Shown piece by piece: positions 1 through 64,000 of a stretch of 64,000 nt of DNA. The DNA is from Cladorhizidae sp. MBARI D1340-BT2. Taxonomy: Eukaryota; Porifera; Demospongiae; Poecilosclerida; Cladorhizidae. Numbering within the stretch: the first letter of the stretch is position 1; the number at the start of each line of letters is the position of its first letter. The notes below the pieces were generated by a model. It was not told where the DNA came from. It was given only the letters and a program-made list of their open reading frames with translations, and made no database searches. The position numbers and the translations under genes are program-made. The DNA lies in contig JAQNBH010000146.1 in the NCBI GenBank assembly GCA_028752905.1, forward strand, positions 1 through 64,000, in the 5' to 3' direction.

Positions 1-3000
1 CCAGAGAAGGTTACTTACAATCAGCTGTTAGCAAATACTTGTTTGGTGAAGCACCAGAGAATGTCTACTTACAACCAGCTGTTAGCAATACTTGTTTGGG
101 TGAAGCACCAGAGAAGTTACTTACAACCAGCTGTTAGCAATACTTGTTTGGGTGAAGCACCAGAGAAGGTTACTTACAACCAGCTGTTAGCAATACTTGT
201 TTGGGTGAAGCACCAGAGAAGGTTACTTACAACCAGCTGTTAGCAATACTTGTTTGGGTGAAGCACCAGAGAAGGTTACTTACAACCAGCTGTTAGCAAT
301 ACTTGTTTGGGTGAAGCACCAGAGAAGGTTACTTACAACCAGCTGTTAGCAATACTTGTTTGGGTGAAGCACCAGAGAAGGTTACTTACAACCAGCTGTT
401 AGCAATACTTGTTTGGGTGAAGCACCAGAGAAGGTTACTTACAACCAGCTGTTAGCAATACTTGTTTGGGTGAAGCACCAGAGAAGGTTACTTACAACCA
501 GCTGTTAGCAATACTTGTTTGGGTGAAGCACCAGAGAAGGTTACTTACAACCAGCTGTTAGCAATACTTGTTTGGGTGAAGCACCAGAGAAGGTTACTTA
601 CAACCAGCTGTTAGCAATACTTGTTTGGGTGAAGCACCAGAGAAGTTCTACTTACAACCAGCTGTTAGCAATACTTGTTTGGGTGAAGCACCAGAGAAGG
701 TTACTTACAACCAGCTGTTAGCAATACTTGTTTGGGTGAAGCACCAGAGAAGTCTACTTACAACCAGCTGTTAGCAATACTTGTTTGGGTGAAGCACCAG
801 AGAAGTTCTACTTACAACCAGCTGTTAGCAATACTTGTTTGGGTGAAGCACCAGAGAAGGTTACTTACAACCAGCTGTTAGCAATACTTGTTTGGGTGAA
901 GCACCAGAGAAGGTTACTTACAACCAGCTGTTAGCAATACTTGTTTGGGTGAAGCACCAGAGAAGGTTACTTACAACCAGCTGTTAGCAATACTTGTTTG
1001 GGTGAAGCACCAGAGAAGGTTACTTACAACCAGCTGTTAGCAATACTTGTTTGGGTGAAGCACCAGAGAAGGTTACTTACAACAGCTGTTAGCAATACTT
1101 GTTTGGGTGAAGCACCAGAGAAGGTTACTTACAACCAGCTGTTAGCAATACTTGTTTGGGTGAAGCACCAGAGAAGGTTACTTACAACCAGCTGTTAGCA
1201 ATACTTGGGTGAAGCACCAGAGAAGGTTACTTACAACCAGCTGTTAGCAATACTTGTTTGGGTGAAGCACCAGAGAAGGTTACTTACAACCAGCTGTTAG
1301 CAATACTTGTTTGGGTGAAGCACCAGAGAAGTTCTACTTACAACCAGCTGTTAGCAATACTTGTTTGGGTGAAGCACCAGAGAAGGTTACTTACAACCAG
1401 CTGTTAGCAATACTTGTTTGGGTGAACACCAGAGAAGTTCTACTTACAACCAGCTGTTAGCAATACTTGTTTGGGTGAAGCACCAGAGAAGGTCTACTTA
1501 CAACCAGCTGTTAGCAATACTTGTTTGGGTGAAGCACCAGAGAAGGTTACTTACAACCAGCTGTTAGCAATACTTGTTTGGGTGAAGCACCAGAGAAGGT
1601 TACTTACAACCAGCTGTTAGCAATACTTGTTTGGGTGAAGCACCAGAGAAGGTTACTTACAACCAGCTGTTAGCAATACTTGTTTGGGTGAAGCACCAGA
1701 GAAGGTTACTTACAACCAGCTGTTAGCAATACTTGTTTGGGTGAAGCACCAGAGAAGGTTACTTACAACCAGCTGTTAGCAATACTTGTTTGGGTGAAGC
1801 ACCAGAGAAGGTTACTTACAACCAGCTGTTAGCAATACTTGTTTGGGTGAAGCACCAGAGAAGGTTACTTACAACCAGCTGTTAGCAATACTTGGGTGAA
1901 GCACCAGAGAAGGTTACTTACAACCAGCTGTTAGCAATACTTGTTTGGGTGAAGCACCAGAGAAGGTTACTTACAACCAGCTGTTAGCAATACTTGTTTG
2001 GGTGAAGCACCAGAGAAGTTCTACTTACAACCAGCTGTTAGCAATACTTGTTTGGGTGAAGCACCAGAGAAGGTTACTTACAACCAGCTGTTAGCAATAC
2101 TTGTTTGGGTGAAGCACCAGAGAAGTTCTACTTACAACCAGCTGTTAGCAATACTTGTTTGGGTGAAGCACCAGAGAAGGTTACTTACAACCAGCTGTTA
2201 GCAATACTTGTTTGGGTGAAGCACCAGAGAAGTTCTACTTACAACCAGCTGTTAGCAATACTTGTTTGGGTGAAGCACCAGAGAAGGTTACTTACAACCA
2301 GCTGTTAGCAATACTTGTTTGGGTGAAGCACCAGAGAAGGTTACTTACAACCAGCTGTTAGCAATACTTGTTTGGGTGAAGCACCAGAGAAGGTTACTTA
2401 CAACCAGCTGTTAGCAATACTTGTTTGGGTGAAGCACCAGAGAAGGTTACTTACAACCAGCTGTTAGCAATACTTGTTTGGGTGAAGCACCAGAGAAGGT
2501 TACTTACAACCAGCTGTTAGCAATACTTTGGGTGAAGCACCAGAGAAGTTCTACTTACAACCAGCTGTTAGCAATACTTGGGTGAAGCACCAGAGAAGGT
2601 TACTTACAACCAGCTGTTAGCAATACTTGTTTGGGTGAAGCACCAGAGAAGGTTACTTACAACCAGCTGTTAGCAATACTTGTTTGGGTGAAGCACCAGA
2701 GAAGGTTACTTACAACCAGCTGTTAGCAATACTTGTTTGGGTGAAGCACCAGAGAAGGTTACTTACAACCAGCTGTTAGCAATACTTGTTTGGGTGAAGC
2801 ACCAGAGAAGTTCTACTTACAACCAGCTGTTAGCAATACTTGTTTGGGTGAAGCACCAGAGAAGGTTACTTACAACCAGCTGTTAGCAATACTTGTTTGG
2901 GTGAAGCACCAGAGAAGTTCTACTTACAACCAGCTGTTAGCAATACTTGTTTGGGTGAAGCACCAGAGAAGGTTACTTACAACCAGCTGTTAGCAATACT

Positions 3001-6000
3001 TGTTTGGGTGAAGCACCAGAGAAGTTCTACTTACAACCAGCTGTTAGCAATACTTGTTTGGGTGAAGCACCAGAGAAGGTTACTTACAACCAGCTGTTAG
3101 CAATACTTGTTTGGGTGAAGCACCAGAGAAGTTCTACTTACAACCAGCTGTTAGCAATACTTGTTTGGGTGAAGCACCAGAGAAGGTTACTTACAACCAG
3201 CTGTTAGCAATACTTGTTTGGGTGAAGCACCAGAGAAGTTCTACTTACAACCAGCTGTTAGCAATACTTGTTTGGGTGAAGCACCAGAGAAGGTTACTTA
3301 CAACCAGCTGTTAGCAATACTTTGGGTGAAGCACCAGAGAAGGTTACTTACAACCAGCTGTTAGCAATACTTGTTTGGGTGAAGCACCAGAGAAGGTTAC
3401 TTACAACCAGCTGTTAGCAATACTTGTTTGGGTGAAGCACCAGAGAAGGTTACTTACAACCAGCTGTTAGCAATACTTGTTTGGGTGAAGCACCAGAGAA
3501 GGTTACTTACAACCAGCTGTTAGCAATACTTGGGTGAAGCACCAGAGAAGTTCTACTTACAACCAGCTGTTAGCAATACTTTGGGTGAAGCACCAGAGAA
3601 GGTTACTTACAACCAGCTGTTAGCAATACTTGTTTGGGTGAAGCACCAGAGAAGGTTACTTACAACCAGCTGTTAGCAATACTTGTTTGGGTGAAGCACC
3701 AGAGAAGGTTACTTACAACCAGCTGTTAGCAATACTTGTTTGGGTGAAGCACCAGAGAAGGTTACTTACAACCAGCTGTTAGCAATACTTGTTTGGGTGA
3801 AGCACCAGAGAAGTTCTACTTACAACCAGCTGTTAGCAATACTTGTTTGGGTGAAGCACCAGAGAAGGTTACTTACAACCAGCTGTTAGCAATACTTGTT
3901 GGGTGAAGCACCAGAGAAGGTTACTTACAACCAGCTGTTAGCAATACTTGTTTGGGTGAAGCACCAGAGAAGTTCTACTTACAACCAGCTGTTAGCAATA
4001 CTTGTTTGGGTGAAGCACCAGAGAAGGTTACTTACAACCAGCTGTTAGCAATACTTGTTTGGGTGAAGCACCAGAGAAGTTCTACTTACAACCAGCTGTT
4101 AGCAATACTTGTTTGGGTGAAGCACCAGAGAAGGTTACTTACAACCAGCTGTTAGCAATACTTATTTGGGTGAAGCACCAGAGAAGGTTACTTACAACCA
4201 GCTGTTAGCAATACTTGGGTGAAGCACCAGAGAAGGTTACTTACAACCAGCTGTTAGCAATACTTGTTTGGGTGAAGCACCAGAGAAGGTTACTTACAAC
4301 CAGCTGTTAGCAATACTTGTTTGGGTGAAGCACCAGAGAAGTTCTACTTACAACCAGCTGTTAGCAATACTTGTTTGGGTGAAGCACCAGAGAAGGTTAC
4401 TTACAACCAGCTGTTAGAAATACTTGTTTGGGTGAAGCACCAGAGAAGGTTACTTACAACCAGCTGTTAGCAATACTTGTTTGGGTGAAGCATCAGAGAA
4501 GGTTACTTACAACCAGCTGTTAGCAATACTTGTTTGGGTGAAGCACCAGAGAAGTTCTACTTACAACCAGCTGTTAGCAATACTTGTTTGGGTGAAGCAC
4601 CAGAGAAGGTTACTTACAACCAGCTGTTAGAAATACTTGTTTGGGTGAAGCACCAGAGAAGGTTACTTACAACCAGCTGTTAGAAATACTTGTTTGGGTG
4701 AAAGCACCAGAGAAGGTTACCTACAACCAGCTGTTAGCAATACTTGTTTGGGTGAAGCATCAGAGAATGTTACTTACAACCAGCTGTTAGCAATACTTGT
4801 TTGGGTGAAGCATCAGAGAAGGTTACTTACAACCAGCTGTTAGCAATACTTGTTTGGGTGAAGCACCAGAGAAGGTTACTTACAACCAGCTGTTAGCAAT
4901 ACTTGTTTGGGTGAAGCACCAGAGAAGGTTACTTACAACCAGCTGTTAGCAATACTTGTTTGGGTGAAGCACCAGAGAAGGTTACTTACAACCAGCTGTT
5001 AGCAATACTTGTTTGGGTGAAGCACCAGAGAAGGTTACTTACAACCAGCTGTTAGCAATACTTGTTTGGGTGAAGCACCAGAGAAGGTTACTTACAACCA
5101 GCTGTTAGCAATACTTGTTTGGGTGAAGCACCAGAGAAGTTCTACTTACAACCAGCTGTTAGCAATACTTGTTTGGGTGAAGCACCAGAGAAGGTTACTT
5201 ACAACCAGCTGTTAGCAATACTTGTTTGGGTGAAGCACCAGAGAAGTTCTACTTACAACCAGCTGTTAGCAATACTTGTTTGGGTGAAGCACCAGAGAAG
5301 GTTACTTACAACCAGCTGTTAGCAATACTTGTTTGGGTGAAGCACCAGAGAAGTTCTACTTACAACCAGCTGTTAGCAATACTTGTTTGGGTGAAGCACC
5401 AGAGAAGGTTACTTACAACCAGCTCTTGTTAGCAATACTTGTTTGGGTGAAGCACCAGAGAAGTTCTACTTACAACCAGCTGTTAGCAATACTTGTTTGG
5501 GTGAAGCACCAGAGAAGGTTACTTACAACCAGCTGTTAGCAATACTTGTTTGGGTGAAGCACCAGAGAAGTTCTACTTACAACCAGCTGTTAGCAATACT
5601 TGTTTGGGTGAAGCACCAGAGAAGGTTACTTACAACCAGCTGTTAGCAATACTTGGGTGAAGCACCAGAGAAGGTTACTTACAACCAGCTGTTAGCAATA
5701 CTTGTTTGGGTGAAGCACCAGAGAAGGTTACTTACAACCAGCTGTTAGCAATACTTGTTTGGGTGAAGCACCAGAGAAGGTTACTTACAACCAGCTGTTA
5801 GCAATACTTGTTTGGGTGAAGCACCAGAGAAGGTTACTTACAACCAGCTGTTAGCAATACTTGGGTGAAGCACCAGAGAAGTTCTACTTACAACCAGCTG
5901 TTAGCAATACTTTGGGTGAAGCACCAGAGAAGGTTACTTACAACCAGCTGTTAGCAATACTTGTTTGGGTGAAGCACCAGAGAAGGTTACTTACAACCAG

Positions 6001-9000
6001 CTGTTAGCAATACTTGTTTGGGTGAAGCACCAGAGAAGGTTACTTACAACCAGCTGTTAGCAATACTTGTTTGGGTGAAGCACCAGAGAAGGTTACTTAC
6101 AACCAGCTGTTAGCAATACTTGTTTGGGTGAAGCACCAGAGAAGTTCTACTTACAACCAGCTGTTAGCAATTCTTGTTTGGGTGAAGCACCAGAGAAGGT
6201 TACTTACAACCAGCTGTTAGCAATACTTGGGTGAAGCACCAGAGAAGGTTACTTACAACCAGCTGTTAGCAATACTTGTTTGGGTGAAGCACCAGAGAAG
6301 TTCTACTTACAACCAGCTGTTAGCAATACTTGTTTGGGTGAAGCACCAGAGAAGGTTACTTACAACCAGCTGTTAGCAATACTTGTTTGGGTGAAGCACC
6401 AGAGAAGTTCTACTTACAACCAGCTGTTAGCAATACTTGTTTGGGTGAAGCACCAGAGAAGGTTACTTACAACCAGCTGTTAGCAATACTTATTTGGGTG
6501 AAGCACCAGAGAAGGTTACTTACAACCAGCTGTTAGCAATACTTGGGTGAAGCACCAGAGAAGGTTACTTACAACCGCTGTTAGCAATACTTGTTTGGGT
6601 GAAGCACCAGAGAAGGTTACTTACAACCAGCTGTTAGCAATACTTGTTTGGGTGAAGCACCAGAGAAGTTCTACTTACAACCAGCTGTTAGCAATACTTG
6701 TTTGGGTGAAGCACCAGAGAAGGTTACTTACAACCAGCTGTTAGAAATACTTGTTTGGGTGAAGCACCAGAGAAGGTTACTTACAACCAGCTGTTAGCAA
6801 TACTTGTTTGGGTGAAGCATCAGAGAAGGTTACTTACAACCAGCTGTTAGCAATACTTGTTTGGGTGAAGCACCAGAGAAGTTCTACTTACAACCAGCTG
6901 TTAGCAATACTTGTTTGGGTGAAGCACCAGAGAAGGTTACTTACAACCAGCTGTTAGAAATACTTGTTTGGGTGAAGCACCAGAGAAGGTTACTTACAAC
7001 CAGCTGTTAGAAATACTTGTTTGGGTGAAACACCAGAGAAGGTTACCTACAACCAGCTGTTAGCAATACTTGTTTGGGTGAAGCATCAGAGAATGTTACT
7101 TACAACCAGCTGTTAGCAATACTTGTTTGGGTGAAGCATCAGAGAAGGTTACTTACAACCAGCTGTTAGCAATACTTGTTTGGGTGAAGCACCAGAGAAG
7201 GTTACTTACAACCAGCTGTTAGCAATACTTGTTTGGGTGAAGCACCAGAGAAGGTTACTTACAACCAGCTGTTAGCAATACTTGTTTGGGTGAAGCACCA
7301 GAGAAGGTTACTTACAACCAGCTGTTAGCAATACTTGTTTGGGTGAAGCACCAGAGAAGGTTACTTACAACCAGCTGTTAGCAATACTTGTTTGGGTGAA
7401 GCACCAGAGAAGGTTACTTACAACCAGCTGTTAGCAATACTTGTTTGGGTGAAGCACCAGAGAAGTTCTACTTACAACCAGCTGTTAGCAATACTTGTTT
7501 GGGTGAAGCACCAGAGAAGGTTACTTACAACCAGCTGTTAGCAATACTTGTTTGGGTGAAGCACCAGAGAAGTTCTACTTACAACCAGCTGTTAGCAATA
7601 CTTGTTTGGGTGAAGCACCAGAGAAGGTTACTTACAACCAGCTGTTAGCAATACTTGTTTGGGTGAAGCACCAGAGAAGTTCTACTTACAACCAGCTGTT
7701 AGCAATACTTGTTTGGGTGAAGCACCAGAGAAGGTTACTTACAACCAGCTACTTGTTAGCAATACTTGTTTGGGTGAAGCACCAGAGAAGTTCTACTTAC
7801 AACCAGCTGTTAGCAATACTTGTTTGGGTGAAGCACCAGAGAAGGTTACTTACAACCAGCTGTTAGCAATACTTGTTTGGGTGAAGCACCAGAGAAGTTC
7901 TACTTACAACCAGCTGTTAGCAATACTTGTTTGGGTGAAGCACCAGAGAAGGTTACTTACAACCAGCTGTTAGCAATACTTGGGTGAAGCACCAGAGAAG
8001 GTTACTTACAACCAGCTGTTAGCAATACTTGTTTGGGTGAAGCACCAGAGAAGGTTACTTACAACCAGCTGTTAGCAATACTTGTTTGGGTGAAGCACCA
8101 GAGAAGGTTACTTACAACCAGCTGTTAGCAATACTTGTTTGGGTGAAGCACCAGAGAAGGTTACTTACAACCAGCTGTTAGCAATACTTGGGTGAAGCAC
8201 CAGAGAAGTTCTACTTACAACCAGCTGTTAGCAATACTTGGGTGAAGCACCAGAGAAGGTTACTTACAACCAGCTGTTAGCAATACTTGTTTGGGTGAAG
8301 CACCAGAGAAGGTTACTTACAACCAGCTGTTAGCAATACTTGTTTGGGTGAAGCACCAGAGAAGGTTACTTACAACCAGCTGTTAGCAATACTTGTTTGG
8401 GTGAAGCACCAGAGAAGGTTACTTACAACCAGCTGTTAGCAATACTTGTTTGGGTGAAGCACCAGAGAAGTTCTACTTACAACCAGCTGTTAGCAATTCT
8501 TGTTTGGGTGAAGCACCAGAGAAGGTTACTTACAACCAGCTGTTAGCAATACTTGGGTGAAGCACCAGAGAAGGTTACTTACAACCAGCTGTTAGCAATA
8601 CTTGTTTGGGTGAAGCACCAGAGAAGGTTACTTACAACCAGCTGTTAGCAATACTTGTTTGGGTGAAGCACCAGAGAAGTTCTACTTACAACCAGCTGTT
8701 AGCAATACTTGTTTGGGTGAAGCACCAGAGAAGGTTACTTACAACCAGCTGTTAGCAATACTTGTTTGGGTGAAGCACCAGAGAAGTTCTACTTACAACC
8801 AGCTGTTAGCAATACTTGTTTGGGTGAAGCACCAGAGAAGGTTACTTACAACCAGCTGTTAGCAATACTTGGGTGAAGCACCAGAGAAGGTTACTTACAA
8901 CCAGCTGTTAGCAATACTTGTTTGGGTGAGGCACCAGAGAAGGTTACTTACAATCAGCTGTTAGCAATACTTGGGTGAAGCACCAGAGAAGGTTACTTAC

Positions 9001-11480
9001 AACCAGCTGTTAGCAATACTTGTTTGGGTGAAGCACCAGAGAAGTTCTACTTACAACCAGCTGTTAGCAATACTTGTTTGGGTGAAGCACCAGAGAAGGT
9101 TACTTACAACCAGCTACTTGTTAGCAATACTTGTTTGGGTGAAGCACCAGAGAAGTTCTACTTACAACCAGCTGTTAGCAATACTTGTTTGGGTGAAGCA
9201 CCAGAGAAGGTTACTTACAACCAGCTGTTAGCAATACTTGTTTGGGTGAAGCACCAGAGAAGTTCTACTTACAACCAGCTGTTAGCAATACTTGTTTGGG
9301 TGAAGCACCAGAGAAGGTTACTTACAACCAGCTGTTAGCAATACTTGGGTGAAGCACCAGAGAAGGTTACTTACAACCAGCTGTTAGCAATACTTGTTTG
9401 GGTGAAGCACCAGAGAAGGTTACTTACAACCAGCTGTTAGCAATACTTGTTTGGGTGAAGCACCAGAGAAGGTTACTTACAACCAGCTGTTAGCAATACT
9501 TGTTTGGGTGAAGCACCAGAGAAGGTTACTTACAACCAGCTGTTAGCAATACTTGGGTGAAGCACCAGAGAAGTTCTACTTACAACCAGCTGTTAGCAAT
9601 ACTTGGGTGAAGCACCAGAGAAGGTTACTTACAACCAGCTGTTAGCAATACTTGTTTGGGTGAAGCACCAGAGAAGGTTACTTACAACCAGCTGTTAGCA
9701 ATACTTGTTTGGGTGAAGCACCAGAGAAGGTTACTTACAACCAGCTGTTAGCAATACTTGTTTGGGTGAAGCACCAGAGAAGTTCTACTTACAACCAGCT
9801 GTTAGCAATACTTGTTTGGGTGAAGCACCAGAGAAGGTTACTTACAACCAGCTGTTAGCAATACTTGTTTGGGTGAAGCACCAGAGAAGGTTACTTACAA
9901 CCAGCTGTTAGCAATACTTGTTTGGGTGAAGCACCAGAGAAGGTTACTTACAACCAGCTACTTGTTAGCAATACTTGTTTGGGTGAAGCACCAGAGAAGG
10001 TTACTTACAACCAGCTGTTAGCAATACTTGTTTGGGTGAAGCACCAGAGAAGTTCTACTTAGAACCAGCTGTTAGCAATACTTGTTTGGGTGAAGCACCA
10101 GAGAAGGTCACTTACAACCAGCTGTTAGCAATACTTGTTTGGGTGAAGCACCAGAGAAGGTTACTTACAACCAGCTGTTAGCAATACTTGTTTGGGTGAA
10201 GCACCAGAGAAGTTCTACTTTCAACCAGCTGTTAGCAATACTTGTTTGGGTGAAGCACCAGAGAAGGTTACTTACAACCAGCTGTTAGCAATACTTGTTT
10301 AAGTGAAGCACCAGAGAAGTCTACTTACAACCAGCTGTTAGCAATACTTGTTTGGGTGAAGCACCAGAGAAGTTCTACTTACAACCAGCTGTTAGCAATA
10401 CTTGTTTGGGTGAAGCACCAGAGAAGGTTACTTACAACCAGCTGTTAGCAATACTTGTTTGGGTGAAGCACCAGAGAAGTTCTACTTACAACCAGCTGTT
10501 AGCAATACTTGTTTGGGTGAAGCACCAGAGAAGGTTACTTACAACCAGCTGTTAGAAATACTTGTTTGGGTGAAGCACCAGAGAAGGTTACTTACAACCA
10601 GCTGTTAGCAATACTTGTTTGGGTGAAGCACCAGAGAAGGTTACTTACAACCAGCTACTTGTTAGCAATACTTGTTTGGGTGAAGCACCAGAGAAGGTTA
10701 CTTACAACCAGCTACTTGTTAGCAATACTTGTTTGGGTGAAGCACCAGAGAAGGTTACTTACAACCAGCTGTTAGCAATACTTGTTTGGGTGAAGCACCA
10801 GAGAAGGTTACTTACAACCAGCTGTTAGCAATACTTGTTTGGGTGAAGCACCAGAGAAGGTTACTTACAACCAGCTGTTAGCAATACTTGTTTGGGTGAA
10901 GCACCAGAGAAGGTTACTTACAACCAGCTACTTGTTAGCAATACTTGTTTGGGTGAAGCACCAGAGAAGGTTACTTACAACCAGCTGTTAGAAATACTTG
11001 TTTGGGTGAAGCACCAGAGAAGGTTACTTACAACCAGCTGTTAGCAATACTTGTTTGGGTGAAGCACCAGAGAAGGTTACTTACAACCAGCTGTTAGCAA
11101 TACTTGTTTGGGTGAAGCACCAGAGAAGGTTACTTACAACCAGCTGTTAGCAATACTTGTTTGGGTGAAGCACCAGAGAAGGTTACTTACAACCAGCTAC
11201 TTGTTAGCAATACTTGTTTGGGTGAAGCACTAGAGAAGGTTACTTACAACCAGCTGTTAGCAATACTTGTTTGGGTGAAGCACCAGAGAAGGTTACTTAC
11301 AACCAGCTGTTAGCAATACTTGTTTGGGTGAAGCACCAGAGAAGTTCTACTTACAACCAGCTGTTAGCAATACTTGTTTGGGTGAAGCACCAGAGAAGGT
11401 TACTTACAACCAGCTACTTGTTAGCAATACTTGTTTGGGTGAAGCACCAGAGAAGTTCTACTTACAACCAGCTGTTAGCA
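1..11480. repeat. 53-bp satellite array (about 215 monomers)
   Basis: A head-to-tail array whose commonest monomer is 53 bp, containing GGTTACTTACAACCAGCTG and then TTAGCAATACTTGTTTGGG. Length classes are visible: 54 bp (GAAGTTCTAC replaces GAAGGTTAC), 49 bp (ACTTGGGTG replaces ACTTGTTTGGGTG) and 57 bp (AGCTACTTGTTAGC replaces AGCTGTTAGC). Point variants such as TTAGAAATAC, GCATCAGAG and CAATTCTTG mark individual monomers. Every monomer contains the palindrome CAGCTG. The monomer carries in-frame TAG and TGA, so its reading frames are short (about 66-104 codons) and are not genes. The array runs off the left window edge and ends sharply at about 11,480. Function is unknown; a pericentromeric or subtelomeric satellite would be consistent but is not shown. 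Confidence 0.98.
2790..8600. repeat. 2.33-kb higher-order repeat inside the 53-bp satellite
   Basis: Rare monomer variants recur at a fixed distance. CTTATTT is at 4,161 and 6,489 (2,328 bp). TTAGAAA is at 4,413 and 6,741 (2,328 bp). AATGTTAC is at 4,766 and 7,092 (2,326 bp). CAATTCTTG is at 6,168 and 8,494 (2,326 bp). A run of 53+54-bp dimers (107-bp step) at 2,790-3,314 recurs at 5,119-5,646 and partly at 7,445-7,973. The pattern shows block duplication of about 43-44 monomers. The third copy loses register after about 8,870. Confidence 0.9.
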
Positions 11481-12812
<1,332 letters not shown>

Positions 12813-12911
12813 AAACTTTTTCTAATTTCAAGCTTATAGAGGGGGAATTGCCCCCCCCCCCCCTTTCAAGTGGCACTCTATACAAGACACTCTTTGTGTC
12901 AGTCTGCCAGT

Positions 12912-13211
12912 ACATGCCAGTTCTTATACATACACTACACACACCAGCACATGCCAGTTCTTATACATACACTACACACACCAGCACATGTCAGTTCTTA
13001 TACATACACTACACACACCAGCACATGCCAGTTCTTATACATATACTACAGACACCAGCACATGCCAGTTCTTATACATACACTACACACACCAGCACAT
13101 GTCAGTTCTTATACATACACTACACACACCAGCACATGCCAGTTCTTATACATACACTACACACACCAGCACATGCCAGTTCTTATACATACACTACACA
13201 CACCAGCACAT
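12912..13211. repeat. 37-bp satellite, unit A (8 copies)
   Basis: Monomer of 37 bp containing CATGCCAGTTCTTATACATA and then CACTACACACACCAGCA. The first monomer begins at TACATGCC, immediately after TCTGCCAG of the upstream DNA; the non-repetitive flank seen in B is missing. Confidence 0.97.
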
Positions 13212-13350
13212 ATCCAGGCTAAAAGTGGTCCAGTCTAAAAGTGGTCCAGGCTAATGTGGTCCAGGCTAATGTGGTCCAGGCTAATGTGGTCCAGGCTAAT
13301 GTGGTCCGGACTAAATGTGGTCCAGGCTAATGTGGTCCAGGCTAAAAGTG
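13212..13350. repeat. 15-bp satellite, unit A (about 9 copies)
   Basis: Monomer TGGTCCAGGCTAATG. Only about 9 copies remain, against about 117 in B and C. The last monomer (AAAAGTG) abuts the 60-bp array with no spacer. Confidence 0.97.
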
Positions 13351-14310
13351 CCATGAGCTAACTCAGAGGCAACCACATGTCTCCTGTACAGACCTACTCT
13401 CTCACTGGTGCCATGATCTAACTCAGAGGCAACCACATGTCTCCCGTACAGACCTACTCTCTCACTGGTGCCATGAGCTAACTCAGAGGCAACCACATGT
13501 CTCCCGTACAGACCTATTCTCTCACTGGTGCCATGAGCTAACTCAGAGGCAACCACATGTCTCCCATACAGACATACTCTCTCACTGGTGTCATGAGCTA
13601 ACTCAGAGGCAACCACATGTCTCCCGTACAGACCTACTCTCTCACTGGTGCCATGAGCTAACTCAGAGGCAACCACATGTCTCCCATACAGACCTACTCT
13701 CTCACTGGTGCCATGAGCTAACTCAGAGGCAACCACATGTGTCCAGTACAGACCTACTCTCTCACTGGTGCCATGAGCTAACTCAGAGGCAACAACATGT
13801 CTCCCGTACAGACCTACTCTCTCACTGGTGCCATGAGCTAACTCAGAGGCAACCACATGTCTCCCGTACAGACCTACTCTCTCACTGGTGCCATGAGCTA
13901 ACTCAGAGGCAACCACATGTCTCCCATACAGACCTACTCTCTCACCTTGTGCCATGAGCTAAGTCAGAGGCAACCACATGTCTCCCGTATAGACCTACTC
14001 TCTCACTGGTGCCATGAGCTAACTCAGAGGCAACCACATGTCTCCCGTACAGACTTACTCTCTCACTGGGCCATGAGCTAACTCAGAGGCAACCACATGT
14101 CTCCCATACAGACCTACTCTCTCACTGGTGCCATGAGCTAACTCAGAGGCAACAACATGTCTCCCGTACAGACCTACTCTCTCACTGGTGCCATGAGCTA
14201 ACTCAGAGGCAACCACATGTCTCCCGTACAGACCTACTCTCTCACTGATGCCATGAGCTAACTCAGAGGCAACCACATGTCTCCCATACAGATCTACTGT
14301 CCCACTAGTG
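13351..14310. repeat. 60-bp satellite, unit A (16 copies)
   Basis: Monomer exactly 60 bp: CCATGAGCTAACTCAGAGGC, then AACCACATGTCTCCCGTACA, then GACCTACTCTCTCACTGGTG. Sixty is 20 codons, so frames stay in register and open frames run on both strands. In A these are broken by indels (CACCTTGTGCC near 13,945; CACTGGGCC near 14,068). The last monomer is degenerate. Confidence 0.98.
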
Positions 14311-15716
14311 ACCTGAAAATAAGGCAACATAAATAAATAATTTATAAGCTGATGTCCAAGTAGCAGATGACATAACTGAGTGTGTGTTAATGGTCTGTAT
14401 TTGTGCAGCAGGACATTGTCTTGTCTTGAGTGAGTGAGGCACCTTAACAAGGTACAGGGGTCAGGGTTTGAGCTGGAGATAACAAATAAAAATTAGAGAT
14501 GGGAGAGGGAGGGGGTATCCTTTTTGCCCCCCCCCCCCCCCCCCCCCCCAATATAAATCTCTGGGGGTTAAACAGGGGAGAGTTGGCTGATAGCCACAAC
14601 TCTGCGAGGCACAGTTGACGTGATATCAGAAACTGAGCCCCTCTAGGTCCTCCCCTCCCCCTCTCTCACGCACACTCAGCATATTCACAAGATAACAATG
14701 AATAATACATCTGTAGACCACACACATCTGTTGACCCTTTACCAACTGAAACATCATCCAGTTCATGCCTTTCATGGTGAGGGAAAACCCCCATTTCCAC
14801 CTAAGGATTACTGTACTTACTGTGAGCTACACCCTCACAAAGTTGGTAAAGGGTTCACTCATGAGAAATAGAATACCTGCATTTCATGAGGAACACATAT
14901 CCACATGTGAACACACCGTCTCAGCATGGCTCTAGAGAGATCTCCTAGTATTGTGAATTGTGCTGGACCGTTAGCTAGCTAGTGATTTCTATTCCCATGC
15001 CCTGTCTCCCTACTTGAATAAGGCTAAAAGGACAACTTGCGTCCAGCACCTGCAACTATGCCATGAATCACTCCACCTCATAGACCTGAAGACATCTTCC
15101 TGAGAACATGACCAGCTAATATGCCCAGACTTCAGCACCTCCCACACAAAACACACCTGCTGATTATGAGTCTCTGGCAAGCACTGCAGTTGCTCGCCAG
15201 ACACCATCCCAAATTACCTTTATACAATGGGTGTGGTCTCTTCAAACCACACCCTTACTTCGGGGGGAATTGATATCGCTAATTTTTTTCATAGAACAAA
15301 CTGAAAAGAGGTGTGGTTATCAGACACAGCTAATATGCCTAGACTTCAGCACCTCCCACAACAAAGCATATTAGACAGACATGCGTAATTAGCAAGTGCA
15401 TTACAAAACCACGACTCTTTCCCCACAATAATTATTACAGACATATTGCCTCAAGGAAACTATCCTCCATACAGTAATGATAGCAACATTAATTGCAAAG
15501 GCAGTATAATAGTGTGATCATTATAAAGAGTCTTATAAGTGGGTGTGGTCTACTAACACTTTTCTGTCTTGTTTCTATTAGCAGCTGCTTACAAGAAGTC
15601 ACACAGTGTAACTCCAGAACAATATACCCAATCATGGATGCCACACTTTACCATATTTAGGACACACATGTCCCTATGCATAATTATGCACACACACACA
15701 CATACACATACATACA
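14311..15716. other. Non-repetitive segment between 60-bp and 46-bp arrays, unit A
   Basis: No recognisable gene. It holds a run of 23 C at about 14,527-14,549, where B and C have only CACACCCCC. A 9-bp inverted repeat GGGTGTGGT / ACCACACCC with an 8-base loop lies at 15,229-15,254, and further GGTGTGG words near 15,308 and 15,539. A sequence starting AGCTAATATGCC occurs twice (about 15,115 and 15,329). The second copy is 23 bp longer than in B and C. A splice-acceptor-like pyrimidine tract ends in TATTAG at about 15,581. A (CA)n tract lies just before the 46-bp array. Confidence 0.7.
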
Positions 15717-16683
15717 TATGTCCCCATGTATTTAATTTAATATACACACACATAGATACATGCATCATATGTCCCTATGTATTTAATATACACACACATA
15801 GATACATGCATCATATGTCCCTATGTATTTAATACACACACACATAGATACATGCATCATATGTCCCTATGTATTTAATATACACACACATAGATACATG
15901 CATCACATGTCCCTATGTATTTAATATACACACACATAGATACATGCATCATATGTCCCTATGTATTTAATATACACACACATAGATACATGCATCATAT
16001 GTCCCTATGTATTTAATATACACACACATAGATACATGCATCACATGTCCCTATGTATTTAATATACACACACATAGATACATGCATCATATGTCCCTAT
16101 GTATTTAATATACACACACATAGATACATGCATCATATGTCCCTATGTATTTAATATACACACACATAGATACATGCATCATATGTCCCTATGTATTTAA
16201 TATACACACACATAGATACATGCATCATATGTCCCTATGTATTTAATATACACACACATAGATAAATGCATCATATGTCCCTATGTATTTAATATACACA
16301 CACATAGATACATGCATCATATGTCCCTATGTATTTAATATACACACACATAGATACATGCATCATATGTCCCTATGTATTTAATACACACACACATAGA
16401 TACATGCATCATATGTCCCTATGTATTTAATATACACACACATAGATACATGCATCACATGTCCCTATGTATTTAATATACACACACATAGATACATGCA
16501 TCACATGTCCCTATGTATTTAATATACACACACATAGATACATGCATCATATGTCCCTATGTATTTAATATACACAGACATAGATACATGCATCATGTGT
16601 CCCTATGTATTTAATATACACACACATAGATACATGCATCATATGTCCCTATGTATTTAATACACACACACATAGATACATGC
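15717..16683. repeat. 46-bp satellite, unit A (about 21 copies)
   Basis: Monomer of 46 bp: ATGTCCCTATGTATTTAATA, then TACACACACATAGATACATG, then CATCAT. Variants include CATCACATG, AATACACAC and one TAGATAAATG. The array ends at GATACATGCAGTTATC. Confidence 0.98.
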
Positions 16684-16789
16684 AGTTATCTGGTGAAGGT
16701 TTGTCATAAGCCTAAGCTTCTAAGGAAAATTACTGATAACTAAAATATAATGATGAAGATGATGATGATGATGATGATAATAATAAAAA

Positions 16790-17019
<230 letters not shown>

Positions 17020-17911
17020 GTCAGTATTATTATTGGAGGTGTGGTCCCTATATTGGGGTGACTCTCGTGTTAAAGTTGCAGACAAGCAACAAAGTTGATG
17101 CCTCAGCTGACACTGGCATTATAAAATGCTGGTATTATTAATGCATTACTGAGCTGAGGTGCAGCAGGTGTGGCTGGGGGAGGACGAGGAAAGGTGCGGG
17201 GAAGAACACTTTTTGGCTTCCCTTTCTTTAGATAGGACAAGGAAGACTGGAGAGCTAAAAATGGCCAAACATGAAGTTAGTGACTGCCAGTGAGTTTAGC
17301 ACGTATTGGACCTTGAAAATGTATTTATTAATTTATTTATTTATTGTAGCCTGCATGTTGAAATCCTGGCAGAGTGCACTGTGCACTCCAATATGATCTA
17401 CTTGAAGGCCACACAATTATAATATCTCAAATTTCAGTTGTTAAACTTCCTTCCCTAAACTTTTGCTCCACAAAGACAACACAGTGGGAGAAGCAGAATT
17501 GAGAGATGATCCTTTGAAGAAATCTTGTAATGGGGGGGGGGAAAGGGGGGGAAATGGGCACCTTAAGCTGCAATGACCTTTAAACCTTCGTGCTTTAATA
17601 ATATATAATATGACTGGATTGGGTGGAGGGGGGGGGGGGGGAGGAGGATTTTCTTAGAAGATCTCCTGCCATTCTGACCCCCTTTCCTCTGTACGAGGCC
17701 CAGTACATAACAATTATTGATGATAAAAAAATGGCTAAAGAGAAGTAGAATCAAACAATAATGAATGAGAGGCAGTCACTTCCATGACTAAAACTTGAGG
17801 AGTGAAGGAAGTGGGCAACCACTGCTGTTTGAATTAGGTCTCTACAAGAACTCTAACCACTGTCTCTCTAGCCACTGTCAAAAACTAACAATAACCTATG
17901 ACTTTACAGTT

Positions 17912-17959
17912 ACCTTCTCAATAATCAACTTGAAATTGTAAGTTGATTATTGAGAAGGT
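17912..17959. repeat. Perfect 19-bp hairpin, unit A
   Basis: ACCTTCTCAATAATCAACT at 17,912-17,930 is the exact reverse complement of AGTTGATTATTGAGAAGGT at 17,941-17,959, with a 10-base loop. An outer complementary pair ACAATAACCT (17,888) / AGGTTATTGT (17,957) competes with it. A diverged, non-palindromic relative lies at about 18,057-18,130 and shares GATGTCAACTGAGAGTT. It could be the core of a small foldback element; no target duplication is evident. Confidence 0.85.
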
Positions 17960-18179
17960 TATTGTAATGTTATTATGTCAACTGAGAGTTCATTGAGAAC
18001 CTAGACTATTGCAACCAAGCCACCTGGCTATACTAAGTCAACCATAGATATCTTATTACAATGACCTTCTCACCAGAGATTAAATTTCAAGTTGATTTAT
18101 TGTAATATCGTGATGTCAACTGAGAGTTGGTTCATAGATATCTCACCTGAACTTTTGGATGCACACTCCCTCAGCTTCC

Positions 18180-18500
18180 AATTGCTTTAGGTCTTCCAGA
18201 GGTGCGGTAAGGTACATCTAATTCTGCTGTTCCTCTGCTAACACGAAAGATCTTGTTTCAGTGAATGCACGACCCTTTTCCATTTACCCTGGGGAAAAGG
18301 TAAAGGATCGACAATGCGTGAAATTTGCGCGGTCAGTGATTTTGTCCAGCGTATATATTAGTCTCGCGATTCCCTATGCAATAAGGCAAGCTAGATAGTT
18401 ATATTGTTATCTGTTTGCTGGGGTTCAGCAACTACGAGACTCCCTTTTCATAGATTATGCTGCGACGACTTTAGGGTGACAAATTGTCTGTGGACAACAC
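18180..18500. promoter_or_regulatory. CpG cluster, candidate promoter, unit A
   Basis: About 14 CpG dinucleotides fall in 320 bp, including GCGCGG, TCTCGCGA and GCGACGAC, whereas the surrounding DNA is CpG-poor. A TATA-like GTATATATTA lies at about 18,351, and an 8-bp hairpin CCTTTTCC / GGAAAAGG at 18,274-18,300. The block is present in B (about 34,190-34,510) and C (about 49,165-49,485). No gene can be tied to it, so promoter activity is only a suggestion. Confidence 0.3.
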
Positions 18501-19779
18501 CCTTCACGGATTCACTGCGCAGCTGTGAAGAGAACAGTGCCTTCATTATAGTATCGCAGTTTCTTGTTGTTTTTTAGGATTGGTGCCCCAGGAAGCTTTA
18601 TATTTTTCTCAGCCAAGTTTGGTGGCAGGGCATAAATGGAAGAGGCAGGAAATCTTTCCTGGCATCCTTGATTGCAGATTTTTAAACCTCCCTGTCTCTG
18701 GACATTATTCTCATCACTATGAATGCAGCAAAGGAAGTCTTGCATGAGCTTCATGTTTATAACTAAGACTTAGAGCCTTGGTAGAGGATCAGCTACAGCT
18801 ACTTTCAAATATGTGCTAACATTTGCACATGATATGGAGGAATAATCAAATGCTACTCTATTGCTACAAGTATAATCCAACAAATTGCAGATTGCCTGCA
18901 GGTCCTCTTTATTTCTTAGAAGAAGATTCTCAGTAGACAAACTGAGTGTAAACTATATAATTTGCTAGAATTAAATATAGCTGCATTAGCTAAAGGTTGT
19001 GATACACTTGCATAAGTCCTATAATTATGTATACATATATCAATAAGGTTGCAGAGTATTAAGCTGTAGCACAGTGCAACCACTGTTAGCTGAATAGGGG
19101 AATTTAATTTTTGAGTTGAGGCCACTGGCTGGTCCCCAGCTGGCAGGTTCTCCATTGCCACCATGAGCACCTTCTCTATCTAAACTTTTCTCTCCACGGA
19201 GTGAGCCTTTCATGAAAGCAGTTGACCATTCACTTCTTTGCAGAGAAAGCATGTAGCTGCTGCACCAGCTCAGCTAGGCTCAGTCACACACATGTACACA
19301 CATGCATACACACACACGACTATTCTGTTGATGTTCCTTACCAATTCTTGTGCTTGGCTGAATTAAAGAAACGGCCATGGGATTCTTATAATAGCAAATT
19401 TATGAACATGGACATGGTATATGTAAGTTACAATATCCCAAGGAGGGAAAAGTAACATAACAGACAGGATGAAATGTTTCCCCCATATGTTCCATCCTTA
19501 TTTGTTCAATCACCTGGTGTGTGTGTGTGTGTGTGTGTATGGTGTGGTTGTGTGGTGTCGGTGGATAAATAGACAAAAAAGATTAAAAAATATAGAAAAC
19601 CAAAACCAGAACTTGATCGAATTTCCTCATCAAAATATACAGCAAGCAAATAAATGCACTTGCTTATGAACTCAACTACTGCACGGACAGGTAAATGAAC
19701 TTTATTATGTATTTTTGGACTACAATACTTAATCTCCATTATATTACAGCTGGTGCATAGGTGTCTGGGCAGGTGTCTA

Positions 19780-20215
19780 GGCATGTAACATCCCACACTA
19801 GTGATGCACCACACTTTCATGGGACCAAACTGATGCCATCCGGCTGTTTGCCATTTGATCTGAACACTCCATTGGGTTCGAGTTGAGATGGGATCTTTGC
19901 AGATGCCACTGGGATGACATTGAGCCAAGCACCAGATTCTTTCCATGCCGTTAGCAAACATGCACGATAAGTTTCAGAATGAGCGGCACTCAGCAGCTGA
20001 ATGTAGTAGTAGTGGAGAAGAGAAGGAAGGAGATGAAAGTAATAGTTTGGGAATGCAAAATGCATGACGGAGGAGATGCAATGCATCACGAGCATGGAGG
20101 TAACTAAGTCTCTCTCCCAAACATGCACAATGAATCCATCTTCTTCCCAACAATGCCTTTCACTCCACCAATCAGTGAACCCAAAAGGGTGAATGACCCT
20201 GGGTTCACTACCAGA
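19780..20215 (-). mobile_element. Non-LTR retrotransposon remnant (RT thumb to endonuclease), unit A
   Basis: Read on the minus strand, translation in broken frames gives GSLIGGVKGIVG, then GERLSYLHARDALHLLRHAF, then a stretch with KESGAWLNVIP, AKIPSQLEP, GKQPDGISLVP and finally LVWDVTC. This order matches the RT C-terminal/thumb region followed by a restriction-like endonuclease in RLE-type non-LTR elements. The PD motif (QPDG) is present in this copy. The CCHC segment expected between WLNVIP and AKIPS is missing (an internal deletion of roughly 75-80 residues compared with the fragment at 20,619-21,515). A stop replaces the Trp after GISLVP, and there are frameshifts near 20,110-20,160. Inactive relic. 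Confidence 0.8.
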
Positions 20216-20246
20216 AACATAAATAAATCAAAAAATTAAATATATA

Positions 20247-20409
<163 letters not shown>

Positions 20410-20618
20410 TTAATAAAAAATTTAAAAAAATATAAAAAAATAATAGGACTCTGATGAGTCTGATGACATTTTCTTTTAATTATAAAATAATAATAATAAT
20501 CATTGTTGTTGTTTTTTTGTTATTATTATCAGTTTTTATAATAATATAAGGAACAAAAATAATATAAGGAACAAAAACCAAAAAAAAGAATAATAATAAT
20601 AATAATAATAATAGTAGA

Positions 20619-21515
20619 TTTGAGGGCTGCAGTGATCCTGCTTTTCAGTTAGGTATGGATGTGTGGAACAAAGACATAAATGTTCCCGCTCCCTCAGATG
20701 AGTCATCCTTTTCCCAAAAGAGTTGGGACACTCCGCACGTGAAGGCCTGCCTAGACAAGCTTGTGGAGGGAGCACAAGATGATACTGCGCGTGCTCGTTG
20801 TTAGAGCTGCTATATACCAAGAGTGAAGCAGGTGCCTGGCTCCATGCCCTCCCTATGTCTGCAGTTGGTTTGAGGATGGATGACGATGTGATTCGTGTAG
20901 CCACAGGTTTTCGTCTTGGTGTACCACTTTGTAGTCCTCACCAGTGTCTTCAGTGTGGAGCTCAAGTTGACCAGCAGGGTACTCATGGACTCAATTGCAG
21001 AAAGAGTCGGGGCCGCCACTCTCGACATGCTGCTATTAATCAAGGGATCCAAAGATCTCTATGTTCCGCCAAAATCCCCTCTTACCTGGAACCAGTAGGC
21101 TTGGATCGTGATGATGGCAAACGTCCTGATGGTGCCACAGTTGTGCCCTGGAGGAATGGGAAGGTTCTGGTTTGGGATGCCACATGTTCAGACATATTTG
21201 CTCCCTCTTATGCGGATTTGAGGTCTGGAGATCCTGGAACGGTTGCCAACAGAGCTGAATTCCTGAAGAAACGAAAGTATCGTTCAATCAAAGACACCCA
21301 CTATTTCGTTCCTCTGGGCTTGGAGACCACGGGTGTATTTGGTGATGAGGCCAATGTCCTTTATTAAGGAGTTGGGCAGGAAAATTAAGGAGGAGACTAG
21401 GGAGGCTAAGGCCCATTTCTACTTGCTCCAACGGTTGTCAGTAGCAATACAGCGTGGAAACGCTGCTGCTGTGCTGGGAACATCTCGAGTGCAGGAAACA
21501 TCAGACTACTTTTAA
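20619..21515 (+). mobile_element. RLE-type non-LTR retrotransposon C-terminal fragment, unit A only
   Basis: Three consecutive frames form one broken coding sequence: 20,619-20,801, about 20,798-21,361 and about 21,350-21,515, with single-base frameshifts near 20,800 and 21,352. The middle part carries C-x2-C-x9-H-x3-C (CLQCGAQVDQQGTHGLNC), RHSRHAAIN, EPVGL, GKRPDG and GKVLVWDATC. This order matches the zinc knuckle plus PD-(D/E)xK restriction-like endonuclease of R2-like non-LTR elements. The last part contains GRKIKEE and LLQRLSVAIQRGNAAA, as in the element's C terminus. The element is 5' truncated (no RT core) and sits between TAA-rich tracts. B and C lack it at the matching site (about 36,620-36,680 and 51,585-51,650). 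Dead copy; the family name is inferred from motif order. Confidence 0.82.
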
Positions 21516-21639
21516 TTATTATAGTTATTATTTATTGTTAATTAATAACTAGCATGTGTTAATTAGGTGTTAATGAACTTGGTGTTAATGAACTCAGTGT
21601 ATTTATTAAAATAATATAAAATACTAATACTAATAAAAT

Positions 21640-22838
21640 AAAAAGACGTGCTTGATAATAAACATCAACAAAGAATAATAAATAACTGAATACAGAATAA
21701 TTATGGTGGGTGTGGCTTCAAGTTCAGGCTCTTGCGAGTGGCCCCCCAGCAAGTCCATTCCACAATCTCGATTGAACCACTCACACTTTGGTGCTAGGCT
21801 GATGTGCAATGCCGCAGTTCTTTCTGTCTTCTGGCCTGGTCCAAGCATCTAGTCGAAACATCGCCAGAGTAAAATTATTGAGGTCATTCTAATTAATATA
21901 TAGTAGTAGTAGTAAATAATAACAACAACAACAACAACATAATGGACTTGATCAGGCAAGAGTTAATATCTAAGGTGAAAAATAGAATTCAAAGAAACAT
22001 CATATTTCTGAAAAGCTTGTTTATAGAACATATCATTTGAAGTTAGGGAACATTTTAGTCTCGGACAAGTCAGATTTGTGATTTGTCGAACCTTCTTTTC
22101 TGTGACTCGAGATATTTAAAAACCAATTAGCATGGAAATAATTTTATTTGTGGTTACATAATCCACAAGCGATATTTGAATAATATGGTTTTAGTAGCAT
22201 TGTGGTGATGAATTCTGTCATCACAATTTTCCTTTTTCCTTCCTGTCACACACAACCATCTTAGGCAGACAGCTGAAGGAAAGCATATTATTGGCACACA
22301 CTAACTTGCACTGGGTGCATGGCAGTTATGAAATATTGCTATTTTTCTTTATGTACTAAAGTGGCACTTTTATGAAATTCCGTTAGCCAGTAATGGAATT
22401 TAAACTGTTTTCAGTAAAACTTCTTGAGCAATCCAACAGCAAGCAATATTATATTCATACAATATCCTTTCATTGTATTTCCTTTCATTGTATTTCAAAG
22501 ACCAGTCCTAACATTTAGCATGAATACACTTTGAGAGTGGTTGTGACCACTTCTAGAAGTAATACCAAGTCACCACATGCAAAACAATGGCCAACTATAT
22601 TAATAGTCTTTCACACTCTACTAGAGGACTTTAGATCATTTTCTCACCTCCCACAGGTGACATCTAGGTTTCACATATAAGGGCATATTGTCTGAACTCT
22701 TCTTGTACAATTTGTACATTGTAGTGTACCTGATCTTGCATCAACAAGTAAAGCACCCATATGCAGCTGCAGGGCTTATAGATCAAGACAGGGTTGGGTC
22801 CCAAAGGATTTGGATAAGTGAGGGTTGTACAGTGTTCT
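21640..22838. other. Non-repetitive segment before palindrome, unit A
   Basis: Matches 36,680-37,903 and 51,640-52,865. It contains a GGTGTGGC word at about 21,709, short (TAG)n and (CAA)n tracts near 21,900, and duplicated CCTTTCATTGTATTT at about 22,470. B and C have about 25 bp more near 37,230 (TATAAAGTCTTTGCATTG). No gene recognised. Confidence 0.65.
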
Positions 22839-23211
22839 CTTCTTGGCTGCCCACCACCTACATGTTCTGTCTCTGCTTCTCTCTCACCGCCTCTGGGTTG
22901 GTGGCACTGGCCTTCTTCTTCCTCTCACAGTCTCTCTGCTTCCAGGCCTGCTCACCATCTCTGCCCTCTTCTGCTCATGTTTATTACTCTGTAGAGTATC
23001 CAGTGATTTAGTTTGCAATGTTGTTCAGGTCTGAGTCAGCATGGCACTCAGTGCTGCTGAGATACAGCACCACTACCATGAGCAGAAGTGGGCAGAGATG
23101 GTGAGCAGGCGCAGAGAGACTCTGAGAGGAAGAAGGCAAGAGCCACCAACACAGAGGCAGTGAGAGAGAATAAGAGGCAGAACCTCCGTAGGTGGTGGGC
23201 ATTCAAGAAGG
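22839..23211. repeat. Imperfect palindrome (two ~140-bp inverted arms), A/B junction
   Basis: Left arm 22,839-22,979 and right arm 23,077-23,211 are inverted copies separated by about 97 bp. For example CTCACCATCTCTGCC in the left arm pairs with GGCAGAGATGGTGAG in the right. On one strand both arms encode a similar charged peptide (ERKKARATNTEAVRE in the right arm, ERKKKASATNPEAVRE in the left arm), suggesting both derive from one old coding or repeat sequence. Frames across the arms (for example 22,688-23,011 plus and 23,048-23,458 minus) have no recognisable domain. Confidence 0.85.
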
Positions 23212-23981
23212 ATAAGCAGTACCACAGACACCTCAGTAGACACCCAACCTGGAGCAGGGGCAGACCTTGGACCTGGCAGTTTTGTTGGCAGAACGAGGCT
23301 GGTATTTCTCTACATGGCAACAATGTATAGCAAGCAGGAAGAGCAGGTGCAGCTGAAGTTCCTCCACAAGGTGGGCAACTCTGGTTTGTACAGGGATCCA
23401 GAGTGGGAAGACAACAGTGGGGCGTGCCCAGAGCTGCAGGTGAAGGGAACTTCACCAATGATTAGTTGCTGTACATAGCATGGAATTAAATAAATTGTAC
23501 CCAGCAGGTAAATGAGGTGATCAACATGGATAGAGCAAGTATCCAGTCCACAGGAGAGCCATGCATGGTTATAGACATCTGAAATTCCATTACTATGAAA
23601 TTACGTTAGCTTTTTTTTTACTAGAAGGATTGCTGAAGCCTTCATGTATATATAGTGTGATAACCCTGCACAAATACCAGATCCCACCATTAAGCCATTT
23701 ATATATAAGAACAGCAGGTTATATGACACTGTGTGCAACACTGAAAATTTGATGTTAATTTTACGATATTCCATTACGTGTTTTTTTCCTGGCCTCACTC
23801 AAATATTTATGGAAATAAAATATTGAGTAACATTAAAGTGTCAATGGAGACCTACATGCCTGAGATATAGTTTTTATAAAATGTTGAGTCTTTCTTGCCC
23901 CATATGTAGTGAAAGGGAAATTCCGTTACCACGTGATCAAATCAAATAATAATGTTAATAATAATGACGATGATGATACAT
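23212..23981. other. Non-repetitive segment, unit B left side
   Basis: Continues from the palindrome right arm to TAA array 1. It is about 167 bp shorter than unit A: AACTTCAC joins CAATGATTAG directly at about 23,455. Small frames at 23,561-23,752 (plus) and 23,601-23,798 (minus) overlap on opposite strands and lack any domain. Confidence 0.65.
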
Positions 23982-24335
<354 letters not shown>

Positions 24336-24369
24336 ACGACGATGATGATAAACTTTTTCATAATTTCAA

Positions 24370-25252
24370 GAAGATTATAGAGGGGGAATTGCCCCCCCCC
24401 CCCCTTTCAAGTGGCACTCTATACAAGACACTCTTTGTGTCAGTCTGCCAGGCCCTTTGGAATGCAGTGATTGGGTAAAGGGTCAAATACAACACGGGGA
24501 ATTCAACCTTTGACCTGTGAGATCACAATGTCATTGCTAGTCTGTCTAGCAATAAGTTGCGTATAAGTTTTCTGCTACCTGCTTCTTTTGAGGTTCTTCC
24601 AGATGATGTGAACCATCTTTATTACAGGACCTGTTTCACTCTCCAGACCTGTCTTTGTATTGTCATCAAGCACCTTAGTTACATTAGTAACAGGAAGGAA
24701 GAAAGAAAACAGTTTTATTTTTAAAAAAAGGATAAACTATGTTGGTAAAAATATCAAGGAAATGAGCTGGACACACGTATGCAGGCAGCTTTGAGTTTGA
24801 TGATCCTTTAAATCATGTTCACCATCAAGCTATACAATAAGTATAGGTGCACAAGTTGAAATGGTAAAGGGTCATCTTTTAACAAGCTGTGGTCCTACGG
24901 CTATCTCTTGTTTCCTTTCCTTTCCTTTTTAACCAAATTACAACAAAAAAATTAAATTTTTATTGTTTGTTTGTCGTTTGTGTATGTTTCAGATGTTGTT
25001 TGCAGGAAAGAGCACAAAGTTAACTCAGAGCTTCAGAGATGTCTGGAGTTGAAAACACTTTTCTTCTTCGTTAATTTTCGTATATCGTACAATTACTTTC
25101 AACTCGCGGCATCAAATGTACTGGGGAATTCCCCTTTGAACACCTTCATGCTTTTATAATCATCAGGAATACTTCAGTCTTCATCGCCTTGGAGACAAAA
25201 GTCCTCCCATTGAAATGTTGGCAATAAAAGCAATGAGAAATCTACAGAGCAA
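24370..25252. other. Non-repetitive segment before the 37-bp array, unit B
   Basis: Poly-C at about 24,391, then DNA deleted from unit A. A good splice-acceptor-like tract (TTTGTGTATGTTTCAG, ending at about 24,992) precedes an open stretch DVVCRKEHKVNSELQRCLEL running to TAA at 25,159. A possible last exon, with no homology I recognise. The final 39 bases, starting at ATG 25,215, read into the 37-bp array. Confidence 0.5.
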
Positions 25253-25715
25253 CACTACACACACCAGCACATGCCAGTTCTTATACATACACTACACACA
25301 CCAGCACATGTCAGTTCTTATACATACACACACACACCAGCACATGTCAGTTCTTATACATACACTACACACACCAGCACATGCCAGTTCTTATACATAC
25401 ACTACACACACCAGCACATGCCAGTTCTTATACATACACTACACACACCAGCACATGCCAGTTCTTATACATACACTACACACACCAGCACATGCCAGTT
25501 CTTATACATACACTACACACACCAGCACATGCCAGTTCTTATACATACACTACACACACCAGCACATGCCAGTTCTTATACATACACTACACACACCAGC
25601 ACATGCCAGTTCTTATACATACACTACACACACCAGCACATGCCAGTTCTTATACATACACTACACACACCAGCACATGCCAGTTCTTATACATACACTA
25701 CACACACCAGCACAT
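25253..25715. repeat. 37-bp satellite, unit B (about 12.5 copies)
   Basis: Same monomer as unit A. The third unit lacks CTACAC (ACATACACACACACACC at about 25,322). Because 37 is 3n+1 and the monomer has no stop triplet, all three plus frames stay open through the array and into the 15-bp array. Confidence 0.98.
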
Positions 25716-27475
25716 GTCCAGGCTAAAAGTGGTCCAGTCTAAAAGTGGTCCAGGCTAATGTGGTCCAGGCTAATGTGGTCCAGGCTAATGTGGTCCAAGC
25801 TAATGTGGTCCAGGCTAATGTGGTCCAAAGCTAATGTGGTCCAGGCTAATGTGGTCCAGGCTAATGTGGTCCAAGCTAATGTGGTCTAAGCTAATGTGGT
25901 CCAGGCTAATGTGTTCCAGGCTAATGTGATCCAGGCTAATGTGGTCCAGGCTAATGTGGTCCAGGCTAATGTGGTCCAAAGCTAATGTGGTCCAGGCTAA
26001 TGTGGTCCAGGCTAATGTGGTCCAAGCTAATGTGGTCTAAGCTAATGTGGTTCAGGCTAATGTGGTCCAGGCTAATGGGGTCTAAGCTAATGTGGTCCAA
26101 GCTAATGTGGTCCAGGCTAATGTGGTCCAAGCTAATGTGGTCCAAGCTAATTGGTCCAGGCTAAAAGTGGTCCAGGCTAATGTGGTCCGGACTAAAAGTG
26201 GTCCAGGCTAATGTGGTCCAGGCTAATGTGGTCCAGGCTAATGTGGTCCAGGCTAATGTGGTCCAGGCTAATGTGGTCCAGGCTAATGTGGTCTAAGCTA
26301 ATGTGGTTCAGGCTAATGTGGTCTAAGCTAATGTGGTTCAGGCTAATGTGGTCTAAGCTAATGTGGTCCAGGCTAATGTGGTCTAAGCTAATGTGGTTCA
26401 GGCTAATGTGGTCTAAGCTAATGTGGTCCAGGCTAAAAGTGGTCCAGGCTAATTTGGTCCAAGCTAATGTGGTCCAAGCTAATTGGTCCGGGCTAAAAGT
26501 GGTTCAGGCTAATTTGGTCCGGACTAAATGTGGTCCAGGCTAATGTGGTCCAGGCTAAAAGTGGTCCAGGCTAATGTGGTCCAGGCTAAAAGTGGTCCAG
26601 GCTAATGTGGTCCAAGCTAATGTGGTCCAGGCTAATGTGGTCCAGGCTAATGTGGTCCAGGCTAATTTGGTCCAGGCTAATTTGGTCCAGGCTAATGTGG
26701 GCCAGGCTAATGTGGTCCAGGCTAATTTGGTCCAGGCTAATGTGGTCCAAGCTAATGTGGTCCAGGCTAATGTGGTCCAAGCTAATGTGGTCCAAGCTAA
26801 TGTGGTCTAAGATAATGTGGTCCAAGCTAATGTGGTCCAGGCTAATGTGGTCCAGGCTAATGTGGTCCAAGCTAATGTGGGCCTGGCTAATGTGGTCCAA
26901 GCTAATGTGGTCCAGGCTAATGTGGTCCAAGCTAATGTGGTCCAGGCTAATGTGGTCCAGGCTAATGTGGTCCAGGCTAATGTGGTCCAGGCTAATGTGG
27001 TCCAAGCTAATGTGGTCCAGGCTAATGTGGTCCAAGCTAATGTGGTCCAAGCTAATGTGGTCTAAGCTAATGTGGTCCAAGCTAATGTGGTCCAGGCTAA
27101 TGTGGTCCAGGCTAATGTGGTCCAAGCTAATGTGGGCCTGGCTAATGTGGTCCAAGCTAATGTGGGCCAGGCTAATGTGGTCCAAGCTAATGTGGTCCAG
27201 GCTAATGTGGTCCAGGCTAATGTGGTCCAGGCTAATGTGGTCCAGGCTAATGTGGTCCAAGCTAATGTGGTCCAAGCTAATGTGGTCTAAGCTAATGTGG
27301 TCCAAGCTAATGTGGTCCAGGCTAATGTGGTCCAGGCTAATGTGGTCCAAGCTAATGTGGGCCTGGCTAATGTGGTCCAAGCTAATGTGGTCCAAGCTAA
27401 TGTGGTCCAGGCTAATGTGGTCCAGGCTAATGTGGTCCAGGCTAATGTGGTCCAAGCTAATGTGGTCCAGGCTAA
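25716..27475. repeat. 15-bp satellite, unit B (about 117 copies)
   Basis: Monomer TGGTCCAGGCTAATG with variants TCCAAG, TCTAAG, TTCAGG, GGGCCTGG and AAAAGTGG. Higher-order spacing is visible: GGCCTGG at 26,881, 27,136 and 27,361 (255 and 225 bp). The plus frame gives (WSRLM)n from 26,605 to 27,480, and the minus frame gives (LDHIS)n from 27,455 to 26,586. The array fuses directly with the 37-bp array at ACATGTCCAGG. Confidence 0.98.
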
Positions 27476-28940
27476 AATAGTGTTTGCCTAAATAATTTTA
27501 TTTTTAATTTGTTTAAAGCTGCTGCCTCCTATTGCGTACCAAAGATGCTGGACTCCACCATAGCCAGGCCTAGACACTCACAGCTACATGTAGGAGCTTA
27601 ATGTTGCCAGCTCAGCTAATCACAGAAGCAGAGCTTAGGCCAGTGTACCAGCAGCCATGTAACTAGGGTAGGATCAGGATGTTAGGGCTAGGGACAAGGT
27701 CAGAGTTACAGTAGTTAGAACCAGTGTCCAGGATTAGAGATAGGGCCAGAATTAGGACCAGAAGGCTCAGGATTAGAGCTAATGCCAGAGTTGGGCTTAA
27801 GCCTAACGTTAAAATTAGGGCCAGAGTTAAGACAAGAATCACCAGGGCTAAAGCTAGGGGAAAAGTTAGGACCTCGGGCCATGGCTAAAGCCAGGGGTGG
27901 AGTTAGGACCAGGGGTTAGTGCTAGAGCTAGGGCCAGAGTTAGGACCTCGGGCCATGGCTAAAGCCAGGGGTGGAGTTAGGCCCAGGGGTTAGTGCTAGA
28001 GCTAGGGCCAGAGCTAGGGCCAGAGCTAAGAGAAGGGTCCAAGGCCAGAGCTGAATCGTTAAAAAAAAGTTGGTAAGAGCAATTTTAACCAAAGGACTTG
28101 ATTTTGTATCTCAGCATTTCTCTGGCAGGCAGTTTTGCTATGTGCTCACTGAAACTCATCAAGCCGCCCCCCCGTAAGTGCAGAGTGAATGTAGGGCACT
28201 ATAGCAGAGGTGAGGACAGATGCAGAGAGCAGGAGAGGAGAGTGTCTGTAATCAAGAGCTTAGATGACCTAGCAAGTGAGGACAAGAGCACGCACATACA
28301 TGTAGATCTCACACCTGCTTCATGACCTCGCCCGCTACAGTTACTGTTCAAGTTCAGGAATGACTGATTATTGCCAAGTCAGCAAGAACATAGCATATTA
28401 TACATGAAGTGCATGTGAGGTATTATTGCTGATAGTTGACACTATCTCTTTCACATACCTAGTCTTGGGCATTGAAGTGCTTTTCAGGTAGTGATTGCTG
28501 CCATTAGCACTTGGTGTCATTGAGACAAGACAGGGATCCTAATAAAGGCAAAAAGTGGAGATTCCACCATTCTTTAAATCTGCAAACAATAAATTATCTC
28601 AGGTAGACAGCGTTGCCCAGGAAACAATACAATATCTAGAGAGGATTACAAATTGATGTGCCTCCCTCCCCCTATCCTTCCACTTCTCCAAGCCCCCAGG
28701 TGTTGATCACAATTCTTACTCTCCTGAATTCCTGTTATGACCACTCGATGTTTTTGTATGGAACAAGTGGAAGACCACAATGCCTTCTGTTAATCTCATC
28801 ATTCCAACAACTTCATTCTAATGGAGTAGTGCTAGAGGTAGCCTCGCTGGCTAACTGCTTGCATTGGGTGAGTCCAACGCAGCTAGAGGAGTCTGTTGGC
28901 AAAGCCACCTTGTGAGGTTATTAGTGTGGTACTGTATATC
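27476..28940. other. Non-repetitive segment between 15-bp and 60-bp arrays, unit B
   Basis: Absent from unit A. It contains a degenerate TTAGGG-like tract (27,658-28,058) and a region with an acceptor-like TTTGTATCTCAG (28,114) and a donor-like CCCGTAAGT (about 28,171) that could bound a small exon. The plus frames 28,098-28,325 and 28,658-28,915 show no domain I recognise. Confidence 0.6.
27658..28058. repeat. Degenerate TTAGGG-like / GGGCCAGAGTTA tract, unit B
   Basis: Loose 12-bp periodicity around TAGGGCCAGAGT with scattered TTAGGG and TTAGGAC words. A 74-bp segment beginning GTTAGGACCTCGGGCC is tandemly duplicated at 27,865 and 27,939. It is a decayed minisatellite; telomeric origin cannot be claimed. 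Confidence 0.7.
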
Positions 28941-30320
28941 TCTCACTGGTGCCATGAGAGGCAACCACATGTCTCCCGTACAGACCTACTCTCTCACTGG
29001 TGCCATGAGGTAACTCAGAGGCAACCACATGTCTCCCGTACAGACCTACTCTCTCACTGGTGCCATGATAACTCAGAGGCAACCACATGTCTCCCGTACA
29101 GACCTACTCTCTCACTGGTGCCATGCGCTAACTCAGAGGCAACCACATGTCTCCCGTACAGACCTACTCTCTCACTGGTGCCATGAGCTAACTCAGAGGC
29201 AACCACATGTGTCCAGTACAGACCTACTCTCTCACTGGTGCCATGAGCTAACTCAGAGGCAACCACATGTCTCCCGTACAGACCTACTCTCTCACTGGTG
29301 CCATGAGCTAACTCAGAGGCAACCACATGTCTCCCGTACAAACCTACTCTCTCACTGGTGCCATGAGCTAACTCAGAGGCAACCACATGTCTCCCATACA
29401 GACCTACTCTCTAACTGGTACCATGAGCTAACTCAGAGGCAACCACATGTCTCACGTACAAACCTACTCTCTCACTGGTGCCATGAGCTAACTCAGAGGC
29501 AACCACATGTCTCCCGTACAGACCTACTCTCTCACTGGTGCCATGAGCTAACTCAGAGGCAACCACATGTCTCCCATACAGACCTACTCTCTCACTGGTG
29601 CCATGAGCTAACTCAGAGGCAACCACATGTCTCCCGTACAAACCTACTCTCTCACTGGTGCCATGAGCTAACTCAGAGGCAACCACATGTGTCCAGTACA
29701 GACCTACTCTCTCACTGGTGCCATGAGCTAACTCAGAGGCAACCACATGTCTCCCATACAGACCTACTCTCTCACTGGTGCCATGAGCTAACTCAGAGGC
29801 AACCACATGTCTCCCGTACAAACCTACTCTCTCACTGGTGCCATGGGCTAACTCAGAGGCAACCACATGTCTCCCATACAGACCTACTCTCTCACTGGTG
29901 CCATGAGCTAACTCAGAGGCAACCACATGTGTCCAGTACAGACCTACTCTCTCACTGGTGCCATGAGCTAACTCAGAGGCAACAACATGTCTCCCGTACA
30001 GACCTACTCTCTCACTGGTGCCATGAGCTAACTCAGAGGCAACCACATGTCTCCCGTACAGACCTACTCTCTCACTGGTGCCATGAGCTAACTCAGAGGC
30101 AACCACATGTCTCCCATACAGACCTACTCTCTCACTGGTGCCATGAGCTAACTCAGAGGCAACCACATGTCTCCCGTACAGACCTAGTCTCTCACTGGTG
30201 CCATGAGCTAACTCAGAGGCAACCACATGTCTCCCGTACAGACCTACTCTCTCACTGGTGCCATGAGCTAACTCAGAGGCAACCACATGTCTCCCGTACA
30301 GATCTACTGTCCCACTAGTG
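28941..30320. repeat. 60-bp satellite, unit B (about 23 copies)
   Basis: Same 60-bp monomer, with first monomers shortened. Variants CTCCCATACA, GTCCAGTACA and CAAACCTACT alternate. An open plus frame of 429 codons (29,029-30,318) has a 20-residue period (SHWCHELTQRQPHVS core). An open minus frame (30,460-29,411, 349 codons) starts in flanking non-repetitive DNA and repeats GRHVVASELAHGTSERVGLY. Confidence 0.98.
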
Positions 30321-31700
30321 ACCTGAAAATAAGGCAACATAAATAAATAATTTATAAGCTGATGTCCAAGTAGCAGATGACATAACTGAGTGTGTGTTAA
30401 TGGTCTGTATTTGTGCAGCAGGACATTGTCTTGTCTTGAGTGAGTGAGGCACCTTAACAAGGTACAGGGGTCAGGGTTTGAGCTGGAGATAACAAATAAA
30501 AATTAGAGATGGGAGAGGGAGGGGGTATCCTTTTTGCCACACCCCCAATATAAATCTCTGGGGATAAACAGGGGCGAGTTGGCTGATAGCCACAACTCTG
30601 CGAGGCACAGTTGACGTGATATCAGAAACTAAGCCCCTCTAGGTCCTCCCCTCCCCCTCTCTCACGCACACTCAGCATATTCACAAGATAACAATGAATA
30701 ATACATCTGTAGACCACACACATCTGTTGACCCTTTACCAACTGAACATCATCCAGTTCATGCCTTTCATGGTGAGGGAAAACCCCCATTTCCACCTAAG
30801 GATTACTGTACTTACTGTGAGCTACACACTCACAAAGTTGGTAAAGGGTTCACTCACGAGAAATAGAATACCTGCATTTCATGAGGAACACATATCCACA
30901 TGTGAACACACCCTCTCAGCATGGCTCTAGAGAGATCTCCTAGTATTGTGAATTGTGCTGGACCGTTAGCTAGCTAGTGATTTCTATTCCCATGCCCTGT
31001 CTCCCTACTTGAATAAGGCTAAAAGGACAACTTGCGTCCAGCACCTGCTACTATGCCATGAATCACTCCACCTCATAGCAATAGTAGAGCACAGACTGAA
31101 GACATCTTCCTGAGAACATGACCAGCTAATATGCCCAGACTTCAGCACCTCCCACACAAAATACACCTGCTGATTATGAGTCTCTGGCAAGCACTGCAGT
31201 TGCTCGCCAGAGACACCATCCCAAATTACCTTTATACAATGGGTGTGGTCTCTTCAAACCACACCCTTACTCCGGGGAAAATTGATATCGCTCATTTTTT
31301 TCCATAGAACAAACTGAAAAGAGGTGTGGTTATCAGACACAGCTAATATGCCTAGACTTCAGCACCAGACATGCGTAATTAGCAAGTGCATTACAAAACC
31401 ACGACTCTTTCCCCACAATAATTATTACAGACATAATTATTGCCTCAAGGAAACTATCCTCTCATACAGTAATGATAGCAACATTAATTGCAAAGGCAGT
31501 ATAATAGTGTGATCATTATAAAGAGTTTATAAGTGGTTGTGGTCTACTAACACTTTTCTGTCTTGTTTCTATTAGCAGCTGCTTACAAGAAGTTACACAG
31601 TAACTCTAGAACTATATACCCAATCATAGATGTCACCCTTTACCATATTTAGGACATGTCCCTATGCATAATTATGCACACACACATACACACATACATA
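30321..31700. other. Non-repetitive segment between 60-bp and 46-bp arrays, unit B
   Basis: Matches 14,311-15,716. The 23-C run of A is absent. The 9-bp GGGTGTGGT hairpin is at about 31,240-31,265. The short open frame at 30,694-30,930 lacks any domain. Confidence 0.65.
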
Positions 31701-32670
31701 CATATGTCCCTATGTATTTAATATACACACACATAGATACATGCATCATATGTCCCTATGTATTTAATATACACACACATAGATACATGCATCATATGTC
31801 CCTATGTATTTAATACACACACACATAGATACATGCATCATATGTCCCTATGCATTTAATACACACACACATAGATACATGCATCACATGTCCCTATGTA
31901 TTTAATATACACACACATAGATACATGCATCACATGTCCCTATGTATTTAATATACACACACATAGATACATGCATCATATGTCCCTATGTATTTAATAT
32001 ACACACACATAGATACATGCATCATATGTCCCTATGTATTTAATATACACACACATAGATATATGCATCACATGTCCCTATGTATTTAATATACACACAC
32101 ATAGATACATGCATCACATGTCCCTATGTATTTAATATACACACACATAGATACATGCATCATATGTCCCTATGTATTTAATATACACACACATAGATAC
32201 ATGCATCATATGTCCCTATGTATTTAATATACACACACATAGATACATGCATCATATGTCCCTATGTATTTAATATACACACACATAGATACATGCATCA
32301 TATGTCCCTATGTATTTAATATACACACACATAGATACATGCATCATATGTCCCTATGTATTTAATATACACACACATAGATACATGCATCATATGTCCC
32401 TATGTATTTAATATACACACACATAGATACATGCATCATATGTCCCTATGTATTTAATATACACACACATAGATACATGCATCATATGTCCCTATGTATT
32501 TAATATACACACACATAGATACATGCATCATATGTCCCTATGTATTTAATATACACACACATAGATAAGATACATGCATCATATGTCCCTATGTATTTAA
32601 TATACACACACATAGATACATGCATCATATGTCCCTATGTATTTAATACACACACACATAGATACATGCA
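31701..32670. repeat. 46-bp satellite, unit B (about 21 copies)
   Basis: Same monomer and almost the same copy number as in A. One monomer has an AGATA-containing insertion (TAGATAAGATACATG at about 32,563) shared with C and absent from A. Confidence 0.98.
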
Positions 32671-32779
32671 GTTATCTGGTGAAGGTTTGTCATAAGCCTA
32701 AGCTTCTAAGGAAAATTACTGATAACTAAAATATAATGATGAAGATGATGATGATGATGATGATAATAATAAAAAATAA

Positions 32780-33032
<253 letters not shown>

Positions 33033-35525
33033 GTCAGTATTATTATTGGAGGTGTGGTCCCTATATTGGGGTGACTCTCGTGTTAAAGTTGCAGACAAGC
33101 AACAAAGTTGATGCCTCAGCTGACACTGGCATTATAAAATGCTGGTATTATTAATGCATTACTGAGCTGAGGTGCAGCAGGTGTGGCTGGGGGAGGAAGA
33201 GGAAAGGTGCGGGGAAGAACACTTTTTGGCTTCCCTTTCTTTAGATAGGACAAGGAAGACTGGAGAGCTAAAAATGGCCAAACATGAAGTTAGTGACTGC
33301 CAGTGAGTTTAGCACGTATTGGACCTTGAAAATGTATTTATTAATTAATTTATTTATTGTAGCCTGCATGTTGAAATCCTGGCAGAGTGCACTGTGCACT
33401 CCAATATGATCTACTTGAAGGCCACACAATTATAATATCTCAAATTTCAGTTGTTAAACTTCCTTCCCTAAACTTTTGCTCCACAAAGACAACACAGTGG
33501 GAGAAGCAGAATTGAGAGATGATCCTTTGAAGAAATCTTGTAATGGGGGGGGAAAAGGGGGGAAAATGGGCACCTTAAGCTGCAATGACCTTTAAACCTT
33601 CGTGCTTTAATAATATATAATATGACTGGATTGGGTGGAGGGGGGGGGGGGAGGAGGATTTTCTTAGAAGATCTCCCGCCATTCTGACCCCCTTTCCTCT
33701 GTACGAGGCCCAGTACATAACAATTATTGATGATAAAAAAATGGCTAAAGAGAAGTAGAATCAAACAATAATGAATGAGAGGCAGTCACTTCCATGACTA
33801 AAACTTGAGGAGTGAAGGAAGTGGGCAACCACTGCTGTTTGAATTAGGTCTCTACAAGAACTCTAACCACTGTCTCTCTAGCCACTGTCAAAAACTAACA
33901 ATAACCTATGACTTTACAGTTACCTTCTCAATAATCAACTTGAAATTGTAAGTTGATTATTGAGAAGGTTATTGTAATGTTATTATGTCAACTGAGAGTT
34001 CATTGAGAACCTAGACTATTGCAACCAAGCCACCTGGCTATACTAAGTCAACCATAGATATCTTATTACAATGACCTTCTCACCAGAGATTAAATTTCAA
34101 GTTGATTTATTGTAATATCGTGATGTCAACTGAGAGTTGGTTCATAGATATCTCACCTGAACTTTTGGATGCACACTCCCTCAGCTTCCAATTGCTTTAG
34201 GTCTTCCAGCGGTGCGGTAAGGTACATCTAATTCTGCTGTTCCTCTGCTAACACGAAAGATCTTGTTTCAGTGAATGCACGACCCTTTTCCATTTACCCT
34301 GGGGAAAAGGTAAAGGATCGACAATGCGTGAAATTTGCGCGGTCAGTGATTTTGTCCAGCGTATATATTAGTCTCGCGATTCCCTATGCAATAAGGCAAG
34401 CTAGATAGTTATATTGTTATCTGTTTGCTGGGGTTCAGCAACTACGAGACTCCCTTTTCATAGATTATGCTGCGACGACTTTAGGGTGACAAATTGTCTG
34501 TGGACAACACCCTTCACGGATTCACTGCGCAGCTGTGAAGAGAACAGTGCCTTCATTATAGTATCGCAGTTTCTTGTTGTTTTTTAGGATTGGTGCCCCA
34601 GGAAGCTTTATATTTTTCTCAGCCAAGTTTGGTGGCAGGGCATAAATGGAAGAGGCAGGAAATCTTTCCTGGCATCCTTGATTGCAGATTTTTAAACCTC
34701 CCTGTCTCTGGACATTATTCTCATCACTATGAATGCAGCAAAGGAAGTCTTGCATGAGCTTCATGTTTATAATTAAGACTTAGAGCCTTGGTAGAGGATC
34801 AGCTACAGCTACTTTCAAATATGTGCTAACATTTGCACATGATATGGAGGAATAATCAAATGCTACTCTATTGCTACAAGTATAATCCAACAAATTGCAG
34901 ATTGCCTGCAGGTCCTCTTTATTTTAGAAGAAGATTCTCAGTAGACAAACTGAGTGTAAACTATATAATTTGCTAGAATTAAATATAGCTGCATTAGCTA
35001 AAGGTTGTGATACACTTGCATAAGTCCTATAATTATGTATACATATATCAATAAGGTTGCAGATTATTAAGCTGTAGCACAGTGCAACCACTGTTAGCTG
35101 AATAGGGGAATTTAATTTTTGAGTTGAGGCCACTGGCTGGTCCCCAGCTGGCAGGTTCTCCATTGCCACCATGAGCACCTTCTCTATCTAAACTTTTCTC
35201 TCCACGGAGTGAGCCTTTCATGAAAGCAGTTGACCATTCACTTCTTTGCAGAGAAAGCATGTAGCTGCTGCACCAGCTCAGCCAGGCTCAGTCACACACA
35301 CGTACACACACATGCATACACACACACGACTATTCTGTTGATGTTCCTTACCAATTCTTGTGCTTGGCTGAATTAAAGAAACGGCCATGGGATTCTTATA
35401 ATAGCAAATTTATGAACATGGACATGGTATATGTAAGTTACAATATCCCAAGGAGGGAAAAGTAACATAACAGACAGGATGAAATGTTTCTCCCATATGT
35501 TCCATCCTTATTTGTTCAATCACCT

Positions 35526-35559
<34 letters not shown>

Positions 35560-35642
35560 GTGTGGTGTGGTTGTGTGGTGTCGGTGGATAAATAGACAAA
35601 AAAGATGAAAAATATAGAAAACCAAAAACAAATTTCCTTATC
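33033..35642. other. Non-repetitive block, unit B
   Basis: Counterpart of 17,020-19,650 with the same hairpin (33,922-33,969), CpG cluster (about 34,190-34,510), 80-codon minus frame (34,522-34,764) and a longer (GT)n at about 35,527-35,556. No gene recognised. Confidence 0.65.
33922..33969. repeat. Perfect 19-bp hairpin, unit B
   Basis: Identical to the unit A hairpin, including its 10-base loop. Confidence 0.85.
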
Positions 35643-35795
35643 AAAATATACAGCAAGCAAATAAATCACTTGCTTATGAACTCACACTATTACACAGACA
35701 TGTAATTGAGGACCTTTACCAGGCAAAATATACAGCAAGCAAATAAATGCACTTGCTTATGAACTCAACTACTGCACGGCCAGGTAAATGAACTT
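35643..35795. repeat. 82-bp tandem duplication, units B and C only
   Basis: AAAATATACAGCAAGCAAAT occurs at 35,643 and 35,725. The two copies have already diverged. Unit A has one copy (about 19,634). A later (TA)n tract (about 35,801-35,816) is also private to B and C. Confidence 0.85.
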
Positions 35796-35849
35796 TATTA
35801 TGTATATATATATATATTTGGACTACAATACTTAATCTCCATTATATTA

Positions 35850-36304
35850 CAGCTGGTGCATATATAGGTGTCTGGGCATGTAACATCCCACACTAGTGAT
35901 GCACCACCCTTCCATGGGAACAAACTGATGCCATCCGATCTGAACACTCCATTGGGTTCGAGTTGAGATGGGATCTTTGCAGATGCCACTGGGATGACAT
36001 TGAGCCAAGCACCAGATTCTTTCCATGCCGTTAGCAAACATGCACGATAAGTTTCAGAACTAGCGTCACTCAGCAGCTGAATGTATATAGTAGTAGTGGA
36101 GAAGAGAAGGAAGGAGATGAAAGTAATAGTTTGGGAATGCAAAATGCATACGGAGGAGATGCAATGCATCACGAGCATGGAGGTAACTAAGTCTCTCTCC
36201 CAAACATGCACAATGAATCCATCTTCTTCCCAAACAATGCCTTTCACTCCACCAATCAGTGAACCCAGAAGGGTGGATGACCCTGGGTTCACTACCAGAA
36301 ACAT
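35850..36304 (-). mobile_element. Non-LTR retrotransposon remnant, unit B
   Basis: Counterpart of 19,780-20,215. Minus-strand translation shows GSLIGGVKGIV, KESGAWLNVIP, AKIPSQLEPNG, GISLFPWKGG and LVWDVTCPDTY. The Trp codon that is a stop in A is intact here. However, a 15-bp in-frame deletion removes the residues carrying the endonuclease PD motif (FRSDGIS here against FRSNGKQPDGIS in A), and one base is lost in the thumb region (CGTATGCA against CGTCATGCA). Non-functional. Confidence 0.8.
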
Positions 36305-36330
36305 AAATAAATTAAAAAAATTAATATATA

Positions 36331-37903
<1,573 letters not shown>

Positions 37904-38276
37904 CTTCTTGGCTGCCCACCACCTACATGTTCTGTCTCTGCTTCTCTCTCACTGCCTCTGGGTTGGTGGCACTGGCCTTCTTCTTCCTCTCACAGTCTCT
38001 CTGCTTCCAGGCCTGCTCACCATCTCTGCCCTCTTCTGCTCATGTTTCTTACTCTGTAGAGTATCCAGTGAGTTAGTTTGCAATGTTGTTCAGGTCTGAG
38101 TCAGCATGGCACTCAGTGCTGCTGAGATACAGCACCACTACCATGAGCAGAAGTGGGCAGAGATGGTGAGCAGGCGCAGAGAGACTCTGAGAGGAAGAAG
38201 GCAAGAGCCACCAACACAGAGGCAGTGAGAGAGAAGAAGAGGCAGAACCTCCATAGGTGGTGGGCATTCAAGAAGG
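37904..38276. repeat. Imperfect palindrome, B/C junction
   Basis: Left arm 37,904-38,044, right arm 38,142-38,276, same structure as at 22,839-23,211. Confidence 0.85.
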
Positions 38277-39046
38277 AGAAGCAGTACCACAGACACCTCA
38301 GTAGACACCCAACCTGGAGCAGGGGCAGACCTTGGACCTGGCAGTTTTGTTGGCAGAACGAGGCTGGTATTTCTCTACATGGCAACAATGTATAGCAAGC
38401 AGGAAGAGCAGGTGCAGCTGAAGTTCCTCCACAAGGTGGGCAACTCTGGTTTGTACAGGGATCCAGAGTGGGAAGACAACAGTGGGGCGTGCCCAGAGCT
38501 GCAGGTGAAGGGAACTTCACCAATGATTAGTTGCTGTACATAGCATGGAATTAAATAAATTGTACCCAGCAGGTAAATGAGGTGATCAACATGGATAGAG
38601 CAAGTATCCAGTCCACAGGAGAGCCATGCATGGTTATAGACATCTGAAATTCCATTACTATGAAATTACGTTAGCTTTTTTTTTACTAGAAGGATTGCTG
38701 AAGCCTTCATGTATATATAGTGTGATAACCCTGCACAAATACCAGATCCCACCATTAAGCCATTTATATATAAGAACAGCAGGTTATATGACACTGTGTG
38801 CAACACTGAAAATTTGATGTTAATTTTACGATATTCCATTACGTGTTTTTTTCCTGGCCTCACTCAAATATTTATGGAAATAAAATATTGAGTAACATTA
38901 AAGTGTCAATGGAGACCTACATGCCTGAGATATAGTTTTTATAAAATGTTGAGTCTTTCTTGCCCCATATGTAGTGAAAGGGAAATTCCGTTACCACGTG
39001 ATCAAATCAAATAATAATGTTAATAATAATGACGATGATGATACAT

Positions 39047-39047
<1 letters not shown>
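38277..39047. other. Non-repetitive segment, unit C left side
   Basis: Same as 23,212-23,981; nothing gene-like beyond short overlapping frames. Confidence 0.65.
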
Positions 39048-39365
<318 letters not shown>

Positions 39366-39399
39366 CGACGACGATGATGATAAACTTTTTCATAATTTC

Positions 39400-40283
39400 A
39401 AGAAGATTATAGAGGGGGAATTGCCCCCCCCCCCCTTTCAAGTGGCACTCTATACAAGACACTCTTTGTGTCAGTCTGCCAGGCCCTTTGGAATGCAGTG
39501 ATTGGGTAAAGGGTCAAATACAACACGGGGAATTCAACCTTTGACCTGTGAGATCACAATGTCATTGCTAGTCTGTCTAGCAATAAGTTGCGTATAAGTT
39601 TTCTGCTACCTGCTTCTTTTGAGGTTCTTCCAGATGATGTGAACCATCTTTATTACAGGACCTGTTTCACTCTCCAGACCTGTCTTTGTATTGTCATCAA
39701 GCACCTTAGTTACATTAGTAACAGGAAGGAAGAAAGAAAACAGTTTTATTTTTTTTTAAAGGATAAACTATGTTGGTAAAAATATCAAGGAAATGAGCTG
39801 GACACACGTATGCAGGCAGCTTTGAGTTTGATGATCCTTTAAATCATGTTCACCATCAAGCTATACAATAAGTATAGGTGCACAAGTTGAAATGGTAAAG
39901 GGTCATCTTTTAACAAGCTGTGGTCCTACGGCTATCTCTTGTTTCCTTTCCTTTCCTTTTTAACCAAATTACAACAAAAAAATTAAATTTTTATTGTTTG
40001 TTTGTCGTTTGTGTATGTTTCAGATGTTGTTTGCAGGAAAGAGCACAAAGTTAACTCAGAGCTTCAGAGATGTCTGGAGTTGAAAACACTTTTCTTCTTC
40101 GTTAATTTTCGTATATCGTACAATTACTTTCAACTCGCGGCATCAAATGTACTGGGGAATTCCCCTTTGAACACCTTCATGCTTTTATAATCATCAGGAA
40201 TACTTCAGTCTTCATCGCCTTGGAGACAAAAGTCCTCCCATTGAAATGTTGGCAATAAAAGCAATGAGAAATCTACAGAGCAA
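39400..40283. other. Non-repetitive segment before the 37-bp array, unit C
   Basis: Same as 24,370-25,252, including the acceptor-like TATGTTTCAG (ending about 40,023). Confidence 0.5.
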
Positions 40284-40746
40284 CACTACACACACCAGCA
40301 CATGCCAGTTCTTATACATACACTACACACACCAGCACATGTCAGTTCTTATACATACACACACACACCAGCACATGTCAGTTCTTATACATACACTACA
40401 CACACCAGCACATGCCAGTTCTTATACATACACTACACACACCAGCACATGCCAGTTCTTATACATACACTACACACACCAGCACATGCCAGTTCTTATA
40501 CATACACTACACACACCAGCACATGCCAGTTCTTATACATACACTACACACACCAGCACATGCCAGTTCTTATACATACACTACACACACCAGCACATGC
40601 CAGTTCTTATACATACACTACACACACCAGCACATGCCAGTTCTTATACATACACTACACACACCAGCACATGCCAGTTCTTATACATACACTACACACA
40701 CCAGCACATGCCAGTTCTTATACATACACTACACACACCAGCACAT
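40284..40746. repeat. 37-bp satellite, unit C (about 12.5 copies)
   Basis: Same length and same internal variants as in B at an offset of 15,031. Confidence 0.98.
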
Positions 40747-42506
40747 GTCCAGGCTAAAAGTGGTCCAGTCTAAAAGTGGTCCAGGCTAATGTGGTCCAGG
40801 CTAATGTGGTCCAGGCTAATGTGGTCCAAGCTAATGTGGTCCAGGCTAATGTGGTCCAAAGCTAATGTGGTCCAGGCTAATGTGGTCCAGGCTAATGTGG
40901 TCCAAGCTAATGTGGTCTAAGCTAATGTGGTCCAGGCTAATGTGTTCCAGGCTAATGTGATCCAGGCTAATGTGGTCCAGGCTAATGTGGTCCAGGCTAA
41001 TGTGGTCCAAAGCTAATGTGGTCCAGGCTAATGTGGTCCAGGCTAATGTGGTCCAAGCTAATGTGGTCTAAGCTAATGTGGTTCAGGCTAATGTGGTCCA
41101 GGCTAATGGGGTCTAAGCTAATGTGGTCCAAGCTAATGTGGTCCAGGCTAATGTGGTCCAAGCTAATGTGGTCCAAGCTAATTGGTCCAGGCTAAAAGTG
41201 GTCCAGGCTAATGTGGTCCGGACTAAAAGTGGTCCAGGCTAATGTGGTCCAGGCTAATGTGGTCCAGGCTAATGTGGTCCAGGCTAATGTGGTCCAGGCT
41301 AATGTGGTCCAGGCTAATGTGGTCTAAGCTAATGTGGTTCAGGCTAATGTGGTCTAAGCTAATGTGGTTCAGGCTAATGTGGTCTAAGCTAATGTGGTCC
41401 AGGCTAATGTGGTCTAAGCTAATGTGGTTCAGGCTAATGTGGTCTAAGCTAATGTGGTCCAGGCTAAAAGTGGTCCAGGCTAATTTGGTCCAAGCTAATG
41501 TGGTCCAAGCTAATTGGTCCGGGCTAAAAGTGGTTCAGGCTAATTTGGTCCGGACTAAATGTGGTCCAGGCTAATGTGGTCCAGGCTAAAAGTGGTCCAG
41601 GCTAATGTGGTCCAGGCTAAAAGTGGTCCAGGCTAATGTGGTCCAAGCTAATGTGGTCCAGGCTAATGTGGTCCAGGCTAATGTGGTCCAGGCTAATTTG
41701 GTCCAGGCTAATTTGGTCCAGGCTAATGTGGGCCAGGCTAATGTGGTCCAGGCTAATTTGGTCCAGGCTAATGTGGTCCAAGCTAATGTGGTCCAGGCTA
41801 ATGTGGTCCAAGCTAATGTGGTCCAAGCTAATGTGGTCTAAGATAATGTGGTCCAAGCTAATGTGGTCCAGGCTAATGTGGTCCAGGCTAATGTGGTCCA
41901 AGCTAATGTGGGCCTGGCTAATGTGGTCCAAGCTAATGTGGTCCAGGCTAATGTGGTCCAAGCTAATGTGGTCCAGGCTAATGTGGTCCAGGCTAATGTG
42001 GTCCAGGCTAATGTGGTCCAGGCTAATGTGGTCCAAGCTAATGTGGTCCAGGCTAATGTGGTCCAAGCTAATGTGGTCCAAGCTAATGTGGTCTAAGCTA
42101 ATGTGGTCCAAGCTAATGTGGTCCAGGCTAATGTGGTCCAGGCTAATGTGGTCCAAGCTAATGTGGGCCTGGCTAATGTGGTCCAAGCTAATGTGGGCCA
42201 GGCTAATGTGGTCCAAGCTAATGTGGTCCAGGCTAATGTGGTCCAGGCTAATGTGGTCCAGGCTAATGTGGTCCAGGCTAATGTGGTCCAAGCTAATGTG
42301 GTCCAAGCTAATGTGGTCTAAGCTAATGTGGTCCAAGCTAATGTGGTCCAGGCTAATGTGGTCCAGGCTAATGTGGTCCAAGCTAATGTGGGCCTGGCTA
42401 ATGTGGTCCAAGCTAATGTGGTCCAAGCTAATGTGGTCCAGGCTAATGTGGTCCAGGCTAATGTGGTCCAGGCTAATGTGGTCCAAGCTAATGTGGTCCA
42501 GGCTAA
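40747..42506. repeat. 15-bp satellite, unit C (about 117 copies)
   Basis: Same length and variant order as B. Frames open on both strands (41,636-42,511 plus; 42,486-41,617 minus). Confidence 0.98.
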
Positions 42507-43971
42507 AATAGTGTTTGCCTAAATAATTTTATTTTTAATTTGTTTAAAGCTGCTGCCTCCTATTGCGTACCAAAGATGCTGGACTCCACCATAGCCAGGC
42601 CTAGACACTCACAGCTACATGTAGGAGCTTAATGTTGCCAGCTCAGCTAATCACAGAAGCAGAGCTTAGGCCAGTGTACCAGCAGCCATGTAACTAGGGT
42701 AGGATCAGGATGTTAGGGCTAGGGACAAGGTCAGAGTTACAGTAGTTAGAACCAGTGTCCAGGATTAGAGATAGGGCCAGAATTAGGACCAGAAGGCTCA
42801 GGATTAGAGCTAATGCCAGAGTTGGGCTTAAGCCTAACGTTAAAATTAGGGCCAGAGTTAAGACAAGAATCACCAGGGCTAAAGCTAGGGGAAAAGTTAG
42901 GACCTCGGGCCATGGCTAAAGCCAGGGGTGGAGTTAGGACCAGGGGTTAGTGCTAGAGCTAGGGCCAGAGTTAGGACCTCGGGCCATGGCTAAAGCCAGG
43001 GGTGGAGTTAGGCCCAGGGGTTAGTGCTAGAGCTAGGGCCAGAGCTAGGGCCAGAGCTAAGAGAAGGGTCCAAGGCCAGAGCTGAATCGTTAAAAAAAAG
43101 TTGGTAAGAGCAATTTTAACCAAAGGACTTGATTTTGTATCTCAGCATTTCTCTGGCAGGCAGTTTTGCTATGTGCTCACTGAAACTCATCAAGCCGCCC
43201 CCCCGTAAGTGCAGAGTGAATGTAGGGCACTATAGCAGAGGTGAGGACAGATGCAGAGAGCAGGAGAGGAGAGTGTCTGTAATCAAGAGCTTAGATGACC
43301 TAGCAAGTGAGGACAAGAGCACGCACATACATGTAGATCTCACACCTGCTTCATGACCTCGCCCGCTACAGTTACTGTTCAAGTTCAGGAATGACTGATT
43401 ATTGCCAAGTCAGCAAGAACATAGCATATTATACATGAAGTGCATGTGAGGTATTATTGCTGATAGTTGACACTATCTCTTTCACATACCTAGTCTTGGG
43501 CATTGAAGTGCTTTTCAGGTAGTGATTGCTGCCATTAGCACTTGGTGTCATTGAGACAAGACAGGGATCCTAATAAAGGCAAAAAGTGGAGATTCCACCA
43601 TTCTTTAAATCTGCAAACAATAAATTATCTCAGGTAGACAGCGTTGCCCAGGAAACAATACAATATCTAGAGAGGATTACAAATTGATGTGCCTCCCTCC
43701 CCCTATCCTTCCACTTCTCCAAGCCCCCAGGTGTTGATCACAATTCTTACTCTCCTGAATTCCTGTTATGACCACTCGATGTTTTTGTATGGAACAAGTG
43801 GAAGACCACAATGCCTTCTGTTAATCTCATCATTCCAACAACTTCATTCTAATGGAGTAGTGCTAGAGGTAGCCTCGCTGGCTAACTGCTTGCATTGGGT
43901 GAGTCCAACGCAGCTAGAGGAGTCTGTTGGCAAAGCCACCTTGTGAGGTTATTAGTGTGGTACTGTATATC
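42507..43971. other. Non-repetitive segment with degenerate TTAGGG-like tract, unit C
   Basis: Same as 27,476-28,940. The TTAGGG-like tract is at about 42,689-43,089 with the same 74-bp duplication. Confidence 0.6.
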
Positions 43972-45291
43972 TCTCACTGGTGCCATGAGAGGCAACCACA
44001 TGTCTCCCGTACAGACCTACTCTCTCACTGGTGCCATGAGGTAACTCAGAGGCAACCACATGTCTCCCGTACAGACCTACTCTCTCACTGGTGCCATGAT
44101 AACTCAGAGGCAACCACATGTCTCCCGTACAGACCTACTCTCTCACTGGTGCCATGCGCTAACTCAGAGGCAACCACATGTCTCCCGTACAGACCTACTC
44201 TCTCACTGGTGCCATGAGCTAACTCAGAGGCAACCACATGTGTCCAGTACAGACCTACTCTCTCACTGGTGCCATGAGCTAACTCAGAGGCAACCACATG
44301 TCTCCCGTACAGACCTACTCTCTCACTGGTGCCATGAGCTAACTCAGAGGCAACCACATGTCTCCCGTACAAACCTACTCTCTCACTGGTGCCATGAGCT
44401 AACTCAGAGGCAACCACATGTCTCCCATACAGACCTACTCTCTAACTGGTACCATGAGCTAACTCAGAGGCAACCACATGTCTCACGTACAAACCTACTC
44501 TCTCACTGGTGCCATGAGCTAACTCAGAGGCAACCACATGTCTCCCGTACAGACCTACTCTCTCACTGGTGCCATGAGCTAACTCAGAGGCAACCACATG
44601 TCTCCCATACAGACCTACTCTCTCACTGGTGCCATGAGCTAACTCAGAGGCAACCACATGTCTCCCGTACAAACCTACTCTCTCACTGGTGCCATGAGCT
44701 AACTCAGAGGCAACCACATGTGTCCAGTACAGACCTACTCTCTCACTGGTGCCATGAGCTAACTCAGAGGCAACCACATGTCTCCCATACAGACCTACTC
44801 TCTCACTGGTGCCATGAGCTAACTCAGAGGCAACCACATGTCTCCCGTACAAACCTACTCTCTCACTGGTGCCATGGGCTAACTCAGAGGCAACCACATG
44901 TCTCCCATACAGACCTACTCTCTCACTGGTGCCATGAGCTAACTCAGAGGCAACCACATGTGTCCAGTACAGACCTACTCTCTCACTGGTGCCATGAGCT
45001 AACTCAGAGGCAACAACATGTCTCCCGTACAGACCTACTCTCTCACTGGTGCCATGAGCTAACTCAGAGGCAACCACATGTCTCCCGTACAGACCTACTC
45101 TCTCACTGGTGCCATGAGCTAACTCAGAGGCAACCACATGTCTCCCATACAGACCTACTCTCTCACTGGTGCCATGAGCTAACTCAGAGGCAACCACATG
45201 TCTCCCGTACAGACCTAGTCTCTCACTGGTGCCATGAGCTAACTCAGAGGCAACCACATGTCTCCCGTACAGATCTACTGTCCCACTAGTG
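43972..45291. repeat. 60-bp satellite, unit C (about 22 copies)
   Basis: One monomer fewer than B, lost near the right end. Plus frame 44,060-45,289 (409 codons) and minus frame 45,431-44,442 (329 codons) remain open because loss of a 60-bp monomer keeps register. Confidence 0.98.
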
Positions 45292-46671
45292 ACCTGAAAA
45301 TAAGGCAACATAAATAAATAATTTATAAGCTGATGTCCAAGTAGCAGATGACATAACTGAGTGTGTGTTAATGGTCTGTATTTGTGCAGCAGGACATTGT
45401 CTTGTCTTGAGTGAGTGAGGCACCTTAACAAGGTACAGGGGTCAGGGTTTGAGCTGGAGATAACAAATAAAAATTAGAGATGGGAGAGGGAGGGGGTATC
45501 CTTTTTGCCACACCCCCAATATAAATCTCTGGGGATAAACAGGGGCGAGTTGGCTGATAGCCACAACTCTGCGAGGCACAGTTGACGTGATATCAGAAAC
45601 TAAGCCCCTCTAGGTCCTCCCCTCCCCCTCTCTCACGCACACTCAGCATATTCACAAGATAACAATGAATAATACATCTGTAGACCACACACATCTGTTG
45701 ACCCTTTACCAACTGAACATCATCCAGTTCATGCCTTTCATGGTGAGGGAAAACCCCCATTTCCACCTAAGGATTACTGTACTTACTGTGAGCTACACAC
45801 TCACAAAGTTGGTAAAGGGTTCACTCACGAGAAATAGAATACCTGCATTTCATGAGGAACACATATCCACATGTGAACACACCCTCTCAGCATGGCTCTA
45901 GAGAGATCTCCTAGTATTGTGAATTGTGCTGGACCGTTAGCTAGCTAGTGATTTCTATTCCCATGCCCTGTCTCCCTACTTGAATAAGGCTAAAAGGACA
46001 ACTTGCGTCCAGCACCTGCTACTATGCCATGAATCACTCCACCTCATAGCAATAGTAGAGCACAGACTGAAGACATCTTCCTGAGAACATGACCAGCTAA
46101 TATGCCCAGACTTCAGCACCTCCCACACAAAATACACCTGCTGATTATGAGTCTCTGGCAAGCACTGCAGTTGCTCGCCAGAGACACCATCCCAAATTAC
46201 CTTTATACAATGGGTGTGGTCTCTTCAAACCACACCCTTACTCCGGGGAAAATTGATATCGCTCATTTTTTTCCATAGAACAAACTGAAAAGAGGTGTGG
46301 TTATCAGACACAGCTAATATGCCTAGACTTCAGCACCAGACATGCGTAATTAGCAAGTGCATTACAAAACCACGACTCTTTCCCCACAATAATTATTACA
46401 GACATAATTATTGCCTCAAGGAAACTATCCTCTCATACAGTAATGATAGCAACATTAATTGCAAAGGCAGTATAATAGTGTGATCATTATAAAGAGTTTA
46501 TAAGTGGTTGTGGTCTACTAACACTTTTCTGTCTTGTTTCTATTAGCAGCTGCTTACAAGAAGTTACACAGTAACTCTAGAACTATATACCCAATCATAG
46601 ATGTCACCCTTTACCATATTTAGGACATGTCCCTATGCATAATTATGCACACACACATACACACATACATA
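45292..46671. other. Non-repetitive segment between 60-bp and 46-bp arrays, unit C
   Basis: Same as 30,321-31,700, including the GGGTGTGGT hairpin at about 46,211-46,236. Confidence 0.65.
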
Positions 46672-47641
46672 CATATGTCCCTATGTATTTAATATACACA
46701 CACATAGATACATGCATCATATGTCCCTATGTATTTAATATACACACACATAGATACATGCATCATATGTCCCTATGTATTTAATACACACACACATAGA
46801 TACATGCATCATATGTCCCTATGCATTTAATACACACACACATAGATACATGCATCACATGTCCCTATGTATTTAATATACACACACATAGATACATGCA
46901 TCACATGTCCCTATGTATTTAATATACACACACATAGATACATGCATCATATGTCCCTATGTATTTAATATACACACACATAGATACATGCATCATATGT
47001 CCCTATGTATTTAATATACACACACATAGATATATGCATCACATGTCCCTATGTATTTAATATACACACACATAGATACATGCATCACATGTCCCTATGT
47101 ATTTAATATACACACACATAGATACATGCATCATATGTCCCTATGTATTTAATATACACACACATAGATACATGCATCATATGTCCCTATGTATTTAATA
47201 TACACACACATAGATACATGCATCATATGTCCCTATGTATTTAATATACACACACATAGATACATGCATCATATGTCCCTATGTATTTAATATACACACA
47301 CATAGATACATGCATCATATGTCCCTATGTATTTAATATACACACACATAGATACATGCATCATATGTCCCTATGTATTTAATATACACACACATAGATA
47401 CATGCATCATATGTCCCTATGTATTTAATATACACACACATAGATACATGCATCATATGTCCCTATGTATTTAATATACACACACATAGATACATGCATC
47501 ATATGTCCCTATGTATTTAATATACACACACATAGATAAGATACATGCATCATATGTCCCTATGTATTTAATATACACACACATAGATACATGCATCATA
47601 TGTCCCTATGTATTTAATACACACACACATAGATACATGCA
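46672..47641. repeat. 46-bp satellite, unit C (about 21 copies)
   Basis: Same variants as B, including the TAGATAAGATACATG monomer at about 47,534. Confidence 0.98.
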
Positions 47642-47750
47642 GTTATCTGGTGAAGGTTTGTCATAAGCCTAAGCTTCTAAGGAAAATTACTGATAACTAA
47701 AATATAATGATGAAGATGATGATGATGATGATGATAATAATAAAAAATAA

Positions 47751-48006
<256 letters not shown>

Positions 48007-50500
48007 GTCAGTATTATTATTGGAGGTGTGGTCCCTATATTGGGGTGACTCTCGTGTTAAAGTTGCAGACAAGCAACAAAGTTGATGCCTCAGCTGACAC
48101 TGGCATTATAAAATGCTGGTATTATTAATGCATTACTGAGCTGAGGTGCAGCAGGTGTGGCTGGGGGAGGAAGAGGAAAGGTGCGGGGAAGAACACTTTT
48201 TGGCTTCCCTTTCTTTAGATAGGACAAGGAAGACTGGAGAGCTAAAAATGGCCAAACATGAAGTTAGTGACTGCCAGTGAGTTTAGCACGTATTGGACCT
48301 TGAAAATGTATTTATTAATTAATTTATTTATTGTAGCCTGCATGTTGAAATCCTGGCAGAGTGCACTGTGCACTCCAATATGATCTACTTGAAGGCCACA
48401 CAATTATAATATCTCAAATTTCAGTTGTTAAACTTCCTTCCCTAAACTTTTGCTCCACAAAGACAACACAGTGGGAGAAGCAGAATTGAGAGATGATCCT
48501 TTGAAGAAATCTTGTAATGGGGGGGGGGAAAGGGGGGAAAATGGGCACCTTAAGCTGCAATGACCTTTAAACCTTCGTGCTTTAATAATATATAATATGA
48601 CTGGATTGGGTGGAGGGGGGGGGGGGAGGAGGATTTTCTTAGAAGATCTCCCGCCATTCTGACCCCCTTTCCTCTGTACGAGGCCCAGTACATAACAATT
48701 ATTGATGATAAAAAAATGGCTAAAGAGAAGTAGAATCAAACAATAATGAATGAGAGGCAGTCACTTCCATGACTAAAACTTGAGGAGTGAAGGAAGTGGG
48801 CAACCACTGCTGTTTGAATTAGGTCTCTACAAGAACTCTAACCACTGTCTCTCTAGCCACTGTCAAAAACTAACAATAACCTATGACTTTACAGTTACCT
48901 TCTCAATAATCAACTTGAAATTGTAAGTTGATTATTGAGAAGGTTATTGTAATGTTATTATGTCAACTGAGAGTTCATTGAGAACCTAGACTATTGCAAC
49001 CAAGCCACCTGGCTATACTAAGTCAACCATAGATATCTTATTACAATGACCTTCTCACCAGAGATTAAATTTCAAGTTGATTTATTGTAATATCGTGATG
49101 TCAACTGAGAGTTGGTTCATAGATATCTCACCTGAACTTTTGGATGCACACTCCCTCAGCTTCCAATTGCTTTAGGTCTTCCAGCGGTGCGGTAAGGTAC
49201 ATCTAATTCTGCTGTTCCTCTGCTAACACGAAAGATCTTGTTTCAGTGAATGCACGACCCTTTTCCATTTACCCTGGGGAAAAGGTAAAGGATCGACAAT
49301 GCGTGAAATTTGCGCGGTCAGTGATTTTGTCCAGCGTATATATTAGTCTCGCGATTCCCTATGCAATAAGGCAAGCTAGATAGTTATATTGTTATCTGTT
49401 TGCTGGGGTTCAGCAACTACGAGACTCCCTTTTCATAGATTATGCTGCGACGACTTTAGGGTGACAAATTGTCTGTGGACAACACCCTTCACGGATTCAC
49501 TGCGCAGCTGTGAAGAGAACAGTGCCTTCATTATAGTATCGCAGTTTCTTGTTGTTTTTTAGGATTGGTGCCCCAGGAAGCTTTATATTTTTCTCAGCCA
49601 AGTTTGGTGGCAGGGCATAAATGGAAGAGGCAGGAAATCTTTCCTGGCATCCTTGATTGCAGATTTTTAAACCTCCCTGTCTCTGGACATTATTCTCATC
49701 ACTATGAATGCAGCAAAGGAAGTCTTGCATGAGCTTCATGTTTATAATTAAGACTTAGAGCCTTGGTAGAGGATCAGCTACAGCTACTTTCAAATATGTG
49801 CTAACATTTGCACATGATATGGAGGAATAATCAAATGCTACTCTATTGCTACAAGTATAATCCAACAAATTGCAGATTGCCTGCAGGTCCTCTTTATTTT
49901 AGAAGAAGATTCTCAGTAGACAAACTGAGTGTAAACTATATAATTTGCTAGAATTAAATATAGCTGCATTAGCTAAAGGTTGTGATACACTTGCATAAGT
50001 CCTATAATTATGTATACATATATCAATAAGGTTGCAGATTATTAAGCTGTAGCACAGTGCAACCACTGTTAGCTGAATAGGGGAATTTAATTTTTGAGTT
50101 GAGGCCACTGGCTGGTCCCCAGCTGGCAGGTTCTCCATTGCCACCATGAGCACCTTCTCTATCTAAACTTTTCTCTCCACGGAGTGAGCCTTTCATGAAA
50201 GCAGTTGACCATTCACTTCTTTGCAGAGAAAGCATGTAGCTGCTGCACCAGCTCAGCCAGGCTCAGTCACACACACGTACACACACATGCATACACACAC
50301 ACGACTATTCTGTTGATGTTCCTTACCAATTCTTGTGCTTGGCTGAATTAAAGAAACGGCCATGGGATTCTTATAATAGCAAATTTATGAACATGGACAT
50401 GGTATATGTAAGTTACAATATCCCAAGGAGGGAAAAGTAACATAACAGACAGGATGAAATGTTTCTCCCATATGTTCCATCCTTATTTGTTCAATCACCT

Positions 50501-50534
<34 letters not shown>

Positions 50535-50617
50535 GTGTGGTGTGGTTGTGTGGTGTCGGTGGATAAATAGACAAAAAAGATGAAAAATATAGAAAACCAA
50601 AAACAAATTTCCTTATC
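48007..50617. other. Non-repetitive block, unit C
   Basis: Counterpart of 33,033-35,642 with hairpin (48,897-48,944), CpG cluster (about 49,165-49,485), 80-codon minus frame (49,497-49,739) and (GT)n at about 50,502-50,531. No gene recognised. Confidence 0.65.
48897..48944. repeat. Perfect 19-bp hairpin, unit C
   Basis: Identical to the hairpins in A and B. Confidence 0.85.
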
Positions 50618-50770
50618 AAAATATACAGCAAGCAAATAAATCACTTGCTTATGAACTCACACTATTACACAGACATGTAATTGAGGACCTTTACCAGGCA
50701 AAATATACAGCAAGCAAATAAATGCACTTGCTTATGAACTCAACTACTGCACGGCCAGGTAAATGAACTT
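50618..50770. repeat. 82-bp tandem duplication, unit C
   Basis: AAAATATACAGCAAGC at 50,618 and 50,700, as in B. Confidence 0.85.
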
Positions 50771-50819
50771 TATTATGTATATATATATATATTTGGACTA
50801 CAATACTTAATCTCCATTA

Positions 50820-51275
50820 TATTACAGCTGGTGCATATATAGGTGTCTGGGCATGTAACATCCCACACTAGTGATGCACCACCCTTCCATGGGAACAAAC
50901 TGATGCCATCCGATCTGAACACTCCATTGGGTTCGAGTTGAGATGGGATCTTTGCAGATGCCACTGGGATGACATTGAGCCAAGCACCAGATTCTTTCCA
51001 TGCCGTTAGCAAACATGCACGATAAGTTTCAGAACTAGCGTCACTCAGCAGCTGAATGTAGTAGTAGTGGAGAAGAGAAGGAAGGAGATGAAAGTAATAG
51101 TTTGGGAATGCAAAATGCATACGGAGGAGATGCAATGCATCACGAGCATGGAGGTAACTAAGTCTCTCTCCCAAACATGCACAATGAATCCATCTTCTTC
51201 CCAAACAATGCCTTTCACTCCACCAATCAGTGAACCCAGAAGGGTGGATGACCCTGGGTTCACTACCAGAAACAT
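50820..51275 (-). mobile_element. Non-LTR retrotransposon remnant, unit C
   Basis: Same relic as in B, with GERLSYLHARDALHLLR readable in one frame, AKIPSQLEPNG and LVWDVTCPDTY. It shares the 15-bp loss of the PD motif and the frameshift in the thumb. It differs from B by lacking four bases (ATGTAGTAG against ATGTATATAGTAG) near 51,057. Confidence 0.8.
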
Positions 51276-51301
51276 AAATAAATTAAAAAAATTAATATAT
51301 A

Positions 51302-52865
<1,564 letters not shown>

Positions 52866-53238
52866 CTTCTTGGCTGCCCACCACCTACATGTTCTGTCTC
52901 TGCTTCTCTCTCACTGCCTCTGGGTTGGTGGCACTGGCCTTCTTCTTCCTCTCACAGTCTCTCTGCTTCCAGGCCTGCTCACCATCTCTGCCCTCTTCTG
53001 CCCATGTTTATTACTCTGTAGAGTATCCAGTGAGTTAGTTTACAATGTTGTTCAGGTCTGAGTCAGCATGGCACTCAGTGCTGCTGAGATACAGCACCAC
53101 TACCATGAGCAGAAGTGGGCAGAGATGGTGAGCAGGCGCAGAGAGACTCTGAGAGGAAGAAGGCAAGAGCCACCAACACAGAGGCAGTGAGAGAGAAGAA
53201 GAGGCAGAACCTCCATAGGTGGTGGGCATTCAAGAAGG
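52866..53238. repeat. Imperfect palindrome, C/D junction
   Basis: Left arm 52,866-53,006, right arm 53,104-53,238. Confidence 0.85.
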
Positions 53239-54008
53239 AGAAGCAGTACCACAGACACCTCAGTAGACACCCAACCTGGAGCAGGGGCAGACCTTGGACC
53301 TGGCAGTTTTGTTGGCAGAACGAGGCTGGTATTTCTCTACATGGCAACAATGTATAGCAAGCAGGAAGAGCAGGTGCAGCTGAAGTTCCTCCACAAGGTG
53401 GGCAACTCTGGTTTGTACAGGGATCCAGAGTGGGAAGACAACAGTGGGGCGTGCCCAGAGCTGCAGGTGAAGGGAACTTCACCAATGATTAGTTGCTGTA
53501 CATAGCATGGAATTAAATAAATTGTACCCAGCAGGTAAATGAGGTGATCAACATGGATAGAGCAAGTATCCAGTCCACAGGAGAGCCATGCATGGTTATA
53601 GACATCTGAAATTCCATTACTATGAAATTACGTTAGCTTTTTTTTTACTAGAAGGATTGCTGAAGCCTTCATGTATATATAGTGTGATAACCCTGCACAA
53701 ATACCAGATCCCACCATTAAGCCATTTATATATAAGAACAGCAGGTTATATGACACTGTGTGCAACACTGAAAATTTGATGTTAATTTTACGATATTCCA
53801 TTACGTGTTTTTTTCCTGGCCTCACTCAAATATTTATGGAAATAAAATATTGAGTAACATTAAAGTGTCAATGGAGACCTACATGCCTGAGATATAGTTT
53901 TTATAAAATGTTGAGTCTTTCTTGCCCCATATGTAGTGAAAGGGAAATTCCGTTACCACGTGATCAAATCAAATAATAATGTTAATAATAATGACGATGA
54001 TGATACAT

Positions 54009-54009
<1 letters not shown>
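53239..54009. other. Non-repetitive segment, unit D left side
   Basis: Same as 23,212-23,981 and 38,277-39,047; nothing gene-like. Confidence 0.65.
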
Positions 54010-54305
<296 letters not shown>

Positions 54306-54329
54306 ATAAACTTTTTCATAATTTCAAGA

Positions 54330-55211
54330 AGATTATAGAGGGGGAATTGCCCCCCCCCCCCCCTTTCAAGTGGCACTCTATACAAGACACTCTTTGTGTC
54401 AGTCTGCCAGGCCCTTTGGAATGCAGTGATTGGGTAAAGGGTCAAATACAACACGGGGAATTCAACCTTTGACCTGTGAGATCACAATGTCATTGCTAGT
54501 CTGTCTAGCAATAAGTTGCGTATAAGTTTTCTGCTACCTGCTTCTTTTGAGGTTCTTCCAGATGATGTGAACCATCTTTATTACAGGACCTGTTTCACTC
54601 TCCAGACCTGTCTTTGTATTGTCATCAAGCACCTTAGTTACATTAGTAACAGGAAGGAAGAAAGAAAACAGTTTTTTTTTTTTTTAAAGGATAAACTATG
54701 TTGGTAAAAATATCAAGGAAATGAGCTGGACACACGTATGCAGGCAGCTTTGAGTTTGATGATCCTTTAAATCATGTTCACCATCAAGCTATACAATAAG
54801 TATAGGTGCACAAGTTGAAATGGTAAAGGGTCATCTTTTAACAAGCTGTGGTCCTACGACTATCTCTTGTTTCCTTTCCTTTCCTTTTTAACCAAATTAC
54901 AACAAAAAAATTAAATTTTTATTGTTTGTTTGTCGTTTGTGTATGTTTCAGATGTTGTTTGCAGGAAAGAGCACAAAGTTAACTCAGAGCTTCAGAGATG
55001 TCTGGAGTTGAAAACACTTTTCTTCTTCGTTAATTTTCGTATATCGTACAATTACTTTCAACTCGCGGCATCAAATGTACTGGGGAATTCCCCTTTGAAC
55101 ACCTTCATGCTTTTATAATCATCAGGAATACTTCAGTCTTCATCGCCTTGGAGACAAAAGTCCTCCCATTGAAATGTTGGCAATAAAAGCAATGAGAAAT
55201 CTACAGAGCAA
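54330..55211. other. Non-repetitive segment before the 37-bp array, unit D
   Basis: Same as 24,370-25,252. A T-run at about 54,674 is longer than in B. Acceptor-like TATGTTTCAG ends at about 54,951. Confidence 0.5.
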
Positions 55212-58200
55212 CACTACACACACCAGCACATGCCAGTTCTTATACATACACTACTCACACCAGCACATGCCAGTTCTTATACATACACTACACACACCAG
55301 CACATGTCAGTTCTTATACATACACTACACACACCAGCACATGTCAGTTCTTATACATACTCTACACACACCAGCACATGCCAGTTCTTATACATACACT
55401 ACACACACCAGCACATGCCAGTTCTTATACATACACTACACACACCAGCACATGCCAGTTCTTATACATACACTACACACACCAGCACATGCCAGTTCTT
55501 ATACATACACTACTCACACCAGCACATGCCAGTTCTTATACATACACTACTCACACCAGCACATGCCAGTTCTTATACATACACTACACACACCAGCACA
55601 TGCCAGTTCTTATACATACACTACACACACCAGCACATGCCAGTTCTTATACATACACTACTCACACCAGCACATGTCAGTTCTTATACATACACTACAC
55701 ACACCAGCACATGCCAGTTCTTATACATACACTACACACACCAGCACATGCCAGTTCTTATACATACACTACACACACCAGCACATGTCAGTTCTTATAC
55801 ATACACTTACACACACCAGCACATGCCAGTTCTTATACATACACTACACACACCAGCACATGCCAGTTCTTATACATACACTACACACACCAGCACATGC
55901 CAGTTCTTATACATACACTACACACACCAGCACATGCCAGTTCTTATACATACACTACACACACCAGCACATGCCAGTTCTTATACATACACTACACACA
56001 CCAGCACATGCCAGTTCTTATACATACACTACTCACACCAGCACATGCCAGTTCTTATACATACACTATACACACCAGCACATGTCAGTTCTTATACATA
56101 CACTACACACACCAGCACATGCCAGTTCTTATACATACACTACACACACCAGCACATGCCAGTTCTTATACATACACTATACACACCAGCACATGTCAGT
56201 TCTTATACATACACTACACACACCAGCACATGCCAGTTCTTATACATACACTACACACACCAGCACATGTCAGTTCTTATACATACACTACACACACCAG
56301 CACATGCCAGTTCTTATACATACACTACTCACACCAGCACATGCCAGTTCTTATACATACACTACTCACACCAGCACATGCCAGTTCTTATGCATACACT
56401 ACACACACCAGCACATGCCAGTTCTTATACATACACTACACACACCAGCACATGCCAGTTCTTATACATACACTACACACACCAGCACATGTCAGTTCTT
56501 ATACATACACTACTCACACCAGCACATGCCAGTTCTTATACATACACTACACACACCAGCACATGCCAGTTCTTATACATACACTACACACACCAGTACA
56601 TGCCAGTTCTTATACATACACTACACACACCAGCACATGCCAGTTCTTATACATACACTACACACACCAGCACATGCCAGTTCTTATACATACACTACAC
56701 ACACCAGCACATGCCAGTTCTTATACATACACTACACACACCAGCACATGCCAGTTCTTATACATACACTACACACACCAGTACATGCCAGTTCTTATAC
56801 ATACACTACACACACCAGCACATGCCAGTTCTTATACATACACTACACACACCAGCACATGCCAGTTCTTATACATACACTACACACACCAGCACATGCC
56901 AGTTCTTATACATACACTACACACACCAGTACATGCCAGTTCTTATACATACACTACACACACCAGCACATGCCAGTTCTTATACATACACTACACACAC
57001 CAGCACATGCCAGTTCTTATACATACACTACACACACCAGCACATGCCAGTTCTTATACATACACTACACACACCAGCACATGCCAGTTCTTATACATAC
57101 ACTACACACACCAGCACATGTCAGTTCTTATACATACACTACACACACCAGCACATGCCAGTTCTTATACATACACTACACACACCAGCACATGCCAGTT
57201 CTTATACATACACTACACACACCAGCACATGCCAGTTCTTATACATACACTACACACACCAGCACATGCCAGTTCTTATACATACACTACACACACCAGC
57301 ACATGCCAGTTCTTATACATACACTACACACACCAGCACATGCCAGTTCTTATACATACACTACACACACCAGCACATGCCAGTTCTTATACATACACTA
57401 CACACACCAGCACATGCCAGTTCTTATACATACACTACACACACCAGCACATGCCAGTTCTTATACATACACTACACACACCAGCACATGCCAGTTCTTA
57501 TACATACACTACACACACCAGCACATGCCAGTTCTTATACATACACTACACACACCAGCACATGCCAGTTCTTATACATACACTACACACACCAGCACAT
57601 GCCAGTTCTTATACATACACTACACACACCAGCACATGCCAGTTCTTATACATACACTACACACACCAGCACATGCCAGTTCTTATACATACACTACACA
57701 CACCAGCACATGCCAGTTCTTATACATACACTACACACACCAGCACATGCCAGTTCTTATACATACACTACACACACCAGCACATGCCAGTTCTTATACA
57801 TACACTACACACACCAGCACATGCCAGTTCTTATACATATACTACACACACCAGCACATGCCAGTTCTTATACATACACTACACACACCAGCACATGCCA
57901 GTTCTTATACATACACTACACACACCAGCACATGCCAGTTCTTATACATACACTACACACACCAGCACATGCCAGTTCTTATACATACACTACACACACC
58001 AGCACATGCCAGTTCTTATACATACACTACACACACCAGCACATGCCAGTTCTTATACATACACTACACACACCAGCACATGCCAGTTCTTATACATACA
58101 CTACACACACCAGTACATGCCAGTTCTTATACATACACTACACACACCAGCACATGCCAGTTCTTATACATACACTACACACACCAGCACATGCCAGTTC

Positions 58201-60738
58201 TTATACATACACTACACACACCAGCACATGCCAGTTCTTATACATACACTACACACACCAGCACATGCCAGTTCTTATACATACACTACACACACCAGCA
58301 CATGTCAGTTCTTATACATACACTACACACACCAGCACATGCCAGTTCTTATACATACACTACACACACCAGCACATGCCAGTTCTTATACATACACTAC
58401 ACACACCAGCACATGCCAGTTCTTATACATACACTACACACACCAGCACATGCCAGTTCTTATACATACACTACACACACCAGCACATGGCAGTTCTTAT
58501 ACATACACTACACACACCAGCACATGTCAGTTCTTATACATACACTACACACACCAGCACATGCCAGTTCTTATACATACACTACACACACCAGCACATG
58601 CCAGTTCTTATACATACACTACACACACCAGCACATGCCAGTTCTTATACATACACTACACACACCAGCACATGCCAGTTCTTATACATACACTACTCAC
58701 ACCAGCACATGCCAGTTCTTATACATACACTACACACACCAGCACATGCCAGTTCTTATACATACACTACACACACCAGCACATGCCAGTTCTTATACAT
58801 ACACTACACACACCAGCACATGCCAGTTCTTATACATACACTACACACACCAGCACATGCCAGTTCTTATACATACACTACACACACCAGCACATGCCAG
58901 TTCTTATACATACACTACACACACCAGCACATGCCAGTTCTTATACATACACTACACACACCAGCACATGCCAGTTCTTATACATACACTACACACACCA
59001 GCACATGCCAGTTCTTATACATACACTACACACACCAGCACATGCCAGTTCTTATACATACACTACACACACCAGCACATGCCAGTTCTTATACATACAC
59101 TACACACACCAGCACATGCCAGTTCTTATACATACACTACACACACCAGCACATGCCAGTTCTTATACATACACTACACACACCAGCACATGCCAGTTCT
59201 TATACATACACTACACACACCAGCACATGCCAGTTCTTATACATATACTACACACACCAGCACATGCCAGTTCTTATACATACACTACACACACCAGCAC
59301 ATGCCAGTTCTTATACATACACTACACACACCAGCACATGCCAGTTCTTATACATACACTACACACACCAGCACATGCCAGTTCTTATACATACACTACA
59401 CACACCAGCACATGCCAGTTCTTATACATACACTACACACACCAGCACATGCCAGTTCTTATACATACACTACACACACCAGCACATGCCAGTTCTTATA
59501 CATACACTACACACACCAGTACATGCCAGTTCTTATACATACACTACACACACCAGCACATGCCAGTTCTTATACATACACTACACACACCAGCACATGC
59601 CAGTTCTTATACATACACTACACACACCAGCACATGCCAGTTCTTATACATACACTACACACACCAGCACATGCCAGTTCTTATACATACACTACACACA
59701 CCAGCACATGTCAGTTCTTATACATACACTACACACACCAGCACATGCCAGTTCTTATACATACACTACACACACCAGCACATGCCAGTTCTTATACATA
59801 CACTACACACACCAGCACATGCCAGTTCTTATACATACACTACACACACCAGCACATGCCAGTTCTTATACATACACTACACACACCAGCACATGGCAGT
59901 TCTTATACATACACTACACACACCAGCACATGTCAGTTCTTATACATACACTACACACACCAGCACATGCCAGTTCTTATACATACACTACACACACCAG
60001 CACATGCCAGTTCTTATACATACACTACACACACCAGCACATGCCAGTTCTTATACATACACTACACACACCAGCACATGCCAGTTCTTATACATACACT
60101 ACTCACACCAGCACATGCCAGTTCTTATACATACACTACACACACCAGCACATGCCAGTTCTTATACATACACACACCAGCACATGCCAGTTCTTATACA
60201 TACACTACTCACCAGCACATGCCAGTTCTTATACATACACTACACACACCAGCACATGTCAGTTCTTATACATACACTACACACACCAGCACATGCCAGT
60301 TCTTATACATACACTACACACACCAGCACATGCCAGTTCTTATACATACACTACACACACCAGCACATGCCAGTTCTTATACATACACTACACACACCAG
60401 CACATGTCAGTTCTTATACATACACTACACACACCAGCACATGCCAGTTCTTATACATACACTACACACACCAGCACATGCCAGTTCTTATACATACACT
60501 ACACACACCAGCACATGCCAGTTCTTATACATACACTACTCACACCAGCACATGCCAGTTCTTATACATACACTACACACACCAGCACATGCCAGTTCTT
60601 ATACATACACTACACACACCAGCACATGCCAGTTCTTATACATGCACTACACACACCAGCACATGCCAGTTCTTATACATACACTACACACACCAGCACA
60701 TGCCAGTTCTTATACATACACTACACACACCAGCACAT
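55212..60738. repeat. 37-bp satellite, unit D, expanded to about 149 copies
   Basis: 5.5 kb of the same 37-bp monomer, against about 0.46 kb in B and C. Variant monomers: CTACTCACACC (clustered in the first 1.5 kb and near the end), CTATACACACC, CAGTACATG, CACATGTCAG, CACATGGCAG. A few length changes occur (extra T at about 55,807; missing CTACAC at about 60,170; missing CA at about 60,208). Variants show a 1,406-bp internal duplication. Flanks on both sides are the same as in B and C, so the growth happened within the array. Confidence 0.98.
57835..60650. repeat. 1,406-bp (38-monomer) duplication inside the expanded 37-bp array
   Basis: Three rare variants recur at exactly 38 x 37 bp: ACATATACT at 57,835 and 59,241, CAGTACATG at 58,111 and 59,517, and CATGG at 58,486 and 59,892. 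The feature limits are approximate. Confidence 0.85.
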
Positions 60739-62505
60739 GTCCAGGCTAAAAGTGGTCCAGTCTAAAAGTGGTCCAGGCTAATGTGGTCCAGGCTAATGTG
60801 GTCCAGGCTAATGTGGTCCAAGCTAATGTGGTCCAGGCTAATGTGGTCCAAAGCTAATGTGGTCCAGGCTAATGTGGTCCAGGCTAATGTGGTCCAAGCT
60901 AATGTGGTCTAAGCTAATGTGGTCCAGGCTAATGTGTTCCAGGCTAATGTGATCCAGGCTAATGTGGTCCAGGCTAATGTGGTCCAGGCTAATGTGGTCC
61001 AAAGCTAATGTGGTCCAGGCTAATGTGGTCCAGGCTAATGTGGTCCAAGCTAATGTGGTCTAAGCTAATGTGGTTCAGGCTAATGTGGTCCAGGCTAATG
61101 GGGTCTAAGCTAATGTGGTCCAAGCTAATGTGGTCCAGGCTAATGTGGTCCAAGCTAATGTGGTCCAAGCTAATTGGTCCAGGCTAAAAGTGGTCCAGGC
61201 TAATGTGGTCCGGACTAAAAGTGGTCCAGGCTAATGTGGTCCAGGCTAATGTGGTCCAGGCTAATGTGGTCCAGGCTAATGTGGTCCAGGCTAATGTGGT
61301 CCAGGCTAATGTGGTCCAGGCTAATTGGTCTAAGCTAATGTGGTTCAGGCTAATGTGGTCTAAGCTAATGTGGTTCAGGCTAATGTGGTCTAAGCTAATG
61401 TGGTCCAGGCTAATGTGGTCTAAGCTAATGTGGTTCAGGCTAATGTGGTCTAAGCTAATGTGGTCCAGGCTAAAAGTGGTCCAGGCTAATTTGGTCCAAG
61501 CTAATGTGGTCCAAGCTAATTGGTCCGGGCTAAAAGTGGTTCAGGCTAATTTGGTCCGGACTAAATGTGGTCCAGGCTAATGTGGTCCAGGCTAAAAGTG
61601 GTCCAGGCTAATGTGGTCCAGGCTAAAAGTGGTCCAGGCTAATGTGGTCCAAGCTAATGTGGTCCAGGCTAAGCTAATGTGGTCCAGGCTAATTTGGTCC
61701 AGGCTAATTTGGTCCAGGCTAATGTGGGCCAGGCTAATGTGGTCCAGGCTAATTTGGTCCAGGCTAATGTGGTCCAAGCTAATGTGGTCCAGGCTAATGT
61801 GGTCCAAGCTAATGTGGTCCAAGCTAATGTGGTCTAAGATAATGTGGTCCAAGCTAATGTGGTCCAGGCTAATGTGGTCCAGGCTAATGTGGTCCAAAGC
61901 TAATGTGGGCCTGGCTAATGTGGTCCAAGCTAATGTGGTCCAGGCTAATGTGGTCCAAGCTAATGTGGTCCAGGCTAATGTGGTCCAGGCTAATGTGGTC
62001 CAGGCTAATGTGGTCCAGGCTAATGTGGTCCAAGCTAATGTGGTCCAGGCTAATGTGGTCCAAGCTAATGTGGTCCAAGCTAATGTGGTCTAAGCTAATG
62101 TGGTCCAAGCTAATGTGGTCCAGGCTAATGTGGTCCAGGCTAATGTGGTCCAAGCTAATGTGGGCCTGGCTAATGTGGTCCAAGCTAATGTGGGCCAGGC
62201 TAATGTGGTCCAAGCTAATGTGGTCCAGGCTAATGTGGTCCAGGCTAATGTGGTCCAGGCTAATGTGGTCCAGGCTAATGTGGTCCAAGCTAATGTGGTC
62301 CAAGCTAATGTGGTCTAAGCTAATGTGGTCCAAGCTAATGTGGTCCAGGCTAATGTGGTCCAGGCTAATGTGGTCCAAGCTAATGTGGGCCTGGCTAATG
62401 TGGTCCAAGCTAATGTGGTCCAAGCTAATGTGGTCCAGGCTAATGTGGTCCAGGCTAATGTGGTCCAGGCTAATGTGGTCCAAGCTAATGTGGTCCAGGC
62501 TAAAA
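60739..62505. repeat. 15-bp satellite, unit D (about 118 copies)
   Basis: Very close to B and C, with small private differences: an extra monomer near 61,310, AGGCTAAGCTAATG at about 61,666, and CCAAAGCTAATG at about 61,893. These break the long frames that are open in B and C. Confidence 0.98.
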
Positions 62506-63967
62506 TAGTGTTTGCCTAAATAATTTTATTTTTAATTTGTTTAAAGCTGCTGCCTCCTATTGCGTACCAAAGATGCTGGACTCCACCATAGCCAGGCCTA
62601 GACACTCACAGCTACATGTAGGAGCTTAATGTTGCCAGCTCAGCTAATCACAGAAGCAGAGCTTAGGCCAGTGTACCAGCAGCCATGTAACTAGGGTAGG
62701 ATCAGGATGTTAGGGCTAGGGACAAGGTCAGAGTTACAGTAGTTAGAACCAGTGTCCAGGATTAGAGATAGGGCCAGAATTAGGACCAGAAGGCTCAGGA
62801 TTAGAGCTAATGCCAGAGTTGGGCTTAAGCCTAACGTTAAAATTAGGGCCAGAGTTAAGACAAGAATCACCAGGGCTAAAGCTAGGGGAAAAGTTAGGAC
62901 CTCGTGCCATGGCTAAAGCCAGGGGTGGAGTTAGGACCAGGGGTTAGTGCTAGAGCTAGGGCCAGAGTTAGGACCTCGGGCCATGGCTAAAGCCAGGGGT
63001 GGAGTTAGGCCCAGGGGTTAGTGCTAGAGCTAGGGCCAGAGCTAGGGCCAGAGCTAAGAGAAGGGTCCAAGGCCAGAGCTGAATCGTTTAAAAAAAGTTG
63101 GTAAGAGCAATTTTAACCAAAGGACTTGATTTTGTATCTCAGCATTTCTCTGGCAGGCAGTTTTGCTATGTGCTCACTGAAACTCATCAAGCCGCCCCCC
63201 CGTAAGTGCAGAGTGAATGTAGGGCACTATAGCAGAGGTGAGGACAGATGCAGAGAGCAGGAGAGGAGAGTGTCTGTAATCAAGAGCTTAGATGACCTAG
63301 CAAGTGAGGACAAGAGCACGCACATACATGTAGATCTCACACCTGCTTCATGACCTCGCCCGCTACAGTTACTGTTCAAGTTCAGGAATGACTGATTATT
63401 GCCAAGTCAGCAAGAACATAGCATATTATACATGAAGTGCATGTGAGGTATTATTGCTGATAGTTGACACTATCTCTTTCACATACCTAGTCTTGGGCAT
63501 TGAAGTGCTTTTCAGGTAGTGATTGCTGCCATTAGCACTTGGTGTCATTGAGACAAGACAGGGATCCTAATAAAGGCAAAAAGTGGAGATTCCACCATTC
63601 TTTAAATCTGCAAACAATAAATTATCTCAGGTAGACAGCGTTGCCCAGGAAACAATACAATATCTAGAGAGGATTACAAATTGATGTGCCTCCCTCCCCC
63701 TATCCTTCCACTTCTCCAAGCCCCCAGGTGTTGATCACAATTCTTACTCTCCTGAATTCCTGTTATGACCACTCGATGTTTTTGTATGGAACAAGTGGAA
63801 GACCACAATGCCTTCTGTTAATCTCATCATTCCAACAACTTCATTCTAATGGAGTAGTGCTAGAGGTAGCCTCGCTGGCTAACTGCTTGCATTGGGTGAG
63901 TCCAACGCAGCTAGAGGAGTCTGTTGGCAAAGCCACCTTGTGAGGTTATTAGTGTGGTACTGTATAT
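62506..63967. other. Non-repetitive segment with degenerate TTAGGG-like tract, unit D
   Basis: Same as 27,476-28,940. The TTAGGG-like tract is at about 62,686-63,086; its first 74-bp copy has CCTCGTGCC in place of CCTCGGGCC. Confidence 0.6.
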
Positions 63968-64000
63968 CTCTCACTGGTGCCATGAGAGGCAACCACATGT
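63968..64000. repeat. 60-bp satellite, unit D (start only)
   Basis: First shortened monomer; the array continues past the window. Confidence 0.9.

Follow-up and report, generated by a model that had tools for sequence, protein, structure and literature searches.

The 37-bp repeat array described here is an ordinary, fast-changing minisatellite with a traceable history and not the outcome of a single new burst. The window, i.e., the stretch of DNA that was analysed, comprises the first 64 kb of a 221,454-bp contig from an assembly of 857 Mb in 325 contigs, and the rest of the contig was also examined. In the window, 37-bp arrays were called with Tandem Repeats Finder (12907-13211 with 8.2 copies, 25252-25721 with 12.7, 40283-40752 with 12.7 and 55211-60744 with 149.7), and those of units B, C and D were then trimmed at the border of the 15-bp array (Table 1). 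The resulting 8.2, 12.5, 12.5 and 149.4 copies bear out the numbers given in a first-pass annotation (8, about 12.5, about 12.5 and about 149). The description of D as the exception among four sibling units, on the other hand, is an effect of the window. The contig carries nine 37-bp arrays, five of them beyond the window (units E to I), with copy numbers from 8 to 149, and the long D array is not alone: F has 125.4 copies, G 58.4, H 8.2 and I 27.2, and E is partly readable and was left uncounted. We consider it probable that the array is a variable number tandem repeat (VNTR) in a tandem unit, that a long array existed before D and F were separated by duplication, that blocks of monomers were gained and lost afterwards, and, less firmly, that the arrays of B and C were shortened. 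The locus is indeed a natural experiment, as had been proposed, namely one in array turnover within a larger tandem repeat.

Table 1. Positions of the 37-bp arrays and of neighbouring features in the window
Feature	Positions	Strand	Remarks
Unit A 37-bp array	12907..13211	+	8.2 copies; truncated on the left, where about 800 bp of the B/C/D flank are missing
Unit B 37-bp array	25252..25715	+	12.5 copies
Unit C 37-bp array	40283..40746	+	12.5 copies, identical to B
Unit D 37-bp array	55211..60738	+	149.4 copies
Left flank of D array	54278..55210	+	found in B, C, D and F; truncated in A
D array, left part (monomers 1-55)	55211..57246	+	variant-rich; six smaller D/F length differences here in the preferred alignment
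38-monomer (1,406 bp) block, copy 1 of D	57292..58697	+	exact self-match
38-monomer block, copy 2 of D	58698..60103	+	identical to copy 1; single copy in F
D array, right part (2,041 bp)	58698..60738	+	base-identical to right end of F array
Unit D 15-bp array, adjoining	60739..62503	+	1,765 bp; equal length in F
Unit D right flank beyond 15-bp array	62504..63984	+	2/1,481 sites differ from B and C; both split BC vs DF

Every monomer was parsed against the 37-bp consensus. The B and C arrays, which are identical to each other over 464 of 464 bases, depart from it three times, in two monomers; variants are carried by 40 of the 150 monomers in D and by 38 of the 126 in F. Several D variants are missing from B and C (8A>T, 17C>T, 7C>T, 2C>T, 34A>G and several indels), and the substitution types present in D and in none of A, B and C are few, only about seven by our count. 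The second monomer of B and C does not match that of D, and the 5-deletion of B and C is absent from all D monomers. Because D holds variant monomers that B and C lack, it is not B or C with extra copies. When one copy of the duplicated block treated below is removed, the D variants are commoner near the array ends (mean distance to the nearer end 20.9, versus 27.5 for all monomers), and 0.3% of 20,000 shuffles gave a value as low. A run of 19 pure monomers also remains, and 1.8% of shuffles contained one as long.

The counterpart of the D array is that of unit F. With one block copy in D collapsed, 102 of 112 monomers align identically and in order with F, and among variant-bearing monomers 32 of 34 are identical; the alignment scores 146, whereas 60 shuffles averaged 29 and never exceeded 41. 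Over their final 2,041 bp the two arrays match exactly. Among the arrays with at least 20 readable monomers (D, F, G and I, six pairs), the match in order is strong only for D and F: the alignments of D with G, D with I, F with G and F with I lie within the shuffled range (15 shuffles each), and that of G with I slightly exceeds its own shuffles (7.8, maximum 6.8). D-E and F-G are copies of one segment at a distance of approximately 33.26 kb, and an alignment of D and F to the right of the array shows 5 mismatches and 19 gap columns among 14,263 columns. The variant map that F has in common with D shows that the long array, with at least about 110 monomers, is older than the D/F duplication. 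As the simple reading, one recent expansion from an array of the B/C type was rejected, because some variants of D are missing from B and C and because the map of D is found again in F. The case also serves as a caution: the apparent outlier among the four window units proved to have a near-twin, F, 34 kb further along, and an exceptional copy number ought therefore to be assessed over the entire array.

The clearest difference between D and F is a block of 38 monomers, an approximately 1.3-fold (112 to 150 monomers) and not a twelve-fold change. Monomers 58-95 of D come back unchanged as monomers 96-133, down to six variant monomers and their order, and D matches itself at an offset of 1,406 over 1,476 bp without a difference, up to position 58767, so that the junction is located to about 70 bp. 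F has a single copy of the 1,406-bp block, at contig position 91970, where D has two. In 1,000 monomer shuffles of D, the longest identical block with at least three variants measured 18 monomers, compared to the 38 observed. It is on this test of block length that the claim of a duplication rests and not on a cruder count of matching variants at offset 38, where 7 were observed and 5,000 shuffles reached 7, with a maximum of 8. A search of the collapsed array for older block duplications gave a best offset of 13 monomers with 5 matches, a value reached by 16% of 2,000 shuffles, and no such duplication is claimed.

In the preferred alignment, the remaining differences are 15 additional monomers in F, 5, 1 and 1 in D, 9 in F and 3 in D. 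All six fall in the left 55 of the 112 monomers (chance 0.014, with positions that depend on the alignment), and six of seven changes do so when the block is counted as the seventh (chance 0.057); the bias towards the left half is suggestive only. When the uncollapsed arrays are aligned with the same scoring, 110 monomers are identical, 32 of which carry variants; one monomer is mismatched, and gaps of 23 and 9 monomers lie near the middle. Since the two block copies match exactly, we preferred the collapsed alignment. How many smaller changes are counted, and where, varies with this choice, and within pure runs a gap of one monomer has no exact position. The 15-, 60- and 46-bp arrays are equally long in D and F (1765, 1366 and 835 bp each), and among the minisatellites the change in length therefore sits in the 37-bp array. 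Three-base microsatellites have also shifted between D and F (AAT 306/285 bp, ATA 267/252 bp and ATA 168/165 bp, i.e., by 3 to 21 bp), and the 37-bp array is thus not the sole repeat to have moved.

Identity of this degree might also arise during assembly, either because the D array or its second block was made by the assembler or because F-G is the other haplotype of D-E placed in tandem. The two block copies without a difference would fit such an origin, as would the 5 mismatches in 14,263 columns that set D-E apart from F-G on one stretch and the contig itself, which is short (221 kb versus a mean of about 2.6 Mb) and starts inside a satellite. A loop of B/C-type monomers cannot, however, generate variants that B and C lack, nor the same variant order in F, and with the variant map present again at another locus, the whole D array is unlikely to stem from a looped assembly. 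In the left flanks, 9 of 1,455 sites distinguish D from F, and the interval from the right of E to the left of F differs from that between the right of G and the left of H in 28 of 10,432 columns (BLAST; 40 by MAFFT count), differences that fit neighbouring units and not one allele pair throughout. We therefore regard an artefact as improbable. The long array as such is probably real; its second block copy, seen in D alone, could be an assembly error.

The surroundings of the arrays in the window are closely similar. The 60 bases bordering the array on both sides are the same in B, C and D, and the statement in the first-pass annotation that the flanks are identical stands for these three units but not for A, whose left flank joins the array at a CCAG. 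Over four segments with 5,617 aligned bases in total, 7 single nucleotide variants (SNVs) separate C from D (3/1455, 2/931, 0/1750 and 2/1481), a sum that leaves out the AAT array, in which 5 of 306 bases differ. The flanks bear out the near identity of B and C with D that had been noted; in the array itself, B and C lack the variant monomers of D. The 15-bp array measures 1760, 1760 and 1765 bp in B, C and D, the 46-bp array 1015 bp in both B and C, and the 60-bp array 1364 bp in B and 1304 bp in C, i.e., one monomer apart. Compared segment by segment, B and C differ by 5 SNVs, 4 of which lie within the 60-bp array; a figure of 35 mismatches in 12,203 for the same pair (25252-37554) was discarded as, on our reading, probably inflated through misaligned arrays. 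The switch from sites at which B differs to sites at which B equals C falls between position 24726 and the 37-bp array. The idea that an edge of the 15-kb unit duplication lies at the 37-bp array was dropped, as the few D-specific sites do not locate it.

A phylogenetic tree was calculated for the right flanks and separates B, C, D and F from A, E, G, H and I with 100/100 support; the forks inside the latter clade are not resolved. Outside the 60-bp array, 11 sites (6 of them inside the 46-bp array) divide B and C from D and F, and one groups B with F and C with D. Further sites single out B (10), F (7), D (2) or C (1), and those that single out B or F fall in two left segments, as would be expected if these left parts derive from other unit junctions. 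Unit H is related differently on the two sides of its array: on the left it shows 0 differences from B, C and D in 478 positions, and on the right it belongs to the other clade, with A as its nearest relative (5/1,349). Because of these differing relationships, it appears probable that units have exchanged parts, as tandem copies would. The case of H also lends some plausibility to a transfer of the long array into D and F from a different unit, through gene conversion or an exchange within the arrays, such that array and flanks have different histories. We nevertheless consider this rather unlikely, given that the 2,041-bp array ends of D and F are identical, that D and F do not differ in the adjoining 15-bp array and right flank, and that the readable arrays with at least 20 monomers on the contig include no donor of the same order.

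Loss of monomers by the ancestor of B and C is mildly favoured over gain by that of D and F, albeit unproven. The 8A>T monomer occurs in D, F, G, I and the readable part of E and is missing from B and C. Together with 17C>T, 7C>T and 3A>T of D it is found in I, and together with 17C>T and 2C>T in G. It is the presence of 8A>T in both unit clades that tips the balance slightly towards shrinkage in B and C. Against this, 8A>T may have arisen more than once or may have been copied between units, and B and C could retain an old short state, as A and H of the other clade are also short (8.2 copies). Moreover, neither D nor F aligns in order with G or I beyond the shuffled range, and the case for an old long array common to both clades therefore rests on variant types only. 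If B and C were shortened, more than one step would be needed: deletion of a D-type array in one step found no support, on account of the mismatched second monomers and the 5-deletion that D lacks.

Alternatively, an array of 12 copies could have grown rapidly on the stem of D and F after the split from B and C and could then have been copied with D-E to F-G. The first-pass annotation would in that event be right about growth and wrong in taking it to be very recent and confined to D. B, C, D and F do form one clade of very low divergence, as seen in the 11 sites that separate BC from DF, short arrays exist in both unit clades (8.2 copies in A and H, 12.5 in B and C), and the small number of D-only substitution types is compatible with growth on this stem. 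The monomer types that D has in common with I and G speak against it, and the irregular scatter of the variants is suggestive of a long history and not of one burst. We regard growth on the D/F stem as the less likely course. As to the age of the event, the array has changed fast relative to its flanks, as the first-pass annotation implied, but a single recent expansion in D is incompatible with the variant map in F; the contraction in B and C that was also allowed for is compatible with the data.

On the reading that we prefer, the 37-bp array is a VNTR that shares a large, tandemly duplicated unit of a eukaryotic genome with other minisatellites, and its turnover in length is much faster than point mutation in the flanks. 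The eukaryotic origin is deduced from the 857-Mb assembly size, from the repeats it contains and from a retroelement-like ORF. Monomers are gained and lost in blocks, most likely via unequal exchange or strand-annealing repair between sister chromatids. An array of at least about 110 monomers was in place when the D-E segment was duplicated to give F-G, after which D and F diverged by the 38-monomer block, now present twice in D, and by about six smaller changes in the left half; the direction of each change, i.e., gain or loss and in which copy, we infer. The short arrays of B and C would most likely reflect loss from a longer ancestor.

The D/F array underwent approximately seven length changes while the right flank gathered 5 mismatches in 14,263 columns. 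The arrays of A and H, by comparison, are equally long, with 5 flank differences in 1,349 positions and 3 substitutions in 305 within the array itself; in their 60-bp arrays, 60 gap columns set the two apart, which corresponds to one monomer. The per-monomer rate derived from D and F, scaled to A and H, predicts about five changes, with a several-fold uncertainty as it rests on 5 SNVs. Because A and H kept their length where about five changes are predicted, we tentatively raise the possibility of a length-dependent switch, in which arrays below approximately 13 copies are frozen (A and H; B and C, which are identical) and the long array is unstable, mostly in its left half. Were this true, stable and unstable states of the same minisatellite would exist on one contig.

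Classical satellite DNA consists of very long (100 kb or more), homogeneous arrays, and hypermutable minisatellites of the human type have their changes concentrated at one array end. The largest 37-bp array on the contig is 5.5 kb. The 37-bp monomers are arranged head to tail in 8.2 to 149.4 copies and have a length within the range of minisatellites (about 10-100 bp), interspersed variants provide a readable map in D and F, and copy number varies between near-identical copies (149.4 in D, 125.4 in F). In this single assembly, the array thus has the defining features of a minisatellite (VNTR) that were tested, and the D/F pair is a further case of the known turnover of minisatellites by block duplication and deletion. 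Hypermutable human-type minisatellites have germline mutation rates above 0.5% per gamete, and mouse minisatellites have been typed by variant repeat mapping (PMC1929145). In contrast to the mouse loci, our comparison is not between alleles of a single locus but between adjacent paralogous units of the same contig, and the monomer, though C-rich on one strand, is not GC-rich, with G or C at 16 of its 37 bases. The human loci MS32, CEB1 and MSY1 (PMC2599865) resemble our case in repeat duplications and deletions, in models of the repair type, which include synthesis-dependent strand annealing, and, as far as the suggestive bias towards the left half goes, in the mutationally active ends of some loci.

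Fast tandem repeats within slower large units have a parallel in the RNU2 macrosatellite with its embedded (CT)n microsatellite (PMC4132748), although here the embedded repeat is a 37-bp minisatellite and U2 had no match. Neither in the window nor in 140,000 of the 157,454 remaining bases of the contig did any RNA family of Rfam, those of rRNA and snRNA genes included, match at the gathering score, and on that evidence the unit is not an rDNA intergenic spacer or an snRNA tandem unit. The sea urchin Sp185/333 cluster likewise combines short repeats and segmental duplications in one unstable cluster (PMC5103432); here, by contrast, no gene family was recognised in five ORFs, and the duplication edges are not pinned to the 37-bp array. 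What the variant maps of D and F add is that single block gains and losses of a minisatellite can be read from one assembly, with the 15-, 46- and 60-bp arrays, equal in both units, as slower internal controls.

Four ORFs outside the minisatellites had no Pfam match, and a fifth, which runs into the 60-bp array, had three, all below the cut-offs. A 189-aa retroelement-like ORF gave 505 matches, and the names among the 120 matches listed were uninformative. The 37-mer had no exact match in the collections of genome contigs and viral contigs, from which near kin are possibly left out. Folding of two monomers gave a z of -2.1 for the G-rich strand (6 of 200 shuffles were as good) and of 1.2 for the C-rich strand, a signal too weak to claim array changes driven by hairpins. 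All three frames of the + strand are open through the D array (1,825-1,863 aa); as neither the monomer nor the assembled array contains a stop triplet on this strand, the open frames are explained by the stop-free monomer and are not evidence of a protein-coding gene.

A segment that contains tandem units D and E recurs farther along the contig as F and G, at an offset of ~33.26 kb, and this D-E to F-G repeat is a tandem duplication one level above the 15-kb units. When the units were compared on either side of the 37-bp array, their kinship on the left differed from that on the right. Unit H is identical to B, C and D on its left side, while its right side places it in the other clade. This mismatch points to exchange among the units.

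Units A, G, H and I, which lack most of the 932-bp flank present in B, C, D and F, share one left junction, at which the 37-bp array begins mid-monomer at CCAG and the first, partial monomer carries the variant 17C>T. The size of the 15-bp array, too, depends on the clade to which a unit belongs: B, C, D and, beyond the window, F have ~117 copies each, as against 8.7 in A and, likewise beyond the window, 29.7 in I.

Features of the tandem units and their surroundings
Feature	Position	Remarks
53-bp satellite	1-11480	~217 copies; dimer 107 bp
Left block compared among units	12004-12520	counterparts as far as L007 (contig beyond window)
Left junction, unit A	12783-12910	
15-bp array, unit A	13213-13345	8.7 copies
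189-aa ORF	20798-21367	
15-bp array, unit B	25716-27475	~117 copies
15-bp array, unit C	40747-42506	~117 copies
D+E segment and its F+G repeat	55211-64000	continued in contig beyond window (L001-L007)
15-bp array, unit D	60739-62503	~117 copies

Across the 37-bp array of unit D, all three plus-strand frames are open (at 55174-60781) for 1,825-1,863 codons because the monomer contains no stop triplet on that strand. The 189-aa ORF resembles the terminal part of a protein from a non-LTR (R2-like) retroelement; a Pfam search with it gave no match, and it has 505 database relatives, with no informative names among the 120 matches listed.

The contig start falls inside the 53-bp satellite, which unit A immediately adjoins without a gap. 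Other minisatellites, among them 34-, 39-, 46-, 36-, 27-, 24- and 41-bp repeats, crowd the remainder of the contig (L009-L016), and one of these is 22 kb in length.
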